DNA of 64,000 nucleotides from Deltaproteobacteria bacterium IMCC39524. GTDB taxonomy: Bacteria > Desulfobacterota > Desulfuromonadia > Desulfuromonadales > BM103. The notes under the pieces are model-generated. The model saw nothing but the letters and a program-made list of their open reading frames with translations. It did no database searches and was not told the origin of the DNA. Numbering within the stretch: the first letter of the stretch is position 1; every line of letters begins with the position of its first letter. Of this stretch, positions 1-64,000 are shown one piece after another. The DNA lies in assembly GCA_029667085.1 (NCBI GenBank), contig JARUHJ010000001.1:62001-126000 (forward strand), in the 5' to 3' direction. The position numbers and the translations under genes are program-made.

Positions 1-1198
1 TAATATCGTCCTCTCGCGTCGTGTTCTCCTTGAAGAGCAACGGGAAAGTATGCGTTCTGACACTCTCGAAACACTTTCTGAAGGTCAGGAAGTTGAGGGT
101 ATCGTCAAGAACCTGACCGATTACGGTTCCTTTATTGATCTCGGCGGCATTGACGGCTTGCTGCACATCACGGATATGTCCTGGGGTCGCGTTAACCACC
201 CTTCGGATGTTCTCTCTGTTGGTGAGAAGATTAAAGTCAAAATTCTTAAATACGACCGCGAACGTGAGCGTGTTTCTCTCGGCCTGAAGCAGATTACTCC
301 TGATCCATGGCTGGAAGTTGAAAGCGTTTACCCGGTTGGTGGTAAGGTTAAGGGCAAAGTCGTGAGCCTCACGGACTACGGCGCATTCGTTGAGTTGGAA
401 GATGGCGTTGAAGGCCTGATTCACGTCTCTGAAATGAGCTGGACCAAGCGTATAAAGCACCCAAACAAGCTTCTTACGGTAGGTGACGAGGTTGAGACTG
501 TTGTCTTGGCCCTGGATATTCCTAATCGCCGTATCTCCCTCGGACTCAAGCAGATCGAGCCGAATCCCTGGGAAGTGATTGGCGAGAAGTTCCCGATCGG
601 TACTATTATCGAAGGCCAGGTCAAGAACATCACTGATTTTGGTGTCTTTATCGGTGTTGATGAGGGAATCGACGGTCTGGTTCATATCTCTGATCTTTCC
701 TGGACCAAGCGTGTTAAGCATCCTTCCGAGATTTTCAAGAAGGGCGATACCGTTAAGGCAGTCGTTCTGAATATCGATCGCGACAACGAGCGCTTCTCAC
801 TTGGTCTCAAGCAGTTGACTCCTGATCCCTGGGAATCAATTCCTGTCAAGTACTCTCCGGGGACCATTGTTCGCGGCAAGGCGACTTCGGTTACTGACTT
901 CGGTGTCTTCCTCGAGATCGAAGAAGGTATTGAAGGCTTGATCCATGTCTCTGAACTGAGCCAGGAAAAAGTGGAAAGCCCCAAGGATATTGCGAATGTT
1001 GGCGATGAGTTTGAAGCCGCCGTTCTCAATGTTGACACGGTGGATCGGAAGATCGCGCTCTCTGTCAAGCAACTGAACAGCCATAAAGAAAAGGCAGAAG
1101 TTCAGGAGTTCCTCGGCGCACAGAAGCAGGCGACCTCAAACCTCGGTGCTCTGTTGCAAGGTGCCATGGATCGTAACGGCGAGGACTCACCCGAGTAA
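1..1198 (+). CDS. rpsA: 30S ribosomal protein S1 (3' part)
   Basis: Ribosomal protein S1 binds mRNA on the 30S subunit and helps initiation. The frame is open from base 2 to the stop at 1196-1198, so this is the C-terminal part of a gene starting before the window; the Met at base 50 is internal, because typical S1 sequence (NIVLSRRVLLEEQRES) precedes it in frame. Four S1 RNA-binding repeats are visible, each with a DYGSF/DYGAF/DFGVF strand and an IDGLLH/VEGLIH turn. A short tail without S1 pattern follows. The gene is followed by a hairpin terminator and then sppA and ihfB; rpsA next to ihfB is a common arrangement in Proteobacteria. Certain as to family. Confidence 0.97.
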   Translation, partial: NIVLSRRVLLEEQRESMRSDTLETLSEGQEVEGIVKNLTDYGSFIDLGGIDGLLHITDMSWGRVNHPSDVLSVGEKIKVKILKYDRERERVSLGLKQITPDPWLEVESVYPVGGKVKGKVVSLTDYGAFVELEDGVEGLIHVSEMSWTKRIKHPNKLLTVGDEVETVVLALDIPNRRISLGLKQIEPNPWEVIGEKFPIGTIIEGQVKNITDFGVFIGVDEGIDGLVHISDLSWTKRVKHPSEIFKKGDTVKAVVLNIDRDNERFSLGLKQLTPDPWESIPVKYSPGTIVRGKATSVTDFGVFLEIEEGIEGLIHVSELSQEKVESPKDIANVGDEFEAAVLNVDTVDRKIALSVKQLNSHKEKAEVQEFLGAQKQATSNLGALLQGAMDRNGEDSPE

Positions 1199-1215
1199 TT
1201 CAGTTAAAACCTTTA

Positions 1216-1251
1216 GCGCGTTTTCACTGTCTGTGGAAACGCGCTTTTTTT
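1216..1251 (+). terminator. Rho-independent terminator after rpsA
   Basis: GCGCGTTT pairs with AAACGCGC around a short loop and is followed by seven T. It lies 18 bases after the rpsA stop and 11 bases before the sppA start, so it probably limits but may not abolish readthrough into sppA. Confidence 0.85.
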
Positions 1252-1261
1252 AGGACAATCC

Positions 1262-2152
1262 ATGAAGAAACGTCCCTTTCTGCTGGCATCAGCCCTTTTA
1301 GCAGGCATATTTGTTTTCTTCCTGGCCCTGGCGGTTACTGTTGCCAGTTTCATGGGGCGTCCCGCCAACTTCGTGATTGGCGACAAGATTGGTGTTGTCG
1401 AAGTTTTTGGTGCTATTGCTGATTCTCGACAAGTCATCGAACAGCTTCATGGTTTTCGTGATAATGACAACATCAAGGCCATTGTACTCCGTATCGATTC
1501 TCCAGGAGGCGGCGTTGGTCCGTCCCAGGAAATCCATGACGAAGTGAAAGCCATCGATGCAACAAAACCTGTCATTGTTTCAATGGGTTCCGTTGCTGCT
1601 TCCGGTGGCTATTATATAGCGGCTTCTGCTCGTGAAATCGTTGCCAACCCTGGAACGATAACCGGCAGTATAGGCGTCATTATGGAGTTCACGAATTTTC
1701 AGGAGCTGCTCGATAAAATCGGTCTCAGCAGTGTCGTTGTAAAAAGTGGTGAATATAAAGATATTGGTTCGCCTTCTCGTGTGATGACGTCTCTGGAACG
1801 TGAGATCCTTCAGGATTTGATCGACGATGTCCACAGCCAGTTCGTGGCTTCTGTCGCCGTGGGTCGCAAGCTCGATGAAGAGGCCGTTCGCAAGATCGCT
1901 GACGGCAGAATCTTCTCCGGTCGCAGGGCCATGGATATGGGGCTCGTGGACCGGATGGGTAATCTTGATGTTGCCATTCGGCGTGCCGCCGAACTTGCCG
2001 GTATTGACGGTGAACCCAATGTCGTTTATCCTCCGGGTAAAAGTCCCAAGTTCATTGATCTTTTTATAGAAGAAGCAATACAAAAACTACAATTTGCCTT
2101 ACAGAAACAACGTGCGGTAGGGCTGCAATATCTTTGGCCAGGATTTAATTAG
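1262..2152 (+). CDS. sppA: Signal peptide peptidase SppA (S49 family)
   Basis: Membrane-bound serine protease that degrades cleaved signal peptides. The 296-residue length is that of the short, single-domain SppA form. Residues about 7-30 form one membrane segment. The Ser-Lys dyad is visible: Ser114 in GSVAASGGYY and Lys166 in SGEYKDIGSP, spaced 52 residues apart as in Bacillus SppA. A Gly-rich DSPGGGV turn lies at residues 79-85. The gene sits between rpsA and ihfB, ends ten bases before ihfB and may be co-transcribed with it. Confidence 0.93.
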   Translation: MKKRPFLLASALLAGIFVFFLALAVTVASFMGRPANFVIGDKIGVVEVFGAIADSRQVIEQLHGFRDNDNIKAIVLRIDSPGGGVGPSQEIHDEVKAIDATKPVIVSMGSVAASGGYYIAASAREIVANPGTITGSIGVIMEFTNFQELLDKIGLSSVVVKSGEYKDIGSPSRVMTSLEREILQDLIDDVHSQFVASVAVGRKLDEEAVRKIADGRIFSGRRAMDMGLVDRMGNLDVAIRRAAELAGIDGEPNVVYPPGKSPKFIDLFIEEAIQKLQFALQKQRAVGLQYLWPGFN

Positions 2153-2162
2153 GAGGTTTGCC

Positions 2163-2444
2163 ATGACTAAGAGTGAGCTGATTGAACAACTGACAACGGA
2201 AAATGAGGTGCTCAATAAGCGTGAGGCTGAACTGATTGTAAATTCAATTTTTGACAGTATCGGTGGCGCCTTGGTCGGAGGTGATCGCGTTGAGATTCGT
2301 GGCTTTGGTTCGTTTACCGTGCGTGAACGTGAAGCCCGTGAAGCTCGTAATCCTAAAAGCGGCGATATCGTGCAAATCTCTGCGAAGAAAACCCCTTTCT
2401 TTAAAACAGGTAAAGAGTTGCGTGAGCGGGTTAATATCTCCTGA
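2163..2444 (+). CDS. ihfB: Integration host factor beta subunit
   Basis: Small HU/IHF-family DNA-bending protein of 93 residues; IHF-beta pairs with IHF-alpha to bend DNA at recombination sites, origins and sigma-54 promoters. The family signature GFGSFTVREREAREARNP lies at residues about 48-65, with the Pro that intercalates into DNA at the beta-arm tip (NPKSG). The AGGAGG at 2151-2156 gives a strong ribosome-binding site for the ATG at 2163. Position after rpsA/sppA supports the beta-subunit call over plain HU. A strong terminator follows. Confidence 0.88.
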   Translation: MTKSELIEQLTTENEVLNKREAELIVNSIFDSIGGALVGGDRVEIRGFGSFTVREREAREARNPKSGDIVQISAKKTPFFKTGKELRERVNIS

Positions 2445-2480
2445 TTTGCACATTCCAGGCTTTAAATAGTTTATACGTCA

Positions 2481-2520
2481 ACGCGGCCCCGTTTTTCAGA
2501 TACGGGGCCGCGTTTGTTTG
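2481..2520 (+). terminator. Strong terminator after ihfB
   Basis: An 11-12 bp GC-rich stem (CGCGGCCCCGT against ACGGGGCCGCG) with a nine-base loop, followed by a T-rich run. It closes the rpsA-sppA-ihfB unit. Confidence 0.92.
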
Positions 2521-2928
2521 TAAATTTTGATAATGTTGGGGGGTTAATCACAACCTCCAGAATGCCGTTTTTATTCCTTTGAGAGAGCCTTTTAGAGTCG
2601 AATGATACCCAGGTTGGGTGCTTTAGGCTTCCCGCTCTTGGGCGGGCTTGCTCACAGCGACCCGACTTCGGGCAAAAAATCGTTCAGTTGGCCAGCACAG
2701 TCAGGGACATTTCGTACATTCCAGAGGTTGTCAAAGAACACCAAAACTTACTTTCATGCTAGCACAGGGTTGTCTTCTGTCAACGAAAAGAACTTCTATT
2801 TTTCAGGCACTTTCAATTGCTATTTGATTATGTTAATCATAACGAGTTGTTAGCGTTTCAATTATTTTTCAAGTTTTTCTCTTCAATGATTCTAATCATA
2901 TTATTGAGAGCCTGGTTACTTTTCTCTT
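2521..2928. other. Intergenic stretch without a recognisable gene
   Basis: About 400 bases between the ihfB terminator and the pseudouridine synthase. It includes short GC-rich hairpins near 2628-2675 (GCCCGCTCTTGGGCGGGC and CCCGACTTCGGG) and an AT-rich part from 2750 onward that probably holds the promoter of the next gene. An 83-codon open frame here has no signs of a protein. Confidence 0.5.
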
Positions 2929-3888
2929 ATGACCAATCAATACAAAACACCTAAGCCGGGTGCCTACCGATTTACTGTTGATGAACAATATAATGGTCTG
3001 CGCCTCGATCATTATCTCGCTGAAGCGCACGAGGCCTTTTCACGAAGCCTGGCAAAACGCTTTATCGATATCGGAGGGGTGCACCTTGCCGGTCGCAGGA
3101 TGCGCAGATGTAGTCAGACCGTCTCTACCGGTCAGGGTGTTGAGGTCTTTATAGACAGACAGCCTTTAGTGCCAATGAAGCTGGACAAGAGGCAGATCCT
3201 GTATCAGGATCAGGATCTGATTGTGATCGACAAGCCTGCCGGTATGGCAACCCAGCCGGCTCCATCAAGATACCAGGGCACTGTGTACGCCGAGCTGCAA
3301 AACCTTCTGCAGGAGCAGAAGAGCAGAGGACAGAAGCCGAGTATAGGAATGGTTCAACGCCTTGATCTTGACACCTCCGGGGTCATGGTGTTCTCGATTC
3401 ACAAGCGTGCACACAAGAAGATGACCGAGGCTTTTCGTGGTCGTGATGTTGATAAAGTCTACTGGGCGCTGGTCACAGGAAAACCTGAGACAAATGAGGG
3501 ACACTTCTCCTCCCAGTTGGCGAAAAGGCGATCGACAAACCTTATGGTTTCTGTCGAACGAGGAGGCAAGCAGGCAGATACTCTTTATCGCACGCTGCAA
3601 AGTATGGAACAGGCCAGTCTGGTTGAAGTCCTGCTGATAACAGGCCGGTCACATCAGATCCGGGCACATTTCTCTGAAGCCGGACTGCCTCTGTTGGGCG
3701 ATACCGCTTATGGTGGACCGCAGAGGATAACGGGTGTTGATGTTCCTCGTCAGATGCTGCATTCCCGGGCGCTCTCTTTTATTCATCCTGTCACCGGCGA
3801 AAAAATGACCTTCACTGCACCATTGCCGAATGATTTCTCCTATATCCTCAAGCAACTGGATGTCTCCTTGAACGGTCTCAAAGGATAA
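2929..3888 (+). CDS. RluA-family 23S/tRNA pseudouridine synthase
   Basis: Converts uridine to pseudouridine in structured RNA. An N-terminal S4-like RNA-binding segment (residues about 20-80, YNGLRLDHYL then FIDIGGVHL) precedes the catalytic domain, whose signature VQRLDLDTSG holds the catalytic Asp146. A second typical motif, GRSHQIRAHF, lies near residue 240. At 319 residues it has the usual RluC/RluD length. The target site cannot be told from sequence. Start ATG at 2929 follows an AT-rich leader with no clear ribosome-binding site. The next gene, lgt, begins 18 bases after its stop, suggesting one transcript. Confidence 0.9.
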   Translation: MTNQYKTPKPGAYRFTVDEQYNGLRLDHYLAEAHEAFSRSLAKRFIDIGGVHLAGRRMRRCSQTVSTGQGVEVFIDRQPLVPMKLDKRQILYQDQDLIVIDKPAGMATQPAPSRYQGTVYAELQNLLQEQKSRGQKPSIGMVQRLDLDTSGVMVFSIHKRAHKKMTEAFRGRDVDKVYWALVTGKPETNEGHFSSQLAKRRSTNLMVSVERGGKQADTLYRTLQSMEQASLVEVLLITGRSHQIRAHFSEAGLPLLGDTAYGGPQRITGVDVPRQMLHSRALSFIHPVTGEKMTFTAPLPNDFSYILKQLDVSLNGLKG

Positions 3889-3905
3889 GGTATTGTAACG
3901 CCGCT

Positions 3906-4691
3906 ATGATGTCATTCCCACAAATTGATCCGATTATCTTTCAGATCGGCCCCCTTGCCATTCGCTGGTACGGCATGATGTACCTGCTTGGTTTTGGTGC
4001 TGCCTACCTGCTGATTACGCATCTGTCACGTATGCGCAATCTCGCCCTGAGCAAAGAGGGCGTCTCGGATTTACTTTTTTATGGTGTTATTGGCGTAGTC
4101 CTTGGTGGCCGTCTGGGTTATGTGCTTTTCTATAACCCTGGCCAATATCTTTCGAAGCCGTTGGAAGTTTTTGCCGTCTGGCAAGGTGGGATGAGCTTTC
4201 ACGGTGGTTTGCTTGGTGTTGTGCTTGCCGCGGTCTTCTTCTGCTGGCGACGCCAACTTCCGATGCTTCTGGCAGGTGACATTCTTGTCACTTCGTCTAC
4301 GATCGGTCTTGGCTTGGGGCGGGTTGGCAACTTTATCAACGGTGAACTCTGGGGAAGGGTCACTGATCTCCCATGGGGGATGGTGTTCCCCGGCGGCGGT
4401 CAATTGCCCAGGCACCCGAGTCAGCTCTATGAGGCCTTTTTGGAAGGCCTCGTGTTGTTTCTGATTCTTTATCTGCTCCATCGTCGCAAGGTTAAAGAAG
4501 GCGTGCCCTTTTTCTGCTTTTTTATCGGTTATGGACTTTTCCGTTTCCTGGTTGAGTTTGTTCGTCAACCGGACGCTCATCTTGGTTTCCTCTGGGGTGG
4601 GGCAACCATGGGGCAGCTGCTTTCTCTGCCGATGATTCTTTTCGGTCTGTGCGGCCTCATCTATATTTATCGTTTCAAGGCCACGCGATGA
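3906..4691 (+). CDS. lgt: Prolipoprotein diacylglyceryl transferase
   Basis: Inner-membrane enzyme that moves diacylglycerol from phosphatidylglycerol to the lipobox Cys of prolipoproteins, the first step in lipoprotein maturation. The 261-residue protein has about seven membrane segments and the family motifs IRWYGMMYLLGF near the N-terminus and GRVGNFINGELWGR near residue 140, plus HPSQLYEA. Two ATGs in tandem (3906 and 3909) are possible starts. Its stop overlaps the start of the HAD gene by four bases (ATGA). The many lipoproteins in this window are its substrates. Confidence 0.96.
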   Translation: MMSFPQIDPIIFQIGPLAIRWYGMMYLLGFGAAYLLITHLSRMRNLALSKEGVSDLLFYGVIGVVLGGRLGYVLFYNPGQYLSKPLEVFAVWQGGMSFHGGLLGVVLAAVFFCWRRQLPMLLAGDILVTSSTIGLGLGRVGNFINGELWGRVTDLPWGMVFPGGGQLPRHPSQLYEAFLEGLVLFLILYLLHRRKVKEGVPFFCFFIGYGLFRFLVEFVRQPDAHLGFLWGGATMGQLLSLPMILFGLCGLIYIYRFKATR

Positions 4692-5368
4692 ATCGCATTC
4701 GCGCTATTATCTATGATTGCGACGGTGTCCTGTTTGAGAGTCGCAGAGCCAATCTGGCCTATTATAATGCGATTCTAACCCATTTTGATGAGCCCCACGT
4801 TGAGGAATCTGACCAAGCCCGGGCGCATCTCTGTCACACTGCGGCCAGCCCTCATGTTTTTAGCCAGCTTTTGGGTGTCGAGCGGACGCCGCTGGCTCTT
4901 TCTTTAGCTTCAGAGCTGGATTATCGGCAGTTCATTCCTTTGATGTCTCCCGAGCCCGGTATGCAGGAGGCCTTGGCCAAACTCTCTGTCTCCTACCCTC
5001 TCGCGGTTGCGACGAACCGTGGTTATAGTATGCCGAGCATTCTTGAGCATTTTGGATTGAGCGGCTATTTTAATACGGTCGTCACCAGTCGTGACGTAGA
5101 GCGTCCCAAACCCGCGCCTGACATGCTACATGAGGCGGCAAAACGTTTGCAGTGCGCTATGCACGAACTGCTGTTTGTCGGTGACTCCGAGCTTGACCAG
5201 GCTGCGGCCCAGGAGGCGGGCATGCCTTTTGCCAACTATCGTGGTGGTTTGAAGGCTGATGTAAAGCTGGGTCATCACAATGATCTGGTTAAGCTGTTGC
5301 TCTACGGGGAAGAGGCGAAAGACCAATGCAAAGACGCTAAGAAAAGCCAAGAAAGACAGAAAGGGTGA
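4688..5368 (+). CDS. HAD-family phosphatase
   Basis: HAD-superfamily hydrolase, 226 residues. Motif I is YDCDGVLFES near the N-terminus, motif II is ATNRG, motif III uses the Lys in ERPKPAPDM, and motif IV is FVGDSELD. The ATG at 4688 overlaps the lgt stop (ATGA), so translation is coupled. The substrate is unknown; sequence features resemble phosphoglycolate-phosphatase-like enzymes. The last 15 or so residues (KDQCKDAKKSQERQKG) are encoded by one arm of the inverted repeat at 5324-5434 and look like a recent extension rather than part of the fold. Confidence 0.85.
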   Translation: MNRIRAIIYDCDGVLFESRRANLAYYNAILTHFDEPHVEESDQARAHLCHTAASPHVFSQLLGVERTPLALSLASELDYRQFIPLMSPEPGMQEALAKLSVSYPLAVATNRGYSMPSILEHFGLSGYFNTVVTSRDVERPKPAPDMLHEAAKRLQCAMHELLFVGDSELDQAAAQEAGMPFANYRGGLKADVKLGHHNDLVKLLLYGEEAKDQCKDAKKSQERQKG

Positions 5369-5434
5369 CTATCTTCGCTTTTGAAGAGGTCTTCTTTGCG
5401 GGCTTTTTCTACCCCTTTGCGCCTTTGTGTTAAC
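5324..5434. repeat. Degenerate inverted repeat (GCAAAG/CTTTGC type)
   Basis: Left arm about 5324-5365 (GCAAAGACGCTAAGAAAAGC and following bases) and right arm about 5389-5434 (CTTTGCGGGCTTTTTC... CTTTGCGCCTTTGTGTTAA) are imperfect reverse complements built from short degenerate units. The left arm lies inside the 3' end of the HAD gene. Similar units recur at 17090, 28150 and 30800. Confidence 0.6.
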
Positions 5435-5474
5435 CCCTTACAACCTTTGTTTGAGTTATAAGTCCGAAAGAAAA

Positions 5475-5510
5475 AGGGCGCTACCTGGATATCAGGAGCG
5501 CCCTCTTTGT
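5475..5510. terminator. Bidirectional terminator between convergent genes
   Basis: GGGCGCT pairs with AGCGCCC with an inner CCTG/CAGG stem, preceded by an A run and followed by a T-rich run. It can serve both the HAD gene (+) and the minus-strand partner-switching operon. Confidence 0.8.
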
Positions 5511-5527
5511 TTGCTGTAAGGATACCT

Positions 5528-5950
5528 TCAGTTTAAATTTTTAACCATCTCCAGAACGTGCCCTTTCTCTGTCGGATTATATGATATTTCGTCCATAATA
5601 GTATGGATAAGATAGATACCGCGACCGTGTTCATCGAGGGGGAGGCTCGGTTTGATATACTGATGGACATCAAAGCCGGTGCCGAAATCGAAGACCCGAA
5701 TAATCAAGCGTTGGGAGACAATACTGATTTCAATGTGGACCTCTTTGGCCGGGTTGTCCTCGTTCGCGTGTTGGATGGCGTTCGCCATGGCCTCGGTCAA
5801 CACCAGGTTGAGGTCGAAGGCCAGTTTTTCACGATCTCCGCTATAATCACGCAGGGTCCGCGCAATATTCTCGCCGATATGTCCGATCAGGCAAAGATAA
5901 CGCGTCTGATTAGGAACTTTTATGTCGACAGCAATCCGGTCAGTCATCAT
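5528..5950 (-). CDS. RsbW/SpoIIAB-like anti-sigma factor kinase
   Basis: Serine-protein kinase of the GHKL ATPase fold; such proteins bind either a sigma factor (or other target) or a STAS antagonist, which they phosphorylate. In 140 residues it shows the N box EAMANAIQHAN, the G1 box DFGTGFD and the G2 box GRGIYLIHTIMDE. It is last in a minus-strand run after the STAS protein and the SpoIIE phosphatase, which makes a full partner switch. Its target is not in the window. There is no transmembrane segment, so it is cytoplasmic. Confidence 0.87.
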   Translation of the reverse strand: MMTDRIAVDIKVPNQTRYLCLIGHIGENIARTLRDYSGDREKLAFDLNLVLTEAMANAIQHANEDNPAKEVHIEISIVSQRLIIRVFDFGTGFDVHQYIKPSLPLDEHGRGIYLIHTIMDEISYNPTEKGHVLEMVKNLN

Positions 5951-5995
5951 GGCTTTGGGCCTGGTTGAAGACAGAGTATGCTTCCTGGAGAAAGA

Positions 5996-6337
5996 CTATT
6001 GCTGGAAGCTTGACAGCGCCTCAGCAGAGTCGGCGTAGATTTCAAAGACCCGGTGCAGGCGGGTCAATTCAAACATCGATTTTACCTGAAGCTGCAACCC
6101 GGATAGTTTTAGATTGCCGTTACGTGAGCTGGCGTTTTTAAAACCTGAAACCAGGGCACCGAGGCCGGAAGAGTCGACAAATCGTACCGCCTGCAGGTCG
6201 ACAACCAGGTTATTTTTGCCTTCTTCGAACAGCTTTAACATCTGGTTCTTCAGCTCTCCACTGTTATGAGCGTCGAGACGCTCCTCATCGATCGCCAGTA
6301 GAACAGCTGCGCCCTTGTCTTCGATCTGCAAATTCAT
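5996..6337 (-). CDS. STAS-domain anti-anti-sigma factor
   Basis: Small (113-residue) STAS protein of the SpoIIAA/RsbV type. The conserved phosphorylation loop reads RFVDSSGLGALVSGF, with Ser56 as the likely phosphosite. The unphosphorylated form would bind the neighbouring RsbW-like kinase and release its target; the SpoIIE-type phosphatase upstream would remove the phosphate. It is separated from the kinase gene by 45 bases and from the phosphatase by about 120. The ribosome-binding site on the minus strand is AAGGAG just before the ATG. Confidence 0.9.
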   Translation of the reverse strand: MNLQIEDKGAAVLLAIDEERLDAHNSGELKNQMLKLFEEGKNNLVVDLQAVRFVDSSGLGALVSGFKNASSRNGNLKLSGLQLQVKSMFELTRLHRVFEIYADSAEALSSFQQ

Positions 6338-6460
6338 TTCATACTCCTTGGCCGAAAAATTGGAAAGCTTACAAGTATAAGCAGTCCATGCAGATATATT
6401 ATCACATCACTCGATCTTTGAAGAAAATTCTCTTTAACACCGGTTCCTTATTCTCGTGGA

Positions 6461-9400
6461 TTATTGCTGGGTAGCTTGCATGACGACCAGCGATACATCG
6501 TCCTGGAAGTTGTGATGCCCAGAGAAAATACGCACCTGTTCGACTATGTAATCGATCAACTCCTGTGGCGCCAGTTGATGCTTTTCACTGAGCAGCTCTA
6601 CCAGGCGCTTTTCACCAAAGAGTTCATGGCTCTCGTTCTCCGCCTCAATCACGCCATCGGTATAGAGCAACAGGATATCCCCGTCTTCCAGCGTCAATGA
6701 TTCCTGTTCATAAGTGAACTCTTCTTTGACGCCGATAATCAAACCCTCCGGATCTAGTCTCAGACATTGCTGTTTCCTGGCTTGCCACAGCAGGGTTGGA
6801 GAATGACCGGCGCTGGCAAATGAAATTTCACGGGTTCCTGCCTGGTATTGCAGGTAAAAGAGTGTGATGAAAAGCTCGGCCCTGGTCAGGTCATCATAGA
6901 AAAACTGGTTAAGTTCTCTCAACAGTTCATGTGGTTTTGTGAATTTATCGCTACGCGACCTGATCAGTGTTCGTGTTTCTGCCATGATAAGCGCAGCACC
7001 AACATTGTGACCTGAGACGTCTGCGATCACTAGGTCCAAACGCCCATCTTCATGGATCAGGTAATCATAATAGTCGCCGCCGACCTCTTTGGCCGGGATA
7101 CAGAGTCCACCCAGGCGAACACCGGGAAAATCCGGAACCTTGATCGGCAAGAGGCCCAGTTGAATATCCTTGGCAATGGCGAGCTCTCTTTGTTGTTCGC
7201 GTGCAGTGATCAAGCGGTCGGTTTGCTGGGCGTTGCGCCAGGCGACTCCGACCTGACTGGCGAGACTGGTGAAGAGTTCCACAAACTCGCTGGTAAAGAT
7301 TCCTTTTGCTGTGCGTGAGAATGCAGATAGCACACCTATCGGTTGACCTTCTACGGCAATCGGAGCATGAGCAAATGAGAGAATCTTTTCGCGATGTATT
7401 ATCTCTGCAGTTTGGGGCTTGCTGATGAAGTCAGAGTCATTGACGACACTGACATTGTTGGTCAGATAGGTCTCGCCGATAAATGTGTCTGTCGTCAGGT
7501 CACGTTCTGACTCACCGAAATGTTCTGAGGTCATACCGCGTTGACTGCGGACAGTCAGAGTCTGACGCTCTTCATCGAGGATGCGGATGACGCAGAGATC
7601 GAATTTAAACTGATCTGTAAAGATTTTAAGAATTTCGTCGAGGATGGACTGCAGATCATTGCCGCTGGCAACGGTGTGGGCCGCCTCGTAAAGCACTCCC
7701 AGTTGCTCGCGACTGGCCGTTCTGCTGATGTTGACCGAGCCGAACAGGTCGAACACATCTTCCATATGACTGCCCCGCGCCGAGAGGTATTTGTCGATGA
7801 TAATGCGAGCTGGTGCTGCCCCGACAGAGCCGGCCAGGGTCAACTCTGTGAAGCGTTTGAGCCTGGGGAGTTCATCCTCTGACAGACTTCCTTTCTCGTC
7901 TATTTCACTATCACCAAGGTAGGCGCTGATTGAAGTATGGGCTTGTTTTTCGCCGATAAATTTAGCCATCAAATCGACGAACTCGATGACAGTCGGAGCC
8001 CTGGTAATTCGCGTCCTCTCCATCATGATGGGCAGTGGGTTATAAACGTCGACGAACTTACGAATTTGATCCAACTCGGCTTCACATGGTTTGGTGAGCA
8101 GTGAGATCGTAAGGTAGCTGCCGAGGTTGACGAACATCGTCCAGAACAGGGAATGTGTCCATAAATCAAAACCGCTCAAGCCGAACAGTTCGGTCGGTTT
8201 GAGGATGGTTAATCCCCATAAACCCTGCTCAACGATTGAAGCACTCATCCAACCGGATTGCACAAAGGTGGGAACCAGTAAGGTGTAGAACCAGACGATG
8301 AAGCCAAGGGTGAGGCCGATGGTCGCGCCGCGACGTGTTGCCTGCCGCCAGTAGAGGCCGCCGATGACGGCGGGGGCAAACTGGGTCGCCGCAACAAAAG
8401 AGATCAGGCCAATATTAACCAGCGCTGCTGATTCACCGAGTAGCCGGTAATACAGGTAGCCAAGAAAGATGACGGCGATGATGCCGAGGCGCTTCAGGTT
8501 GATGAGGAGCCTCGAAAGGTTCTGTGCTTTGGTGTGAACTTTGAGGATGATCGGCATGAGGAGATGGTTAAGAATCATCGTCGACAGAGCCACAGACGAG
8601 ACCATCACCATACCGGCCGAAGCAGAGAACCCACCGATGAAAACCAGCAGTGCCAGCCAGGGGTGGCCGTGCTGCAAGGGCAGGGTGATAACGAAAAAGT
8701 CCGCATTGAGGGTGCTGCCATGGTTCAGTAAAAGACCACCCAGGGCAATCGGGATGACAAACAGGTTGATGAGCAGCATGTATGCAGGAAAGCGCCACAT
8801 TGCGCTGCGGATATGCTCCTCGCGACAATTCTCAATAACCATGATATGAAACTGACGAGGCAGGAACATAACGGCCATCATCGAAATGATCGTCATGGAC
8901 ATCCAGTGGGCATATGAATTCTCGGTGGTTCCAAGGCGTAACAGATGTTCTCGTTCAGGAAAGCGGGTCAGAAATTCCGTAAAAATATTCCCAAAGCCAT
9001 CAAACAAGCCGTAGGTGACAAAGAGACCCGCAGCCATAAACGCGACTATTTTAACCACCGATTCCAATGCTATGGCGGCAACCAGCCCCTCATGTCGCTC
9101 AGAAGCATCGAGATGTCGAGCACCGAACAGCACCCCGAATAGTCCAAGGATCATGGCGACGACTAGCGCGGAGTCAAAGTGCAGGTCGAACTTGGGCAGA
9201 ATATGGGTCGTGCCGGTGGTCGCGAAAGGGTAGACAAGCAGGTCAAAGGTACGGGCAACGGCTTTCAGCTGAAGAGCGATGTAAGGCATGATGCCAAGCA
9301 CAGCAAAGATCGTGACGATTGCACCAAGGGCAGAAGACTTGCCGTAACGGCTGGAGATAAAGTCCGCGATACTTACGATGTTCTGCTCTTTGCTGATCCG

Positions 9401-9673
9401 GACTATTTTGCGAAGCAGGAACCACCAGGAGAAGGCAATCAGGGTCGGGCCGAGATAGATGGTAAGGAAGTCGATCCCGGTCGTTGCTGCACGCCCAACG
9501 CTGCCGTAAAATGTCCAGGATGTGCAATAAACCGCCAGAGAGAGAGAGTATACTGCTGCGTTGTCAATCACGCTTCGGCCACGTTTGCGCTGGCGGTCGG
9601 CGTAAAAGGCGACACCAAAAAGCACTCCAAAATAGAGAAGGGATGTCAAGACGACCAGAGAGACAGGGATCAT
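6461..9673 (-). CDS. Sodium/solute-symporter-like sensor with GAF and SpoIIE (PP2C) phosphatase
   Basis: A 1070-residue fusion. Residues about 1-540 form a multi-spanning sodium/solute symporter (SSS) fold, as in CbrA-type sensors; residues about 650-830 are a GAF domain (ILDEILKIFTDQFKFDLCVIRI onward); residues about 850-1070 are a PP2C-like SpoIIE phosphatase with IPAKEVGGDYYDY, ADVSGHNVGAALIM and LLLYTDGVIEAEN, which supply the metal-binding aspartates. It probably senses a solute or membrane state and dephosphorylates the STAS protein encoded next. It overlaps the small membrane protein gene by four bases. Symporter domains are usually fused to histidine kinases; fusion to a SpoIIE phosphatase is less usual. 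Confidence 0.9.
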   Translation of the reverse strand: MIPVSLVVLTSLLYFGVLFGVAFYADRQRKRGRSVIDNAAVYSLSLAVYCTSWTFYGSVGRAATTGIDFLTIYLGPTLIAFSWWFLLRKIVRISKEQNIVSIADFISSRYGKSSALGAIVTIFAVLGIMPYIALQLKAVARTFDLLVYPFATTGTTHILPKFDLHFDSALVVAMILGLFGVLFGARHLDASERHEGLVAAIALESVVKIVAFMAAGLFVTYGLFDGFGNIFTEFLTRFPEREHLLRLGTTENSYAHWMSMTIISMMAVMFLPRQFHIMVIENCREEHIRSAMWRFPAYMLLINLFVIPIALGGLLLNHGSTLNADFFVITLPLQHGHPWLALLVFIGGFSASAGMVMVSSVALSTMILNHLLMPIILKVHTKAQNLSRLLINLKRLGIIAVIFLGYLYYRLLGESAALVNIGLISFVAATQFAPAVIGGLYWRQATRRGATIGLTLGFIVWFYTLLVPTFVQSGWMSASIVEQGLWGLTILKPTELFGLSGFDLWTHSLFWTMFVNLGSYLTISLLTKPCEAELDQIRKFVDVYNPLPIMMERTRITRAPTVIEFVDLMAKFIGEKQAHTSISAYLGDSEIDEKGSLSEDELPRLKRFTELTLAGSVGAAPARIIIDKYLSARGSHMEDVFDLFGSVNISRTASREQLGVLYEAAHTVASGNDLQSILDEILKIFTDQFKFDLCVIRILDEERQTLTVRSQRGMTSEHFGESERDLTTDTFIGETYLTNNVSVVNDSDFISKPQTAEIIHREKILSFAHAPIAVEGQPIGVLSAFSRTAKGIFTSEFVELFTSLASQVGVAWRNAQQTDRLITAREQQRELAIAKDIQLGLLPIKVPDFPGVRLGGLCIPAKEVGGDYYDYLIHEDGRLDLVIADVSGHNVGAALIMAETRTLIRSRSDKFTKPHELLRELNQFFYDDLTRAELFITLFYLQYQAGTREISFASAGHSPTLLWQARKQQCLRLDPEGLIIGVKEEFTYEQESLTLEDGDILLLYTDGVIEAENESHELFGEKRLVELLSEKHQLAPQELIDYIVEQVRIFSGHHNFQDDVSLVVMQATQQ

Positions 9674-9936
9674 GGAGTCTCCTCGTCAGAGCCTCTTTGC
9701 TGGTCGTTGATAGAACTGTCCTGAGCTGAATCCTGGCCAAGGTAAATAGAGAAAAGGTAGATGACAAAAATTGAAATCGGCCAGCCAATGAAAAAATACA
9801 GGAGGGTCAAAGGAATCCCGAACACCAGCACATTCTTGTTGAATATGTGCAGGAAAGGGTAGTTGAGCATTACTATGCCAAGGAGGAACCAGATCACCCA
9901 GGCATCTGTTAATGGCAGTTTTCTCTCCATTTTCAT
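9670..9936 (-). CDS. Small two-TM membrane protein, partner of the symporter-like sensor
   Basis: An 88-residue protein with two hydrophobic segments (about residues 12-32 and 38-65) and a polar, Asp/Gln-rich tail. It is first in the minus-strand unit and overlaps the 1070-residue sensor gene (ATGA), which implies a coupled, stoichiometric partner. The pattern resembles small subunits encoded next to sodium/solute symporters. I do not recognise a more exact family, and its role is inferred only from context. Confidence 0.7.
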   Translation of the reverse strand: MKMERKLPLTDAWVIWFLLGIVMLNYPFLHIFNKNVLVFGIPLTLLYFFIGWPISIFVIYLFSIYLGQDSAQDSSINDQQRGSDEETP

Positions 9937-10267
9937 GATGTCTGCTCACGGTTTGTCGCTGGCCCGTAAAAAGTTGCCTTTGGGTTACAGTCGTTAACGA
10001 TGATGTCGATAGCGATCATATTTAAAAACTGTTTCTTAAAGATGAAGCCCGCCCCTCTCATGCCTGCTGATTCAGAATAGTTTCGCTTGTACCAATTGTC
10101 TTATCTTAACCCTTTTTACAAGTAAATTCCAAGCTGCTATTGTACTAATTTTCTTAAAGATTATCAGAAGATATGAGCATGTAAAGGGTTCTTCGCCAGG
10201 CCGCCTATAGATTGACCATGTCCTGTCACTGTGCTACTTTCATTTAAGCTGATTACCTCTAACGGAA
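9937..10267. promoter_or_regulatory. Divergent intergenic region with a likely sigma-70 promoter
   Basis: This 330-base region separates the minus-strand partner-switching unit from the + strand TPR gene. For the TPR gene a promoter-like pair is seen: TTGACC at 10212-10217, a 17-base spacer, and TACTTT at 10235-10240. I see no gene or structured RNA in the rest. Confidence 0.42.
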
Positions 10268-11992
10268 ATGCATATGTACCCGGCCTGCCTCCATAAATAT
10301 ACTTTCCTGCTCCTGTTTTTGATTTGTGGATGCGTGGCTGCAGATGTTCACGGTGAAAATCAAACATCTAAGGATCAGGCTCCTTACGTCTCCCTCCTCA
10401 ATGAACCTCAGTCAAATGCCTATTTTTACTATTCTCGGGGCCGGATGCTGTTGGCCGAGGATGACTTTGAAGGTGCCGCCGCTGATTTTCTGAAAGCTGT
10501 CGATTTCGACCCTGACGATGAAGATCTGCGTTTTGAGCTCGCTGAGCTTTATCTCGCGATGAATCAACCCGAGGAAACGGTGCGCACGGTGGAGGATATC
10601 CTCCTGCGAAACCCTGATTCCGTCAGGGGCAACCTGACACTGGCAAATGCTTACTTCAGTAATCGGCAGCCTGCTGAAGCGATTCCTTACTTCCGTCGTG
10701 TCCTTGAGCTTGCTCCTGAAAAAGAACAGGTCCGTCTGCATCTGGCGATAGCACTGGTCCGTACCGGCTCTGTTGATCTCGCCTCTGCCGAGCTCAAAGA
10801 GATCCTCAAGCAAGACCCTGATTCCCTGCCTGCTCGCTTGGCTATGGCTCGTCTCTACCGTGAGATAGATTTAAACCAGTTGGCTGTAGAAGAGTATCTT
10901 GAGTTAATTCGTCGCAGCCCCGACGTCGACCAGGCCTACCTCGAGTTGGGACTTCTTTACGAAGAGCTTAAAGAGTGGCAGAAGGCGCTGGATGTATTCT
11001 CCGAGGTCCAGCAACAAAGACCTCTCGATTTTACCTTGCGTCATCATCTCTCAAGAGTCTACGTGGGAATGAATCGCTATGACGACGCCCTTGAAGAGCT
11101 CGCCATCATTGTCGAACTCAAGCCGGATGATTTTGATGCCCGTCGCAAGATTGGTCTTATCTACCTGGAGCAGCAGCGTTGGTCTGATGCGGTCGCCGTA
11201 TTCAGGGAGATGCTTGAGCTGAAGCCGGACCTTGAAACCGCTCGTTACTACCTGGGGACAGCTTATGAACGAGACTCCAAATGGGAGCTTGCCTTAGAGG
11301 CTTTTCTAGGCATTGAGAGTGGTTCTTCCTTTTACGATGATGCAATTTCTCACATCGGCTACATCTATCTTGAAACCAATCGTGTCGAAGAAGCTATCTC
11401 AACACTAGAGATGAGAATGGCTTCGGGAAGACCTCGCCCGCAACTCTTTAATTACCTTGCTTCTCTTTACATGGCTCAGGGACAGGGCGACCTCGCGTTG
11501 TCGACAGTAGGCAATGGCCTCGAATTGTATCCGGAAAATACCGACCTTCTTTATCAGAAAGCCTTGATTCTGGAACGGGCTGGCCGTCACCAGGAGGCGG
11601 CCCAGGAGATGAAGACTCTTCTCAGCTTTGATGACAAGCATGCAGAAGCCCTGAACTTTCTCGCTTATGATCTTGCTGTTAAGAATAAAAATCTTGATGA
11701 GGCTCTGCACTATGCTGAGCGGGCTATTGCTCTGAACCCCGCACCGCATATCATGGATACCCTTGGCTGGGTCTATTACCGCATGGGCCGCTTGATAGAG
11801 GCGCTCAAGATCATTGAGGAGGCCAGCCGCGAACTTTCAGAGGATGCTGTCATTTTCGAACATCTCGGAGAGATTCATCTGTCTTTAGGTAACCTCGAAC
11901 AGGCGCGCACTGCATTTGAGAGATCTCTGCAGTTGGCGCCGGATAACGATAAGCTTCGTGAAAAACTTGAAACTCTTGCTGACTCGCTGTGA
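10268..11992 (+). CDS. TPR-repeat outer-membrane lipoprotein
   Basis: A 574-residue protein with a lipoprotein signal (lipobox LICGC, about residues 15-20) followed by tandem tetratricopeptide repeats covering most of the length, for example AYFYYSRGRMLLAEDDFEGA and DTLGWVYYRMGRLIEALK. TPR arrays mediate protein contacts; a periplasm-facing lipidated TPR protein next to a LolB-like lipoprotein suggests a role at the outer membrane. ATGs at 10268 and 10274 are both possible starts. The downstream gene begins five bases after its stop. Confidence 0.85.
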   Translation: MHMYPACLHKYTFLLLFLICGCVAADVHGENQTSKDQAPYVSLLNEPQSNAYFYYSRGRMLLAEDDFEGAAADFLKAVDFDPDDEDLRFELAELYLAMNQPEETVRTVEDILLRNPDSVRGNLTLANAYFSNRQPAEAIPYFRRVLELAPEKEQVRLHLAIALVRTGSVDLASAELKEILKQDPDSLPARLAMARLYREIDLNQLAVEEYLELIRRSPDVDQAYLELGLLYEELKEWQKALDVFSEVQQQRPLDFTLRHHLSRVYVGMNRYDDALEELAIIVELKPDDFDARRKIGLIYLEQQRWSDAVAVFREMLELKPDLETARYYLGTAYERDSKWELALEAFLGIESGSSFYDDAISHIGYIYLETNRVEEAISTLEMRMASGRPRPQLFNYLASLYMAQGQGDLALSTVGNGLELYPENTDLLYQKALILERAGRHQEAAQEMKTLLSFDDKHAEALNFLAYDLAVKNKNLDEALHYAERAIALNPAPHIMDTLGWVYYRMGRLIEALKIIEEASRELSEDAVIFEHLGEIHLSLGNLEQARTAFERSLQLAPDNDKLREKLETLADSL

Positions 11993-11996
11993 CAGG

Positions 11997-12782
11997 TTGA
12001 TCTTGCCACGGCGTGTTTTGCTGCCTGCATTAACTCTTCTTGTCATCTTTCTGGCTTCCTGTGTCCCCTTGCGCCCTGAGCTCGGCCCGCCTGTCAGTCC
12101 TGACTTTGCTGATGCGCTCATGCAGAAATGGCGCGATAAGGCTCTCAGTATAAACTCCATTCAGGGCCTGGCAAAATTAAAGCTGGAAGCCCCTCTGAAT
12201 AACATCAGTGCAAACCAGGTTCTCCTGGTTGAGAGGCCGGATCGACTGCGGGCAGAGACTCTCAGCCCTTTTGGAGTGCCCCTGCTTCTTCTGGTCGCCG
12301 ATGGCGAAAAAATGGGTGCCTTGCTGCCGGCCCAAAACATTTACTATCAAGGGTCATCGAGCCCTGAGAATCTGGGCATGTTCGTAAACCTGCCTTTGGC
12401 GTTGTCTGATCTTGTCGGTGTTCTCTTGTATCAGCCCCAGATGATTGAATCCTGGAAAAAAGAAGCTTTCACACTCAAGACCGGCGGCTGGTTATTGATT
12501 CATAGCGGTACCTTAAAGCGGCAGGAATTTATTTTTAATGAAATGCAGGAGTTGATAGAGGTGTCATATTTCCAAGACAATAATCTGTTCCTGAAGGTTC
12601 AGTATGCAGAATTTTCTGAGTCGAAAAGCTCTTATCCGAAGCTGTTGACTCTGGAGATCCCTGAGAAATATGCAACGGTAAGCCTGGACTTTTCAGATGT
12701 AGAAACAAATGGTCAAATTCGCCCGGAGCTCTTTAAGGTCGCTCCCCCTGCAGGTGCACGTGTTGTGTATTTGCCCGATTGA
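11997..12782 (+). CDS. LolB/DUF4292-like lipoprotein
   Basis: Predicted outer-membrane lipoprotein of about 261 residues. I place the start at the TTG of 11997 because it gives a compact lipoprotein signal (ILPRRVLLPALTLLVIFLASC) immediately after the TPR gene's stop; a longer frame overlapping the TPR gene lacks support. The mature part shows the SINSIQGLAKLKLEAP and RPDRLRAETLSPFG segments typical of the DUF4292 / LolB-like fold, which binds lipids or lipoproteins. Pairing with the TPR lipoprotein suggests envelope assembly. Function is inferred. Confidence 0.78.
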   Translation: MILPRRVLLPALTLLVIFLASCVPLRPELGPPVSPDFADALMQKWRDKALSINSIQGLAKLKLEAPLNNISANQVLLVERPDRLRAETLSPFGVPLLLLVADGEKMGALLPAQNIYYQGSSSPENLGMFVNLPLALSDLVGVLLYQPQMIESWKKEAFTLKTGGWLLIHSGTLKRQEFIFNEMQELIEVSYFQDNNLFLKVQYAEFSESKSSYPKLLTLEIPEKYATVSLDFSDVETNGQIRPELFKVAPPAGARVVYLPD

Positions 12783-12823
12783 AGAAAGTTTTCTGAGCAG
12801 GATTCACGTCTAACTCCTAAGGG

Positions 12824-14443
12824 GTGTTTGTGAGATATCTACTTATTTTTATTCTGTTATTCATGACCGTTGCCTGTGAGCAGCAAGAAGCTGTCATTCC
12901 TGCAGAAGGTGAGGCGGCAAAGCCGACCCATGGCGACACCTTTATCGAGGCGTCTATTGGCGAACCAAATAATCTTCTGCCGGTGCTTGCCTCCGACTCC
13001 GCCTCAAGTGATATCAACGGCAAGGTCTACAACGGCCTGATTCGTTACGATAAAAACCTGCAGCTGGAAGGTGAATTGGCAGAATCCTGGGAGATTTCTG
13101 AAGACAAACTCTCCTTTACCTTCCATCTGCGTAAAGATGTTACCTGGCATGACGGCGCCCCTTTTACCAGTGCCGATGTCCTCTTTACTTACCAACTTTA
13201 TATCAACCCGGATGTGCCGACCTCCTATGCTGAAGACTTCCTGCAGGTTGCCAAGGCTGAAGCCCCCGATCCCTACACTTTTCGAGTGACTTACGAAAAA
13301 CCCTATGCTCCGGCTCTGGAAAGCTGGGGAACATCGATTCATCCCAAGCATCTGCTTGAAGGCGAAGAGATTACCAAGAGCCCTCTCTCACGTAGCCCGA
13401 TAGGCACCGGACCGTACAAGTTCGTCAAGTGGGATGCCGGAGAGAAGGTGGTGTTACTTGCCAACCCCGACTACTTTGAAGGCCAGCCCTATCTCCATCG
13501 TATCGTCTATCGTGTTATTCCTGATTCTTCGACCCAGTTCCTTGAATTACAATCCGGTGGCCTGGATTACATGGGGCTGACACCGATTCAGTACAGTACT
13601 CAGACCGACACTCCGGCGTTTAAACGCAAATTTAACAAATACCGTTACCTGTCTTTCAGTTACACTTATCTCGGCTATAATCTGACCAAACCGCTCTTTC
13701 AGGATAAGAGCGTTCGCCAGGCCATTTCCTACGCCATTAATAAACAGGAGTTGATAGACGGAGTCCTGCTGGGGCTCGGTCAGGCGGCAACAGGACCATA
13801 CAAGCCGGACACCTGGGTTTATAACGCCAAGGTCAAACGTTACGATTATAACCCGGAGTTGTCACGTTCCCTGTTTGCTGAGGCGGGTTGGGCTGACAGT
13901 GATGACGACGGTGTGCTGGACAAGGACGGTGAAAGGCTGGCCTTTACCATTGTCACCAACCAGGGCAATGATTTGCGTTCAAAAACCGCTGAAATCATTC
14001 AACGTCGCCTCAAAGAGGTTGGCGTCAGTGTCGAAATTCGCGTCGTCGAGTGGGCGACGTTCCTGAAGGAATTCATCTTCCCGGGGAACTTCGATGCCAC
14101 AATTCTCGGTTGGAGTGGCGGACCGGAGCCTGATCAGTATAATATCTGGCACTCAAGTAAAACAGCGCCGCGTGAGCTCAACTTCGTCAAGTTCAGTAAC
14201 CAGGAAGTTGATGAGTTGCTGGAGACGGGGAGAAGGACCTTCGATCAGGAAGAGCGTAAGCTAATCTACGATCGTTTCCAGGAGATTCTTGCTGAGGAGC
14301 AGCCTTATACTTTCCTCTATGTGGGCGAGGCTTTGCCGGCCGTTGCCAATCGGATCCGTGGTATAGAACCTTCTCCCGCGGGGATCAGCCATAACTTTAA
14401 TTATTGGTGGGTGCCCAAAAGCGAACAGAAGTATACTCGTTAG
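12824..14443 (+). CDS. Peptide/solute ABC transporter substrate-binding lipoprotein (family 5)
   Basis: Periplasmic binding protein of the DppA/OppA family, about 539 residues. The signal peptide ends in the lipobox TVAC. Family features include FTFHLRKDVTWHDGAPFTSADV, SPIGTGPYKFVKWDAGEKV and the VRQAISYAINKQELI segment. GTG codons at 12824 and 12830 are both possible starts; a TAAGGGG ribosome-binding site favours 12830. A DppB-type permease follows after a repeat-filled gap, but no second permease or ATPase is nearby. Ligand (di-/oligopeptide, nickel or other) cannot be read from sequence. Confidence 0.9.
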   Translation: MFVRYLLIFILLFMTVACEQQEAVIPAEGEAAKPTHGDTFIEASIGEPNNLLPVLASDSASSDINGKVYNGLIRYDKNLQLEGELAESWEISEDKLSFTFHLRKDVTWHDGAPFTSADVLFTYQLYINPDVPTSYAEDFLQVAKAEAPDPYTFRVTYEKPYAPALESWGTSIHPKHLLEGEEITKSPLSRSPIGTGPYKFVKWDAGEKVVLLANPDYFEGQPYLHRIVYRVIPDSSTQFLELQSGGLDYMGLTPIQYSTQTDTPAFKRKFNKYRYLSFSYTYLGYNLTKPLFQDKSVRQAISYAINKQELIDGVLLGLGQAATGPYKPDTWVYNAKVKRYDYNPELSRSLFAEAGWADSDDDGVLDKDGERLAFTIVTNQGNDLRSKTAEIIQRRLKEVGVSVEIRVVEWATFLKEFIFPGNFDATILGWSGGPEPDQYNIWHSSKTAPRELNFVKFSNQEVDELLETGRRTFDQEERKLIYDRFQEILAEEQPYTFLYVGEALPAVANRIRGIEPSPAGISHNFNYWWVPKSEQKYTR

Positions 14444-14449
14444 GGATAA

Positions 14450-14545
14450 ACATCGGCACGAGGAACGAGGTGCGAGGTATGCGAAAGTCAAAGGCTTCAG
14501 ATTCCCCTCGGACCTCGTCACGCGTACCTCTTACCAATTGTAGAA
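14450..14545. repeat. Degenerate inverted repeat (CGAGGT type)
   Basis: Left arm (about 14457-14484) is built from CGAGG-AACGAGGTGCGAGGT units; right arm (about 14509-14535) carries the reverse-complement CCTCGGACCTCGTCACGCGTACCTC. It fills the gap between the substrate-binding protein and permease genes. Confidence 0.6.
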
Positions 14546-14581
14546 TGTTTAATTTCAGTAGAAGAGAACAACTCTAAAGCC

Positions 14582-15556
14582 ATGCTCATTTATCTCACTA
14601 AAAGGTTGTTTATGATGATCCCCCTGCTGATCGGCATCACGCTGATCAGCTTCGTGGTCATCCATTTGGCGCCTGGCGAGCCGACTGACATGCAGACTGA
14701 TCTCAACCCTAAATCCAGTGTTGAGATGCGTGATCGGTTGCGAGAGCGTTATAACCTTGATAAGCCTCTTTATGTGCAATACGGCCTCTGGTTGAAGCAG
14801 GTCGCAACGCTCGACTTCGGTGAGTCTTTCGCCCAGGACCATCGTCCTGTGTTGGAGAAGGTCGGAGAGCGCATGCCGATCACCATCCTCATCAATGTTC
14901 TCTCAATAGCGGTCATCCTGGTGGTTGCGGTGCCGATAGGGATTCTCTCCGCCGTGCGTCGTAACAGCATGTTTGATCGCAGTACGACTGTGTTTGTTTT
15001 TCTCGGCTTCGCCATGCCTTCTTTCTGGCTGGCGCTGCTCCTCATGGATTACCTGGGAGTTCGGTTAGGGCTCTTTCCGGTCGCAGGGCTCAAATCGATC
15101 GGCTACGATTACATGAGCTCCGGCAGGCAGGTCTGGGACATGGCTCACCACCTGATCCTGCCTGTGTTTGTCTCGGCGTTCGGTGGCCTGGCCGGCTTCT
15201 CCCGTTATATGCGCTCCAACATGCTTGAAGTAATAAGACAGGATTACATTCTTACCGCCCGTGCCAAGGGTTTGTCGGAAAGAGTTGTCATCTACAAGCA
15301 TGCCTTGAGAAACGCCCTGTTGCCGGTCATTACAATCCTCGGTCTTTCCGTGCCAGGCCTGATCGGCGGTAGCGTTATCTTCGAAACCATCTTTGCCATC
15401 CCCGGCATGGGAAAGCTTTTCTACGATGGTGTCCTGATGCGTGATTACCCATTGATTATGGGCATCCTGGTGATTGGTGCCGTTCTTACCCTGATCGGTA
15501 ATTTGCTGGCGGATATCAGTTATGCTCTGGCTGACCCACGAATTCGCAAGGGCTGA
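14582..15556 (+). CDS. DppB-type peptide ABC transporter permease
   Basis: Inner-membrane permease, 324 residues, about six membrane segments. It shows the family N-terminus ([20 protein letters not shown]), the [13 protein letters not shown] periplasmic segment, and the EAA-loop region [28 protein letters not shown] that contacts the ATPase. It follows the substrate-binding protein but no DppC partner follows: the next + strand feature is a terminator. It must pair with components encoded elsewhere, or the operon has been cut down. Confidence 0.92.
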
Positions 15557-15561
15557 GCGAC

Positions 15562-15651
15562 TTAATTTTTCTTGCTGGAAGCCCGCAAGTATTTTTTGTT
15601 GGCAAAGGTAGCCAAAAAGGTAATGTATTGCGCAGGAACATAGTTCTTCAT
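15562..15651 (-). CDS. Candidate small protein, 29 residues
   Basis: On the minus strand an ATG at 15651 preceded by a near-perfect AGGAGGT ribosome-binding site opens a 29-codon frame (begins MKNYVPAQYITFLATFANKK, ends RASSKKN). It has an aromatic/hydrophobic middle and a basic tail, suggesting a membrane-surface peptide. It lies between the dppB stop and the dppB terminator, antisense to that tail. I know no family for it; the main support is the ribosome-binding site. Confidence 0.4.
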   Translation of the reverse strand: MKNYVPAQYITFLATFANKKYLRASSKKN

Positions 15652-15686
15652 GTGCTACCTCCTATAGCAAAACTCACAAACTCTTT

Positions 15687-15722
15687 GCCCCGCAGCTCAC
15701 TCCTGACTGTGGGGCTTTTTTT
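15687..15722 (+). terminator. Terminator downstream of dppB
   Basis: GCCCCGCAG pairs with CTGTGGGGC (nine pairs, one G-U) around an 11-base loop and is followed by seven T. Confidence 0.88.
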
Positions 15723-15744
15723 GCCCAATCTCTGTGGTTTTGAA

Positions 15745-17040
15745 TTATCTACCGCTAGATTCAGCTTGCAGCCTGCCTTGTTCTGTATCCACTCCGACAA
15801 GGAGCAGGATCCCAACAACAAAAAAGCCGGCCAAAGCGAGAATGGCGATTCGATTCGAGCCGGTCAACTCGATAAGAAGGGCAAAGGTGAGAGGGCCAAA
15901 AATAGAAGCAAACTTTGAACTGATTGCATAGAAGCCAAAGAATTCAGCGCTTCGAGCTTTAGGCACCATGCTTGAGAAAAGTGAACGGCTGAGAGCCTGG
16001 CTACCCCCAAGCACAATTGCAACAGCGAAGCCGAGAAGCCAGAATTCTGTAGCACTCTTCATAACTGAAGCGTAAACAGTGATCGCAGTAAAGAGCATGA
16101 GGCTGATCAGTATTGCCCGCTTGGTGTTCAAATGACTGGACAGACGTGAGAAGAGCAGAGCCCCGGGCATAGCGACAAACTGGATCATCAGAAAACAACC
16201 GAAAATCGTTCCTGTCCCTAAACCGAGTTCTTCACGGGCGAAGATGGCCGAGACAGCGATGATGGTCTGGATGCCGTCATTGTAAAGCAGGAAAGCGATC
16301 AGAAAACGGCCAAGATGTTTATACTGACGCAGATCGGCGAAGGTTCTCAGGTAATCACGTGGAGTGCGCAGCGCATGACGTGCGTGTGAAGTGACAGCTA
16401 CACTTTTCAACCAGCTGAAGGCGGGGAGGGCAAAAGCCAGCCACCAGACACCAGTGAGAAGAAAGCCCAACCGGGTCGCGCTGCCCTGGTCGGGTATGCC
16501 GAACCATGCATGCTTCTGGATCATCAGAAAGACGATCAGCAGCATCAAGCCGCCGCCGATGTAGCCGAGAGCAAAGCCGCGCGCGGAAAGTTGATCAGCT
16601 TCATGCCCGGTGGCCAGGTCAGGCAGGTAGGCGTTGTAAAAGATGTTGCCGGCTGCGAAGCCGATGTTGGCGAGGATGAAGAGACCCGCTGCGAGTAAAT
16701 ACTGCCCCGGGCCGGCAAAGAAGAGGCCACAGGTGGCAAGCGAGCCGAGCAGGCAGAAGATGATCAGCAGGCGTCTACGCCAGCCTCTCCGGTCGGCCAG
16801 ATTGCCCAGGCCGGGGGCAGAGATGGCAACAATCGCCATAGACAATGAGACGACATAACCCCAGAGGGCTGTTGCAGGAATCGGTTGAGAACTCCAGAAG
16901 AGATTTACCCCCCGGGCAGGGACGAGACTTGCAAAATAGACCGGCAGGACCGCGGCCAGAACGACTGTGGCAAATGCCGAGTTCGCCCAGTCGTAGAGAC
17001 ACCAGCCCAGTTTTGCTTTCTGTTCGCTATGTTGGCTCAA
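15745..17040 (-). CDS. Atg22/UMF1-like MFS transporter
   Basis: Major-facilitator protein of 431 residues with about 12 membrane segments. The N-terminal signature LGWCLYDWANSAFATVVLAAVLP and the LARNLADRRGWRRR-like loop after the second helix (here NLADRRGWRRRLL) match the Atg22 / UMF1 family, whose eukaryotic members export amino acids from the vacuole. The bacterial substrate is unknown. It is transcribed away from the DppB gene and is separated from the next minus-strand genes by a repeat. Confidence 0.88.
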   Translation of the reverse strand: MSQHSEQKAKLGWCLYDWANSAFATVVLAAVLPVYFASLVPARGVNLFWSSQPIPATALWGYVVSLSMAIVAISAPGLGNLADRRGWRRRLLIIFCLLGSLATCGLFFAGPGQYLLAAGLFILANIGFAAGNIFYNAYLPDLATGHEADQLSARGFALGYIGGGLMLLIVFLMIQKHAWFGIPDQGSATRLGFLLTGVWWLAFALPAFSWLKSVAVTSHARHALRTPRDYLRTFADLRQYKHLGRFLIAFLLYNDGIQTIIAVSAIFAREELGLGTGTIFGCFLMIQFVAMPGALLFSRLSSHLNTKRAILISLMLFTAITVYASVMKSATEFWLLGFAVAIVLGGSQALSRSLFSSMVPKARSAEFFGFYAISSKFASIFGPLTFALLIELTGSNRIAILALAGFFVVGILLLVGVDTEQGRLQAESSGR

Positions 17041-17089
17041 GCTGTTCCCTCTTGATATTTAAGGAAGGGACCTTTTATGGGAAAACTTG

Positions 17090-17207
17090 GTAAAAGCGTA
17101 ACGCAAGGACGCAAAATTTATAGTGACACTAGTAAAATAGATCCTGGTTGCGGACTCATAGCTTATTCTTTGCGTCTTGCCTCGTTTTTCCCGGCGCCAT
17201 TGCGTTA
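17090..17207. repeat. Degenerate inverted repeat (ACGCAAGG/CTTTGCGT type)
   Basis: Left arm AAAGCGTAACGCAAGGACGC near 17093-17117 and right arm CTTTGCGTCTTGCCTCG ... CATTGCGTTAAAGG near 17167-17213 are imperfect reverse complements. A 44-codon frame across the arms is probably chance. Confidence 0.6.
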
Positions 17208-17213
17208 AAGGTT

Positions 17214-17486
17214 TTAATTGTTCTCCTCGTCCCCCGTCTTTCGTCCCGAGATCGTAAGATAAGCACAACCCTCGGGCAGCCAGTCGGCTTTTTCAACAAT
17301 TTCAGGGGTTAGCTTGACGCAACCTTCTCCGACTTCGAGGCGTTTGTCGTAAACGCGACATTCTCGGCTGACGATGTCGAGGTGCCGGCAGGGTGTCTTC
17401 GTTGTAAAGAACCGGCCTTTAGGGTCGACTGATTTTTCAAAACAGCAGAGTCCGCAACGGTGGCAAGACTCTTCCCACGTGGTCAT
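17214..17486 (-). CDS. YkgJ-type zinc/iron-chelating cysteine-cluster protein
   Basis: A 90-residue protein with the YkgJ/YcgN signature: CHRCGLCC near the N-terminus, then PCRHLD, ECRVYDKR and GC motifs, giving eight conserved cysteines that bind a metal or Fe-S cluster. The biochemical role of the family is not established. The start overlaps the stop of the upstream periplasmic protein gene by four bases (17483-17486), so the two are co-translated. Confidence 0.85.
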   Translation of the reverse strand: MTTWEESCHRCGLCCFEKSVDPKGRFFTTKTPCRHLDIVSRECRVYDKRLEVGEGCVKLTPEIVEKADWLPEGCAYLTISGRKTGDEENN

Positions 17487-18325
17487 TGCTGTGGCAGAAC
17501 GAGCAGGACATGCTCCTGATAGCGGACAACCTGGGTTGGCCCCGCGCCATCAATGAGCTCCCAGAAAAGGTCAGAGATTGGGTGGCTTTTGTTGCTGATG
17601 GCGTCTTTCTCCTGGTTTTGCCAGATCTTGGCCAGTTCCAGGGCCCGCTGTGGATTCTGACGGCCGAAGCTGACAGCAAGGAAGGCGGGGCTCTGGTCTG
17701 TCCCATAAGGGTCGAGGGGCTGACGCAGGGAGACCAGGATCGGGCCATTGCTCAGCTGGTCCTGTAAAGCGAGACGACTGAGGTAGGCCTCATTCAGTTT
17801 GAAGTCGTAAGGTTGGCGGCCGAGGTTTATCGTCGATTGCGGTTTTTCAACAGGGACCAGGAAGCGGTTGGCCAGTCCGGTGGGGATGTCGTTCTCCGGC
17901 AGGGTTTCAATCGTCAGGATGAAATCCTCCAGGGCTCCGACAGCGCTGCTGTCTGAGAGATCACCTTTGAACAACAGATAGGTATAAAGGCCAAACTCAC
18001 CGGGGTTGGTTACCGAATCGTCAATGGGTTGCCAGTTGATCTGTACGGGCGTCGCTGAGAGAGCTCCTGCTGCCTGTTCTGATTTTTGCGCGGCAGCCTT
18101 GGCAGCTTTGCGGCGCTCAAGAGCACGCAATTTATCCTGCAGCAGTTTCAGCTTTTCCTGAATGCTGTCGATGCGCTCAATGGTTTCCTGACGCTCTGTT
18201 TCGTCTAGCTCTTTTTTGCCGAACAGGTCATTTACCCCAGCGAATGCCGGCAGAACACTTAATAGCAGGATGAGAACCGTTAGCATCACCCAGCCTCGGC
18301 GGTTATAATTTGTTTTTGTGGACAT
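17483..18325 (-). CDS. Exported coiled-coil protein of unknown function
   Basis: A 280-residue protein with an N-terminal signal or anchor (GWVMLTVLILLLSVLPAFAG) followed by a charged coiled coil (residues about 40-85, ETIERIDSIQEKLKLLQDKL and on) and a globular part ending in VVRYQEHVLLVLPQQ. I recognise no family. It precedes and overlaps the YkgJ-type gene. The globular part seems to hold a domain with AFLAVSFGRQNPQRALELAK; no catalytic motif is evident. Confidence 0.75.
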   Translation of the reverse strand: MSTKTNYNRRGWVMLTVLILLLSVLPAFAGVNDLFGKKELDETERQETIERIDSIQEKLKLLQDKLRALERRKAAKAAAQKSEQAAGALSATPVQINWQPIDDSVTNPGEFGLYTYLLFKGDLSDSSAVGALEDFILTIETLPENDIPTGLANRFLVPVEKPQSTINLGRQPYDFKLNEAYLSRLALQDQLSNGPILVSLRQPLDPYGTDQSPAFLAVSFGRQNPQRALELAKIWQNQEKDAISNKSHPISDLFWELIDGAGPTQVVRYQEHVLLVLPQQ

Positions 18326-18642
18326 GGGGACTCCTCACAAGTTGGGGGACAGCAATAGAATCATTGCGACATCGTTTTATCAGAATTTTACATTTTGTGG
18401 AAGAGGTCGTTTTGTAACAGCTCAAGGTATAGATCTAAGGTCATGTCTATTCTGTGTGTGTTGATGAATCGGCTGCTGCTGGGCGCTTTATCCTGCCTTA
18501 AATCCATGCATGTAATAAATTCAGATTCTTATGCTACTGAGCTACTTGTTTATATTCTTCTGGAGAAGTATTATAAGATTTTATTTATCTGTTGAACGTT
18601 CGTAATGATTAAGAGTCTCATGAGGGGGAGAGCTGGACTATT
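18326..18642. other. Divergent intergenic region, no gene seen
   Basis: About 317 bases between the minus-strand coiled-coil gene and the + strand GGDEF gene. It is AT-rich and ends in a GAGGGGGAGAG ribosome-binding site for the ATG at 18643. No repeat arms or structured RNA stand out. Confidence 0.5.
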
Positions 18643-19686
18643 ATGAAAGAGGCTGATGGTAGTAAACTGGTTGCCCAGGTTCAGGGGCTTAAGGGGATTC
18701 TGAACGTAGCCCAGATCGTTGTCTCCTCGTTGGACCTTGATGAAGTGCTACAGAATATTCTCCATAGCGCCATGTCGGTGATGGATATGCCTGCTGGTTC
18801 TGTCGCCTTGTATGATGCAAATAATTACCAGCTTGAGTTGCATGCACATGCCGGGCTCAGCGACAAGTTTGTCGCTCTTGATCGTTGGCGAGTCAAGCCG
18901 GGGGGGTTGACCTACAAGATCCTGGAACGTGGCGAGGTGTTCATTGTTGATGATACGGCGAGCACGGATTTCTTCACAAATCCTCTGGCCATAGAGGAAG
19001 GAATTCGCTCTCTGATCGCTGTCCCGCTTAAAATCCACAAGAGGACCATAGGAGTCCTTTACCTGGATGATTTCAAACCGCGGGAATTTGATAACGAGAA
19101 ATTGGAGCTTTTATCTGTACTCTCTTCTTTTGCCACCATGAGCATCGATCACGCCCGTTTGCACGCGCGAACCCTTCAGCTTGCCTGTACCGATGGATTG
19201 ACGGGTCTTTACAACCATAGGCAATTCAAAAAAACATTTATCGAAGAGGTGGCTCGCGCCAACCGTTATTCCAAGCCCTTGGCCGTTATCCTCCTTGATG
19301 TCGATGACTTTAAGAAGTTTAATGACACCTATGGTCACCCGAACGGCGATATTGTTCTTCAGGAGATGGCTATCATGCTCAAAGAGCTGTTGCGAGACTG
19401 CGATTCTCTCTTCAGGTATGGTGGAGAGGAATTCGTGACCCTGTTGCCTGAAACACCTCTGGCTGAAGCCGTCAAGGTAGCTGAGCGTATCCGAATCTTT
19501 GTTGAGACAGAATCCCCACGTTTTCTGACCGGGATAACCAAAACCCATGGGATTACTGTGAGCGTCGGTGTTGCTGCACTTCCTGACCATGGTGCGGATA
19601 CAAAGGCTTTGTTGCAAAAAGTGGATGATCTGATGTACCAGGCCAAGAAGGACGGCAAGAACAAGGTTTATTGTGATCTTAAATAG
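18643..19686 (+). CDS. GAF-GGDEF diguanylate cyclase
   Basis: A 347-residue cytoplasmic signalling enzyme. Residues about 15-175 are a GAF sensor domain; residues about 180-345 are a GGDEF domain with active-site GGEEF at 260-264, the metal-binding LLDVDDFKKFND at 217-228, and an intact RxxD inhibitory site (Arg251, Asp254). Asp236 in GHPNGD is retained; in the Hypr enzymes that make cyclic AMP-GMP in Geobacter this residue is Ser, so this one should make cyclic di-GMP. It sits 45 bases upstream of the sigma-54 regulator gene and may be co-transcribed with it. Confidence 0.9.
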   Translation: MKEADGSKLVAQVQGLKGILNVAQIVVSSLDLDEVLQNILHSAMSVMDMPAGSVALYDANNYQLELHAHAGLSDKFVALDRWRVKPGGLTYKILERGEVFIVDDTASTDFFTNPLAIEEGIRSLIAVPLKIHKRTIGVLYLDDFKPREFDNEKLELLSVLSSFATMSIDHARLHARTLQLACTDGLTGLYNHRQFKKTFIEEVARANRYSKPLAVILLDVDDFKKFNDTYGHPNGDIVLQEMAIMLKELLRDCDSLFRYGGEEFVTLLPETPLAEAVKVAERIRIFVETESPRFLTGITKTHGITVSVGVAALPDHGADTKALLQKVDDLMYQAKKDGKNKVYCDLK

Positions 19687-19731
19687 TGATCCCTTTTGTG
19701 CTCGATTAATGTTGAGTGTTAGATAATCAAT

Positions 19732-21096
19732 ATGGCCTCTGAACGAATTCTTGTAGTTGATGATGAAGACGGCATGCGCCGCCTGTTGAGCCGTGTTCTG
19801 ACCCGTGAAGGTTACGAAACTTCTGCTGTGGGCAGCGGTGCTGAAGCGCTACGCCTGGTTGCCAGCGAACGTTTTGATCTTGTGGTCACCGATATCAAAA
19901 TGCCAGAAATGGATGGCTTGCAATTGCTTGCAGAACTCAAGGAGTACGAGCCCTCGCTGCCGATTATAGTGATTACGGCTTATGGCACAATCGAGAATGC
20001 GGTGCAGGCGCTGCGCTCTGGAGCCTACGACTATATTGCCAAACCTTTTGAGAATGATGAGATCAAACTGACCGTTGCCAAGGCTTTTGAACGCGAACGC
20101 CTGTTGGCTGAGAACCGTTACCTGCATGCGGAACTGGAGGGGCTCTACGATTTTTCCGGCATAGTCGGTGGCTCTCTCGCCATGCAGCAGGTTTATGACA
20201 TGGCCTCCTCCGTTGCGGTCAGTAACGCTAATGTCCTGATCACTGGTGAATCGGGAACAGGTAAAGAACTGCTGGCCCGCTCCATTCACTATAGCTCACT
20301 GCGCAAGGAGAAACCGTTTGTTGTCTTGAACTGCGCGGCTATCTCCGAAGGTGTTTTGGAAAGCGAACTTTTCGGCCACGAGAAGGGTGCTTTCAGTGGC
20401 GCTCTCGATACCCGCAAGGGCCGCTTCGAGAGGGCCGATCAGGGCACCCTTTTCATCGACGAAGTGGCCGAGATGAGCATGGCCGCACAGGTCAAGCTGC
20501 TGCGGGTGATCCAGGAACACGAGTTCGAACGCGTTGGTGGCAACAAGACGATCAGCGTTGATGTCCGTATCGTGGCCGCGACCAACAAAAAACTGGAGGA
20601 ACAGGTCAAGAATGGTCACTTCCGGGAAGATCTTTATTACCGTTTAAACGTTGTTAACATCAACGTTCCACCGCTGCGCTCGAGGCGTGAAGACGTTGAA
20701 CCTCTATCGCGATTTTTTCTGGAGAAATACACCGCGGAAACGGGCAAGAAGATTACCGATTTGTCTCCACGGGCGCTTAGCTGCTTGCTCGCCCATGATT
20801 GGCCGGGTAACGTGCGTGAATTGCAGAACGCCATAGAGCGAGCCGTGGTCCTCTCCAAGGGGAGTGTTCTGACACCGCGGGATTTCCCGCAAGGCATGCA
20901 GGGAGATGACCAGATTTGCCTGCAAATCCCTGAAAAGGGCGGTAGCCTGACCGACATCCTCGAAGACCTTGAGAGGCAACTGATCATCCAGACGTTGCAA
21001 AGGGAAGATGGGTCACAGACCCGGGCGGCCGAAACTCTCGGTATTAAACGAACGACCTTGCGTTACAAGATGGAAAAGTATCGCATGATTGATTGA
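19732..21096 (+). CDS. NtrC-type sigma-54 response regulator
   Basis: Sigma-54-dependent activator, 454 residues: receiver domain (1-120, phosphosite Asp54 in VVTDIKMPEMDG), AAA+ domain (about 140-375, Walker A GESGTGKE, Walker B TLFIDEVAEM) and a Fis-type DNA-binding helix-turn-helix at the C-terminus (DGSQTRAAETLGIKRTTLRY). The sigma-54 contact loop reads GAFSGA in place of the usual GAFTGA, a conservative change found in working activators. No histidine kinase is adjacent. A -24/-12 promoter lies about 90 bases after its stop, making the cluster at 21264-34545 its probable target. Confidence 0.95.
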   Translation: MASERILVVDDEDGMRRLLSRVLTREGYETSAVGSGAEALRLVASERFDLVVTDIKMPEMDGLQLLAELKEYEPSLPIIVITAYGTIENAVQALRSGAYDYIAKPFENDEIKLTVAKAFERERLLAENRYLHAELEGLYDFSGIVGGSLAMQQVYDMASSVAVSNANVLITGESGTGKELLARSIHYSSLRKEKPFVVLNCAAISEGVLESELFGHEKGAFSGALDTRKGRFERADQGTLFIDEVAEMSMAAQVKLLRVIQEHEFERVGGNKTISVDVRIVAATNKKLEEQVKNGHFREDLYYRLNVVNINVPPLRSRREDVEPLSRFFLEKYTAETGKKITDLSPRALSCLLAHDWPGNVRELQNAIERAVVLSKGSVLTPRDFPQGMQGDDQICLQIPEKGGSLTDILEDLERQLIIQTLQREDGSQTRAAETLGIKRTTLRYKMEKYRMID

Positions 21097-21186
21097 CCCC
21101 TCGACGGAAACTTGTCTTTCCTTCCTCTTGAGAGACAACTCCTTGTACGTCATCCTGTTGAAATCGCACACTTTTCGCCTTTTTTT

Positions 21187-21203
21187 CTGGTACGTTCCTT
21201 GCT
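21187..21203 (+). promoter_or_regulatory. Sigma-54 (-24/-12) promoter
   Basis: CTGGTACG at 21187-21194, four bases, then TTGCT at 21199-21203 matches the consensus YTGGCACG-N4-TTGCW with one change. Transcription should start about 21213, some 50 bases before the GTG start of the first lipoprotein gene. An NtrC-type activator gene ends just upstream. Confidence 0.75.
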
Positions 21204-21263
21204 GAGAATAATTGTGGCCTTCTGTTGAGCTCGGGGCCCTGTTTTCAAATCAAGGAATCTGCC

Positions 21264-22292
21264 GTGTCTCGTTTGTCGCTTATCTCTTTATCTCTTCTTG
21301 CGGTTTTGCTGCTGAGCCTTTCTGGTTGCGGTGATGTGCCTGTCGATCAAACCTATGCTCTTTGGCTCGAACAGGCGCCGACAGATTCGGACTGGAATCG
21401 GGCTTTGCCCCGCCCGGTTCTCGTCAGAGGAGGGCGCCCTCACAAGCTGCAAACCTTTACCGATATTGATGAGGATACGGTTCATACCTCAACAGCGTCG
21501 TGTCATCATGGCTCGCGAATCCCTGAACCTGTTCCCGTCGATGTCAGGGCATTTTACACCGACCGCGAACTTTTCCTGCGCTTGAGCTGGCAAGATGCAA
21601 CCCGTGACCAGTCAATGTTTGATTGGCAGTTCGATGGAGAGTCCTGGCGGAATACCGGTCAGTTGGAAGACGGTTTCGGTCTGCTCTGGGACGTTAAGGG
21701 ACAGTTCAACAACTTTTCCTGTTCTTATGCTTGCCACATCAGTGATTTTGGCGTAAATAAAGCCAACTTCCATGCCTCCAATAAGATGCGCATGGCTCAG
21801 GAAAAGAGCTGGCTTGACCTCTGGAACTGGAAAGCCGCTCGCACCGCCTTGCTCGGCTTCGCCGACGATCGCTTCCTTGATATGGAGGGCATGCACGGCG
21901 ACACTCCCGGAGAGCTTTTTACCGAGAATTCCCGTGCCCGATTGAATGGTGGCCTCGAAATCAAGCCGTTTGCGGAAGGTGATGCGCCTGTTTATGATGC
22001 GGAGAGGCTGCCGGCCGATGAAGGCTTTCGGCCACCGGGAACTCGGGCTCCAGGTTACCTGATCAAACGACCGGTCGGTGGACGTGCTGACGTCTCTGCC
22101 GTAACTCGTTATGAGAATGGCCGCTGGATTGTCACTTTGCGAAGAGCTCTGCAAACAGGTGACCCGCGCGATGTTGTCTTTGTCCCCGGTGATGAAATGG
22201 GCGTGGCCTTCGGTCTGGCCCTTATGGATCATTCACTTTATGAACACTATGCTTCGAGTACTGTTGAAAGACTGGTGCTGCTTAAACCGTAA
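21264..22292 (+). CDS. Ethylbenzene-dehydrogenase-like heme-binding lipoprotein
   Basis: A 342-residue lipoprotein; the GTG at 21264 follows AAGGA and starts a clean signal peptide ending in the lipobox LSGC (Cys22). The mature part (VDVRAFYTDRELFLRLSWQD, later GRWIVTLRRAL) resembles the beta-sandwich heme-b-binding domain of ethylbenzene dehydrogenase gamma subunits. It also carries CSYACH, a CxxxCH motif that could attach heme c in a non-standard way, and a SCHHG motif. First gene after the sigma-54 promoter, 23 bases before the next lipoprotein gene. Probably a periplasmic electron-transfer protein; heme content is inferred. Confidence 0.75.
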   Translation: MSRLSLISLSLLAVLLLSLSGCGDVPVDQTYALWLEQAPTDSDWNRALPRPVLVRGGRPHKLQTFTDIDEDTVHTSTASCHHGSRIPEPVPVDVRAFYTDRELFLRLSWQDATRDQSMFDWQFDGESWRNTGQLEDGFGLLWDVKGQFNNFSCSYACHISDFGVNKANFHASNKMRMAQEKSWLDLWNWKAARTALLGFADDRFLDMEGMHGDTPGELFTENSRARLNGGLEIKPFAEGDAPVYDAERLPADEGFRPPGTRAPGYLIKRPVGGRADVSAVTRYENGRWIVTLRRALQTGDPRDVVFVPGDEMGVAFGLALMDHSLYEHYASSTVERLVLLKP

Positions 22293-22315
22293 GAACGATT
22301 CTTTGGAGAGTTAAA

Positions 22316-23071
22316 TTGAAGAAAATGCGTCTGCTCAGTGTGTTGGTTTCAAGTCTGTTTCTTATCTGTCTTGTCGCGTGTGGCAATCAGGAGGCTGCTG
22401 AAGAGAAGGCTTCCTCTGGAAAGGGGATACTGAAAGGCCAGGTAACCATGCCCCTGGAGGGGGTCCGTCTGTACGTTTATCAGTCTGGCATGGACCTCTA
22501 CGGACCAGCTTTTGCGATTTCGTCAGCAACGACAGAAGACGGTGCCTTCGATATCGAGTTGCCTGATGGCGACTACGTGGTGGTCGCCAGAAAACGCGCC
22601 GGAGGTGCAGAGTCCGGGCCTGTTGTTGCCGGAGACAACCGTTCCGAGTTCATGCGGGTGACCGTTAAAGGTGGCGTTGTTGACCTTCAGGTCTCTGCTC
22701 CGCTCAAGATTGGTGACAAGCGTAACTTTACCGGTGATATTGATGAATCCAGAACCGGTCTTGCCGGCAAAGTTCTGGATAGCGACGGTCAGCCTGTGAT
22801 CGATGCAAGGGTTCATGTTTATGACCACGTTCAGATGTCAGAGCGTCCCAAGTTCGTCTCCGAGAAGACTGGCCCTGACGGCAGTTACCTGATCTATCTG
22901 CCTGCCGGTGGCACTTATTACCTGGCCGCGCGCGACAAGTTTGGTGGCCCACCAAAGCTCGGTGATCTTTACGGCCGTTACGATAAAGGCACCATCGAAC
23001 CTTCTGCGGTTGTTGTTATGGAGGGTCAAGTGTTGAAGCAGGTTGATATCACTGTGACCAAGGTCTGGTAA
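22316..23071 (+). CDS. Carboxypeptidase-regulatory-like (Ig-fold) lipoprotein
   Basis: A 251-residue lipoprotein (lipobox LVAC) with two copies of a carboxypeptidase-regulatory-like beta-sandwich, about residues 35-125 and 140-250, the second containing LAGKVLDSDGQPVIDARVHV and PDGSYLIYLPAGGTYYLAAR. TTG at 22316 is the likely start: GGAGAG lies six bases before it. Such domains are structural or binding modules. It is followed by the HEAT-repeat lipoprotein after two bases. Confidence 0.75.
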   Translation: MKKMRLLSVLVSSLFLICLVACGNQEAAEEKASSGKGILKGQVTMPLEGVRLYVYQSGMDLYGPAFAISSATTEDGAFDIELPDGDYVVVARKRAGGAESGPVVAGDNRSEFMRVTVKGGVVDLQVSAPLKIGDKRNFTGDIDESRTGLAGKVLDSDGQPVIDARVHVYDHVQMSERPKFVSEKTGPDGSYLIYLPAGGTYYLAARDKFGGPPKLGDLYGRYDKGTIEPSAVVVMEGQVLKQVDITVTKVW

Positions 23072-23073
23072 CG

Positions 23074-23973
23074 ATGTTGCGTTATTTTCTGCTTGGTCTT
23101 TGCCTTTTTGCCTTCACAGCCTGTTCTGCTGAGCCGGTTCTGAACCTGGAAGAGCTTGAAGCCAACGCTCGTGGTGGTGATCCGCAAGCTATTGAACAGT
23201 TGGTTGGTTTGTTGGCCTCAGAAGATTCGGGTCTTTCGGACCGTATCTACACAATGGTTGTGGAGATCGGTGACCGGGCCGTTCCGGCTCTATTGCCCCG
23301 CGTTCAAGATAAGAATAAGCAGGTTCGTGAATATGTCATCGCCGCTCTGGGCACGCTCAAGGTTGTTGATGCCATTCCGGCCATCAGTGAGGTTCTGGCT
23401 AACAAGTCGCTGGAACGACGTTACGTGGCGGCTTGGGCTCTCGGTGACATCGGTGATGCAACGGCGGTTCCTGCCTTACTGTCGGCGTTGGATGATGAGA
23501 ACAGCGAAGTTCGTCGCTATGCGACACGGGGCCTGATCAAGCTGAACAGGCTCGCCGTGATGCCTTTGCTTGATTACCTCGCTGATGCAGAAGGTGAGGG
23601 TGCTGCTGCGGCTATTCGTGCCGTTGGAGATATTGCTGATAAGCGTGCTCTGGATGCCTTGTTGATACAGACTGAAGGCGAACAACGTGCTGAAGCTTTT
23701 CTGGCCCTTGGCAAGTTGCGTGATGTGCGGGCAGAATCTGCTCTGATCGCAGGACTGGAAGATGCTGATTCACAGGTGCGAATGAATGCTGCCATGGCCT
23801 TGGGGCCTTTGGGAGGCCCCGCTGCTGCTGCCGCCCTCTCAAAGACTGTAGAAGATGAAGTCCACGTCGTCCGTGAGTGGTCGGCCCGGTCGCTGGAAAT
23901 GGTTACCGGGAAACCGGTCTTGTATCGTAATAGCCACGACGAGTATGTTCGTCCTTACCAGGTTTATCATTAG
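23074..23973 (+). CDS. HEAT-repeat lipoprotein
   Basis: A 299-residue lipoprotein (lipobox FTAC near residue 17) built from HEAT / PBS-lyase-type repeats of about 30 residues, e.g. DKNKQVREYVIAALGTLKVV, DENSEVRRYATRGLIKLNRL and DADSQVRMNAAMALGPLGG. Such repeats make protein-binding solenoids. It begins two bases after the preceding lipoprotein, so the three lipoproteins are probably one translation unit and may form a complex on the periplasmic side of a membrane. Confidence 0.85.
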   Translation: MLRYFLLGLCLFAFTACSAEPVLNLEELEANARGGDPQAIEQLVGLLASEDSGLSDRIYTMVVEIGDRAVPALLPRVQDKNKQVREYVIAALGTLKVVDAIPAISEVLANKSLERRYVAAWALGDIGDATAVPALLSALDDENSEVRRYATRGLIKLNRLAVMPLLDYLADAEGEGAAAAIRAVGDIADKRALDALLIQTEGEQRAEAFLALGKLRDVRAESALIAGLEDADSQVRMNAAMALGPLGGPAAAAALSKTVEDEVHVVREWSARSLEMVTGKPVLYRNSHDEYVRPYQVYH

Positions 23974-24181
23974 AAACAGGGGCGCGGCATGAGGTGCGTG
24001 GTACGTGGTGCGTGGCGTGAGGATAAATATGAACAAGGTGACACTTTGCGTATCGCTTAAAAACGCCTCCTTTTGGTTTTGTTGATAAAGAACTTGTCTT
24101 TACGAGGTTTTGGATGAACAACCGTTTACTGATAGTTCTTTCCGTGGTGCTCGAACCTCGAACCCTGTACCAGGATTCTAT
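23974..24181. repeat. Intergenic repeat arms (GTGCGTGG / CGAACC type)
   Basis: The left part (about 23983-24020) is made of GCGCGGCATGAGGTGCGTGG-like units; the right part (about 24143-24175) has GTGGTGCTCGAACCTCGAAC, partly complementary. No gene is seen. A long open frame reaching back into this region from the next gene is not used because it would be translated through the repeat. Confidence 0.5.
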
Positions 24182-25696
24182 ATGCTAAAAAACATCCTCA
24201 ATCTTCCTGCTCTGGGCCCGATTATTCGGTCGACATGGACCTGGCGCCTGGTGCGTCTGATCATGCTGGCGCTATTGCTGGTGATGATTGCTTTTGGTTG
24301 GCACCAGCATGCCATTCCCGGTGTTAAGGTTCGCGATCCCTTGATGTACTCCAATTTCACGACCTTCAACCTTTGGGTTCTCTGGATGATGGGGATGGTA
24401 GTGGTTGCCATGGTTTTTGGCCGTTCCTGGTGTACCGTCTGCCCGGTGGGCTGGATTAATGGTGTCTTGAGTCGTTTCGGGCTGCGTCGTGAACTGCCTG
24501 CTTGGCTTAATAATTTTGTCCCGGTCACCCTGGTGCTGGTGTTCCTGCAGCTGTTAGTCTATTTTTTCTCCATACACCGCTATCCGGATTATACGGCCAT
24601 TTTCCTGACCTGGATGTTGATACTGGCACTTGTCGCCGGGCTGATCTTTCGTCAGCGTTCCTTCTGTCTGCTACTCTGCCCTGCGGGGGCGGTATTCAGC
24701 CTTTATGCACGACTGGCCCCCTGGCAGTTGCGTGTTTCTGACAAGTCTGTTTGTGTCGGTTGCTCAGCCAAACCGTGCATCTCCACGGAGCCGGCATGGA
24801 GACAAGCTGCTCTCGGTGGAATGAGGTTCAGCTGGCGAACTCAACCGGAAGGTTGCCCGGTCGGGTTGGTGCCTGCAGAGATCAATGACAGCTCAGCGTG
24901 TACTCTCTGTCTTAACTGTGTCCAGACCTGCTGTAATGATAACGTCTCCCTTGGTGCTCGTAGATGGCCGGGAGATCTGAATAAACAGGGTTTACGTTTT
25001 GGTGAGACGCTTTTCTTCCTGGTTCTGCTCGGTCTGCTGACCGCCAACTTTGCCAAGGTTTATGTTGATCTGCGCGAATCTATTTTCTGGGTTCCTGAGA
25101 CGCTGGCGCTATCCCTCGGTTGGGAGTCTGCAGGCTTTTATCCCTTGGCCGTGATCTGGGTTGGCTTGATTTTCCCTCTGTTACTTTTGCTTCCTGGCGT
25201 GATGGTTTATCTCGTCGGCCAAATTAAGGTCTCGACCCTGGAAGGGGAGCCTGCAAGTGCGCCCAGGGATGTATCGGTCGCTTCCATCCTTCCCGGTTTC
25301 ATGTCTTTTCTCGGTCGCTTGGCGTTACCTCTGATACCACTGGTCCTCTCGGCACACTTTGCTTTGGCAATTGTTAAGTTGAATGCTAAATTCGGCTATC
25401 TGCCACTGGCTCTTCAGGATCCTTCCGGAGTGAAAAGTTTTCTGGCCATCAATGTCATGCAAACGCTTGCTCCCCCGGGAGTTCTCGTCCCTTTGGATGT
25501 CCTGAAATGGGTGATCGTTGTGATCCTGCTGTCAGGTTTTTTCCTTTCTGCTCTGGCAGCCAGAGCAGCAGCAAAGGCAGATTCTCAGAGACATGATGGA
25601 ACGGATCGACCTTTCATGCTTGCAGCTCTGGTCTCTCTGGTCATACTCTCCTGGTTTTACGGTTCTACGGTGGTGGAATGGCTCTTCGTCAGATAA
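24182..25696 (+). CDS. NapH/NosR-like membrane polyferredoxin
   Basis: A 504-residue inner-membrane protein with about eight to ten membrane segments and several cysteine clusters: WCTVCPVG and CLLLCPAGA (the CxxCP-type motifs of NapH/NosR/CcoG), then CVGCSAKPC and CTLCLNCVQTCC, ferredoxin-like clusters for two [4Fe-4S] centres. Such proteins pass electrons from the quinone pool to periplasmic enzymes. The start at 24182 avoids the repeat upstream. It overlaps the next gene by 19 bases. With the beta-helix proteins downstream it recalls Nos accessory gene sets. Confidence 0.85.
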   Translation: MLKNILNLPALGPIIRSTWTWRLVRLIMLALLLVMIAFGWHQHAIPGVKVRDPLMYSNFTTFNLWVLWMMGMVVVAMVFGRSWCTVCPVGWINGVLSRFGLRRELPAWLNNFVPVTLVLVFLQLLVYFFSIHRYPDYTAIFLTWMLILALVAGLIFRQRSFCLLLCPAGAVFSLYARLAPWQLRVSDKSVCVGCSAKPCISTEPAWRQAALGGMRFSWRTQPEGCPVGLVPAEINDSSACTLCLNCVQTCCNDNVSLGARRWPGDLNKQGLRFGETLFFLVLLGLLTANFAKVYVDLRESIFWVPETLALSLGWESAGFYPLAVIWVGLIFPLLLLLPGVMVYLVGQIKVSTLEGEPASAPRDVSVASILPGFMSFLGRLALPLIPLVLSAHFALAIVKLNAKFGYLPLALQDPSGVKSFLAINVMQTLAPPGVLVPLDVLKWVIVVILLSGFFLSALAARAAAKADSQRHDGTDRPFMLAALVSLVILSWFYGSTVVEWLFVR

Positions 25697-26166
25697 CTTT
25701 TCTGGTCGGCATTGTTTTGCTGGCTGTGCTGGTATCGACCCCGGCTCAGGCCTGCTTCGGCCCTAAACTTTTTGTCGGCGCCGGGTCAACGACTCAGCAG
25801 GAGCTCCTCTATGCCCTCGTCACCTTGTATGTTCAGGAAAAGACCGGTGTCGAAAGCACCCGTGTTGAAGTTGGTGTGAGCCAGAATCCGCTCGATCTAC
25901 TGTCTGCAGATAAAGTTGATCTGGTTTTTGTCCCTGTGAACGAGTCTGTAAATGAGACAGTCTTTCAACTCTCTGACCTGCCGCCATTGGTGGCCGGTTC
26001 TCGGCCCGTTAATGACCTGCAATTCACCACAGTGTTGCCAGCCGTGGCCAAGTTGAACAGGCTTCTCACCAAAGCCGATGTTGAGCTTCTGGTCCGTCAG
26101 GTCGAGGCCGGGAACAGTGCTATGTCTGTTGCCCGTAAATTCCTCATGAAAAATCGATGGATATGA
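25678..26166 (+). CDS. Periplasmic substrate-binding-like protein (short)
   Basis: A 162-residue exported protein (signal about residues 1-25, ending AQACF). KLFVGAGSTTQQELLYALVT and the later VDLVFVPVNESVN recall one lobe of a glycine-betaine / osmoprotectant (OpuAC) or related type-II binding protein, but it is only about half the usual length. It overlaps the polyferredoxin gene upstream and the beta-helix gene downstream, so it is part of one translation unit. Ligand unknown. Confidence 0.65.
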   Translation: MALRQITFLVGIVLLAVLVSTPAQACFGPKLFVGAGSTTQQELLYALVTLYVQEKTGVESTRVEVGVSQNPLDLLSADKVDLVFVPVNESVNETVFQLSDLPPLVAGSRPVNDLQFTTVLPAVAKLNRLLTKADVELLVRQVEAGNSAMSVARKFLMKNRWI

Positions 26167-26972
26167 CACTAAGTATCTATAAAATAAATAGAACTATAGT
26201 TGCTTTGTGCCTCACAGGATTCGTTTTAACCTCAATGGTGCAGGCCGATGATCTGGTGCCTGAATATTCTGGTGCTTATGCGCAAGATCTCGTTTGGGAG
26301 AACGCTGTCACCATGTCAGGTGATGTCCTGATCCTGAAGGGGGGATCCTTGACGATTCGCCCCGGCACGCAGGTTAACGTGCTCCCGGCAGAAGGGACGA
26401 AAATTGATCCGGAATATCTTTCTTCGCAAACGGAGCTGCTTGTGCGCGGCAAGCTGGAAATCCTGGGAACGGATGATGCTCCGGTGCGCTTTGTCTTGAT
26501 TGAACGAAACGATTTGGAGGAGATTGCCTGGTCAGGAATTACACTGGACAGCGCAGCACAAAGTCGTATTCTGCACACCGAACTGGAGCGCGCCGATATT
26601 GCTATCCGTGTCGTCGCTTCTTCCCCGGAGATCAAAAGCAACAAAATCACTCGATGCCGCTATGGCATCGTGATGCAACAGCAGAGTCATCCTAAAATTC
26701 TTGATAACCTGCTATCTGACGGGGAAGGTGGCATCTTCTGCTGGAAAGGCTCCAACCCTTTCCTGTCGGGCAATACGATTCAAGATCACGATGAAGAAGC
26801 GATTTTTGTTGATATCGACAGCCGACCCCGGTTTGACCGTAATTTTGTCAGCGGCAACGCGATCGGGCTTGCACTTTACCCACGCGACCTGCCTTTAGAC
26901 TCGGTTTCCGTCACTGACAATGTCGAGAATATCCGGTTTTTGGGCCGCCAGGGGGAGGGCGTCGTCGAATGA
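26157..26972 (+). CDS. NosD-like right-handed beta-helix protein 1
   Basis: A 271-residue exported protein (signal about residues 1-31, ending VQADD). The mature part has parallel beta-helix rungs with Asn/Ile ladders such as EIKSNKITRCRYGIVMQQQS and LSGNTIQDHDEEAIFV, as in NosD / periplasmic copper-binding and carbohydrate-binding families. It overlaps the upstream gene by ten bases and the second beta-helix gene by four. Two adjacent beta-helix proteins suggest a duplicated scaffold. Exact function unknown. Confidence 0.78.
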   Translation: MDMTLSIYKINRTIVALCLTGFVLTSMVQADDLVPEYSGAYAQDLVWENAVTMSGDVLILKGGSLTIRPGTQVNVLPAEGTKIDPEYLSSQTELLVRGKLEILGTDDAPVRFVLIERNDLEEIAWSGITLDSAAQSRILHTELERADIAIRVVASSPEIKSNKITRCRYGIVMQQQSHPKILDNLLSDGEGGIFCWKGSNPFLSGNTIQDHDEEAIFVDIDSRPRFDRNFVSGNAIGLALYPRDLPLDSVSVTDNVENIRFLGRQGEGVVE

Positions 26973-28072
26973 TCCAGCGGCAATGTCTCGTTTTGATCAT
27001 AATCTCACTGCTTCTGCCTTTTTCGGTCTTAGCCGGTGATGCAAAGGTCTACCGAGGAGATCAGACACTTTTTGAAGATACCGTTTGGGACGGTGAGATC
27101 CTGATAGACGGAATATTGACTGTCCCTGCCGATACGACGCTGGAAATTCGCCCGGGAAGCCGGATCCGTTTCACCCGTTTTGACAGTAACGGTGATGGCA
27201 TCGGCGAGCATGAAATTTTTTCTCAGGGCACGATAAGGGTTCAGGGTACAGAGTCCGCGCCTGTTCTTTTCACTTCAGCTGAAGCCAACCCCCGTCCGGG
27301 AGACTGGGGTGCGATAAACATGATGGTGAGTGAGGCAGAGAACCTTTTGGAATTCTGCAATGTCGAATACGGTTACCGGGGATTTCACGCGCATTTTGCA
27401 AAAGCGCGCTTGCTCAACAGTCATTTTATAAAGAATGTTCGTGGTGCACAATTCCAGGAATCTCAGGTATTTATCGAACATTGTCGCTTCCAGGACAACC
27501 TTAACGGGGTGCAGTTCAGAGACAGTGTCGTCACTTTGCGAAACTCGGTTATCTCAGGGAGTCACTGGGGCTTGCGTTGCGTCTACAGTGAACTGGAGAT
27601 GACCTCCTGCGTGATTGAAAATAACCTGGTTAATGGTGCGAATATCAGAGACAGCAAGCTAAATATCAGCAGTAATCGGATCACCGGAAATCGTCGAGGG
27701 CTTTACTTGCAGAGAAGTAAAGGGCAGGTGGTTGGCAATGATCTTTCTGCCAACAGCGAGCATGGCATTTTTCTTGAAGACTCAGATGTTGAAGTCGCTG
27801 AAAACCGTCTTGTTGAGAATGGTCGAGCTGGTGTTCGCTGGTTGAACAGCGAAGGACGCCTGGCACGCAACCAGATCTCTGAAAACGGTGTCTATGCGCT
27901 TATAAATGATGGCTCTACCAACGTTGTTGCCCGTAATAACTGGTGGGGCTCTGCTGCTAAAAAAGTTATTGCGGCAGCGGTGCGTGATGGCTCGGATCGG
28001 CCGGGAATGGGGATGGTTGATAGCCGTTATCCATTGCTGAAACCGTTAATGCAGAGCCGCAAAGTGCAATAA
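26969..28072 (+). CDS. NosD-like right-handed beta-helix protein 2
   Basis: A 367-residue exported protein (signal about residues 1-22, ending SVLAGD). Its opening VYRGDQTLFEDTVWDGEILI parallels VWENAVTMSGDVLILKG of the preceding protein, and both keep an LEIRPGSRI / LTIRPGTQV strand, so the two are paralogues. The beta-helix continues with SSNRITGNRRGLYLQRSKGQ and similar rungs, ending in an ARNNWWGS motif typical of such helices. No catalytic residues recognised. Confidence 0.8.
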   Translation: MIQRQCLVLIIISLLLPFSVLAGDAKVYRGDQTLFEDTVWDGEILIDGILTVPADTTLEIRPGSRIRFTRFDSNGDGIGEHEIFSQGTIRVQGTESAPVLFTSAEANPRPGDWGAINMMVSEAENLLEFCNVEYGYRGFHAHFAKARLLNSHFIKNVRGAQFQESQVFIEHCRFQDNLNGVQFRDSVVTLRNSVISGSHWGLRCVYSELEMTSCVIENNLVNGANIRDSKLNISSNRITGNRRGLYLQRSKGQVVGNDLSANSEHGIFLEDSDVEVAENRLVENGRAGVRWLNSEGRLARNQISENGVYALINDGSTNVVARNNWWGSAAKKVIAAAVRDGSDRPGMGMVDSRYPLLKPLMQSRKVQ

Positions 28073-28079
28073 TAAAACG

Positions 28080-28200
28080 CTAAGGGTAAACCATAAAAAA
28101 CATTTTGTTGAACGCAGATAAATCAAATTTTGTCTTTGCCTGGAGGAAAGTTTTTCTTTGCGCGCTTATCCTTTAACTTTGCGCCTTTGCGTTAAACCTT
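28080..28200. repeat. Repeat arm region (CTTTGCG type)
   Basis: The right side (about 28150-28198) contains CTTTGCGCGCTTATCC and CTTTGCGCCTTTGCGTTAAA, the same unit family as at 5400, 17170 and 30800. A clear opposite arm is weak here (AACGCAGATAAATC near 28110). Confidence 0.45.
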
Positions 28201-28240
28201 TATGAACTCTGATTTTGAAAAATTGTTAATTGGAGAATCA

Positions 28241-29134
28241 ATGAAACGTTTCATTCTTATATTACTCTTCCTCGCCGTTGCTCTTACCGGCTGCGAGCAA
28301 CCTCTGGAAGGGCCACCGATCCGCATCGGCTATATGAACTGCAATAGCGAAGCGGAGACCATGAAACGTTTCCGCCCTTTAACAGCCTACTTGTCGCAAC
28401 GGTTGGGACGGCCCTTCGAGGCGGTTCCGGTTGATACACAGGATTTTGAGTCGCGTTTTGCTGCCGGTGACTTTGCCTTCACTCACGGCAACAGCCTTCT
28501 CTATATCATCATGCGTGAGAATCATGGCCTGAAGTTGCTCGCGACAGAGAAGCGTGGTCAGTTCGGTTCCCGCACCGCCGGATCCATCATCGTCAAGAAA
28601 GACAGCCCGATAAAAACCTTGGCCGATCTGCAAGGTAAGCGGATGCTGTTTGGCCCGCAATTGGCTCCGACCGGTTATTTGGCCCAGTACGACCTGATGT
28701 TGCAAGCCGGTTTCGATCCTGAGGTGGGGCTTGATTACTATGCTATCCCACACGGTGCCTATAAGCATGAAAAGGTCATCTACGGTGTTTATTTCGGTGA
28801 ATATGATGTTGCCGCTGCGCCAACTCTTGACCTTGAGCTTATGACTCGCGAGGGGCGTATCTCTGCCGATGATTTCCGTATTCTGGCCCAGAGCGAGATT
28901 ATCCCTTACTGCACTTTTGGTGCGTCGAAAGATGTCGACGCCGAGTTGGCGGAGAAGTTTCGCAAAGTATTGGTCGAACTGACCCCGGAAACAACGGTCG
29001 AAATCGATGGCGAGACGATCAAGGTCCTTGATTCAGCGTGGGTGGACGGTTTCGAGACGTTACTAGACCAGGATTACGATCCGATCCGGGATATGGCGAG
29101 ACGCGTTAATATGCCTCCTTACCAGGAATTCTGA
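28241..29134 (+). CDS. PhnD/transferrin-fold substrate-binding lipoprotein
   Basis: A 297-residue lipoprotein (lipobox LTGC). The ATG at 28241 follows TGGAGAA. The fold is that of phosphate/phosphite/phosphonate-binding PhnD-like proteins: IRIGYMNCNSEAETMKRFRP, ADLQGKRMLFGPQLAPTGYL and VAAAPTLDLELM. Family members bind oxyanions or small organic ligands, or act as the sensing half of signalling proteins. No PhnC/PhnE transporter is adjacent; the next genes are a membrane TPR-like protein and YedE, so an oxyanion such as selenite or sulfite is possible but speculative. Confidence 0.82.
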   Translation: MKRFILILLFLAVALTGCEQPLEGPPIRIGYMNCNSEAETMKRFRPLTAYLSQRLGRPFEAVPVDTQDFESRFAAGDFAFTHGNSLLYIIMRENHGLKLLATEKRGQFGSRTAGSIIVKKDSPIKTLADLQGKRMLFGPQLAPTGYLAQYDLMLQAGFDPEVGLDYYAIPHGAYKHEKVIYGVYFGEYDVAAAPTLDLELMTREGRISADDFRILAQSEIIPYCTFGASKDVDAELAEKFRKVLVELTPETTVEIDGETIKVLDSAWVDGFETLLDQDYDPIRDMARRVNMPPYQEF

Positions 29135-29135
29135 A

Positions 29136-29681
29136 ATGATGCTGCGTGATCGATTCGACCAACTGCTGATCGTTGCCCTGGTGGGCGTGCTGATCTTTAC
29201 TGCTGTGCTGATGGCAGGCGCTGGACCACGTGATGACAATCAGGATGCCCAGGCAGCCAATCGCAGGTTCGAACGCGAGATGCTGCATCAGGCACGAGTG
29301 GCCTTTATTGAACGGCACTATTCTCCTGTGATCACGTTACGGGATAATGGTTCCTTGCCGGATGCTTTGCTTAAACTGGAAGAGTTAAGTCGAACCTTGC
29401 CGGGTGAAGCCCACAATGATCTGCTCAGTGGGGATATCCTGCTGCGTATGGGACAGTTTGATCGTGCCGTAAGCAAACTGGCCAAAGCCGTTAGAAGCAA
29501 AGCTGATTATGTCGATTCCGCCAGCCCTTTGAGCGAGAGGCCGTTGATTGAATCGGCTGTCTCGGAAGGCTTGCCGCTGATTCGCGACCGCCTGCGTGTT
29601 CAGCCAGACAATCTCACTCTTGCAAAGGTCTTGAAAGACGGCTACTACCTGCAGAGCCGTCTCGCCGGAGGCTGTGAATGA
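29136..29681 (+). CDS. Membrane-anchored TPR-like protein
   Basis: A 181-residue protein with one N-terminal membrane segment (LIVALVGVLIFTAVLMAG) and a periplasmic helical part with TPR-like helices (LPDALLKLEELSRTLPGEAH, LLRMGQFDRAVSKLAKAV). It begins one base after the binding-protein stop and overlaps yedE by four bases, so it is translated together with both. No named family recognised; its place suggests it links the binding protein with YedE. Confidence 0.7.
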   Translation: MMLRDRFDQLLIVALVGVLIFTAVLMAGAGPRDDNQDAQAANRRFEREMLHQARVAFIERHYSPVITLRDNGSLPDALLKLEELSRTLPGEAHNDLLSGDILLRMGQFDRAVSKLAKAVRSKADYVDSASPLSERPLIESAVSEGLPLIRDRLRVQPDNLTLAKVLKDGYYLQSRLAGGCE

Positions 29682-30748
29682 GTCTCTCGCTGCGTGATCG
29701 ACATTTATGGGTTGTTCTGGCTGCAGGTGCTGGCCTTGGTGTCCTCGGTGCCCTGCTTTCTGTTTGGGGCAATCCCCAGAACAGCGGCATCTGTGTCTCC
29801 TGCTTCATTGAAAACACCTCCGGTGCACTAGGTTTACATGATAATGAACGCATGCAGTATCTGCGTCCGGAGTTGATCGGTTTCGTCCTCGGCTCGATTC
29901 TTTGTGCGTCCTTGTTTCGCGAGTTTCGCTCGCGTGGTGGCAGCGCACCCTTGGCCAGACTGGTCTCGGGTGTTTTCCTGATCGTCGGCAGCGCGGTCTT
30001 TATCGGCTGTCCGATCAAGTTGTTCCTCAGGCTGATGGCGGGGGATATCTCTTCTCTGGCAGGGCTGTTTGGTTTGATCGCAGGAGTCTGGATCGGCTTG
30101 CAGGGTTTGGCTCGTGGCGTCGACCTGGGACGTGCTGAAGATGAGCGTGGTGCGACCGGACTGCTGGTTCCTGCAGGATTCATCCTGTTACTGGTCTTCC
30201 TGCTGGCGCGGCCATCATTTCTGCTCTTCTCGGATCGTGGTAGTGCTGCACAGCACGCTCCTCTGTTTATATCGCTGGCGGTCGGTTTGCTGCTTGGAGT
30301 TCTTGCTCAACGCAGCCGCTTCTGTGTCACCGGCAGCGTTCGCGATGGCCTTTTAATGGGCACTCGCAGTCCACTTCTCTGGGGCTTCTTCGCCTTCCTG
30401 ATCGGTGCCTTTGTCACCAATATCTTTATGGGCCGCTTTACTTTCGGCCTGTACGGTCAGCCGGGGGCGCACCTTGAGTACCTCTGGAGCTTTCTGGGGA
30501 TGTTGTTGGTCGGTTGGCTCTCGGTTCTGATCGGTGGCTGCCCATTCCGGCAGTTAATCAAAGCCGGTGAGGGTGACGCCGATGCCGGTCTTGCCGTCGT
30601 TGGTATGCTGCTCGGCGGTGGACTTGTTCAGTCCTGGGGGGTTGCGGCAACGGCCGCCGGAGTGGCGACCTCAGGGAAGATTTCGGTGCTGGTTGGATTG
30701 GCTTTTGTATTGTTGATCAGTTTGCTGTTTCGTGACCGAACTGTTTGA
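29678..30748 (+). CDS. yedE: Selenium-metabolism membrane protein YedE/FdhT
   Basis: A 356-residue inner-membrane protein with about ten membrane segments, YeeE/YedE family. It keeps the N-terminal WGNPQNSGICVSCFIENTSG segment and the internal AQRSRFCVTGSVRD segment with the Cys residues that members use for sulfur/selenium passage. This longer YedE branch co-occurs with selenium-using organisms and is proposed to act in selenium trafficking. It is read in one unit with the binding protein and TPR-like gene upstream and precedes the GeoRSP cassette. Confidence 0.82.
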   Translation: MSLSLRDRHLWVVLAAGAGLGVLGALLSVWGNPQNSGICVSCFIENTSGALGLHDNERMQYLRPELIGFVLGSILCASLFREFRSRGGSAPLARLVSGVFLIVGSAVFIGCPIKLFLRLMAGDISSLAGLFGLIAGVWIGLQGLARGVDLGRAEDERGATGLLVPAGFILLLVFLLARPSFLLFSDRGSAAQHAPLFISLAVGLLLGVLAQRSRFCVTGSVRDGLLMGTRSPLLWGFFAFLIGAFVTNIFMGRFTFGLYGQPGAHLEYLWSFLGMLLVGWLSVLIGGCPFRQLIKAGEGDADAGLAVVGMLLGGGLVQSWGVAATAAGVATSGKISVLVGLAFVLLISLLFRDRTV

Positions 30749-30858
30749 TGGCATAGGATTTTTATTCAGAAAAGATTCTTTTTGCTTCTTTTCTCATAAT
30801 CTTTGCGCCTTTGCGTTAAAAAGATACCTGTCCTGTTGATTAAAAAAGGATAACCCTT
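30749..30858. repeat. Repeat arm and leader before the GeoRSP cassette
   Basis: Contains ATAATCTTTGCGCCTTTGCG near 30798-30818, the CTTTGCG repeat unit seen elsewhere, then an AAAGGATAA ribosome-binding site before the GTG at 30859. No clear terminator or promoter. Confidence 0.45.
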
Positions 30859-31173
30859 GTGAATAAACCTCTAAGAAACCCCGATATTGTCTGGCGTGTT
30901 GAAAAGCGTCGTCAGGCAGAAGTTATGAAGGCTCTCGAGAATGGTGAGGATGCTGACGACAGCGGTACGGTGATCCTGTTGCTTTCCGGCATGATGCATC
31001 AACTGAACCTGGTTGGTGGCCTGATCTGGCAACAGTGTGACGGTGCACAGACGTTGTCTGGGATCGCTGAACAACTTGCCATGGAGTTTTCCGTGGAAAC
31101 AGCTGAAGTAGAAGCTGATGTTGCCGAGTTTGTCGCCGATCTGGCGGAGAGAGGTTGGTTGATCAATGGCTGA
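30859..31173 (+). CDS. GeoRSP system PqqD-like peptide chaperone
   Basis: A 104-residue protein of the PqqD / RiPP-recognition-element fold (winged helix), which binds the leader of a precursor peptide and presents it to a radical SAM enzyme. The pattern LLLSGMMHQLNLVGGLIWQQ then CDGAQTLSGIAEQLAMEF, VEADVAEFVADLAERGWL is that of PqqD. The GTG start follows AAAGGATAA. Its stop overlaps the radical SAM gene by eight bases. The set PqqD - radical SAM/SPASM - SPASM protein is the one named GeoRSP in Geobacter relatives. Confidence 0.85.
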   Translation: MNKPLRNPDIVWRVEKRRQAEVMKALENGEDADDSGTVILLLSGMMHQLNLVGGLIWQQCDGAQTLSGIAEQLAMEFSVETAEVEADVAEFVADLAERGWLING

Positions 31174-32167
31174 AGTCACAGAAATGTTCTCTGCACCCTT
31201 GACGTTTAACTGGACGCTTTCCTATCGCTGCAACTTTACCTGTGAGCATTGTTATAGTCGTGATGAACAATGTCCGGAATTGGCAACAGCAGATGTAAAG
31301 CGAATTATTGATATTCTGGTGGAGCAGCAGGTGCCATTTATCAACTTTGGCGGCGGTGAGCCACTGATGCGTAAAGACCTGTTTGACGTGGCTGAATACG
31401 CTTCGAAGCAGGGTTTGAATGTTTCCATGAACACCAACGGCTGGATGCTCGATGAATCAGCCGCTCAACGGCTTAAGGACGTCGGTTTTAAGAGTGTCGG
31501 CATCAGTATCGACAGCGCATTCGCCGACATTCACGACAACTTCCGCAATAGGCCCGGCTCTTTCGAGAGGGCCGTGTCAGGTCTGGATGCCCTTGCCAAT
31601 GTTGGCCTGAAGAGCACTATGAGTTCGGTCATCTCCCGGATTAATTATCAGTCCTTTATGGATTTACTCGATCTGGCACGCAGTCACAAGGTCGGACAGG
31701 TTTATCTGCATAACTTCAAATGTAGTGGCCGGGGATTTAAAAATCGTGAGGATCTGGACCTCACTCCCGACGAGTGGCAGGCGTTCTACTTGCAGGCCCT
31801 TTCGGTGAAGAACCAGACAAAGGATTTGAAAATCTCCTTTGATGACCCGGTGATCGCATCGCTGCCTGAATACCAGGAAAAAACTATGGTTAAGGGGAGT
31901 AGCTGCGGCAAGCTTTCCCTGCATCTGCAACCCAATGGCGATATTACCCCCTGTGGATTTATCCCTGTCGTTGTCGGTAATATTCTCAAGGACGATTTTG
32001 AGACGATCTGGTTCGATTCACCGGTTCTCAAGGCGATGCGCTCCAAGGAAGCCACCGGCAAGTGCTCAGGATGCGGCGCCTTTGAAGACTGTCAGGGCGG
32101 TTGCACAGCGCGTGCTTTTGCGACCACCGGTGATTTTAACCAGCCTGATCCGCATTGTTGGAAGTAA
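31166..32167 (+). CDS. GeoRSP system radical SAM/SPASM enzyme
   Basis: Radical SAM enzyme of 333 residues. The [4Fe-4S] SAM motif is C22-x3-C26-x2-C29 (RCNFTCEHCY), followed by FINFGGGEPLMRKDL for SAM binding. The C-terminal SPASM domain has cysteines for auxiliary clusters: SSCGKL, ITPCGF, KCSGCGAFEDCQGGCTARA and PHCWK. SPASM enzymes of this layout modify ribosomally made peptides (thioether, C-C or other bonds). The product here is unknown. A short peptide gene follows after an inverted repeat. Confidence 0.92.
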   Translation: MAEVTEMFSAPLTFNWTLSYRCNFTCEHCYSRDEQCPELATADVKRIIDILVEQQVPFINFGGGEPLMRKDLFDVAEYASKQGLNVSMNTNGWMLDESAAQRLKDVGFKSVGISIDSAFADIHDNFRNRPGSFERAVSGLDALANVGLKSTMSSVISRINYQSFMDLLDLARSHKVGQVYLHNFKCSGRGFKNREDLDLTPDEWQAFYLQALSVKNQTKDLKISFDDPVIASLPEYQEKTMVKGSSCGKLSLHLQPNGDITPCGFIPVVVGNILKDDFETIWFDSPVLKAMRSKEATGKCSGCGAFEDCQGGCTARAFATTGDFNQPDPHCWK

Positions 32168-32312
32168 CGCCTGCGGCGCGTAGCACGTGGCGAGACGCGA
32201 GAAAAATAAAAAGAAGGGACAAGACTAATGAGTCGTCATGAGCCCTGACTGGTTTTAATTGAATAAGAAGTTTTTCCGCGCTACGCACCACGTGCCACGC
32301 GCCACTTTTTAA
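32168..32312. repeat. Degenerate inverted repeat (GCGCGTAGCACGTGGC type)
   Basis: Left arm (about 32170-32215) carries GGCGCGTAGCACGTGGCGAG then AAAAATAAAAAG; right arm (about 32270-32311) is its imperfect reverse complement (CGCTACGCACCACGTGCCAC, GCGCCACTTTTT). The central part is about 55 bases. It lies between the radical SAM gene and the short peptide gene and would form a large hairpin in the transcript. Confidence 0.7.
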
Positions 32313-32328
32313 AGAAAGGAGAGTCGTC

Positions 32329-32385
32329 ATGAAAAAGTACTTTAAGCCTCGTGTTGTCGCTTCAAGTAACGTTCACCCTTGCTGA
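32329..32385 (+). CDS. Candidate GeoRSP precursor peptide (18 residues, or selenopeptide by UGA readthrough)
   Basis: ATG at 32329 follows an excellent AAAGGAGAG ribosome-binding site and encodes MKKYFKPRVVASSNVHPC before UGA at 32383-32385. The K-Y-x-K-P followed by hydrophobic residues is like the leader of PqqA and other PqqD-recognised precursors, and the Cys/His end could be the modified core. It sits between the radical SAM and SPASM genes, where a precursor is expected. If the UGA were read as selenocysteine, the product would be 37 residues, ending at the TGA of 32440-32442 inside the next gene's start. I know of no described precursor for this system, so the role is inference. Confidence 0.6.
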   Translation: MKKYFKPRVVASSNVHPC

Positions 32386-32389
32386 ATCC

Positions 32390-32409
32390 TCGTCGCTGTC
32401 AGGCGACGA
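32390..32409 (+). promoter_or_regulatory. Stem-loop just after the peptide's UGA, SECIS-like
   Basis: TCGTCGC (32390-32396) pairs perfectly with GCGACGA (32403-32409); the loop is TGTCAG, or GUCA if a U-G pair closes it. It begins four bases after the UGA. A loop G next to U is as in bacterial SECIS elements, but the stem is closer to the UGA than the usual bacterial model allows. No T run follows, so it is not a terminator. It may instead shape translation of the downstream gene. Confidence 0.5.
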
Positions 32410-32431
32410 ACTCTAGAGAGGATAGTTTGTT

Positions 32432-33379
32432 ATGGGCGTTGACCTGTTAGATACCCCGGTTCGTCTGACCTGGGATTTTCCTGATGATGCGACCGGGCAG
32501 CAAGGCACGAGTTTGACTGCTGTTGCTGAGGCAGTCATGGACGCCGGCGTTTTCTTTGTCCTTTTGCAGGGACGCCCGCTCCTGCATCCGTCTCTGGAGG
32601 AAGTTCTCGAGATCCTCGGTGGTGGCTGTCAGCTCATCTTGACCTGCTGCGGCAGCCAAGATGAGCTCACTCGTCTTGCTCGGCTTTCACCTGCAGGTGT
32701 GCAGGTCCTCCTGAATATCACCTCCTTTGCCCGAGACGAAAGCAAAGTCGACTTAAAGCGTCTGCTCCAAGTTGTCCTGGAGTTGCGCGAGATCGGTCAC
32801 GAGCCTCACATTGCGTTCACTCCGTTACGTGGAAATCTGAATAATATTCCCGCTCTTCTGAGCTTTTGTGTCGAGCATGAAATTCCTAGGTTTAAGTTGT
32901 CAAACGCGCATATCGGTGATAGCTTCCATGATTATTCGGCAGAACAACTGCCCCGCTGGCAGGACCTTGAAGCCTTTCGAGAGACTTGGAAAAACTTCAT
33001 CGAAAGTGGGGGCTCTCTTCCGGAGATGGAGATACATGATCTTTTCCTTTGGGAGATCATGACCCCCGGACAGAAGCAGAATCGCGCAGAGTATGGTGGT
33101 TGCCAGGCTGGCAACAGCCTCAGTCATGTTGACTGCCATGGCGTTGTTCATCCCTGTGCAGCCTGGCCGCAACCACTTGGCTGTCTGCCAGGGCAATCGC
33201 TCGAGGAAATCTGGAATAGCTCTGAGCGTTTTGCCGTGTGCGAAGCGATCGCGCAAAGTCCCGAAGGATGTCATGGCTGCTCAGATCTTGATATCTGCTT
33301 CGGTGGCTGTCGCGGTCTTGCCAGAAACCTGAACCGTTCCGCAGGAGAGCGCGACCTTATGTGCTCAGGCCCGCGTTAA
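32432..33379 (+). CDS. GeoRSP system SPASM-domain protein (no radical SAM cysteine motif)
   Basis: A 315-residue protein with a radical-SAM-like barrel that lacks the CxxxCxxC motif: the equivalent start reads PVRLTWDFPDDATGQ. The C-terminal SPASM part is complete (YGGCQAGNSLSHVDCHGVVHPC, CHGCSDLDICFGGCRG). Thus it should bind auxiliary Fe-S clusters but not cleave SAM, and probably partners the active enzyme at 31166. An AGAGAGGA ribosome-binding site precedes the ATG at 32432. The start lies 46 bases after the short peptide's UGA. Confidence 0.85.
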   Translation: MGVDLLDTPVRLTWDFPDDATGQQGTSLTAVAEAVMDAGVFFVLLQGRPLLHPSLEEVLEILGGGCQLILTCCGSQDELTRLARLSPAGVQVLLNITSFARDESKVDLKRLLQVVLELREIGHEPHIAFTPLRGNLNNIPALLSFCVEHEIPRFKLSNAHIGDSFHDYSAEQLPRWQDLEAFRETWKNFIESGGSLPEMEIHDLFLWEIMTPGQKQNRAEYGGCQAGNSLSHVDCHGVVHPCAAWPQPLGCLPGQSLEEIWNSSERFAVCEAIAQSPEGCHGCSDLDICFGGCRGLARNLNRSAGERDLMCSGPR

Positions 33380-33396
33380 CTGGAAGTCTGTTTATC

Positions 33397-34545
33397 ATGT
33401 CAATCTACCTCGACAACGCTGCAACCTCTTTTCCCAAGCCATCCCAGGTGATTGAAGCTGTCGAGCGGACTTTACGCGAGAATTCTGCCAATCCGGGACG
33501 GGGGGGGCACCATATGTCCCTTGATGCCGGTCGTATGGTCATGGAATGCCGGGAAAGCCTGGCTCGTTTTTTTGGTATCACGGATGCGTCACGCATCGCT
33601 TTCACTGCCAACGCCACCGAGGCCATCAACCTCGGCCTTTTCGGCGCTCTTAGTTCCGGTGACAGGGTTGTCACCACGTCGATGGAACACAACGCAGTCG
33701 TTCGGCCGCTTCAGGCATTGAACGACCAGGGCGTAGATGTGGTTCGCGTTGCTGCCGACGCGCTTGGCCAGGTTAACCCCTTGGCTATTCGCGAGGCATG
33801 TGTTCCTGGTACCCGTCTCGTCATCATGACGCATTGCTCCAATGTGAGCGGCACACTTCAGGCAATCGAAGACGTTGGCCCCTGGTGTCGCGAGCAAGGT
33901 ATCCTTTTTATGGTTGATGCGGCGCAGAGCGCAGGTGTGTTTCCGATCAATGTCGAAAAGATGGCGATCGACCTGCTTGCCGTTCCCGGGCATAAGTCCC
34001 TGCTTGGACCAACGGGAACCGGTTTCCTCTATGTCCGCAAAGGTCTGGACTTGAAGCCGCTGCTCTACGGTGGAACGGGCAACTTCTCACAATCAGCAAT
34101 CCAGCCAACCGAGATGCCGGAAAGACTCGAAAGTGGCACTTTGAATACGATCGGTCTGGCAGGGCTCAAGGCCGGGGTCGAGTTTCTGGAAAAGCTTGGC
34201 CTGGATCTTGTTCGTGCTCACGAGCAGGAAATGCTGCGTCAGTTGATCGAGGGCTTGCAGGAGATTGACCAAGTCATCCTCTACGGCCCCCTCGGTTCAG
34301 CGCGTCATGGCGGGGCGCTTTCCTTTAACGTTAAAAATGTCGATCCGTCAATGCTGGGCTTCCGCTTGGACCGCGAATATGGTATCTGTTGTCGTGTCGG
34401 GTTACACTGTGCTCCGGAAGCTCATGGCAGTATCGGAACTCTCCCTGAAGGCACCGTGCGTCTCAGTCCGGGATATTTTAATACGGCTGATGATATCAAT
34501 CAGACCCTTACAGCGATTCGGACAATCGTCGCGACAGAGAACTGA
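33397..34545 (+). CDS. EF2568-type cysteine desulfurase / selenocysteine-lyase-like enzyme
   Basis: Class-V PLP aminotransferase fold, 382 residues. The PLP lysine is Lys200 in LAVPGHKSLLGPTG, and the catalytic Cys338 lies in RVGLHCAPEAH. The sequence matches the desulfurase group named after Enterococcus EF2568, which sits next to selD and selenium-dependent hydroxylase genes, so it may mobilise selenium or sulfur. The ATG at 33397 is used because the conserved IYLDNAATSFPKP start follows it directly. It lies 17 bases after the SPASM-only gene. Confidence 0.85.
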   Translation: MSIYLDNAATSFPKPSQVIEAVERTLRENSANPGRGGHHMSLDAGRMVMECRESLARFFGITDASRIAFTANATEAINLGLFGALSSGDRVVTTSMEHNAVVRPLQALNDQGVDVVRVAADALGQVNPLAIREACVPGTRLVIMTHCSNVSGTLQAIEDVGPWCREQGILFMVDAAQSAGVFPINVEKMAIDLLAVPGHKSLLGPTGTGFLYVRKGLDLKPLLYGGTGNFSQSAIQPTEMPERLESGTLNTIGLAGLKAGVEFLEKLGLDLVRAHEQEMLRQLIEGLQEIDQVILYGPLGSARHGGALSFNVKNVDPSMLGFRLDREYGICCRVGLHCAPEAHGSIGTLPEGTVRLSPGYFNTADDINQTLTAIRTIVATEN

Positions 34546-34583
34546 ACCATTGATGTAGGTGCAACGGTTTTGTAGGAGTAGTT

Positions 34584-34871
34584 ATGCACAAAAAGATCTT
34601 TTCCCCAGTTCTGTTGATTCTGGCTACATTTCTTTTGATCTCTTGCTCTTTGCCACCAATCCAACCGGTCACACGGATGGAGTTGATGAAGACTCGTATT
34701 TACAACAAGTATATTATTGAGGAATCACCAGAGGAACTCCTCTATGCCCTCAATACCCGCGGAGAGGTCATTGTCGAGGGTAGACGCAATGTCCCTGGTA
34801 TGGAGCTTCCGATCTACGTCAAGTTGATGGCGACGACTGATGGCATCTATATCAACGAATATGATCGTTAG
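34584..34871 (+). CDS. Small lipoprotein of unknown function
   Basis: A 95-residue lipoprotein (lipobox LISC at about residues 18-21) with a short beta-rich mature part (ELLYALNTRGEVIVEGRRNV, YVKLMATTDGIYINEYDR). Ribosome-binding site GTAGGAG precedes the ATG. No family recognised. It follows the desulfurase by 38 bases and may be the last gene of the sigma-54 run or a separate unit. Confidence 0.75.
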   Translation: MHKKIFSPVLLILATFLLISCSLPPIQPVTRMELMKTRIYNKYIIEESPEELLYALNTRGEVIVEGRRNVPGMELPIYVKLMATTDGIYINEYDR

Positions 34872-34965
34872 CTAAAAACTGCTGCAATCCATGGCTGAAC
34901 CTATTCGTCTGTACTGCACCAGATACTGATTGAGTCACCCCTCTTTAGAAAGATTGGTCTCTTTT

Positions 34966-36282
34966 ATGAGTAAAACCTTCATCCTTGACACAAATGTTAT
35001 CCTGCACGATCCTCAGGCTCTTTTCCGCTTTGAAGATAACGATCTGGTTATCCCCATGACAGTGATCGAGGAGATCGACCGCTTCAAGAAGGAACTCAGT
35101 GAAACCGGTCGGAATGCACGTCAGTTTTCGCGCATCATGGATGGCCTGCGGAGTAAGGCGAAGCTGATTGAAGGTGTGGAGTTGGAGACTGGCGGTCATC
35201 TTCGGGTCGACCTTTACACCGAAGAACTGATGAATTCTCTGCCGCCTGAATTGCGTTCTGATCAAGGTGATAACCGGATTCTGGCTGTTACCCTCGCAGC
35301 TAAAAACCGCGCCGACACCAATGTCATCTTCGTCACCAAAGATACCAACTTGCGTATCAAGGCTGACGCCATAGGGATAACCGCTCAGGATTACGAATCT
35401 GACAAGGTCTCGATCGATGATCTCTACACCGGAACCTGCGAAGTTATTCTGCCGCAGGAAGACGTTGACCTTTTCTACAGCGAGGGCTTTCTCGCCCTCG
35501 AAGAAGAATTTCTTCCCAATCAATGCCTGACCTTGATAGATGCCGCCAATCCTTCCCACACGGCATTGGCTCGCTACAACCGGCCCCTTCGCCAGGCCGT
35601 CTCGTTGGTGCGTGCTCCGAGCGATGGCCTGTGGGGTATCCATCCTCGTAATCGCGAGCAGCAGTTTGCTTTTGATATGCTGCTTAATGATGATATCCAG
35701 CTGGTCACCCTGGTCGGCAAGGCCGGAACCGGTAAAACATTATTGGCGATCGCTGCCGGCCTGCATAAATCTGCTGACGAGGGACAATACAGCAGACTCC
35801 TGGTCTCACGGCCGATCTTCCCGCTTGGTCGGGATATCGGTTTTTTGCCTGGTGATATTGATGAGAAACTTTCGCCGTGGATGCAGCCGATTTTTGACAA
35901 TGTTGAACTTCTGCTTGGCGCCGTGGAAGAGGGTAGCAAGCGCAAACGCGGCTACAAGGAATTGGTTGACCTGGGGTTACTTGAAATTGAACCTTTGACC
36001 TACATCCGTGGACGATCGATACCCAAGCAGTACATGATCGTCGATGAGGCCCAGAACCTGACTCCGCACGAGATCAAGACGATTATCACGCGTGCCGGTG
36101 AAGGTACAAAGATCATCCTTACCGGTGATCCCTACCAGATCGACAACCCTTATGTTGATTCCTCCAGCAACGGTCTCACCTACGTGGTTGAGAAGTTCAA
36201 GGGTGAGGACATTTCCGGGCACGTCACCCTGGATAAAGGCGAGCGCTCCTGTCTGGCTGAATTGGCAGCAAATCTTCTTTAA
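34966..36282 (+). CDS. PIN-domain PhoH-like ATPase
   Basis: A 438-residue protein: N-terminal PIN ribonuclease domain (FILDTNVILHDPQALF, acidic residues for Mg) at about residues 4-135 and C-terminal PhoH-type ATPase with Walker A LVGKAGTGKTLLAIAAG and Walker B YMIVDEAQNLTPHE. This PhoH2-like layout is linked to RNA unwinding and cleavage. The ATG at 34966 directly precedes the conserved PIN start; upstream in-frame codons are not supported. tsaD follows after a repeat. Confidence 0.9.
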   Translation: MSKTFILDTNVILHDPQALFRFEDNDLVIPMTVIEEIDRFKKELSETGRNARQFSRIMDGLRSKAKLIEGVELETGGHLRVDLYTEELMNSLPPELRSDQGDNRILAVTLAAKNRADTNVIFVTKDTNLRIKADAIGITAQDYESDKVSIDDLYTGTCEVILPQEDVDLFYSEGFLALEEEFLPNQCLTLIDAANPSHTALARYNRPLRQAVSLVRAPSDGLWGIHPRNREQQFAFDMLLNDDIQLVTLVGKAGTGKTLLAIAAGLHKSADEGQYSRLLVSRPIFPLGRDIGFLPGDIDEKLSPWMQPIFDNVELLLGAVEEGSKRKRGYKELVDLGLLEIEPLTYIRGRSIPKQYMIVDEAQNLTPHEIKTIITRAGEGTKIILTGDPYQIDNPYVDSSSNGLTYVVEKFKGEDISGHVTLDKGERSCLAELAANLL

Positions 36283-36285
36283 AGG

Positions 36286-36357
36286 CAGAGGCTTGGGTCT
36301 TGGGTTTGGAGTTTTGCGATTTTCGCCCCCAGCCCCAGCCCCCAGCCCCCAATACCC
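36286..36357. repeat. Degenerate inverted repeat (CTTGGG / CCCCAG type)
   Basis: Left arm GGCTTGGGTCTTGGGTTTGG (about 36290-36309) and right arm CCCCCAGCCCCAGCCCCCAG (about 36326-36345) are built from short units and are approximate reverse complements. It ends immediately before the tsaD start codon, so it contains the tsaD leader. Confidence 0.6.
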
Positions 36358-37383
36358 ATGTTAGTCCTCTGTATCGAATCCTCATGCGATGAAACCTCGG
36401 CGGCCGTTATCCGTGATGGCTCGGAGTTGCTGTCGAATGTTGTCGCCTCGCAGGTTGATGTGCATTCCCGTTTCGGCGGCGTGGTGCCGGAATTGGCCTC
36501 CCGCAAGCATGTCGAAGCTATTTCTGTGGTCATTAATTCCGCACTGGAAGAAGCCGGAGTTACGGTTGACCAGCTTGAAGGCATTGGCGTCACACGCGGC
36601 CCTGGCCTGATAGGCGCTCTTCTGGTTGGCTTGTCGACGGCCAAGGCCATGGCCTGGTCTCTGGATATCCCTCTGGCAGCCGTACATCACATGGAGGGGC
36701 ACATTCTTGCTCCGATGCTGGAAGAAGACCCCCCTGATTTCCCTTTTCTCGCACTGGCCGTGTCCGGAGGGCACACCCACCTTTACCGTGTTGATGGTAT
36801 CGGTCGTTATAAAACCCTGGGACAAACCCTTGATGATGCTGCTGGCGAGGCTTATGACAAGGTGGCAAAACTGCTTGGCCTAGGATATCCTGGCGGAGCT
36901 GTCATCGACCAACTGTCAGGACAAGGTCGTCCTGACGCCATCGATTTTCCGCGTCCGATGCTGCACAAAAAGAACTTCGATTTCAGCTTCAGCGGTCTTA
37001 AAACCGCAGTCCTGCAACATGTCGAAAAGTATGAAGGTGCCATTGATGAACAACAGTTGGCAGATATTGCTGCCAGCTTTCAGGCTGCGGTGGTCGAGGT
37101 CTTGACCCGCAAGACTCTAAGCGCTGCCAAGGCAGAAGGTCTGCAGCGCATTGTCGTTGCCGGTGGAGTCGCCTGTAACACCGGCCTGCGTGGCCGGTTT
37201 AAAGAGCTTTCCAGCAAGCATGATGTTAAAGTGTTTTTCCCGAGCCCGGCGTTGTGCGGTGACAATGCAGCCATGCTCGGTGTTCCTGCAAATTACTATC
37301 TTGAGAAGGGCCGCCACGCCGATGACAGCGCCAATGCTCTTGCGAACTGGACGCTGGATACGGTTGCTGCAGACGGAATCTGA
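36358..37383 (+). CDS. tsaD: tRNA N6-threonylcarbamoyladenosine transferase TsaD
   Basis: Transfers the threonylcarbamoyl group to A37 of ANN-decoding tRNAs with TsaB and TsaE. The 341-residue protein starts with the family motif LVLCIESSCDETSAAV and has the metal-binding HHMEGH and the late CGDNAAM motif. The start ATG abuts the repeat at 36286-36357 and has no obvious ribosome-binding site. A DUF2062 gene follows after 25 bases. Confidence 0.97.
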   Translation: MLVLCIESSCDETSAAVIRDGSELLSNVVASQVDVHSRFGGVVPELASRKHVEAISVVINSALEEAGVTVDQLEGIGVTRGPGLIGALLVGLSTAKAMAWSLDIPLAAVHHMEGHILAPMLEEDPPDFPFLALAVSGGHTHLYRVDGIGRYKTLGQTLDDAAGEAYDKVAKLLGLGYPGGAVIDQLSGQGRPDAIDFPRPMLHKKNFDFSFSGLKTAVLQHVEKYEGAIDEQQLADIAASFQAAVVEVLTRKTLSAAKAEGLQRIVVAGGVACNTGLRGRFKELSSKHDVKVFFPSPALCGDNAAMLGVPANYYLEKGRHADDSANALANWTLDTVAADGI

Positions 37384-37408
37384 ACTCGAAGTGGAGTAAC
37401 TAAGGCTG

Positions 37409-37942
37409 ATGTGGCGCGGAGTCGGGGTTATCCGGCAAGTTAAATTGACGGTAGTACGCTTTGTCCGTCTGCGTGGTCTACCGGATGAGATTGCCAAGGG
37501 GGTTGCCCTTGGTATCTTTATTGGTATGACTCCAACCTTCGGTTTCCAGATGGCGATCGCCATCTTCTTCGCTTATCTTCTTCGTGAAAATCGTCTTGCT
37601 GCAGTCCTTGGTGTATGGGTCACCAATCCTGTCACGGCACCTTTTATCTATGCTGCTGAATATGAATTTGGTCGTCGCCTGCTTGGTATGGAGCGCTTTG
37701 CATTGCCTTCGGAATTAACCTGGAAGGCTTATTCGACCCTTGGCTGGGAAGTTCTTTTTCCCATGTGGTTTTGCAGTATTATTTTTGGAGTGATTTTCGG
37801 TTTTCTTGCTTACCAATCAACCTTGCGACTGATTCCCGTGGTTAAAAACTGGCGCGTGCCACGTTGGCCCCGTCGACACTGGCATAAGAAATTCAAAAAT
37901 CGCGGCACGGAACGTGAGACGAGTGATGATGAAAAGCTATGA
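37409..37942 (+). CDS. DUF2062 membrane protein
   Basis: A 177-residue protein with two to three membrane segments and the DUF2062 motif ALGIFIGMTPTFGFQMAIAI followed by NPVTAPFIYAAEYEFGRRLL. Family function is not known. The basic C-terminal tail (RVPRWPRRHWHKKFKNRG) is probably cytoplasmic. It overlaps the rsmA start by four bases, so it is translated with rsmA. Confidence 0.88.
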   Translation: MWRGVGVIRQVKLTVVRFVRLRGLPDEIAKGVALGIFIGMTPTFGFQMAIAIFFAYLLRENRLAAVLGVWVTNPVTAPFIYAAEYEFGRRLLGMERFALPSELTWKAYSTLGWEVLFPMWFCSIIFGVIFGFLAYQSTLRLIPVVKNWRVPRWPRRHWHKKFKNRGTERETSDDEKL

Positions 37943-38751
37943 GTAATCCCCGGCCCAGAAAACGTTTCGGCCAGAACTTCTTGCATGATCAGCATGTGTT
38001 GGATCGTATTGTCGCGGCCGCAGAGCTGCAAGAGACAGATCGGGTCCTCGAGATAGGTCCTGGACCGGGGGCTCTGACCACGCGTCTTTTGGCATCGGGC
38101 TTGCCGGTTCTCGCTGTGGAGATTGATCGTGACCTGGCAAAGGCTTTAGAGGAACGCGACGAGGCAAACCTTGAAGTCAAGACCGGGGATGTGTTGCGTT
38201 TCAATTGGTCGGAGCTGTTAACACAACCTCCTTACAAGTTGATCGCCAACCTGCCTTACAATATCTCCAGTCAGATTCTTTTCAAAGTTCTCGAGCATCG
38301 GCATGCTTTCAGCTGTCTGGTGCTGATGTTCCAGAAGGAAGTTGGTCAGCGCCTGGTCGCTTCAGAAGGCTCGCGCAACTACGGCATTCTTTCGGTTCTC
38401 ATGCAGACCTGGTTTCATGTTGAAAGGATCATCAAGGTCCCGCCGGGTGCTTTTTTCCCCCCTCCCAAGGTCGATTCCGTCGTCTTGCGCATGATGCCTT
38501 TGTCGAAGCCGCGTGTGGATGTGCATAACGAAGCCCTTTATCGCAAATTGGTCAAGAGCGCTTTTGCTCAGCGTCGTAAAACCGTGCGCAACAGCTTGCT
38601 CGGGTCAGGGTGGCAGGCAGAACAGATTGATCAGGCCTTTGAAATTACCAAAATTGACCCGGGTCGTCGTGGAGAAACCTTTACCATCGAGGAGTTTGGT
38701 GCCTTGGCAAATCTGCTGTACTCCATTAATGGAGAAAACGTTTTGAGTTGA
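37939..38751 (+). CDS. rsmA: 16S rRNA dimethyladenosine transferase RsmA/KsgA
   Basis: Dimethylates two adjacent adenines near the 3' end of 16S rRNA during 30S maturation. In 270 residues it shows the N-terminal RKRFGQNFLHDQHVLDRIV, the SAM motif VLEIGPGPGALTTRLL and the catalytic NLPYNISSQIL. C-terminal helical domain intact. Overlaps the DUF2062 gene by four bases. Confidence 0.97.
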   Translation: MSNPRPRKRFGQNFLHDQHVLDRIVAAAELQETDRVLEIGPGPGALTTRLLASGLPVLAVEIDRDLAKALEERDEANLEVKTGDVLRFNWSELLTQPPYKLIANLPYNISSQILFKVLEHRHAFSCLVLMFQKEVGQRLVASEGSRNYGILSVLMQTWFHVERIIKVPPGAFFPPPKVDSVVLRMMPLSKPRVDVHNEALYRKLVKSAFAQRRKTVRNSLLGSGWQAEQIDQAFEITKIDPGRRGETFTIEEFGALANLLYSINGENVLS

Positions 38752-38779
38752 AGGCGTTATTAATCTTATCAATCAAATT

Positions 38780-38885
38780 TTTTGCCACGGAGGCACAGAG
38801 GACACAGAGTAAATCCAGAACTAAAGGCTCAATCTTCTAGATTTCTCAGTGTTCTCTGTGTCTCTATGGTGAGGTCCTCAAGTTT
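38780..38885. repeat. Degenerate inverted repeat (CACAGAG type)
   Basis: Left arm TTGCCACGGAGGCACAGAGG ACACAGAG (about 38779-38808) and right arm CAGTGTTCTCTGTGTCTCTA TGGTGAGG (about 38846-38874) are clear imperfect reverse complements around a 40-base centre. It separates rsmA from the parvulin gene. Confidence 0.75.
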
Positions 38886-38920
38886 TTTTACCAGATAATC
38901 TAAATAACAGGAGCTCCAGA

Positions 38921-39799
38921 ATGGACCAGCTGGTCGCGACCGTAAACGGGTCGCCCATAGATGATAAAGCCCTCAATGCGGCGATGCAGAGTCTTGCCCA
39001 GGAGCAGTTTCATGCCACCTTGGATGAAGTTCCGCTTGAGTCCCACGAAGAACTCAGCGCAATGGCCCTGGAACGTCTGATTGCAAGGGAATTGATTTTC
39101 CAGGCAGCTTTGGCTGAAGGCGTTGTTGCAGATGATGACGCTGTTGAAGATGAATCTGCGAGAATTTTGCGCATGATGGGCAACCCGGCGGATTTCTGGA
39201 AACGCCTGGCCGAGCGAGGTATGGATGAAGCGACTTTCCTGAGGATGGTACGCAAGGATGTTACGGTTGACCAGATGTCGGTGTGTAAATGCCGTGAGAT
39301 CGAAGATCCGACCGAGGCAGAGATCAAAGACTTCTTCTTTTCGCATCCTGATCAACTGCGCGGGCAGGAGCGGGTACGTGCAAGCCATATCCTGCTTCCT
39401 GTGGATCCAGATGATCCTGAGAAATCCCTTGAACATGCCAAGACGATCAAGCTTAAAGCGATTCAGGAGGATTTTGCCGAGATTGCCAAGGCCCATTCCC
39501 TCTGTGCCAGCGCACCGGGAGGCGGCGAGTTGGGTTTTATCCGTCGTGAGGATGTCGACCCGACCTTCGCTGACGCGGCCTTCAGCCAGATCGTTGATGA
39601 AGTCGGTGAGCCGGTCAGAACTCCCTACGGTTATCACCTGATTAAGGTCGTAGAACGTGAAATCCCTGCGCCACCGACTCTGGATGAAGCCCGCGACAAG
39701 ATCATTGCTTTTCTGAAACAGGCCAAGAGTTCCAAACTCCTGGAAGAGTGGGTCGGCACACTGCGTCAGGGAGCGGAGATCGTTATTCACGATAATTAA
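38921..39799 (+). CDS. Parvulin-type peptidyl-prolyl isomerase (SurA/PpiC-like)
   Basis: A 292-residue protein with an N-terminal SurA-like helical region (residues about 1-140) and a parvulin domain (about 145-255) marked by RVRASHILLPVD, GGELGFIRREDV and FGYHLIKV-like YGYHLIKVVE. No signal peptide is seen, unlike SurA, so it may be cytoplasmic like trigger-type factors, or NifM-like. Ribosome-binding site CAGGAG lies before the ATG at 38921. Confidence 0.88.
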   Translation: MDQLVATVNGSPIDDKALNAAMQSLAQEQFHATLDEVPLESHEELSAMALERLIARELIFQAALAEGVVADDDAVEDESARILRMMGNPADFWKRLAERGMDEATFLRMVRKDVTVDQMSVCKCREIEDPTEAEIKDFFFSHPDQLRGQERVRASHILLPVDPDDPEKSLEHAKTIKLKAIQEDFAEIAKAHSLCASAPGGGELGFIRREDVDPTFADAAFSQIVDEVGEPVRTPYGYHLIKVVEREIPAPPTLDEARDKIIAFLKQAKSSKLLEEWVGTLRQGAEIVIHDN

Positions 39800-39941
39800 C
39801 TGCAATAATTGGTTTTTTCGACGTTGAGGAGTTGAAAAGTCACTTTCATCTCCTAGACTTAAAGCACATGTCTGGTATCTGGAGCGATCTCTGCTCCCGG
39901 TCCTTTTCTCCCCACCGCCTGTATCGCTTGAGAGGTTGTCG

Positions 39942-42900
39942 ATGGAACTGATTATTGAAGAGCATGGTAAAAGTTTCGGCAAGGCACATCAGGCCAGAAT
40001 TGCCGATCTGAAGAGGTTGTTAAAGACCCATCCCTCCCGAGAAGATGCCCAAAACTTGTTAGCCCTGGCTGATTCTCTGCTGGTTTACAGCCACTCTCAG
40101 GCTTTACTCAAACGCTCCGGTTCTGAATTGCTGGAGTGGCTTCAGTCGTTTCTTAATTTCCTGCGTCAGCGCGATCAAGACGTCAATGTCGCCTATTTTA
40201 GACCGCCCAACTCCGGGTCTTCTTTTCTCCTTGTCAATGCTCCCGATGTCCCTTACCTGGTCGACTCGTTAAAAACCATCCTGCAGCATCTGCCGCAGCG
40301 AGCCATGGTAATTTCCCATCCGATATTAAACATTAATCGCAAGGACGGAGTTCTTGCCGGTATTGGCGAGCAGTTCGTTGATGGCCAACTGGAATCTTTT
40401 ATAATTGTCCAGTTTGAAGGTGTCCGAGATCTTGATACGACTTCTGTCGAGGAAGAGATCCGCCGGGTATTTCAGATTGCCGAGACGGTAGGGCGACAAC
40501 GCAAAGATTTGAATCAGAGCCTGCAGAAACTCGCTCTGCTGGACGAGAGCCAAGAACAGAAAGATTTCACTGAATGGCTGTTGAACGGAAACTTTATCTG
40601 CTTCGGCCATGCCTCGGTTGAAGTCCTGAATCTTAACGGGAAAACCGCTAAATTTCGATTGATTGAAGCACCTTTGGGATGGTTGCCGGACACTCTTCTT
40701 GCCCAGGTTGACGGCGCCAAGAAAACCCCGGAATTTACCAAGCGCGCTAAAAAAATTCTGGCACGCAAGAACCCGCTAGTCGTTGAAATCCTTCAGGAGA
40801 TCAGCCCGATTTATCAGCAGGATAACCTGATCTATCTTGGCTTCAGGGAATGTTGCAAATCGGACAGAAGGATTGAGCATATTTATGTCGGGCTCTTTTC
40901 GCAAAATAGCGTTAGCGAACTGGCCAGCAACGTTCTGCCATTGAAAACCAAGCTACTGGCGGCTTTAAACCGTCAACATGTGCCGAGCGAAAGTTACGAC
41001 TATCGTAAGGTTGTTGAAATCTTCAATACCTTTCCCAAGGTGGAGATGTTTTTCCTGTCCAACAAGGCGCTCGACCGCCTGGTGCAGTCATTTGTCAGTT
41101 TGCAAAGGCAACAATCGGTCAAGTTGGTCGTGACCCGTAGCCTCAGTCTGCGAGGTGTCACTCTGCTGGTCATCATGCCGCGTGATTATTACAGTCGTGA
41201 TGCGGTGCGGCGCATGGAGTCTTACCTGGGTCGTTTTCTTTCGGCGCAGCATGTCTCATCGCGTGAAGTTCATTTCTATTCCGAGTATGTCAGCTTGCAC
41301 TTCCGTGTTGTGCCCGAGGATGACCAGATCAGAATCGATGTTGATGCTCTGCAGAAGGTGCTGACGGATCTTGCACGACCCTGGGAGGAGAAACTGCGTC
41401 TACTGATCTTGCGTGGGGCAGAGGGTCGTGTCGGGTTGAACTTGTGGAACCGTTACGCAGACTCTTTCCCGAAAGATTATAAAGAATTGATCCACCCTCG
41501 TTTTGCCATAAGGGATGTTCGCGCCATTGAGCAACTGCTAGCAACCGGCGATGACGGCTTTGATCTATGGGGCCCTTTCCAGGAGCGGCAGGAGTTCTAC
41601 CGATTGCAATTCTACAGTCTTAAGGAAAGTTACCTTAACGAGTTGATGCCTTTTCTTGAGAACCTCGCTCTGGCCGTTGTGGATGAAGTTGATTTCTTCC
41701 TTGAGGTCGATGGGCGTACTATCTATGTGAAAAGTTTCGCGGTTCGAAACAGCTACCCTGATGGCCAGCCGCTTGCGGCCCAACGAGATAACCTGCTGAA
41801 AACGCTGACCGGGCTGCGCAAGGGACGTATTGAGGATGATTACCTGAATCGACTCATGGTTCTGACCGGCCTTGACTGGCAGGAAGTCGATGTTTTCAGA
41901 GCTTATCGAAACTATTACTTCCAGCTGGGCAATCCTTTCACAAAACGCCGCGTTGCCTTTACCCTCATCAACAACCCGCAAGCCGCCTTGCTCCTCTATC
42001 GCTACTTTGAAGCTCGTTTTCAACCGAGCACGGATTGGCAGGACTCCATACAGCGTGAAGAAGAAGCGCTCATGCCGATCCGCATGGAGCTGGCGCAGAC
42101 GCTGGATCAGATTCGGGATATCAACGAAGATCGTATCCTGCGTAGCTTGTTCAATCTAATTGATTCCACGGTGCGGACCAATTTCTTTATAAGACGAGAC
42201 GACCCGGATTATTTCCTCTCTTTCAAGATCAGCTCGATTGGTGTTATCGACATGCCGTTACCGCGATCGATGTACGATACCTACGTGCATTCCGCAACCA
42301 TGGAAGGTGTCCACCTAAGAGGAGGCAAAGTCGCCCGCGGGGGCATTCGCTGGTCTGATCGTCCGGATGATTTCCGCACCGAGGTCTTGGGTCTGATGAA
42401 GACCCAGATGACCAAGAACGCCCTGATCGTGCCGGTAGGCTCTAAAGGTGGGTTTATCGTCAAGACACCATTTACCACGCGCGAAGAAGGGGGAGAGCTC
42501 TCACGCCAGGCCTATATCACACTGATGCGCGGTCTCCTGGATCTGGTCGATAACCGGGTGGCTGGCGAGATCGTCGGGCCGACCGGTCTGGTGGTCTATG
42601 ACGATGAAGATCCTTACCTCGTGGTTGCCGCAGATAAAGGCACAGCCCACCTGCCGGATACCGCCAACGCTGTCAGCCTCGATTACAACTTCTGGTTGGG
42701 TGATGCCTTTGCCAGTGGCGGTTCAGTTGGTTATGACCATAAGAAACTCGGCATCACAGCGCGTGGAGCCTGGGAGTGCGTGAAGCGACACTTCCGTGAA
42801 CTTGGTAAAGATATCCAGAATGAAGCCTTCACCGTGGTTGGTATTGGTGACATGAGCGGCGACGTGTTCGGTAATGGCATGCTGCTTTCAAAAAAGACGT

Positions 42901-44696
42901 GCCTGCTCGCGGCGTTCAACCATATGCACATCTTCCTCGATCCTGACCCGGATACAGCAAAGTCATGGAAAGAGCGCAAGAGGCTGTTTGATAGGCCCCG
43001 TTCGACCTGGGCTGATTATAATAGCGCCCTGATTTCAGAGGGTGGTGGAGTCTGGGAGCGGGCGTCCAAGGAGATCCCGCTCTCTCCGGCAATCAGGAAG
43101 TGGCTGGGTGTTCGTCACACAACCATGGAAGGTGATGAGCTGATCAGGAGGTTACTGCTTGCCGATGTTGAGCTGTTGTGGAATGGCGGTATCGGCACCT
43201 ATGTCAAATCGTCTCAGGAGAAGAATCTCGACGTCGGTGATCGCGCTAACGATAACGTACGTGTCAGTGCCTCACAGGTTAAAGCCAAGGTCATCGGTGA
43301 GGGGGGGAATCTCGGCCTGACTCAGCACGGACGTATCGAATATGCCATGTGTGGTGGCATGATTAATACCGATGCCATTGATAACTCGGCGGGAGTCGAT
43401 ACCTCCGACCATGAAGTCAATCTGAAGATATTCTTCCAGACCTTGCGTGAAGCCGGGGTGATCAAAACCGAACGGACCAGGAACCATCGTCTTCAGGAGG
43501 TCGAAGAGGATGTTTGCCATATGGTTTTGGCCAACAACTACACGCAGAGTCAATGTCTATCTCTCGACTTAAGAAGGTGCCAGTATGATATCGACCCCTT
43601 CGTTGCACTCTCCGAGAGATTAGTGAACACTGGCTTGCTCGATCGTAAAGGCGAGTCCCTGCCCTCGCTTAAGGAGCTTACTGCTCGCGGCTGTGGCTAT
43701 CTGCGTCCGGAACTGTCGATCCTGCTTGCTTACAGCAAGATGCACCTCTATCAAACTCTTCTTGAAAGTGAGTTGCCCGACCAGGAGTCGACCCAAATCT
43801 TTCTACAACAGTATTTCCCGGATAAAACCCGCAAGCGCTACAGTAGCCAGATCAAAAATCATCCTTTGCGACGAGAGATCATCGCCACCATGATTACCAA
43901 CCGGATTGTGGATCAGGCCGGTTGTGCCTTTCTGAATACCCTGGTACAGCAATCAGGTGCGACCATCATCCAAGGGGTCGCTGCCTACCTGGTCTTTGAC
44001 GAAGTCCTGAATGGCGACGCCATTCGTAAACAGGTTGCGGCTGTGGACAACAAAATGTCTTCAGCGCGTCAATATGAGCTTCTCGAGGGGCTTGAAAGAT
44101 CTCTGGCAGGACTCTGCCGTCAGATCTTCGAACAGGTCTTGCCGATGCGCCTTGATAAGGCTAGCGTCAAAGATTATCGCCAGCGCCTGAACGTCTTCCG
44201 TACCCATCTTGTCGAACTGCTCCCAGAGGCAGAATGGCAGGTGTGTAAAGATGCCGCGAAAGTTATTGTAAAAGAAGGCTTCCCCGAAGAAATGGCCCTG
44301 GAAATGGCAAGTTTCCGTTACCTGGCCGGGTTCTTGCCGGCAGTCCACATTGTTGAAAAAACCGGAGCCGATCTGCTGCAAGTGACTGCTGCGGTTGGTG
44401 AAATGCGTCTGCGCCTGAAAATTTCCCAGGTTATGGAAAGTCTCAACGAATATACACCGCACGATCATTGGGACAGGGCTGCATTGGTCAGCTTGCGCAG
44501 CGCATTCATCAAGCAGGCCATTAAACTGACCCGAAGCGTCGTGGCTGCAGGGCAGGGCACGGATGCTTTCCTGGCGGGTAAACGACAACGCCTTGATGCT
44601 TATCTTTCCCTCGTAGAAACCTTGCACTCTGCTCCGCCGTCAACGACCAGCCTGTATGTTGTCCTTTTACGTGCACTTGAGGCTATTGAAGATTAG
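39942..44696 (+). CDS. NAD-specific glutamate dehydrogenase, large (180 kDa) type
   Basis: A 1584-residue catabolic glutamate dehydrogenase of the GDH-180 class, which converts glutamate to 2-oxoglutarate and ammonia with NAD. The catalytic core is near residues 780-1180: GGKVARGGIRWSDRPDDFRTE, VPVGSKGGFIVK, and the NAD-binding region with GIGDMSGDVFGNGML. Long N- and C-terminal ACT-like and helical regions flank it. ATG at 39942 follows GAGAGG. Length equals the family norm. It is probably monocistronic: a hairpin lies after the stop. Confidence 0.95.
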   Translation: MELIIEEHGKSFGKAHQARIADLKRLLKTHPSREDAQNLLALADSLLVYSHSQALLKRSGSELLEWLQSFLNFLRQRDQDVNVAYFRPPNSGSSFLLVNAPDVPYLVDSLKTILQHLPQRAMVISHPILNINRKDGVLAGIGEQFVDGQLESFIIVQFEGVRDLDTTSVEEEIRRVFQIAETVGRQRKDLNQSLQKLALLDESQEQKDFTEWLLNGNFICFGHASVEVLNLNGKTAKFRLIEAPLGWLPDTLLAQVDGAKKTPEFTKRAKKILARKNPLVVEILQEISPIYQQDNLIYLGFRECCKSDRRIEHIYVGLFSQNSVSELASNVLPLKTKLLAALNRQHVPSESYDYRKVVEIFNTFPKVEMFFLSNKALDRLVQSFVSLQRQQSVKLVVTRSLSLRGVTLLVIMPRDYYSRDAVRRMESYLGRFLSAQHVSSREVHFYSEYVSLHFRVVPEDDQIRIDVDALQKVLTDLARPWEEKLRLLILRGAEGRVGLNLWNRYADSFPKDYKELIHPRFAIRDVRAIEQLLATGDDGFDLWGPFQERQEFYRLQFYSLKESYLNELMPFLENLALAVVDEVDFFLEVDGRTIYVKSFAVRNSYPDGQPLAAQRDNLLKTLTGLRKGRIEDDYLNRLMVLTGLDWQEVDVFRAYRNYYFQLGNPFTKRRVAFTLINNPQAALLLYRYFEARFQPSTDWQDSIQREEEALMPIRMELAQTLDQIRDINEDRILRSLFNLIDSTVRTNFFIRRDDPDYFLSFKISSIGVIDMPLPRSMYDTYVHSATMEGVHLRGGKVARGGIRWSDRPDDFRTEVLGLMKTQMTKNALIVPVGSKGGFIVKTPFTTREEGGELSRQAYITLMRGLLDLVDNRVAGEIVGPTGLVVYDDEDPYLVVAADKGTAHLPDTANAVSLDYNFWLGDAFASGGSVGYDHKKLGITARGAWECVKRHFRELGKDIQNEAFTVVGIGDMSGDVFGNGMLLSKKTCLLAAFNHMHIFLDPDPDTAKSWKERKRLFDRPRSTWADYNSALISEGGGVWERASKEIPLSPAIRKWLGVRHTTMEGDELIRRLLLADVELLWNGGIGTYVKSSQEKNLDVGDRANDNVRVSASQVKAKVIGEGGNLGLTQHGRIEYAMCGGMINTDAIDNSAGVDTSDHEVNLKIFFQTLREAGVIKTERTRNHRLQEVEEDVCHMVLANNYTQSQCLSLDLRRCQYDIDPFVALSERLVNTGLLDRKGESLPSLKELTARGCGYLRPELSILLAYSKMHLYQTLLESELPDQESTQIFLQQYFPDKTRKRYSSQIKNHPLRREIIATMITNRIVDQAGCAFLNTLVQQSGATIIQGVAAYLVFDEVLNGDAIRKQVAAVDNKMSSARQYELLEGLERSLAGLCRQIFEQVLPMRLDKASVKDYRQRLNVFRTHLVELLPEAEWQVCKDAAKVIVKEGFPEEMALEMASFRYLAGFLPAVHIVEKTGADLLQVTAAVGEMRLRLKISQVMESLNEYTPHDHWDRAALVSLRSAFIKQAIKLTRSVVAAGQGTDAFLAGKRQRLDAYLSLVETLHSAPPSTTSLYVVLLRALEAIED

Positions 44697-44726
44697 AGCG
44701 TAAAAATGTATATGTGTGGACTTTAT

Positions 44727-44765
44727 TGTCAGGGACTGTCCCTCCGGGGGGTTGTCCCTTTCTCA
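44727..44765 (+). terminator. Probable terminator or REP-like hairpin after the dehydrogenase
   Basis: CAGGGACTGTCCCTCCGGGG GGTTGTCCCTTTCTC allows AGGGAC to pair with GTCCCT, or GGGAC with the nearer GTCCC. A short T-rich run follows. Similar GGGACTGTCCC palindromes occur as dispersed elements in related bacteria, so it may be a repeat. Confidence 0.45.
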
Positions 44766-44810
44766 TGAGTTGCTAATTTTTAACCATTCAATAAACTTAA
44801 GGAGATTAAG

Positions 44811-45413
44811 TTGCTGAAAAGACAACTCGGTGCTTGCGTCACCTTTTTCCCACAACCAACCACCCTGATCGCAACCCAGAACGGCGAGGGTGAGGTTAAC
44901 TTGATGATGGCGTCCTGGGTGGGGATCGTCAGTAAAACCCCGCCAACCATTGCTGTCTCGCTGAATCGTGATCGTCATACCTATGCCAACATCAAGGCCA
45001 ATGGAACCTTTTCGGTTAACGTGGTCCCTGCAAAGATGGCGCAGGCCGCAGATGCTTGTGGGCTGGCCTCGGGCAAGAAGGTTGATAAGCAGAAGTTGAC
45101 CGCTCTGGAAGTTTCTCCCGGAACGCTCGAGGGTGTTTCTCTGGTTGATGAGTCACCACTCAATGTGGAATGTCGCTACGTAAGCGAAGTTGAGCTGGGT
45201 GACTATCGCCTAGTCTTAGGTGAAATCGTTGAAATTCATGCCTGTGAGGAAGCCTTTAATGAGCAGGGTGAAGCCGACGTGAAAGTCTTTGACCCACTCG
45301 TTTATTTGGGTGGAATGCGCGAATACTGGTCTTTGGGTAAAAAAGAGGCCGATGCTTATCGTGCAGGCCTTGTTTTACTTGATAAGGACGAGCCACTTAG
45401 ACGTTTTAAGTAA
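44811..45413 (+). CDS. Flavin reductase family protein
   Basis: A 200-residue FMN-binding split-barrel protein of the flavin reductase (flavoredoxin-like) family. FPQPTTLIATQNGEGEVNLM, then MASWVGIVSKTPPTIAVSLN and YANIKANGTFSVNVV are typical FMN-contacting segments. The start is TTG at 44811 behind a clear AAGGAG. Flavoredoxins pass electrons to sulfur/sulfite or other acceptors in anaerobes; the partner here is unknown. Confidence 0.88.
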   Translation: MLKRQLGACVTFFPQPTTLIATQNGEGEVNLMMASWVGIVSKTPPTIAVSLNRDRHTYANIKANGTFSVNVVPAKMAQAADACGLASGKKVDKQKLTALEVSPGTLEGVSLVDESPLNVECRYVSEVELGDYRLVLGEIVEIHACEEAFNEQGEADVKVFDPLVYLGGMREYWSLGKKEADAYRAGLVLLDKDEPLRRFK

Positions 45414-45420
45414 ATCACAC

Positions 45421-45449
45421 TAGACACCCTTAGGGGCCTATGCTATAGA
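45421..45449 (+). promoter_or_regulatory. Sigma-70 promoter for the pantothenate operon
   Basis: TAGACA (45421-45426), a 17-base spacer and TATAGA (45444-45449) fit a sigma-70 promoter. Transcription would begin about 45456, just before the tandem hairpins of the leader. Confidence 0.55.
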
Positions 45450-45480
45450 ATAATCGCTTTTTCAGAACGCTGTTTTTAAA

Positions 45481-45556
45481 GCCCGGAACTTGTGCCGGAG
45501 CTGCACTAAAAAAATGGTTAAACGACATACCGCCTGGATCGATGAGACCGGGACGG
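45481..45556 (+). promoter_or_regulatory. Tandem bulged-A hairpins in the panB leader, pan RNA motif candidate
   Basis: First hairpin: GCCCGG (45481-45486) pairs with CCGG-A-GC (45495-45501), leaving A45499 bulged. Second: CCGCCTGG (45530-45537) pairs with CCGGG-A-CGG (45548-45556), leaving A45553 bulged. The pan RNA motif is known upstream of panB/panC genes, includes Deltaproteobacteria, has bulged adenosines and is often tandem. The match is by eye only. Further pairing (GGCAGT 45555-45560 with ACTGCC about 45602-45607) extends the leader structure. Confidence 0.55.
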
Positions 45557-45667
45557 CAGTAGTAGTAAGGAACACGATCGGTGCCTGCACCGTGACATGC
45601 GACTGCCTTCCGTACGGACTCGGGGGGCTTTTTTCGTTTTAGATATGATTTCAGGAGGTTAACACCC

Positions 45668-46480
45668 TTGAGTGAAACAACTAAAAAGACAACGACAGTC
45701 CTTTCTCTGCAGGCCATGAAAGCCCGTGGTGAGAAGATTACGGTCCTGACTGCCTACGATTATCCTTTCGCCCGCATCATGGATCAGGCCGGGGTGGATG
45801 TGATCCTGGTTGGTGATTCTGCGGGCTCCGTGTTCGCTGGTTACGATAACACTCTGCCGGTCACCATGGACGAGATGATCTACCATACCCGCGCTGTGGT
45901 TCGTGGAACCGGTCAGGCTCTGGTTGTTGCCGATATGCCTTTCATGTCCTATCAGGTCGATCTTGCTGATGCACGTCGTAATGCCGGCCGTCTGATCAAA
46001 GAGGGCGGGGCTCATGCTGTCAAGCTCGAAGGTGGCGTCAACGTCGCCGAGACGATCAGGTCAATTGTTGCTATGGATGTACCGGTAGTCGCGCATATCG
46101 GTTTGACGCCACAGTCGATTCACCGCATGGGAGGTTTTCGTGTCCAGGGCCGTGAAGAGGCCCAGGCAAATCAGTTGCTGGCAGATGCCCGTGCGGTTGC
46201 CGATGCCGGCGCCTGCGCCGTAGTTCTCGAAGGGATTCCCGCAGAGCTCGCTAAAGAAATCTCAGTAGAGTTGACGATTCCGACGATTGGCATCGGTGCC
46301 GGGGTCGATTGTGACGGTCAGGTTCTGGTGATTCACGATATCCTCGGACTCTGCGAGAAATACTCGCCGAAGTTTGTCAAACGCTTCGCCGATGTCTCAG
46401 GAACGATTCGCGAAGGGATTGATGATTATATCCGTGAAGTGAAGGATGGGAGTTTCCCGGGCCCGGAGCATTCGTTTTAG
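45668..46480 (+). CDS. panB: 3-methyl-2-oxobutanoate hydroxymethyltransferase
   Basis: First committed enzyme of pantoate synthesis: adds a hydroxymethyl group from methylene-THF to ketoisovalerate. The 270-residue protein has the family segments [31 protein letters not shown] and [22 protein letters not shown] at 45668 is the start, behind AGGAGG at 45653-45658. It heads panB-panC-panP, with a structured leader upstream. Confidence 0.97.
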
Positions 46481-46484
46481 GGGC

Positions 46485-46588
46485 TCAGTACGCGGCATGA
46501 GGAAGTCAAAAGCAAAAACATATTAAATTAAGGTGTTGGGGTTGGTTTGAGGTTTTCGCGTTCCTCGTCCCGCGTCCCCTTGAAAAAC
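46485..46588. repeat. Degenerate inverted repeat between panB and panC
   Basis: Left arm GTACGCGGCATGAGGAAGTC (about 46488-46507), right arm GAGGTTTTCGCGTTCCTCGT CCCGCGTCCCC (about 46549-46579), approximate reverse complements. It ends ten bases before the panC ATG at 46589. Confidence 0.55.
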
Positions 46589-47437
46589 ATGGAAATAATC
46601 TCAGATATCAAATCAATGCAGAACCGCTGTCTGGCCGCCAGGGCCGCTGGGCAAACAATCACCTTCGTGCCGACCATGGGTTTTTTGCATGAAGGCCATC
46701 TCTCCCTGTTGCGCGAAGGGCGCAAGCGTGGCGATTTGCTGGTTCTGTCGATCTTTGTGAATCCGACCCAGTTCGGTCATGGAGAAGATCTTGACCGTTA
46801 TCCGCGTGACTTTGAGCGTGATGAGAGTCTGGCACGAGAGTGTGGAGTCGATCTGCTTTTTTATCCCGATGCCGAAGCGATATACCCACCAGGGTATGCT
46901 ACCTACGTTGCTGTCGAAGGCCCTTTGACGACAACCCTCGAAGGGGCATGTCGGCCGACCCACTTCCGCGGTGTCACCACCGTGGTGACCAAACTCTTCA
47001 ACATTGTCATGCCGCACGTCGCTCTTTTCGGACGCAAGGATTTTCAACAGTTGGCAGTGATAAGCCGCATGACCGCTGATCTTAACCTGCTGATAGATAT
47101 TGTTGGTCTGCCGATCATTCGCGAAGAAGACGGTCTGGCTATGAGCTCGCGCAACGTGTATCTATCCAAAGATGAGAGGCAGCAGGCGTTGGTTGTTAAT
47201 AGCACCTTGCGTCAAGCGGCCGAGATGGCTCAGAATGGAGAGTCAGATGCCGAAAAGATTCTGACCATGGCCCAGGGTCGTTTGCATGCCGAGGCCGATC
47301 TGAACATTGATTACGTAAAGATCTGCAATGCGCAGAGTCTTGAAGAGGTCTCTACAATTGATCACGAATCGGTCATGTTGTTGGCGGTTTCTGTTGGTAA
47401 AACCCGCTTGATCGATAACGGCAACCTCATCTCTTAG
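46589..47437 (+). CDS. panC: Pantoate-beta-alanine ligase
   Basis: ATP-dependent joining of pantoate and beta-alanine to pantothenate. The 282-residue protein shows FVPTMGFLHEGHLSLLREG (ATP-binding HxGH-type motif), FVNPTQFGHGEDLDRYPR, and LFGRKDFQQLAVISRM, then MSSRNVYLS. The ATG at 46589 is chosen because the longer frame upstream runs through the repeat. The decarboxylase gene follows nine bases after the stop. Confidence 0.97.
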   Translation: MEIISDIKSMQNRCLAARAAGQTITFVPTMGFLHEGHLSLLREGRKRGDLLVLSIFVNPTQFGHGEDLDRYPRDFERDESLARECGVDLLFYPDAEAIYPPGYATYVAVEGPLTTTLEGACRPTHFRGVTTVVTKLFNIVMPHVALFGRKDFQQLAVISRMTADLNLLIDIVGLPIIREEDGLAMSSRNVYLSKDERQQALVVNSTLRQAAEMAQNGESDAEKILTMAQGRLHAEADLNIDYVKICNAQSLEEVSTIDHESVMLLAVSVGKTRLIDNGNLIS

Positions 47438-47446
47438 GCTTAAGAT

Positions 47447-49111
47447 ATGATGACCCAAGATACGGCACGCGCGACCCTGGAAAACCTCTACCGGATTTTT
47501 ACGATTCCGGAAGCGCCCGAATCGACTCTTGGCGAGATCGATCAGGCGATTTCCAAAGATGTCGCCGGTTTCCTGCAAACGCACATCGTTGCTCTTGAAC
47601 GCAGCCTCGAAGAGATTGAGGCTGACTTCTCTCTGTCGTCTATTCCCGAAGAACCAACCTTTGTCTCCGAATACACCGAGTTTGTTAAAGAGAAGCTGGT
47701 CGCCCAGTCTGTGCATACCGCTGCTCCCGGTTTTATTGGTCACATGACCTCGGCGCTGCCATATTTCATGCTGCCGCTCTCGAGGATCATGACGGCACTG
47801 AACCAGAACCTGGTCAAGGTTGAGACGTCCAAAGCCTTCACACCACTGGAACGTCAAGCCCTGACCATGCTTCACCATCTTGTCTACCAGGGCGAAGATG
47901 CCTTCTATCAGCAATGGATTCACAACAGTCAACATGCCCTTGGCGCCTTCTGCTCGGGAGGCACGATTGCTAATGCCACAGCACTCTGGGTCGCCCGCAA
48001 CACGCTCTGCGCTCCATCCGAGGACTTTGGCGGTATAGCCAAGGAAGGTCTGGTTCGCGCATTACGACATCTCGATTGCGACGGCCTCGCTGTCCTCGTT
48101 TCCAGTCGCGGCCACTACTCGCTTGGCAAGGCCGTCGATCTGCTTGGCCTGGGGCGGGACAACCTGGTCAAGGTTGAGACCGACAGCAACAACCGCATCG
48201 ATATGACTCAGCTTAAAGAGACCTGTCGTCGCTTACAGGACGAGAAGATTCGTCCCATGGCGCTGGTCGGGATTGCCGGAACCACAGAGACCGGCACCGT
48301 TGATCCTCTCGACGAAATGGCCGACCTGGCTCTTGAATTGGGTTGCCATTTCCATGTCGACGCCGCCTGGGGAGGGCCAACGCTTTTTTCCGAACGTTAT
48401 CGTCCCCTGCTGAACGGGATTTCCCGTGCCGATTCTGTGACCATCGATGCTCACAAGCAGCTCTATGTGCCGATGGGGGCGGGGATGGTGCTTTTCAAAG
48501 ATCCTACGGCGCTCTCTGCAATCGAGCATCACGCCAACTATATCCTGCGTCACGGCTCCAAGGACCTCGGCAGTCATACCCTCGAAGGCTCTCGACCCGG
48601 CATGGCGATGCTGGTCCACGCCGGTCTCTCAATCATCGGCCGGAAGGGTTATGAGCTCCTCATTGATCTGGGGATCGAGCGCGCTAACTCTTTTGCGCAA
48701 ATGATTCTTCAGCATCCGGATTTCGAGCTGACCAATACACCGCAACTGAATATCCTCACCTATCGTTACTGTCCGAAACACGTCCAGCAGGCTTTAGCTC
48801 AAGCTAAGGACGAACAGTCTGCTGAGATTAATGCCCTGATCGATCAGGTTAACCAGCTGTTGCAGAAAGATCAGCGTGAGGCCGGCAAAACCTTCGTCTC
48901 AAGAACGCGTCTGAAGGTGCCCGGATACACTCAGGAGCTGACCGTTTTGCGCGTGGTGCTCGCCAACCCGCTGACCACTGATGAAATCCTCACTTCTGTC
49001 CTTGAGGAGCAATGTACGATCGTACTGCAACAGGATATCCAGTCACTCCTGGAGCAAGTCAATACTCTTTGTGGGATGATTATAGTTTCCCCCAAGATTG
49101 CCTGTGCCTGA
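47447..49111 (+). CDS. panP: PLP-dependent aspartate 1-decarboxylase (PanP-type)
   Basis: A 554-residue group-II PLP decarboxylase. Lys337 in SVTIDAHKQLYVPMGAG binds PLP; HVDAAWGGPT holds the Asp that pairs with the PLP ring. The group with this length, next to panB/panC, is proposed as a PLP-type aspartate 1-decarboxylase making beta-alanine where the pyruvoyl PanD is missing. The operon position directly after panC supports that use here over glutamate decarboxylase. Overlaps the frame of the amidohydrolase gene only upstream of its chosen start. Confidence 0.88.
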   Translation: MMTQDTARATLENLYRIFTIPEAPESTLGEIDQAISKDVAGFLQTHIVALERSLEEIEADFSLSSIPEEPTFVSEYTEFVKEKLVAQSVHTAAPGFIGHMTSALPYFMLPLSRIMTALNQNLVKVETSKAFTPLERQALTMLHHLVYQGEDAFYQQWIHNSQHALGAFCSGGTIANATALWVARNTLCAPSEDFGGIAKEGLVRALRHLDCDGLAVLVSSRGHYSLGKAVDLLGLGRDNLVKVETDSNNRIDMTQLKETCRRLQDEKIRPMALVGIAGTTETGTVDPLDEMADLALELGCHFHVDAAWGGPTLFSERYRPLLNGISRADSVTIDAHKQLYVPMGAGMVLFKDPTALSAIEHHANYILRHGSKDLGSHTLEGSRPGMAMLVHAGLSIIGRKGYELLIDLGIERANSFAQMILQHPDFELTNTPQLNILTYRYCPKHVQQALAQAKDEQSAEINALIDQVNQLLQKDQREAGKTFVSRTRLKVPGYTQELTVLRVVLANPLTTDEILTSVLEEQCTIVLQQDIQSLLEQVNTLCGMIIVSPKIACA

Positions 49112-49118
49112 GCCTGTT

Positions 49119-50387
49119 ATGAGTAGACCGACCCTCTACAGGGCCCGCTACGTCCTTCCAATTACCTCTTCCTTGGTTGAAGATGGGGCTGTTCTCGTTG
49201 ATTCCGGCCTGATTCGAGCCGTCGGGCATTATTGTGACCTCGCTGAAGCTCATCATGAAGCGGCTCTCGTTGATTTTGGCGAATCGGTCCTCTTGCCGCC
49301 GATGGTCAACGCCCACGCCCACCTTGAACTAACCGCCTTTTCTGATTGGGCGGCTGCGGCTGGTGAACCTCTCGCCCCACAGAATTTTGTCGACTGGATC
49401 CTCTGGCTGGTGCGTATTAGGATGGACGTTGGCGAAGATCAGCTGAAAGCATCGCTCGAAGCAGGGTTGAAAGCTTCCTTGCTTGCCGGGACGGGTGCCG
49501 TTGGTGATATCTTCACGACTCTGAATGCCGTCGAGGCCTATCTGGAGTCGCCCTTGTACGGACAAGTCTTTGCTGAAGTCCTTGGCCATGATTTGGATTT
49601 AATCGAATCGCGCCTCTTATCTATCAAGTCTCTTACTGTTAAGCCTCCGGCAAAAAACCTTGGCTGGGGACTTTCTCCCCATGCCACTTATACGTTGTCA
49701 GCCTCTGCTACAGATCTGGTCTTTGCCTTTGCAAAAGAGTTCGCCTTGCGGTGCACGATTCATCTCGCGGAATCAGAACCTGAAAGTCAATTCCTGCGCG
49801 ACGGCACAGGCGCTATCGCCGACAAACTGTTTTCTACCGCAAAATGGGACCCTCTGCTCAGTCTACCGCCTGGTTGCAGCCCGGTTCGCTCTCTTTGTAG
49901 CGAAGGGAGGCTGAAAGAAGGTGACTTGATCGTTCATGGTGTCCATGTAAACCCTGCTGATGTAGCGATGTTAAAGCAGAGGGGTTGCTCTGTTGCTCTT
50001 TGCCCCCGCTCCAACGCTGCTCTGAATGTTGGCAAGGCTCCCGTCACTGATTACCTGAACGCCGGTATCCCTTTGGCCCTGGGCACTGACAGCCTGGCGA
50101 GTTCGGACAGCCTTTCCCTCTGGGATGAACTAGCCTTTGCTGTTGAATGGTTTGCAGACGCTGCAGAGCCACGTGACTGGCTTGAAATAGCCACTCTTGG
50201 TGGAGCGAAAGCTCTCGGCATTGAGAATAGGATGGGGCAACTGGCTCCCGGTCAGGAGGCCTCCTTCCAGGTTGTTACACTGCCTTCCCTGCCACAAGTC
50301 GATGCGTTGGAAGAGACTCTTTGTGCTTCTGGTAATGATGTTAATGTCACCCACCTGTATCTGGCCGGTGAGAACGTCTTGATGTAA
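49119..50387 (+). CDS. Amidohydrolase, possibly aminodeoxyfutalosine deaminase
   Basis: Metal-dependent amidohydrolase of 422 residues (TRZ/ATZ, cytosine-deaminase-like). Metal motifs: NAHAHLELTAF, later HLAESEPESQ, HGVHVNPAD and LGTDSLASSDSLSLWDEL. This subgroup includes enzymes deaminating aminodeoxyfutalosine in the futalosine menaquinone route, which anaerobic relatives use, but related deaminases act on other purine-like substrates. The ATG at 49119 starts the conserved N-terminal beta-sandwich. It follows panP by seven bases. Confidence 0.78.
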   Translation: MSRPTLYRARYVLPITSSLVEDGAVLVDSGLIRAVGHYCDLAEAHHEAALVDFGESVLLPPMVNAHAHLELTAFSDWAAAAGEPLAPQNFVDWILWLVRIRMDVGEDQLKASLEAGLKASLLAGTGAVGDIFTTLNAVEAYLESPLYGQVFAEVLGHDLDLIESRLLSIKSLTVKPPAKNLGWGLSPHATYTLSASATDLVFAFAKEFALRCTIHLAESEPESQFLRDGTGAIADKLFSTAKWDPLLSLPPGCSPVRSLCSEGRLKEGDLIVHGVHVNPADVAMLKQRGCSVALCPRSNAALNVGKAPVTDYLNAGIPLALGTDSLASSDSLSLWDELAFAVEWFADAAEPRDWLEIATLGGAKALGIENRMGQLAPGQEASFQVVTLPSLPQVDALEETLCASGNDVNVTHLYLAGENVLM

Positions 50388-50528
50388 ATTCAACCTCTTC
50401 TCTAATGCCTTTTGTCCGATCTGCCATGAGTTTGTTAGTCCAAGAGCTTACGTGGTAAGATTCTGCTGTACCACAACATGTATAGCTGTTTAGAGGTTAA
50501 AGCTGCTAAAAACGGATAAGAAACTGTT

Positions 50529-50975
50529 ATGATTGAAGAAGTTGGTACTGTTGTCGAATTGAAAGGTAAGATGATTGCAGTGGTCATGTGTACCAAGAGC
50601 AGTCTCTGCGAAAATTGTGCGACCAATGGCAATTGCGCCCTCGGCGATGACGATAACACCCGCCTGATCGAGGTGCATAACCCCCTCGCCGCCGAAGTCG
50701 GCGAACAGGTTCGCATCGCAACCACAACGAAGTCTTTCCTACAGTCTTCTTTTCTGTTATATATCGTCCCCTTGATTGCCTTGGTCATCGGTGCTATTGC
50801 AGGCAAACTGGTCGCCGAGTCAACTTCTACCGGTCTCGACCCCAACCTTCTTTCGGCTATTTTAGGGGTCTCCTTCATGAGCGGCAGCTTTGTGATTTTG
50901 CGCGTTGGTAGCAACGTGCTGAATAAGGAAAGTTATATGCCGAAGATCGTTGAGATCCTCAAAGAGGATCTCTAA
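50529..50975 (+). CDS. rseC: RseC/MucC-family protein
   Basis: A 148-residue inner-membrane protein. The N-terminal cytoplasmic part has the Cys pattern LCENCATNGNCALG (residues about 27-40) typical of RseC, followed by two membrane segments (SSFLLYIVPLIALVIGAIAG and ILGVSFMSGSFVILRVGS). RseC proteins assist SoxR reduction and, with Rnf, electron flow; in some bacteria they affect sigma-E. No rnf or rpoE gene is in view. The gene stands alone between repeats. Confidence 0.85.
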   Translation: MIEEVGTVVELKGKMIAVVMCTKSSLCENCATNGNCALGDDDNTRLIEVHNPLAAEVGEQVRIATTTKSFLQSSFLLYIVPLIALVIGAIAGKLVAESTSTGLDPNLLSAILGVSFMSGSFVILRVGSNVLNKESYMPKIVEILKEDL

Positions 50976-51080
50976 ATCGTAGCTATAAGCCGTAAGCTGC
51001 AAGCGGTAAGATTTTGACCTTAAAATCTTAGAGATTTAAAACTTATAACTTATAACTTAAAGCTTATAGCTTATCGCTGG
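50976..51080. repeat. Degenerate inverted repeat (GCTATAAGC / AACTTATA type)
   Basis: Left arm AGCTATAAGCCGTAAGCTGC AAGCGGTAAGATTTTG and right arm AACTTATAACTTATAACTTA AAGCTTATAGCTTATCGC are reverse complements in approximate units, with a central AAAATCTTAGAGATTTAAAA. It fills the rseC-smpB gap. Confidence 0.7.
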
Positions 51081-51088
51081 GTTTTCTC

Positions 51089-51541
51089 ATGGGCATAAAA
51101 ATCATCGCCAATAACAAAAAGGCTTATCACGAATATTTCGTTGATGAAGTCGTTGAAGCGGGTCTGGTTCTCCAGGGCACCGAGGTTAAGTCGATGCGCC
51201 TGGGGCAGGTGAGCATCAAGGAAGCCTATTGCCGGATTCGTAATGGTGAGGTGTTTGTCGACAATATGAACATCAGCCCGTACGAGCAGGGCAATCGTGA
51301 AAATCACGATCCGCTGCGTGCGCGCAAGTTGCTCTTGCACGGCTATGAAATCGAGAAGTTGAGCAAGAAAGTGGCCGAAAAGGGGTTGACCCTGGTGCCG
51401 ACCAAGGTTTACTTCAAAGACAGCAAGGCCAAACTGGAAATCGGTGTTTGTCGTGGTAAAAAACTCTACGATAAACGCGAAACACTCAAACGCCAGCAGG
51501 CTGATCGCGAAGCATCAAGAGCAATAAGAGAAAGAGACTGA
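51089..51541 (+). CDS. smpB: SsrA-binding protein SmpB
   Basis: Partner of tmRNA in ribosome rescue. The 150-residue protein begins with IKIIANNKKAYHEYFV and has the family segments GLVLQGTEVKSMRLGQVSIKEAYC and VPTKVYFKDSKAKLEIGV, then a basic C-terminal tail (KLYDKRETLKRQQADREASR) that enters the mRNA channel. Its partner RNA gene ssrA lies about 100 bases downstream, beyond a repeat. Confidence 0.97.
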   Translation: MGIKIIANNKKAYHEYFVDEVVEAGLVLQGTEVKSMRLGQVSIKEAYCRIRNGEVFVDNMNISPYEQGNRENHDPLRARKLLLHGYEIEKLSKKVAEKGLTLVPTKVYFKDSKAKLEIGVCRGKKLYDKRETLKRQQADREASRAIRERD

Positions 51542-51544
51542 GAG

Positions 51545-51640
51545 CAAGCTGTAAGCTATAAGTTGTAAGTTGTAGAGTTAAAGTATATAATCAACTTTTA
51601 CAGCTTAAAGCTTTAAACTTATAGCTAAAAATCTTCGATT
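51545..51640. repeat. Degenerate inverted repeat between smpB and ssrA
   Basis: AAGCTGTAAGCTATAAGTTG TAAGTTGTAG on the left, and TTTTACAGCTTAAAGCTTTA AACTTATAGC on the right, are imperfect reverse complements. Units match the repeat on the other side of smpB (50976-51080), so smpB is bracketed by two copies of one repeat kind. Confidence 0.65.
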
Positions 51641-51645
51641 TTTAA

Positions 51646-51997
51646 GGGGGTGCCAAGGTTTCGACGGGGATTGGAAGCGCTGGTTGCATGCCGGAGTGGG
51701 CTGGCTCCGTAACAAAGCCCAACACATACAAACGCCGATACTGACGTTCGTTACGCATTAGCAGCTTAATTGCTGTTACGTCTCTTGTTTCATCGCCCAT
51801 GTGGTGCAGAAGACGTTAATTATAGTGGGATAGCCTTTGTGAGTGTCCGTGGCACTTAGGCGAAACTTAAGCGGACTCGCCTGTAATATATCCTGTTCGT
51901 GGGAGATCTTGCCGGTTAATTAAAACACGAACTACGCATGTAGACGCTTGACGTGAAAGATTTTCGGACGCGGGTTCGATTCCCGCCACCTCCACCA
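51646..51997 (+). ncRNA. ssrA: Transfer-messenger RNA
   Basis: The 5' end GGGGGTG pairs with CACCTCC before the 3' ACCA (51994-51997), giving the tRNA-like acceptor; the T-arm GGGTTCGATTCCC is near 51972-51984, and GGTTTCGACGGGGATTGG near the 5' end is conserved in tmRNA. The tag reading frame at 51734-51769 encodes ADTDVRYALAA then TAA, ending in the LAA typical of degradation tags. smpB is just upstream. The 3' end is the attachment site of the element that follows. Confidence 0.96.
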
Positions 51998-52018
51998 TTA
52001 GAAAGTCTCTGATTTCAG

Positions 52019-53326
52019 CTATTTAACGAGCTGTAGTCGGTGACTTTCGCCAAAACTTTCGCCATCCTCGGTCATCCAGGCCAGGGTGGCGATGGTTTTT
52101 GGGCCTAAGAAGTCCCGCCCGAAATAGGCGAACAGGGCTGGAGCATCCAGCTCCAAGCCTTCAACGTAGTCCCCATACGTATCGTAAATCATCTTTTTTG
52201 AGCTGTGACCCATCAGTTTGACCAGTCGGTTGGGATCCATGCGCAGGGTCAAGGCCCAGGCCACATAGGAGTGACGCATGGTGTACGGCACTTTGTAATC
52301 CATCCCTGCGGCTTTAAACGCCCGTGTCCATGCATTGGATCGAAATGAGCCCTCATGGAAGGGGCGGTCGTTGGCCATAGTGAACACATAGTCGCCTTCC
52401 GTTTGTGCCAATGCATGGTCGAGGCGTTGTCGGATCGCTTGCGTGATTGGAATCCGTCGATGCCTATAAACGGTCTTGAGGCTTTCTTGGTCTTGGCCTT
52501 TGACCCGAGCATGGCGGATGATGATCTCATCGTTGGTCAGGTCCGTCCGTTTCAACCCCGCTACTTCTGAGGCAATCATCCCCGTCATGATCATGATCTC
52601 GGCAACCGGGTGGTAGTGTGGTTCCAGGTGTTCAAGCAGTTGCTGCCATTGTTCAAAACGAAAAACGGTCCGTTTGACTTTCCGGCTCTGAGGCAAATGC
52701 TTGTGCAGGTTGCGAAACGGATCGGGCAGATCCCAATGGTACTCGTCGCAAGCGTCCTCGAACAGGGTACGCAGCGGGATCAAAACGTTACGTGCCCAAG
52801 CCCGTGAGACCATCTCGCCTTTCTTTGGTTCTTTAAGGTAGCGCAATTGACCAATAAACTTGCGTACTTCCACTCGGTTTAACTGGTGAAAAGTCAGCTC
52901 GGCAAAGTACGGCCGGATGCGACCTTCAACGATCTTGCCATAGTCCCGTCGCTTGTTGGCCGATGGAAACGTGGCAACAACCTCATCAAGCCATGTGCCC
53001 AAATAATCCCCGATCAACACCTGGTGTGGCTTGGGTCGGTATTCTCTGCCTTCTTGTTTTGCGAACCAGTTCTTGTCCTTCTCGCTGGCATCTGGAAAGG
53101 CATCTTCAAACCGGAACGTACCTTCGTCGATCTTGTCCATGACCCGATCGAGCCACTCCCTCAGTACTGTTTTGTTCTCCGGGGTGTCTACTAGGCCGGT
53201 GGACCTTTCGATCCGTTTGCCCCGATAGCGAAAGTCTACATAGAGCTTGCGCGATCCCTTTTTGCGGGTGATCACCCCGCGTCTGGATTGTGTGGTAGCT
53301 ATTTTCATATCAATGCGATTTTTCAT
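52019..53326 (-). CDS. int: Tyrosine-recombinase integrase
   Basis: A 435-residue phage-type integrase with an N-terminal arm-binding part (SRKLYVDFRYRGKRIERSTG), SAM-like core-binding domain and C-terminal catalytic domain. Catalytic residues: Arg of TMRHSYV, His of MGHSSKK and the nucleophilic Tyr in YDTYGDYVEG. The position of the first conserved Arg reads TGMIASEVAGL, with Ile where Arg is usual, and the H of HxxR is Tyr (YTMRH), as in a known integrase branch. It points toward ssrA, as expected for an element inserted there. Ribosome-binding site AAAGGA precedes the start. Confidence 0.92.
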   Translation of the reverse strand: MKNRIDMKIATTQSRRGVITRKKGSRKLYVDFRYRGKRIERSTGLVDTPENKTVLREWLDRVMDKIDEGTFRFEDAFPDASEKDKNWFAKQEGREYRPKPHQVLIGDYLGTWLDEVVATFPSANKRRDYGKIVEGRIRPYFAELTFHQLNRVEVRKFIGQLRYLKEPKKGEMVSRAWARNVLIPLRTLFEDACDEYHWDLPDPFRNLHKHLPQSRKVKRTVFRFEQWQQLLEHLEPHYHPVAEIMIMTGMIASEVAGLKRTDLTNDEIIIRHARVKGQDQESLKTVYRHRRIPITQAIRQRLDHALAQTEGDYVFTMANDRPFHEGSFRSNAWTRAFKAAGMDYKVPYTMRHSYVAWALTLRMDPNRLVKLMGHSSKKMIYDTYGDYVEGLELDAPALFAYFGRDFLGPKTIATLAWMTEDGESFGESHRLQLVK

Positions 53327-53375
53327 TGCACGTATCCTTTCTAGCTACCTCAGCCCTCTATTCGGTTTTGTGTAC

Positions 53376-53414
53376 GTGGTTGATTACCACCTCCTTTAGT
53401 AGAATCGTTTACTA
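53376..53414. promoter_or_regulatory. Inverted/direct repeats upstream of int, possible Int/Xis arm sites
   Basis: GTGGT-TGATT-ACCAC (53376-53390) and TAGTA...TACTA (53397-53414) are two small palindromes. On the minus strand they share GGTGGTAATC and GGTAGTAAAC, direct repeats spaced 24 bases. They lie between the int and AlpA-like genes, a usual place for factor binding. Confidence 0.4.
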
Positions 53415-53442
53415 CCAAGGATAACCGAGTGAGTGCTTGACT

Positions 53443-53724
53443 TCAACGATAGTCGAGGTCGATTGTAGCCCCCTCCGAAGAGGGGGGCTTTGGGTTTAAT
53501 GTCTGCGGGCCTATTTCGATCGAAGGGGTAATGTCTAGGCTGTCTGTCACTAACGACTGGATCAAGTCATTGCCCCAAGGAAAGCGAATGATCCGGTTGA
53601 TTTTGAGATAATGTTGTCCTTGAATCAAATCGCCACTTTTCATCCACTCGAACACTGTTGTTCGGCTAATGCCTAGACGGTGAGCGAATTGCTCGATGGT
53701 CAGGAGTTCGTCAGTAGATTTCAT
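53443..53724 (-). CDS. AlpA/excisionase-like helix-turn-helix protein
   Basis: A 93-residue protein with an N-terminal winged HTH of the AlpA/MerR kind (TIEQFAHRLGISRTTVFEWM), followed by KINRIIRFPWGND, typical of phage excisionase and AlpA-type regulators. It lies directly upstream of int on the same strand, which supports a role in excision or int expression. The C-terminal 30 residues have low similarity to anything I know. Confidence 0.78.
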   Translation of the reverse strand: MKSTDELLTIEQFAHRLGISRTTVFEWMKSGDLIQGQHYLKINRIIRFPWGNDLIQSLVTDSLDITPSIEIGPQTLNPKPPSSEGATIDLDYR

Positions 53725-53730
53725 AAAACC

Positions 53731-54129
53731 TCACGTTTGTTTTTTCTCGTTACAAGTTGTCTTGCCGTCCAATTCTTCAAGAAGTTGGTTAATCAACCGT
53801 TTGACTTGAAGCCTTTCCTCTGGCGTAGACTCTGGAATCGATGGTTCTATTCGACGCAGTGGTGGACGTGGGGGCAGTGCGTCAAAGAAATCCTGCGGTG
53901 CTGGCCAGCGCTTGCCTCTTCGGCATATACGAGTGAATGCGTGACGGATTCGCGGAACGTCAATCTCTTCGTCCGGATTGCCGAGTTCTCTGGCAATAAC
54001 ACTGACCCATGTTCGGACGGTATACTCTAAGACATCCCGTGCAGGTTGTCCGTCCATTGAAAGGGTGACGAGTAATTGAAAACCTTCTACAATTTCATCT
54101 TTTATCCAAGGGTGACTTTGTCTTGACAT
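53731..54129 (-). CDS. Possible phage replication protein P-like helicase loader
   Basis: A 132-residue helical protein. VPRIRHAFTRICRRGKRWPA PQDFFDALPPRP recalls small phage proteins that follow an O-like origin protein and load the helicase. It overlaps the O-like gene by 28 bases, in the same O-then-P order as in lambdoid phages. The identification rests on order and this motif only; without it the protein would be called hypothetical. It ends seven bases before the AlpA-like gene starts. Confidence 0.45.
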   Translation of the reverse strand: MSRQSHPWIKDEIVEGFQLLVTLSMDGQPARDVLEYTVRTWVSVIARELGNPDEEIDVPRIRHAFTRICRRGKRWPAPQDFFDALPPRPPLRRIEPSIPESTPEERLQVKRLINQLLEELDGKTTCNEKKQT

Positions 54130-54677
54130 TTTAGGGCCTCCAGATCGGTTAGGGTTAATGCTCTTGTACTGGCTCTATCCGTTTGTTTCGATATCGATAT
54201 AATTTCAACCTCCTTTCCTACGTCGTGAACTTCAAAAAAAGGGCTTTCTTTAGATTGTTTTATTTCTGCTTTATTTATAGTTCTGCCTGAGTGCAGAGGG
54301 CTATTTCTGCTCAACTGCCGAAGGGGCTTCTGCACCTTGTTAACGTTCTGCTCATTGGCAGAAACCATCCATGAAGCAGGAGAAGTCACGCTGTAATAGT
54401 TGCCATTGCTTGAGCGAGCTTTAAGGACGACTCCTTTGGTGATCAAACTTTTAATTGCCCGTTCAACCGATCGTTTTGAAATGCCTGTGGAGCTGCTCAG
54501 ATATGAAAAGGGGAGAACACTTCGTTTTCTGTGGTATCCATGTGTCATCCGGATGATCAACAGCAATACGCAGATTTCCTCGTTACGAAACCGAGTACGG
54601 AATAGTGCCTCGAGTAAATTATTCTCTACTTGGGTGTAACCACTCGTTGGTTGATGTCTTTGGTCTTGAGCTTCCAT
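54102..54677 (-). CDS. Phage replication protein O-like
   Basis: A 191-residue protein with an N-terminal winged-helix region like the O protein family: GYTQVENNLLEALFRTRFRN, then EEICVLLLIIRMTHGYHRKR and SKRSVERAIKSLITKGVV. The ATG at 54677 is preceded by GAAAGGA and fits the domain start; longer upstream frames are not needed. The C-terminal part (from about residue 110) is rich in Asn/Ser/Lys. It would bind the element's origin. No origin iterons were found inside the gene by eye. Confidence 0.68.
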   Translation of the reverse strand: MEAQDQRHQPTSGYTQVENNLLEALFRTRFRNEEICVLLLIIRMTHGYHRKRSVLPFSYLSSSTGISKRSVERAIKSLITKGVVLKARSSNGNYYSVTSPASWMVSANEQNVNKVQKPLRQLSRNSPLHSGRTINKAEIKQSKESPFFEVHDVGKEVEIISISKQTDRASTRALTLTDLEALKCQDKVTLG

Positions 54678-54769
54678 GATTGCTGGTCCTTTCAATATGT
54701 TTTTGTCTCTAGGCGTCCACTCGTCACCATTAATCTTGCATTGCTGGAGATGTCCTTCTGCAAATCCCA

Positions 54770-54973
54770 TCACTTTCTCGATGAGAAACATTCATCAGGT
54801 GATAGTTCCAGGATTTCCCCGATTGCTATGACTCGAGGGTCGTTTTCGCTCGGGTTTTCGATGCCGTTGAGAAGTTTAGATAGAGTCGAGGGGTGGATGC
54901 CGGCTTGCTGCGCAACAACGTAGTGCCGATTGTGGTGAAGCCGTAAGGTGTCTCTGAATTTTTTGCTGATCAT
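54770..54973 (-). CDS. XRE/Cro-type repressor
   Basis: A 67-residue helix-turn-helix protein: YVVAQQAGIHPSTLSKLLNG is the HTH. A perfect palindrome lies 16 bases upstream of its start (54989-55002) and overlaps the expected promoter, so it is probably autoregulated. It heads the minus-strand replication and integration genes of the element and is the likely switch controlling them. Confidence 0.8.
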   Translation of the reverse strand: MISKKFRDTLRLHHNRHYVVAQQAGIHPSTLSKLLNGIENPSENDPRVIAIGEILELSPDECFSSRK

Positions 54974-54988
54974 CTCAATCTCCTATGC

Positions 54989-55002
54989 AGAATAATTATT
55001 CT
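54989..55002. promoter_or_regulatory. Palindromic operator upstream of the XRE gene
   Basis: AGAATAATTATTCT is a perfect 14-base palindrome between the XRE ATG (54973) and the upstream promoter region, where a -10-like TATTCT is part of it. It is the natural candidate binding site of the XRE protein. Confidence 0.55.
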
Positions 55003-55089
55003 TCTACATAAGGAAAAAGGGACAATAAGGGGGGGGAGCTTATTTTCTCATGCCGGTTTAGGCGAGATTAAGTAAGGTGGAGCGGATGT

Positions 55090-56175
55090 TCAATCGAGGT
55101 CTGTAGGCTGGTGTGCTCTGCTGGCCAGAAGGTCTAGAATTTCATGGTCATGAGTTTTTTCTCGCATACTACTAACAACATCCTGCTCGATGAAATGGAG
55201 AATTTCTGGGCAGGGGTCAATGCAAGTTGCATACGTCGGGCAGGTCTCACAGGTTTTATTCAGCTCGACCTTTCGGATTTCACGAATCTGAACGATTTTC
55301 TTGGGACTATAAGGAACCCCTTGGATTTTCTGAAATACACGGTAGAAACTCGTCTTAACCCAGTCAATATCTTTATTCATCTGCTTGGCTATCAGTGGAA
55401 AACTCATACGTGTTTTGCGGAGTTTCCAAACCTCAAGTTGTTCCCATGTCTCCTGCCTTATGCGACTGTTGTAAATGTCCCAGGGTTTCGCGAACATGTA
55501 TGGGCATTCTTCAATACTTGTTGTTGCCCATTCAGCCTGAAGCCGTAGATCTAAATTCTGCACATCCTTTTGAGTCTCTATTGCATGATCTATGATCTCT
55601 GTGAATTGATCGATCATGTCAGCTCTTGGACGGCTGAGATCAATTTTCAATAAGCGTTCATGGTGATGTAGGTCCAAGTTGACCTGAGATCTGTATCGGA
55701 GATTATTTACTTTTATATTATTGCGGTCTTCAGGAGCTCTATCATGGCTGATGAGGTTTGGCGCCAACCCGTATTCAACAACTGCATCTTTATGGAACAG
55801 TCTGGGTAGCATTCGCTGTAGCTGTATTGAGGATAAGTCTTCAAGGTTTTTGGCGGGAGAGAGCAGGGTTAAAATTTCCTCCACGGGGATGCTGTTAAGT
55901 TGGGTCTCCCGTATAAACGATGGATTGATGTCGAATGGAAGTTTTTTATCAATTCCGCCGAAAAAGGGTTCTTCTCTTATAGCCATCAAGTCTGTACGCA
56001 TAATGTAAGCTTGGTAATCTTCAGCAGCCAAGCGAAACTCTGGACATATTTCATAAGGGGCTTTTGTCAGTACCTCAACGAAATCCAAAAACTGAAAATT
56101 CTCTTTCAAAAGTGCTAGACGTAGTTCAGCTATAGATATCCGTTTGGCTGTAGGTATTTGTTTAGAAGATTTCAT
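55090..56175 (-). CDS. Element-encoded protein of unknown function with a C-terminal Cys cluster
   Basis: A 361-residue protein with no recognised family. The middle has a helix-turn-helix-like stretch (FPLIAKQMNKDIDWVKTSFY, about residues 262-281) and the C-terminal part a Cys cluster CETCPTYATCIDPC (C-x2-C-x5-C-x3-C) that could hold zinc or an Fe-S cluster. It is divergent from the terminase-like gene, with a perfect palindrome between them. It could be a regulator, for example a sigma-like or metal-dependent switch, but this is only a guess. Confidence 0.7.
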   Translation of the reverse strand: MKSSKQIPTAKRISIAELRLALLKENFQFLDFVEVLTKAPYEICPEFRLAAEDYQAYIMRTDLMAIREEPFFGGIDKKLPFDINPSFIRETQLNSIPVEEILTLLSPAKNLEDLSSIQLQRMLPRLFHKDAVVEYGLAPNLISHDRAPEDRNNIKVNNLRYRSQVNLDLHHHERLLKIDLSRPRADMIDQFTEIIDHAIETQKDVQNLDLRLQAEWATTSIEECPYMFAKPWDIYNSRIRQETWEQLEVWKLRKTRMSFPLIAKQMNKDIDWVKTSFYRVFQKIQGVPYSPKKIVQIREIRKVELNKTCETCPTYATCIDPCPEILHFIEQDVVSSMREKTHDHEILDLLASRAHQPTDLD

Positions 56176-56184
56176 GAGATAAAC

Positions 56185-56198
56185 GTCAATAAATTGAC
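56185..56198. promoter_or_regulatory. Palindromic operator in a divergent promoter region
   Basis: GTCAAT-AA-ATTGAC, perfect arms with a two-base centre, ten bases upstream of the 55090-56175 gene start and about 60 bases before the terminase-like gene. It probably controls one or both. Confidence 0.5.
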
Positions 56199-56256
56199 AC
56201 TCAAACAGTGCGATGTTAATTTGTCAGATAAATACTTCCAATGGAGGGCAATCAAA

Positions 56257-56718
56257 ATGTACTTCGAGAACGCGAGAAATGGTAGTGAAAAAACAGCAGA
56301 TAAAGATTCTTTGCAGTTTGGTAGCGATTTGAACACTAGTCCAAAAGGTCGAAAAGAAAAAACAGACAAGCTTCTGAATTATCTAAGTAATCCAGAAAAC
56401 CCATGGCTTGATCGCCAAACTCTCGCAACAGAGGTTCTCGGTTATAGTAAGCCACAATCGCTCTGGAACTTGTTTCAAGGATCTGAACTTGATGAAATCG
56501 AGAAGGAAGCTCTTGAGCTCAGGCGGCAACGTTGTTCAACGATCTCAGCCAAGGTCGATCAAGCTTTGTTGAAAAAGGCTCTTGAGGGTGACGTTAAGGC
56601 AATTAAACTCTACTACCAGCGCTACGAAAATTGGAGTGAGAGACAGATCCTGGATCATCAACTTGACGGGCCACCATTGATTACTATCACAAATTACAGC
56701 AACTCTGATCGTGATTGA
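56257..56718 (+). CDS. Phage terminase small-subunit-like protein
   Basis: A 153-residue protein; ATG at 56257 follows GGAGGG. The region KLLNYLSNPENPWLDRQTLA then EVLGYSKPQSLWNLFQG and KVDQALLKKALEGDVKAIKL, YYQRYENWSERQ looks like phage terminase small subunits of the phBC6A51 kind (HTH followed by a helical part). No large subunit or portal gene follows, so it cannot package DNA alone; a separate small subunit is a mark of phage-satellite elements. It is the only + strand gene in the element. Confidence 0.6.
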   Translation: MYFENARNGSEKTADKDSLQFGSDLNTSPKGRKEKTDKLLNYLSNPENPWLDRQTLATEVLGYSKPQSLWNLFQGSELDEIEKEALELRRQRCSTISAKVDQALLKKALEGDVKAIKLYYQRYENWSERQILDHQLDGPPLITITNYSNSDRD

Positions 56719-56789
56719 CAAATACTGGTATCGTCTGAAATCTCTCGCTCAAAATCTTCAATAATGAAAAAGCAATTTAGAATTTATTG

Positions 56790-57485
56790 CTAATTGTTTA
56801 ATAAGGCCGCTTGCTTTGCTCGTTTGATAACATTTTTCACTGCCGACGCAGTCCATGACCCATGCTTGCCACTCGCTGTCAAAATCCCATTACGGTTCAA
56901 TTCCTGAGCAATGCCTCTCAGTGTGTATTCCTTTTTTAAATATCGAAGAATTATTGGGTAGCGCTTCAAGGCGAAGTCAGTAGCTTTTTGAGATCTAATT
57001 GCTTGGCTATTCTCTAGCCCTTGTTTGCGTCCGAGATCTGATAAATTGTTGCGACCAAGTTTTGTTCCTCTTGCCTTTGCTGCTGCTAACGCCTCTTTGG
57101 TCCGTTTCGAGATCATTTCACGTTCGTGCTCAGCAACGGCTGCCAGAATATGGATTGTTAAACGGTTGGCTTGTGGAAAATCGCAAGCTACAAACTCAAC
57201 CCCTGACTCCATAAGCGTGCTGATGAAATAAACATTTCGGGACAGACGGTCAAGTTTAGCAATTATCAGAGTTGCACCCGTTTCAAGGCATGACTCTATT
57301 GCTGATTGCAGTTGAGGCCTTTCATTCTTCTTGCCACTCTCGACCTCCAGGTATTCATGTATAAGCTCTCTCTTGTCTCTTGCCAGGAAACAATCGATGG
57401 CTTGGCGTTGTGCATCGATCCCTAAGCCACTTTTGCCTTGGCGATCTGTAGATACCCGCAAATAGCTAACGTATCTTTCTGGCAT
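56790..57485 (-). CDS. Serine resolvase/invertase
   Basis: A 231-residue serine recombinase. The nucleophile is the Ser of YLRVSTDRQGKSG; further signatures are LIIAKLDRLSRN and the helix with HEREMISKRTKEALAAAKARG. A C-terminal helix-turn-helix (YTLRGIAQELNRNGILTASG, then WTASAVKNVIKRA) binds DNA. It may resolve multimers or be a separate mobile gene next to the element. It is transcribed toward the terminase-like gene. Confidence 0.92.
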   Translation of the reverse strand: MPERYVSYLRVSTDRQGKSGLGIDAQRQAIDCFLARDKRELIHEYLEVESGKKNERPQLQSAIESCLETGATLIIAKLDRLSRNVYFISTLMESGVEFVACDFPQANRLTIHILAAVAEHEREMISKRTKEALAAAKARGTKLGRNNLSDLGRKQGLENSQAIRSQKATDFALKRYPIILRYLKKEYTLRGIAQELNRNGILTASGKHGSWTASAVKNVIKRAKQAALLNN

Positions 57486-57701
57486 GATAGGTCTCCTGAA
57501 TCTGAAGGGTGTACTATGTGGTTAAATGTTGGTTTAACTAAACTATACAAGATGGAAAATAAATATCAGTCGCTGTTGGTTTGAAAGGTAGTTAGGGTAG
57601 GGCATTTTGGGTTGTGTTTAATATGTTGATACATAGCAACCTGGCGCTAAAAGGGAGTGTCACTAATTGGTTTGATGTTCGTAGTAGTGGCAGTAGTAAG
57701 T

Positions 57702-57740
57702 GGTAGGGGTAGGGGTAGGGGTAGGGGTAGGGGTAGGGGG
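57702..57740 (+). repeat. Tandem GGGGTA repeat, G-quadruplex-prone
   Basis: Six G runs of four or five bases, each separated by TA, from 57706 to 57740 (unit GGGGTA). It is on the + strand, in the intergenic space after the resolvase gene, and adjoins GTAGTAGTGGCAGTAGTAAG. Four or more G4 runs with two-base loops form stable quadruplexes. Confidence 0.9.
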
Positions 57741-58017
57741 TCTTCAAGGTGGGCAGGAGTCCCGTTCCTCTTATCATTTAAAGATCAAGCCACAGAACTT
57801 TTTCTCTACAGAACTGGGGCTCCTATCGTGGTGTCACTATTAATATGCCCAGGTCGACCAATCCGGGCACCTCGTGCGGGGGATTTTTCTTAATTGCCAG
57901 TAAGGGTCCAGACTTTCAGATACTTTCATAACGGCCAAACGAAGTAATAGGATATTTAAGAACAATTATCTCTAAAAATAATGTTTTTAAAGCTGTGAGA
58001 GAATTGTGAGGCAAGCG
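57741..58017. other. Intergenic region before the riboswitch, no gene seen
   Basis: The space between the G-rich repeat and the riboswitch promoter holds no convincing gene. The remaining part of the 57486-58233 gap is the quadruplex-prone repeat, the promoter, the riboswitch and the terminator listed separately. Confidence 0.5.
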
Positions 58018-58026
58018 TGCTATAGT
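58018..58026 (+). promoter_or_regulatory. Extended -10 promoter for the riboswitch
   Basis: TGC-TATAGT at 58018-58026 fits an extended -10 element; a clear -35 is lacking. Transcription would begin about 58033, some 20 bases before the aptamer. Confidence 0.45.
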
Positions 58027-58052
58027 GCAACATTGAGTTAGTTTAACAAATA

Positions 58053-58137
58053 GCTCTCCGATAAGAGCAAACCTGTCGTGAGGCAGGGGCGCAAAGCTAA
58101 TGGGTCCCATGAGGGGACAGCCAGGCTGCCGAAGAGA
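58053..58137 (+). promoter_or_regulatory. GEMM-I riboswitch, cyclic AMP-GMP-type variant
   Basis: The aptamer has the GEMM-I core: AGAGCAAACC (58064-58073), a CCTGTC-GTGA-GGCAGG stem with a GNRA tetraloop, GCGCAAAGCTAATGGGTC, and the closing AGCCAGGCTGCCGAAG. Aligned to the Vibrio Vc2 aptamer, the position of G20, which reads the first guanine of the ligand, is A66 here (58066). Natural GEMM-I variants with A at that position in Geobacter sense cyclic AMP-GMP rather than cyclic di-GMP. A terminator follows, so it probably acts on transcription. Confidence 0.9.
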
Positions 58138-58167
58138 TTGCAACAGTCAATCTGGGTTAATTTGTAC

Positions 58168-58198
58168 CCCATCTTCGGTCTTGGAGATGGGCTTTTTT
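58168..58198 (+). terminator. Terminator of the riboswitch expression platform
   Basis: CCCATCTTC pairs with GGAGATGGG around a six-base loop and is followed by C and six T. It lies 30 bases after the aptamer and 36 before the ATG at 58234. Ligand binding probably changes whether it forms. Confidence 0.88.
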
Positions 58199-58233
58199 GT
58201 TAGTGGAATGAAATTTGTTCCCAGGAGTTATCT

Positions 58234-58875
58234 ATGCTTCGTGCCCTTAGTTTTATGCTTATATCTCATTTTTTGCTTCTATCTATTACGATCACGAATG
58301 GGTACTGTCAAAAAGGAGGCGTGGCTGCCGTTAAATCACTCGAAAGAAAGAATAGTAAAAATCAAAGCCGTGTCATTTTAAACAAAGACCGCGTTGTGAT
58401 TAATCGCGGTACTCCCAAAGACATGTCGGCTGATGGGATTTATCTCTGGCTTGATAAGCAAGGTCTGTGGCAACTGCGGTGGCACGGTGAGCCAGGAAAG
58501 ATGGTCTGGGTCCGATTTGAAGGTGAGAATGATGCAGGTGATGTGAATGTTATTGGTGAGAAAACGAAGTATTTTATCTCGAATGATATCTCACTCACTG
58601 TCATGGGCCTTTCTGATAGAAAATTACAGGGCATCTCATTTTCTAGCGATACGGAGTTCGCCATTTTGGATGCAAAGTGGGGCGATGATATTTCAAGCGA
58701 AATTCTCTTTCTAGGAGAAAGAAGCGCAATGTCGGAAGTGATTCCCTTAGGTTTATTCGCACCTTATTTCAAAGGGAAAAAAAAATCTTATAGTTCATTT
58801 GATGAATCAAAAATAAAACGAGACAAAATGGATGGTAGTAACAATGTAATGGCTAGTCCGAGGGGTGAAAAATGA
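58234..58875 (+). CDS. Secreted protein under riboswitch control, function unknown
   Basis: A 213-residue exported protein (signal about residues 1-25, MLRALSFMLISHFLLLSITI then NGYCQ). AGGAG lies before the ATG. The mature part is beta-rich (RVILNKDRVVINRGTPKDMS, DGIYLWLDKQGLWQLRWHGE) and ends in a Lys/Asp-rich tail; no family recognised. Its stop overlaps the protease start by four bases, so they are translated together. It may be a chaperone, inhibitor or substrate of that protease. Confidence 0.75.
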   Translation: MLRALSFMLISHFLLLSITITNGYCQKGGVAAVKSLERKNSKNQSRVILNKDRVVINRGTPKDMSADGIYLWLDKQGLWQLRWHGEPGKMVWVRFEGENDAGDVNVIGEKTKYFISNDISLTVMGLSDRKLQGISFSSDTEFAILDAKWGDDISSEILFLGERSAMSEVIPLGLFAPYFKGKKKSYSSFDESKIKRDKMDGSNNVMASPRGEK

Positions 58876-61800
58876 ACAGAAGCATAATGAGTATACTTCT
58901 CGAAAACAAGAACCTCATAGTAATTATAACTTTTTTATTTGTACATGTTTGTACCCCATTAGCACATTCAAAAGGCAAGCCTTTAGTTGACCCCAAAATT
59001 TCAAAAATTAATATAAATGAAGAATTACATTTGATTATCGAAATAAAGGGAGAGAATCAAAAATATAATGAACGTAGATATATTAATGATGATGAAAATA
59101 AAATAACAAAAAAGGAAATTAAAAGAAATATTGGTTTATTTAAAAAATGGTTACTAGATAATGATATTAATAAAGTTAAAATACTTTTTGAATATGATTT
59201 TATCCCATTCATAGAAATATCTGCCCCAAAGAGCGACTTAGATCTAATTTTACAATGTCCATATGTTTCATTAGTAGAGATCCCAGGAAAGCTAAAGCCT
59301 TTATTGCAAGAGAGTAAAAATCTTATTGGTGTAGATAAGGTTCATCAGCGGGGCTATACAGGTTCTGGTGTGGGGATTGCGATTATTGACTCTGGAATAG
59401 ATCGGTGGCATTCAGATTTTCAGGGTAGGATTGTTGCTGAAGCATGTTTCGTTAGCTCTTATCCAGCATTAGGTGGATGCTCTGGAAATAAAGAAGTTGA
59501 TTATGGTCCAGGTAGTGCAACTGACATTGATGGCCATGGTACAGGAGTAGCTGGAATTGCAGCTGGTGAAAATGGTATTGCACCTAGCTCAAATATCGTC
59601 GTAGCAAAAATAAATTCCGGTGATTGGAAAACATTTTATGAAATGAATGATATGACAAGGGCTTTGCAATGGATTTACTCAATCAAAAATGATCATAATA
59701 TTAAAGTTGTTAACATTAGTTATGGTGGCCGTCTATCAAACACGTATTGTGATAATGATTTTGGTTTTGTGTCTCTCAATGCAGCTATTCAAACACTTGT
59801 CAATGACGATATTACGGTAGTCGTTGCCTCTGGTAACGACAGCAGTACTTCTGGGATTGATTATCCAGCTTGTTTCTCAAATGTCATTTCAGTCGGAAGT
59901 GTATACGATGAAGATGATCCATTGTCATCTTGTCCAGATCTAGGGTTTGAAGATAGCGTTTATTGTACAAGCAATTCGTCACCTATATTAGATTTGCTTG
60001 CCCCGGGGCATAAGATTTTTTCAGCATGGATTAGCCCAGGTGCAACATCCGTCCATTCGACTCAAACTCCATATTTGCATTCTTCAGGAACTTCTCTAGC
60101 AGCACCTCATGTCGCCGGTTTGGCGGCATTGCTTTATGAGCAAGGAGTCTATACTACTCCCTCTTCAATTGAGACGAGACTTAAACAAACTGGTGTTCCA
60201 GTAAATGATTCAAGGGCTGGAATTAATCAAGACTTCCCTAGAGTTAGCGCCACAAACGCATTAGATGATGGTAATGCCCCTTCTGTAAATGAAGTGATAA
60301 ATTACAATCACTTCTATACCGATTTTGTTATTAAGTTTTCAGAACCAATGGATGAAGATTCATTTCCGGGCGGAATCTCTTTAAATGTTAATGGCCAACC
60401 ACAAACTTTTACACTTCCATCTTCATCTTACAATTCAGCTACATATGCATTAACTATAGATCCTGATCAAGTTTTTAGCTATTCAGACCTTATTGAACTG
60501 AGTATTTCAGGTGTAAACGACTGGGCTGGCCACACGATGGCTGCACCGTATGTTCATACTGTCAATATGCCCTCTAATACTGTTCCTAGCTCTATAGATT
60601 TGTCAGTCTCTCTATCCCCGGACCCTGCTGATCCATACGAAGTTGTCACAGTGTCAGGAACAGCCTACTACGATATTGGCACTCCAGTCTTGTCAGGATC
60701 AATTTCTACTACAGTAGGTGGCGTTACAAAAAGCAGCATTATCACTAATGGTCTGTTTGAGCTCACTATTTATGCCCCGGCTTCTACTCAATCAGTAACT
60801 TTAGATGCCGTGGCAATAGATACAAACTTAACTGCTTCATTAGATAAAACTCTTAATGTTGACCCTAATGGCTCTTCTCAGGATGCTTATTACTCGTTAA
60901 GAAGCGGGACATCAAATACCGACATAATTTGGGATTATGATGCTGGGCAGTGGACTTGGAATCCGAGAAGTGTTTTTTCTACAAGTGAAAATGATATGAG
61001 TACTATCGTTTCTATTGATTCAATGGATATATCAAGAACATTAGGCACGAGAGTATACTTCACACATCCCGACGGTACTCCTTTTAGTTGGTCAAGTGGT
61101 GATTTTGAAGGCCTATCTTACGTAGAGGGTGGTTGTTCAAAGTCTTGGTCTGGGTGTGGATGGTCTCCTGGTCACTTAATAAAGGGTTCCTATCCTGAGT
61201 CTCATCCCGGTAAATACACAACAAGAATCAAGTTTAATGAAAACTTTGGGGGTGGGTGGTATCGGGTTGCGACACACCAATACGTTATTGGTTTCGATTT
61301 TCAACAACACAGGATGGCTGAAAATGTTGTCGATGGCAATCCACAGAATGTTAAAAACTCATTTACCATTGGGGAATCCATTTACTCGTGGGCGAGAATT
61401 AATGATGTAGCCCAGCCAATTGATTATAAATGGGAGTATTACAAGCCTGACGGAAGCAAGTTCGATAGCAGAGATGGACACATTACTTCTGATGAATATT
61501 CTTTGCCGTCTTCATTTAGAATGTGGGATTCATTTATGTCCGGCAGCTATTGGCCTGCTGATTTTGAAGGTGCATGTGGTAATTGGAAGGTAAAGTTCAA
61601 GATAAAAAATCCTTCATCAGGTGTTTTTGAAGAATACTATGAGGATGTCTTCAATGTCACTGAAAGTGAGCCGCCAAGCCTTTATTTTCATAATGTATAT
61701 CCCTCAATAGACGGTAATTTAATAATTTACGATGGCAACAAGGTTCGTGGTGAACTTGAAGAAAATTATTCAATAAGGATGGGTGGAAACTTTAGTGATA

Positions 61801-64000
61801 ATCTTAGAGTTGAAAAGATAATTTATTTCTGGAATGACGGATCAATACATAGTCTTGAATTTGATCGTCAGGACTTCACGCCACAGAATAATTTTATCTA
61901 CCATGATAATCGTTGGTCTCATCATCATGAAATTCCCCCCATTAACGGTGTCTCCCAGGTTGAGTTTTGGGCAGAAGTATGGGATTCCTGCGGCAACAAA
62001 TATGAGAGTGAACATAGAACCGAAACCATCAAACCTGAAACCGTATCTATTCCGTCTCTTGATGTCTCGTTATTCTCTGTTAAACCAGGCGAACAAGTCC
62101 ATTTGGTGGGTTCTGGGAGCACAACCTCACAAGAACATAATGTTGAATATCGTTTTGACTACGGAGATGGGACTCAATCCGCTTGGGGGGCCGCAGAAAT
62201 TGATCATTCTTGGCCAACAAATGGCCATTTCCCTGTAAAAGTTCAAGCCCGGTGTCAGGTTCATACTCATAGAGAATCTTCTTGGTCTAATGCCATTTAC
62301 ATCCTTGTTGATAATAGTGGCCCAGAGATAACAAACGTTATCATCAACGACGATGAAGCTGCTACGGCATCCTCAAATGTTCAATTAACTCTAACTTGCA
62401 GTGATGACGGTTTTGCAAGTTGCTCAGAAATGCAATTGAGCAATGACAATACTAATTGGTCTGCAGCAGAACCCTATTCAGCAATTAAAGAGTGGACACT
62501 TTCTTCAGGAGACGGGACAAAAACTGTTTTTGTAAAGTTTGCAGATGGCAATGGCAACTGGAGTGTGGCCGCCACAGACACAATTGATCTTGACACAACA
62601 ATTCCAACCGGGTCGATTGTCATTGATGGTGATGCAGCATATGCTACGAGTTCCTCTGTTACATTGTCGTTGAGCTGTACAGACAGTGGCAGTGGTTGCG
62701 CTGAAATGCAGTTTAGTAATGACAATACGACTTGGACGACCCCAGAGCCGTATGTAGCATCTAAACCATGGACTTTGACCAGCGAAGGGGAACAAGTTGT
62801 TTACGTTCAATTTAAGGACAGTTTAGAAAATTGGACTATTGCCTACAGTGACTCCATATTTGTGGATACGATTCCTCCTGATGTTACCGCCAGTCCTGGT
62901 AGTGGTATCCACCTTGTCAAGCAATGGGTAAGTCTGTCTGCAAGTGAAGGCAGCACGATTTATTACACCTTGGATGGGGTTGATCCAACAACGTCCTCAT
63001 CAATTTACACCCAGCCCTTACTCCTCGAGGGCAGCACTGTTCTAAAGTATTATGTTGTTGATTTAGCAGGGCTCCAAAGCCCTATTAAAACAGACATGTA
63101 TGAATTTAATCATGTCCCTGTTTGGTCAGATCTCTCTGGTAGCTATTCTGATGATTTTGTGTATGGGGTAGTGCAGGATAGTGAAGGCAACCTTTTTGTT
63201 GCAGGTTACACAAGCGGTAGTGTTGAAGGCCAACAAAACCTTGGCGGGAAAGACATTCTCTTAGTCAAGTACGATCCGTTTGGAGAAAGACTTTGGACTA
63301 AGCAGTATGGCTCCAATAAAAACGATGTAGCCAATGATATTGCCTTGGATGCAAACGGAGACATTATTCTCGTCGGTACGACTTCAGGTGATATTAATTC
63401 GCAGGTTAATTCAGGAGGAGGATATTATGGATCTGATGGCTTTGTAATGAAGTTAGATCCAGAAGGAAGCCTTCGTTGGTCTGATTTAATAGGAACTGTT
63501 GAAGATGAAGATGTCGTTGGCGTTTCCTTAGATTCTGTAGGGAAAATTTTTGTAGTTGGTCATACTTCGGGAGTTTTCCCGGGGGAAGTGAGCGCGGGCG
63601 GCGGAGATTATTTTATTGCTAACTATTCTGTAGATGGAACTCGACTTTGGTTGCATCAATACGGCACCGATAGAAGAGAAAATGCTTTCGATATAACTCT
63701 TGATAACAATAACGAGCCCATAGTGACAGGGTTTACTGATGGTGCTTTTAGTGGCTTTGTCAACGCAGGACGTGGAGATATTTATGTTGCTAAGCACACC
63801 AATTCTGGTGAGGTTGTGTGGAGAGACCAGTTGGGCGCATGGGGTTCAGAACTCCCTTTTGCGGTAAATGTAGACCATCAAAATCAAATATATGTCGCTG
63901 GAGTTGTTGGGCCAGGTCCTGAAGGTTTGGATGGCAATCCTTCTGGAGTTGGCTCAGATGCGTTTTTGATTAAATACGATCAAGAGGGTTTGCGTCTTTG
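58872..64000 (+). CDS. Very large secreted subtilisin-like protease (S8), 5' part
   Basis: The frame from ATG 58872 stays open to the window edge: at least 1709 residues. Order: signal peptide (about 1-33); propeptide-like region (to about 155); S8 catalytic domain with Asp173 (IIDSGID), His222 (DGHGTGVAG) and Ser408 (SGTSLAAPHVAG); a Big_5-like Ig domain (about 475-570); further beta domains; a PKD-like domain (about 1060); two Ig-like repeats sharing CSD/CTD...CxEMQxSNDNT; a chitobiase-type STIYYTLDGVDPTTS segment; then SBBP beta-propeller repeats (DGFVMKLDPEGSLRWSDLIG) from about residue 1420. Base composition is AT-rich, notably at 58900-59300. Probably acts outside the cell. Confidence 0.92.
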   Translation, partial: MNRSIMSILLENKNLIVIITFLFVHVCTPLAHSKGKPLVDPKISKININEELHLIIEIKGENQKYNERRYINDDENKITKKEIKRNIGLFKKWLLDNDINKVKILFEYDFIPFIEISAPKSDLDLILQCPYVSLVEIPGKLKPLLQESKNLIGVDKVHQRGYTGSGVGIAIIDSGIDRWHSDFQGRIVAEACFVSSYPALGGCSGNKEVDYGPGSATDIDGHGTGVAGIAAGENGIAPSSNIVVAKINSGDWKTFYEMNDMTRALQWIYSIKNDHNIKVVNISYGGRLSNTYCDNDFGFVSLNAAIQTLVNDDITVVVASGNDSSTSGIDYPACFSNVISVGSVYDEDDPLSSCPDLGFEDSVYCTSNSSPILDLLAPGHKIFSAWISPGATSVHSTQTPYLHSSGTSLAAPHVAGLAALLYEQGVYTTPSSIETRLKQTGVPVNDSRAGINQDFPRVSATNALDDGNAPSVNEVINYNHFYTDFVIKFSEPMDEDSFPGGISLNVNGQPQTFTLPSSSYNSATYALTIDPDQVFSYSDLIELSISGVNDWAGHTMAAPYVHTVNMPSNTVPSSIDLSVSLSPDPADPYEVVTVSGTAYYDIGTPVLSGSISTTVGGVTKSSIITNGLFELTIYAPASTQSVTLDAVAIDTNLTASLDKTLNVDPNGSSQDAYYSLRSGTSNTDIIWDYDAGQWTWNPRSVFSTSENDMSTIVSIDSMDISRTLGTRVYFTHPDGTPFSWSSGDFEGLSYVEGGCSKSWSGCGWSPGHLIKGSYPESHPGKYTTRIKFNENFGGGWYRVATHQYVIGFDFQQHRMAENVVDGNPQNVKNSFTIGESIYSWARINDVAQPIDYKWEYYKPDGSKFDSRDGHITSDEYSLPSSFRMWDSFMSGSYWPADFEGACGNWKVKFKIKNPSSGVFEEYYEDVFNVTESEPPSLYFHNVYPSIDGNLIIYDGNKVRGELEENYSIRMGGNFSDNLRVEKIIYFWNDGSIHSLEFDRQDFTPQNNFIYHDNRWSHHHEIPPINGVSQVEFWAEVWDSCGNKYESEHRTETIKPETVSIPSLDVSLFSVKPGEQVHLVGSGSTTSQEHNVEYRFDYGDGTQSAWGAAEIDHSWPTNGHFPVKVQARCQVHTHRESSWSNAIYILVDNSGPEITNVIINDDEAATASSNVQLTLTCSDDGFASCSEMQLSNDNTNWSAAEPYSAIKEWTLSSGDGTKTVFVKFADGNGNWSVAATDTIDLDTTIPTGSIVIDGDAAYATSSSVTLSLSCTDSGSGCAEMQFSNDNTTWTTPEPYVASKPWTLTSEGEQVVYVQFKDSLENWTIAYSDSIFVDTIPPDVTASPGSGIHLVKQWVSLSASEGSTIYYTLDGVDPTTSSSIYTQPLLLEGSTVLKYYVVDLAGLQSPIKTDMYEFNHVPVWSDLSGSYSDDFVYGVVQDSEGNLFVAGYTSGSVEGQQNLGGKDILLVKYDPFGERLWTKQYGSNKNDVANDIALDANGDIILVGTTSGDINSQVNSGGGYYGSDGFVMKLDPEGSLRWSDLIGTVEDEDVVGVSLDSVGKIFVVGHTSGVFPGEVSAGGGDYFIANYSVDGTRLWLHQYGTDRRENAFDITLDNNNEPIVTGFTDGAFSGFVNAGRGDIYVAKHTNSGEVVWRDQLGAWGSELPFAVNVDHQNQIYVAGVVGPGPEGLDGNPSGVGSDAFLIKYDQEGLRL

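Follow-up and report, generated by a model that had tools for sequence, protein, structure and literature searches.

The 18-residue open reading frame that starts at position 32329 of the window (the whole stretch of 64,000 nucleotides analysed here) is a real gene that had been overlooked. Very probably it encodes one precursor of the GeoRSP radical SAM system, which would act in trans on several such peptides, with products that would serve exported cytochromes and other surface proteins. The evidence of sequence argues strongly for the precursor assignment, as the preliminary description had proposed: conservation, coding constraint and co-occurrence with the maturase all point to the missing GeoRSP substrate. 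Beyond this assignment, we infer a modification chemistry and a role at cytochromes. GeoRSP has so far been an orphan, with three recognised enzyme families and no listed substrate; a substrate family is now concrete, and because its members have only 17-20 residues, direct synthesis and assay are possible. What appears to be new is the extent: the dispersed precursors of an orphan radical SAM system form a family that spans phyla and is linked to giant extracellular cytochromes.

The peptide gene lies between the TIGR04303 radical SAM gene (31166-32167) and the SPASM-only gene (32432-33379), in the following surroundings:

26157..28072, + strand: two NosD-like right-handed beta-helix proteins, a family recurrent in GeoRSP loci (called by sequence resemblance; a relative in locus L329 matches PF13229/PF05048)
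28202..29134, + strand: PhnD-like substrate-binding protein, conserved in GeoRSP loci
29136..29681, + strand: small TPR-like protein, conserved in GeoRSP loci
29678..30748, + strand: YedE-family selenium/sulfur-type transporter (TIGR04112, 414 bits)
30859..31173, + strand: PqqD-family peptide-recognition protein, GeoRSP type (TIGR04302, 88.3 bits, cut-off 100; PF05402)
31166..32167, + strand: GeoRSP radical SAM/SPASM maturase with CNFTCEHC (TIGR04303, 439.8 bits, cut-off 400)
32315..32323, + strand: Shine-Dalgarno sequence AAAGGAGAG, its GGAG 7 nt ahead of ATG 32329
32329..32385, + strand: 18-codon candidate precursor peptide gene, conserved in position, frame and sequence (pN/pS 0.15)
32390..32409, + strand: perfect 7-bp hairpin TCGTCGC-TGTCAG-GCGACGA just 3' of the peptide stop, without a T-run
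32432..33379, + strand: SPASM-only partner (best-matching family TIGR04304, 112.6 bits, cut-off 300)
33397..34545, + strand: cysteine desulfurase family protein (TIGR01977), adjoining GeoRSP only in the window's order

Translation from ATG 32329 gives MKKYFKPRVVASSNVHPC, with the leader motif YxxPxVV and the core SSNVHPC; the last codons are TGC TGA, the stop occupying 32383-32385. A frame of 18 codons, its ATG behind a good ribosome-binding site, between the radical SAM and SPASM genes, had been reported in the preliminary description and is confirmed by AAAGGAGAG and MKKYFKPRVVASSNVHPC; the PqqD-like gene that it placed two genes upstream is located at 30859-31173. Purine-rich sites precede nearly all relatives of the peptide gene. 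Between the radical SAM and peptide genes, the window also holds a 32-nt inverted repeat (32175-32206 and 32272-32303, 78%), and similar GC-rich repeats are seen in gaps of the same genus.

Within the window's order, an 18-codon reading frame with an HPC end occupies the same gap in 42 clusters, where the usual peptide is MKKYxKPRVVGSSNVHPC with a strong ribosome-binding site upstream. These frames comprise 39 distinct DNA sequences and 21 distinct peptides, and end in TGA (27), TAA (12) or TAG (3). For these 39 sequences the pN/pS ratio is 0.15 (pN 0.103, pS 0.678), whereas column shuffles average 0.89 and never fall below 0.38, and differences at third codon positions are about five times those at first or second positions. 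Thus, the short frame that had been expected in the corresponding gap of relatives was recovered there, and comparison of synonymous with non-synonymous change, likewise suggested beforehand, revealed strong constraint. In six clusters of the order the peptide is absent from this gap, and copies are found elsewhere in the same genomes.

The peptide gene is multi-copy, dispersed and linked to cytochromes, which extends beyond what the preliminary description had considered. A degenerate DNA pattern matches 80 of 277 genomes of the class, with up to six copies in each, while the reversed pattern used as a control has 0 matches in the same 277 genomes. Across 187 distinct gene copies, the peptides of 17-20 residues follow the consensus Y-x-x-P-x-[VI]-V-G-[ST]-x-x-V-H-P-C, in which P at -12 (187/187), Y at -15 (185/186) and G at -8 (181/187) are conserved, the VHPC tail and [VI] at -10 show little or no variation, and HPC forms the C-terminal end of every copy. 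The motif first noted as K-Y-x-K-P, for its resemblance to PqqD-type leaders, is better written as Y-x-x-P-x-[VI], given that K precedes P in only 168 of 187 copies. Each genome has one maturase compared with one to six dispersed peptide genes, the median being three in 29 near-complete genomes of the window's order. The three copies in the genome of the window (the window copy, G000:C4:210148 and G000:C9:9412) have only 30-35 of 48 bases in common, yet encode nearly identical peptides.

Over all family copies the stop codon is TGA in 109, TAA in 68 and TAG in 10. A terminator-like hairpin, in many cases with a T-run, lies 3' of 139 of 184 copies (3-5 in shuffles), and the peptide is thus usually the last gene of its transcription unit. 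For the window copy, no terminator was called at the 32390..32409 hairpin, and the RNA fold after the stop is not significant (z -0.23). In a scan of 84,980 genomes, the matches listed include Desulfuromonadales, Geobacter-like bacteria, Deferrisomatales and Nitrospirota; a plasmid search gave no match. One metagenome-assembled genome labelled Phycisphaerae (L181) carries the peptide paired with an HD-domain gene and lacks the GeoRSP enzyme, and this pair in a Planctomycete assembly looks like a contaminating Desulfuromonadales contig. Scans of the peptide against NCBIfam (release 20) and Pfam returned no family matches; the family is previously unlisted, and the earlier statement that no precursor had been described agrees with the families in both collections.

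The peptide family is almost entirely confined to genomes that also encode GeoRSP enzymes, in Desulfuromonadia, other Desulfobacterota and Nitrospirota. Among the 277 genomes of the class, the radical SAM family matches in 83 and the peptide in 80; both occur in 69, the enzyme alone in 14, the peptide alone in 11 and neither in 183 (Fisher p about 7e-39, the co-occurrence p-values ignoring phylogeny). When the pattern is loosened slightly, a somewhat divergent copy turns up in 12 of these 14 genomes with the enzyme alone, compared with one doubtful match in 14 enzyme-free controls, and in two genomes with the enzyme (G182 and G226) no peptide was found at one mismatch. Fragments of the radical SAM enzyme are present in five of the 11 peptide-only genomes; one genome that is 97% complete (G239), with the peptide and no clear GeoRSP enzyme, is a real exception. 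In the rest of the phylum Desulfobacterota the enzyme occurs in 12 of 15 peptide genomes, and three of the four apparent cases of enzyme without peptide have a variant peptide directly behind the enzyme gene. Outside the class, mostly in Nitrospirota, the enzyme is found in 17 of 20 peptide genomes.

The contiguous order of PqqD, radical SAM and SPASM genes (window 30859-33379) is kept in relatives. Of the three proteins, the radical SAM protein alone scores above the curated GeoRSP cut-off for its family, while the PqqD-like and SPASM proteins fall below theirs, which indicates a divergent GeoRSP branch; TIGR04302 is nonetheless the best-matching family for the PqqD-like protein, whose solved relatives are PqqD (3g2b) and the lasso peptide recognition elements (RREs) TbiB1 (5v1u) and TfuB1 (6jx3). 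The radical SAM/SPASM maturase has PqqE, SuiB and SkfB as solved relatives and is similar to PqqE, to MftC and to radical SAM families that modify heme. An AlphaFold2 model of the SPASM-only protein (pLDDT 87) matches SuiB, PqqE and anSME best in the PDB, and a SuiB/PqqE-like radical SAM fold is predicted. The CxxxCxxC motif is absent from this protein and its relatives; the protein is therefore probably a non-catalytic partner (pseudoenzyme).

Among the neighbouring genes, that of the YedE-family transporter is present in 47 of 57 GeoRSP loci and conserved across phyla. GeoRSP loci across phyla also include a ResB-like (cytochrome c biogenesis) gene, an ArsP/SaoE-type permease, NosD-like proteins and substrate-binding proteins. 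The ResB-like and permease genes were noted in Geobacterales and Nitrospirota loci (4388-5302 and 5409-7307 in L329; also L318), and neither was observed as a GeoRSP neighbour in the window's order. In the Geobacterales GeoRSP loci searched, no peptide was found beside the enzyme; these genomes carry their copies at other sites.

Dispersed copies often lie directly behind large genes on the same strand that encode multiheme cytochromes, FG-GAP proteins, F5/8-C-domain proteins and Fn3-like proteins. The upstream multiheme cytochromes reach 2,846 amino acids and 75 CxxCH motifs, and in the fetched loci proteins with at least four CxxCH motifs make up 20 of 34 adjacent upstream genes compared with 20 of 481 other genes (p 2e-16). 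Many of these cytochromes share a C-terminal module, CSKCHxPHASxLPxLMITNCLD...NCH...WNxVTPW. Ends of the form WNx[VK..][TS]PW number 100 in 53 genomes of the class, and the GeoRSP enzyme is present, whole or as a fragment, in 51 of the 53 genomes with WNxVTPW-type ends, the remaining two being incomplete assemblies. The peptide lies at most 400 nt downstream of 29 of 42 distinct cytochrome ends, in loci partly chosen for the peptide. The module, for example in L122, L139, L152 and L248, shows TNCLD, then tens of residues, then NCH, with conservation reaching to WNxVTPW; the TNCLD...NCH segment resembles a heme site that is split or has a single Cys.

The genome of the window encodes two cytochromes of about 3,850 and 3,900 amino acids with a slightly extended C-terminal module, yet neither of its two extra peptide copies comes after a cytochrome: one lies behind an FG-GAP protein and the other behind an HD-domain protein. 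These giant cytochromes (about 3,850 and 3,904 amino acids, one with 54 CxxCH motifs) were noted in L411 (G000:C4:213000-232900; 5496-17046, minus strand) and L412/L413. A cytoplasmic HD-domain (HDIG) protein recurs upstream of one paralogue in six loci, as an exception to the rule of exported partners, and an exported protein of 345-353 amino acids recurs downstream of the FG-GAP and peptide pair in three. In seven loci, large Fn3-like proteins upstream of Geobacterales copies have a short Cys-bearing tail (GTCP, GTCQ or NVCR), which may be another kind of C-terminus in partner proteins.

Discrete lasso-type RREs bind a [Y/W]xxPx[L/V/I/F/A] leader motif, and in the LPP system the YxxP motif is essential for binding (PMC13381572); PqqD has been grouped with RREs that bind W/Y/LxxP (PMC12710340). 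Nearly all copies of the peptide carry Y-x-x-P-x-[VI] in the N-terminal half, and the RRE of the window is homologous to PqqD, TbiB1 and TfuB1. By analogy, the PqqD-like protein would bind this N-terminal half and, to judge from homology, deliver the peptide to the radical SAM maturase acting in trans. The radical SAM/SPASM enzyme, together with the SPASM-only pseudoenzyme, would then modify the SxxVHPC core; the most plausible site is the invariant Cys/His at the C-terminus, which would undergo thioether cross-linking or oxidation. The product may work with the neighbouring exported redox partner, for example at the cytochrome module TNCLD...NCH...WNxVTPW, in the maturation, export or electron-transfer function of that partner.

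Other readings of the peptide have to be set against that of a trans-acting precursor. It is rather unlikely that the peptide is consumed, as in the PQQ and mycofactocin pathways, with one small redox cofactor arising from the VHPC end and additional copies only raising supply. The C-terminal core is nearly invariant, unlike the variable cores of antibiotics, and the enzyme is akin to PqqE, MftC and heme-modifying radical SAM families, both of which would suit such a route; however, a single cofactor would not need scattered copies paired with particular exported proteins, and no dedicated peptidase was seen beside the cluster in the loci examined. The proposal that the peptide is an unmodified small protein, which forms a subunit of the neighbouring exported proteins or regulates them while the GeoRSP enzymes act elsewhere, draws on the tight gene adjacency with exported proteins and on the putative status of the modification. 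This appears improbable, as the peptide distribution tracks GeoRSP, 42 clusters have a copy within the GeoRSP operon itself, and YxxPx[VI] is a known recognition motif.

The TGA directly after the last Cys codon, with a hairpin right behind and a selenium-type transporter upstream, recalls the SbtM system, in which the precursors contain TGA and an insertion element lies downstream. Here, TGA would encode selenocysteine as in SbtA/SbtM, the hairpin would be the insertion element and YedE would supply selenium. In relatives, the codon that follows this last Cys is TGA, TAA or TAG, and this variation in stops leads us to reject selenocysteine read-through, whose probability is negligible; the hairpin, moreover, is a terminator-like element in most copies. 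A chance reading frame or a non-coding conserved element might be suspected for 18 codons, a length that gene finders would skip. This, too, has practically no probability left, being refuted by coding constraint (pN/pS 0.15, with varied third positions and stops), by paralogues at multiple loci and by the absence of any match to the reversed pattern.

Under the preferred reading, a peptide gene in the operon of its modifying enzymes in 42 clusters is what is expected of a RiPP precursor. The layout of many loci with one maturase, together with the near-exclusive link to the cytochrome module, suggests that metal-reducing bacteria and Nitrospirota use a modified peptide in the assembly of their extracellular electron conduits. 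A more specific version is put forward tentatively, with the balance somewhat against it: GeoRSP may be a peptide-maturation system dedicated to giant extracellular multiheme cytochromes, in which each modified VHPC peptide would serve the C-terminal module TNCLD...NCH...WNxVTPW, as well as certain FG-GAP or Fn3-like surface proteins, as a cap, anchor, sorting partner, or ligand of metal or heme. If so, a RiPP would be a working part of extracellular electron transfer. In the literature searched, no description of a link between a GeoRSP peptide and cytochromes was found, no paper combines PqqD and SPASM with Geobacter and cytochromes, GeoRSP as a term occurs only in an unrelated context, and NVHPC occurs only in unrelated text.

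Among known systems, the lasso and LPP leaders (TfuB1, TbiB1, LppB) share the YxxPx[L/V/I] leader motif and a homologous recognition protein, whereas the present system has radical SAM chemistry and a nearly invariant core of seven residues, with neither lasso cyclase nor leader protease seen. The SbtA/SbtM thio(seleno)oxazole peptides likewise involve a radical SAM/SPASM enzyme, a Cys codon before TGA and a selenium-type neighbouring gene; in contrast, there is no selenocysteine here, and the SbtM family matches the SPASM protein of the window weakly. Mycofactocin (MftA/B/C) also combines a short precursor with conserved C-terminal residues, an RRE protein and a related radical SAM enzyme (1e-58). 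Other mycofactocin genes were not seen in GeoRSP loci, and the VHPC C-terminus differs from the decarboxylated, cross-linked Val-Tyr end of MftA. PQQ biosynthesis (PqqA, PqqD, PqqE) is similar in its PqqD-type chaperone and radical SAM/SPASM enzyme, PqqE being a close solved relative. Unlike PqqA, however, the peptide is without the cross-linked Glu...Tyr pair, no Glu being among the common residues of any column, and there are several dispersed precursors and a pseudoenzyme partner. Finally, the GeoRSP families (TIGR04302 PqqD family, TIGR04303 radical SAM/SPASM and TIGR04304 SPASM) occur here in the same three-gene order, to which the window's order adds a cysteine desulfurase and a putative in-operon precursor.

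Follow-up and report, generated by a model that had tools for sequence, protein, structure and literature searches.

A class-I GEMM riboswitch before a secreted-protease operon: a predicted OFF-switch with cyclic AMP-GMP as candidate ligand

The locus and its genes

We analysed a 64,000-nucleotide stretch of DNA (hereafter the window; G000:C1:62001-126000) from the 3.78-Mb genome of Deltaproteobacteria bacterium IMCC39524. It contains a GEMM-I (class I cyclic dinucleotide) aptamer, an intrinsic terminator and the start of a protease operon (Table 1). An earlier note on this DNA had described a clean terminator after the aptamer, followed by a secreted protein and a giant subtilase, and this order was borne out: the hairpin at 58168-58191 with its U6 stretch stands between aptamer and operon, the 213-aa ORF has a signal-peptide-like start, and the 3576-aa subtilase contains a Peptidase_S8 domain (E 1.1e-37) with intact D/H/S triad motifs. 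The riboswitch before the protease is real and well formed, and it belongs to a known class.

Table 1. Coordinates of the riboswitch, its pairing strands and the first operon genes (window positions)
Feature	Position	Strand	Basis or remark
GEMM-I aptamer	58057-58134	+	Rfam RF03167 / RF01051; P1 strands reach 58054 and 58136
P strand (5' P1)	58053-58061	+	constrained folding; partner is the A strand (aptamer) or the H strand (antiterminator)
A where Vc2 has G20 (specificity position for the ligand)	58066	+	sequence and alignment to the genome's 37 other GEMM-I
A strand (3' P1), GCCGAAGAG	58128-58136	+	partner is the P strand, or the T strand over 58128-58135
C92 equivalent, forms the Watson-Crick pair with the ligand guanine, inside switching strand	58129	+	place in GCCGA motif, compared with G74/C75/C76 of Geobacter structure 4YAZ
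Two small hairpins, 58136-58152 and 58154-58169	58136-58169	+	folding; form within antiterminator; second takes CC of terminator 5' arm
Intrinsic terminator	58168-58198	+	10-bp hairpin 58168-58191, then U6 58193-58198
T strand, UCUUCGGU	58172-58179	+	covers part of terminator 5' arm and loop; pairs with A strand in antiterminator
H strand (terminator 3' arm)	58181-58192	+	UUGGAGA at 58181-58187 is a possible partner of UCUCCGA (58055-58061) in the P strand
213-aa ORF, signal-peptide-like N-terminus	58234-58875	+	AGGAG ribosome site just upstream
3576-aa secreted subtilase, start	58872-63998	+	runs past window; full ORF L052:2873-13603; Peptidase_S8 at aa 164-441

Besides its protease domain, the subtilase harbors SBBP beta-propeller repeats and CHB_HEX_C (chitobiase-C), PKD, He_PIG, cadherin-like and choice-of-anchor-D-like domains. 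It is followed by a 298-aa choice-of-anchor-D protein, a 132-aa ORF and an HprK-related kinase. The 298-aa ORF (L052:13615-14511) is 39% identical to subtilase residues 3308-3576 and represents a duplicated C-terminal domain. Homologues of the 213-aa protein were found neither in 39 relatives nor in genome_contigs. We also looked for a conserved link between GEMM-I and subtilases and did not find one: among the GEMM-I matches listed for the genus, only one of the ten subtilase matches, that of the window, has an upstream GEMM-I, and the association occurs in this genome only.

Upstream of the riboswitch, the region 51646-57485 comprises a tmRNA directly followed by a tyrosine integrase, an HTH protein, Phage_rep_O and a resolvase, that is, an integrated element. 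The genome contains a single copy of the tmRNA 3' sequence, and a second attachment site was not found there, so that the protease operon as cargo of this element is not supported. Tandem GGGGTA repeats (57699-57740), a possible G-quadruplex, lie between the element and the riboswitch, and a pan motif RNA above the Rfam cut-off is located at 45480-45560. A search for a sigma-70 promoter upstream of the riboswitch returned no match.

Aptamer, terminator and direction of the switch

In the genome search, the aptamer scored 60.2 bits against RF01051, passing the gathering cut-off of 35 bits, and it displays the P1-P2-P3 fold. Its match to RF03167 (c-di-GMP-I-GGC) reached 61.9 bits (E 3.4e-12), but despite exceeding the cut-off of 59 we rejected filing it under this family, whose consensus G20 and G47 are replaced here by A20 and A47 (58093). 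Because these two residues are missing, the aptamer is, judged by its sequence, an ordinary GEMM-I with A20. The core reads G65-A66-G67-C68-A-A-A-C-C, A66 being 58066; A20 and the other aptamer positions named here follow Vc2 numbering. An A at the Vc2 G20 position, as claimed in the earlier note, was confirmed by direct reading and by the alignment, and C92 is kept as well, so that both GEMM-Ib residues are in place. Positions 21 and 46 form a G21-C46 pair (58067/58092).

The terminator lies entirely 3' of the aptamer, 32 nt downstream and with no shared strand, and 38 nt separate the C92 motif from the start of its 5' arm. Since the two do not overlap, ligand-bound aptamer and terminator can coexist. 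The aptamer 3' strand GCCGAAGA (58128-58135), which holds C92, is complementary to UCUUCGGU over exactly 8 bp, one of them G-U, and none of 100 dinucleotide shuffles gave an equally good A-T helix, while 4 of 100 did so for the P-H helix. Constrained folding yielded two competing states, P-A plus T-H (bound, terminated) and A-T plus P-H (unbound, read through). When growing transcripts were folded without constraints, the A-T antiterminator appeared at transcript ends of 58177-58189, with T already out and the terminator hairpin still incomplete. Without ligand, the two outcomes are near-equal in folding energy (-52.7 kcal/mol for the terminator and -52.1 kcal/mol for the antiterminator), and because this slightly prefers the terminator, an ON apo-state rests on co-transcriptional timing.

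A terminator wholly downstream of the aptamer, together with an A strand complementary to T, implies that ligand binding could only favour termination. An aptamer-independent terminator and an antiterminator pairing with the aptamer 3' strand are the hallmarks of a class-I OFF transcription switch of the Cd1 type, and the mark of the Geobacter-type (pilM-type) ON switch, a terminator built from the aptamer 3' strand, is absent. We therefore looked upon the ON-switch model as rejected on anatomy. Slightly better than even, in our estimate, are the chances that this class-I GEMM riboswitch works as a transcription-termination OFF-switch before the secreted-protease operon with cyclic AMP-GMP (cGAMP) as its likeliest ligand. 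According to this proposal, cGAMP would be made by a GacA orthologue; its binding would lock P1 (P with A) and leave the T strand free to pair with H, the terminator would form and the operon would be off. In the absence of ligand, T would capture the A strand including C92 once transcribed, and the resulting antiterminator would let the protease operon be read. Low cGAMP would then lead to release of a protease that acts at the surface, in the manner of C. difficile zmpI/PPEP-1, and by analogy its substrates could be surface proteins of the cell itself.

The opposite direction, implied by the earlier note, would be a cGAMP ON-switch like pgcA or pilM that raises protease expression. In pilM of Geobacter the aptamer 3' strand builds the terminator, so that the ligand turns genes on, and at pgcA cGAMP is reported to favour antitermination (PMC9262584, PMC6456294). 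In favour of such a switch, loss of gacA in G. sulfurreducens lowers every gene that follows a GEMM-Ib switch (PMC6456294), and the C21-G46 group in the genus of the window's genome has an ON-type layout. However, the terminator here shares no strand with the aptamer, and the sole strong alternative pairing depends on the A strand, no longer available once ligand is bound; we thus hold an ON-switch to be improbable. The earlier note, which saw in this locus a widening of the regulon known from electron-transfer genes, missed the direction: on the OFF-type platform found here the messenger should repress the protease, unlike in the ON-type Geobacter regulon. A decayed switch beside a mobile element, with a constitutive terminator or a leaky leader and no ligand control, seems more improbable still. 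The integrase, the resolvase and other element genes 0.5-6 kb upstream, the missing promoter match and a first operon gene lacking from the relatives searched would fit it, but the aptamer is full length and above the Rfam cut-off, and the reciprocal complementarity is intact.

Candidate ligands

A20 had also been put forward as the mark of cGAMP selectivity. The base is present, but A20 alone does not settle the ligand: position 20 of Vc2-type aptamers is a selectivity factor and no hard filter (PMC9262584), and G21 stands here against C21 in 4YAZ. This Geobacter cGAMP aptamer contacts its ligand via A14 and C15 (PMC7288161), which we read as A20-C21 in Vc2 numbering. With G21-C46 the window's aptamer lacks that contact, which need not be obligatory for the family. 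The Vc2 G20A variant does bind cGAMP (PDB 4YB1).

A search for a Hypr GGDEF gene of the serine type, which the earlier note had recommended, recovered two. The genome has 13 GGDEF matches, and two of them (L039 and L038) carry GHxxGS instead of GHxxGD, the Hypr signature, along with GGDEF. L039, a protein of 457 aa adjoining hisS, is a GacA orthologue with Ser345 and GGDEF in place. Its best PDB match is 6d9m (E 4.6e-48), a T4-lysozyme fusion of a response-receiver diguanylate cyclase, and such a fusion has been described for G. metallireducens GacA (PMC6456294). Reading the active-site motif of 29 GacA orthologues showed this serine in every one. Given these conserved residues, cGAMP is likely made in this genome by the criteria of PMC6456294. 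cGAMP signalling is also plausible because, in addition to the two Hypr enzymes, at least 11 of the 38 GEMM-I matches of the genome have an A20/G21-C46 core. We consider cGAMP the probable main ligand of the aptamer.

The same OFF anatomy could instead answer physiologically to cyclic di-GMP or to both dinucleotides, A20 and G21 forming a promiscuous pocket, which we regard as rather unlikely. This reading would agree with the platform common to the G20 and A20 switches of the order, with the exchange of the two bases at orthologous genes and with the ability of cGAMP aptamers to bind c-di-GMP through a protonated A (PMC9262584). The small share of GGDEF matches with the Hypr serine motif (2/13) points the same way. 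On the other hand, the genome does encode two Hypr enzymes, the active-site serine of GacA is invariant among the orthologues read, and A20 is commoner than G20 order-wide in the exact-core scan, an excess that suggests selection for A20. cGAMP remains our preferred ligand.

Related switches and known systems

Among the genes that directly follow the genome's other A20/G21 switches are those for a sensor kinase, a PilZ protein, a sugar transferase, a LamG/Ig surface protein, a beta-helix protein and secreted proteins without known family. Since these switches also precede secreted or surface proteins, a secreted target is ordinary for the set. Four GEMM-I matches of the genome lie within 3 kb (G000:C1:20949-23925).

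In the genus, a separate terminator (OFF layout) was found at 25 of 28 distinct A20/G21 loci and at 13 of 13 distinct G20/G21 loci, and A-T complementarity was at or below 5% of shuffles at 12/25 and 8/13 of them, respectively. Of the three A20 loci with an ON score, L109 and L153 resemble OFF loci on inspection, with an own hairpin that lacks a long T run. Conversely, 14 of 15 C21-G46 loci are ON-type. The GEMM-I loci of this genome and the genus hence fall into two core types, C21-G46 aptamers being almost all ON-type and G21-C46 aptamers almost all OFF-type.

We extended the scan for exact cores to 136 genomes of Desulfuromonadales, with a reversed control that gave no match. Matches to the A20 core numbered about 100 and came from 40 genomes; for the G20 core there were 39, from 25 genomes. 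The OFF layout was seen at 28 of the 29 A20 loci read across the order. The A-T test was passed by 13 of these 28 OFF-type loci (p 2e-10, a guide only, as p-values for A-T enrichment are inflated by shared ancestry), and the P-H helix was not enriched (3/28).

As read from their sequences, orthologous GEMM-I switches within the genus exchange A20 and G20, so that the specificity base is swapped naturally. One such switch, before a response regulator, carries G20 in L003 and L076 and A20 in L078, and a second orthologous switch has G20 in L012 and A20 in L102/L111. L086 (A20) resembles the former by aptamer sequence only.

We tentatively propose, at somewhat less than even chances, that Desulfuromonadales possess a second and large set of cGAMP riboswitches with OFF function, told from the ON-switches by G21-C46 versus C21-G46. 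cGAMP would then activate one regulon and repress another, and a single exchange of G20 and A20 in an orthologous switch would transfer its genes from one dinucleotide, c-di-GMP or cGAMP, to the other. In G. sulfurreducens, where cGAMP switches have been examined in vivo, they act as activators, with electron transfer as their theme. If the proposal is true, surface and secreted functions would be shut off by cGAMP as well, through a repressing set present in about 30% of the order's 136 genomes (strict pattern), and the repressed regulon would consist of surface and secreted proteins, exopolysaccharide, sensors and, here, a giant protease. The natural switch between c-di-GMP and cGAMP would become testable at orthologous loci differing at position 20. 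What appears new is the predicted OFF direction of an A20 switch, its order-wide recurrence and the natural A20/G20 swaps, an earlier report of OFF-type cGAMP switches being possible.

With the Geobacter GEMM-Ib switches (pgcA/Gs1761, Gm0970, pilM 4YAZ), the window's riboswitch shares the GEMM-I fold, A20, a Hypr GGDEF (GacA) in the genome and a transcription-termination platform. It differs from them in G21-C46, where 4YAZ shows an A-C contact, in a terminator formed without the aptamer 3' strand, which predicts OFF rather than ON, and in its target, a secreted subtilase instead of electron-transfer genes. The Vc2 G20A mutant (4YB1) likewise combines A20 with a G21-C46 core, but it is a laboratory mutant, and natural Vc2 has been described as acting on translation.

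In its predicted logic, the window's switch matches the Cd1 class-I c-di-GMP OFF riboswitch of the C. difficile flgB operon, which also has a separate terminator and whose antiterminator captures the strand with the ligand-binding C (PMC9262584). Unlike Cd1, which has G at position 20, the switch of the window has A20, and the 3' arm of its terminator may be an additional partner for its 5' P1 strand. Finally, C. difficile zmpI/PPEP-1 already provides a secreted protease under a class-I GEMM OFF-switch, with c-di-GMP repressing the gene (PMC6366702). Negative control of a secreted protease by a class-I switch, predicted for the window, would be common to both, although zmpI encodes a zinc protease, responds to c-di-GMP and has no Hypr link.
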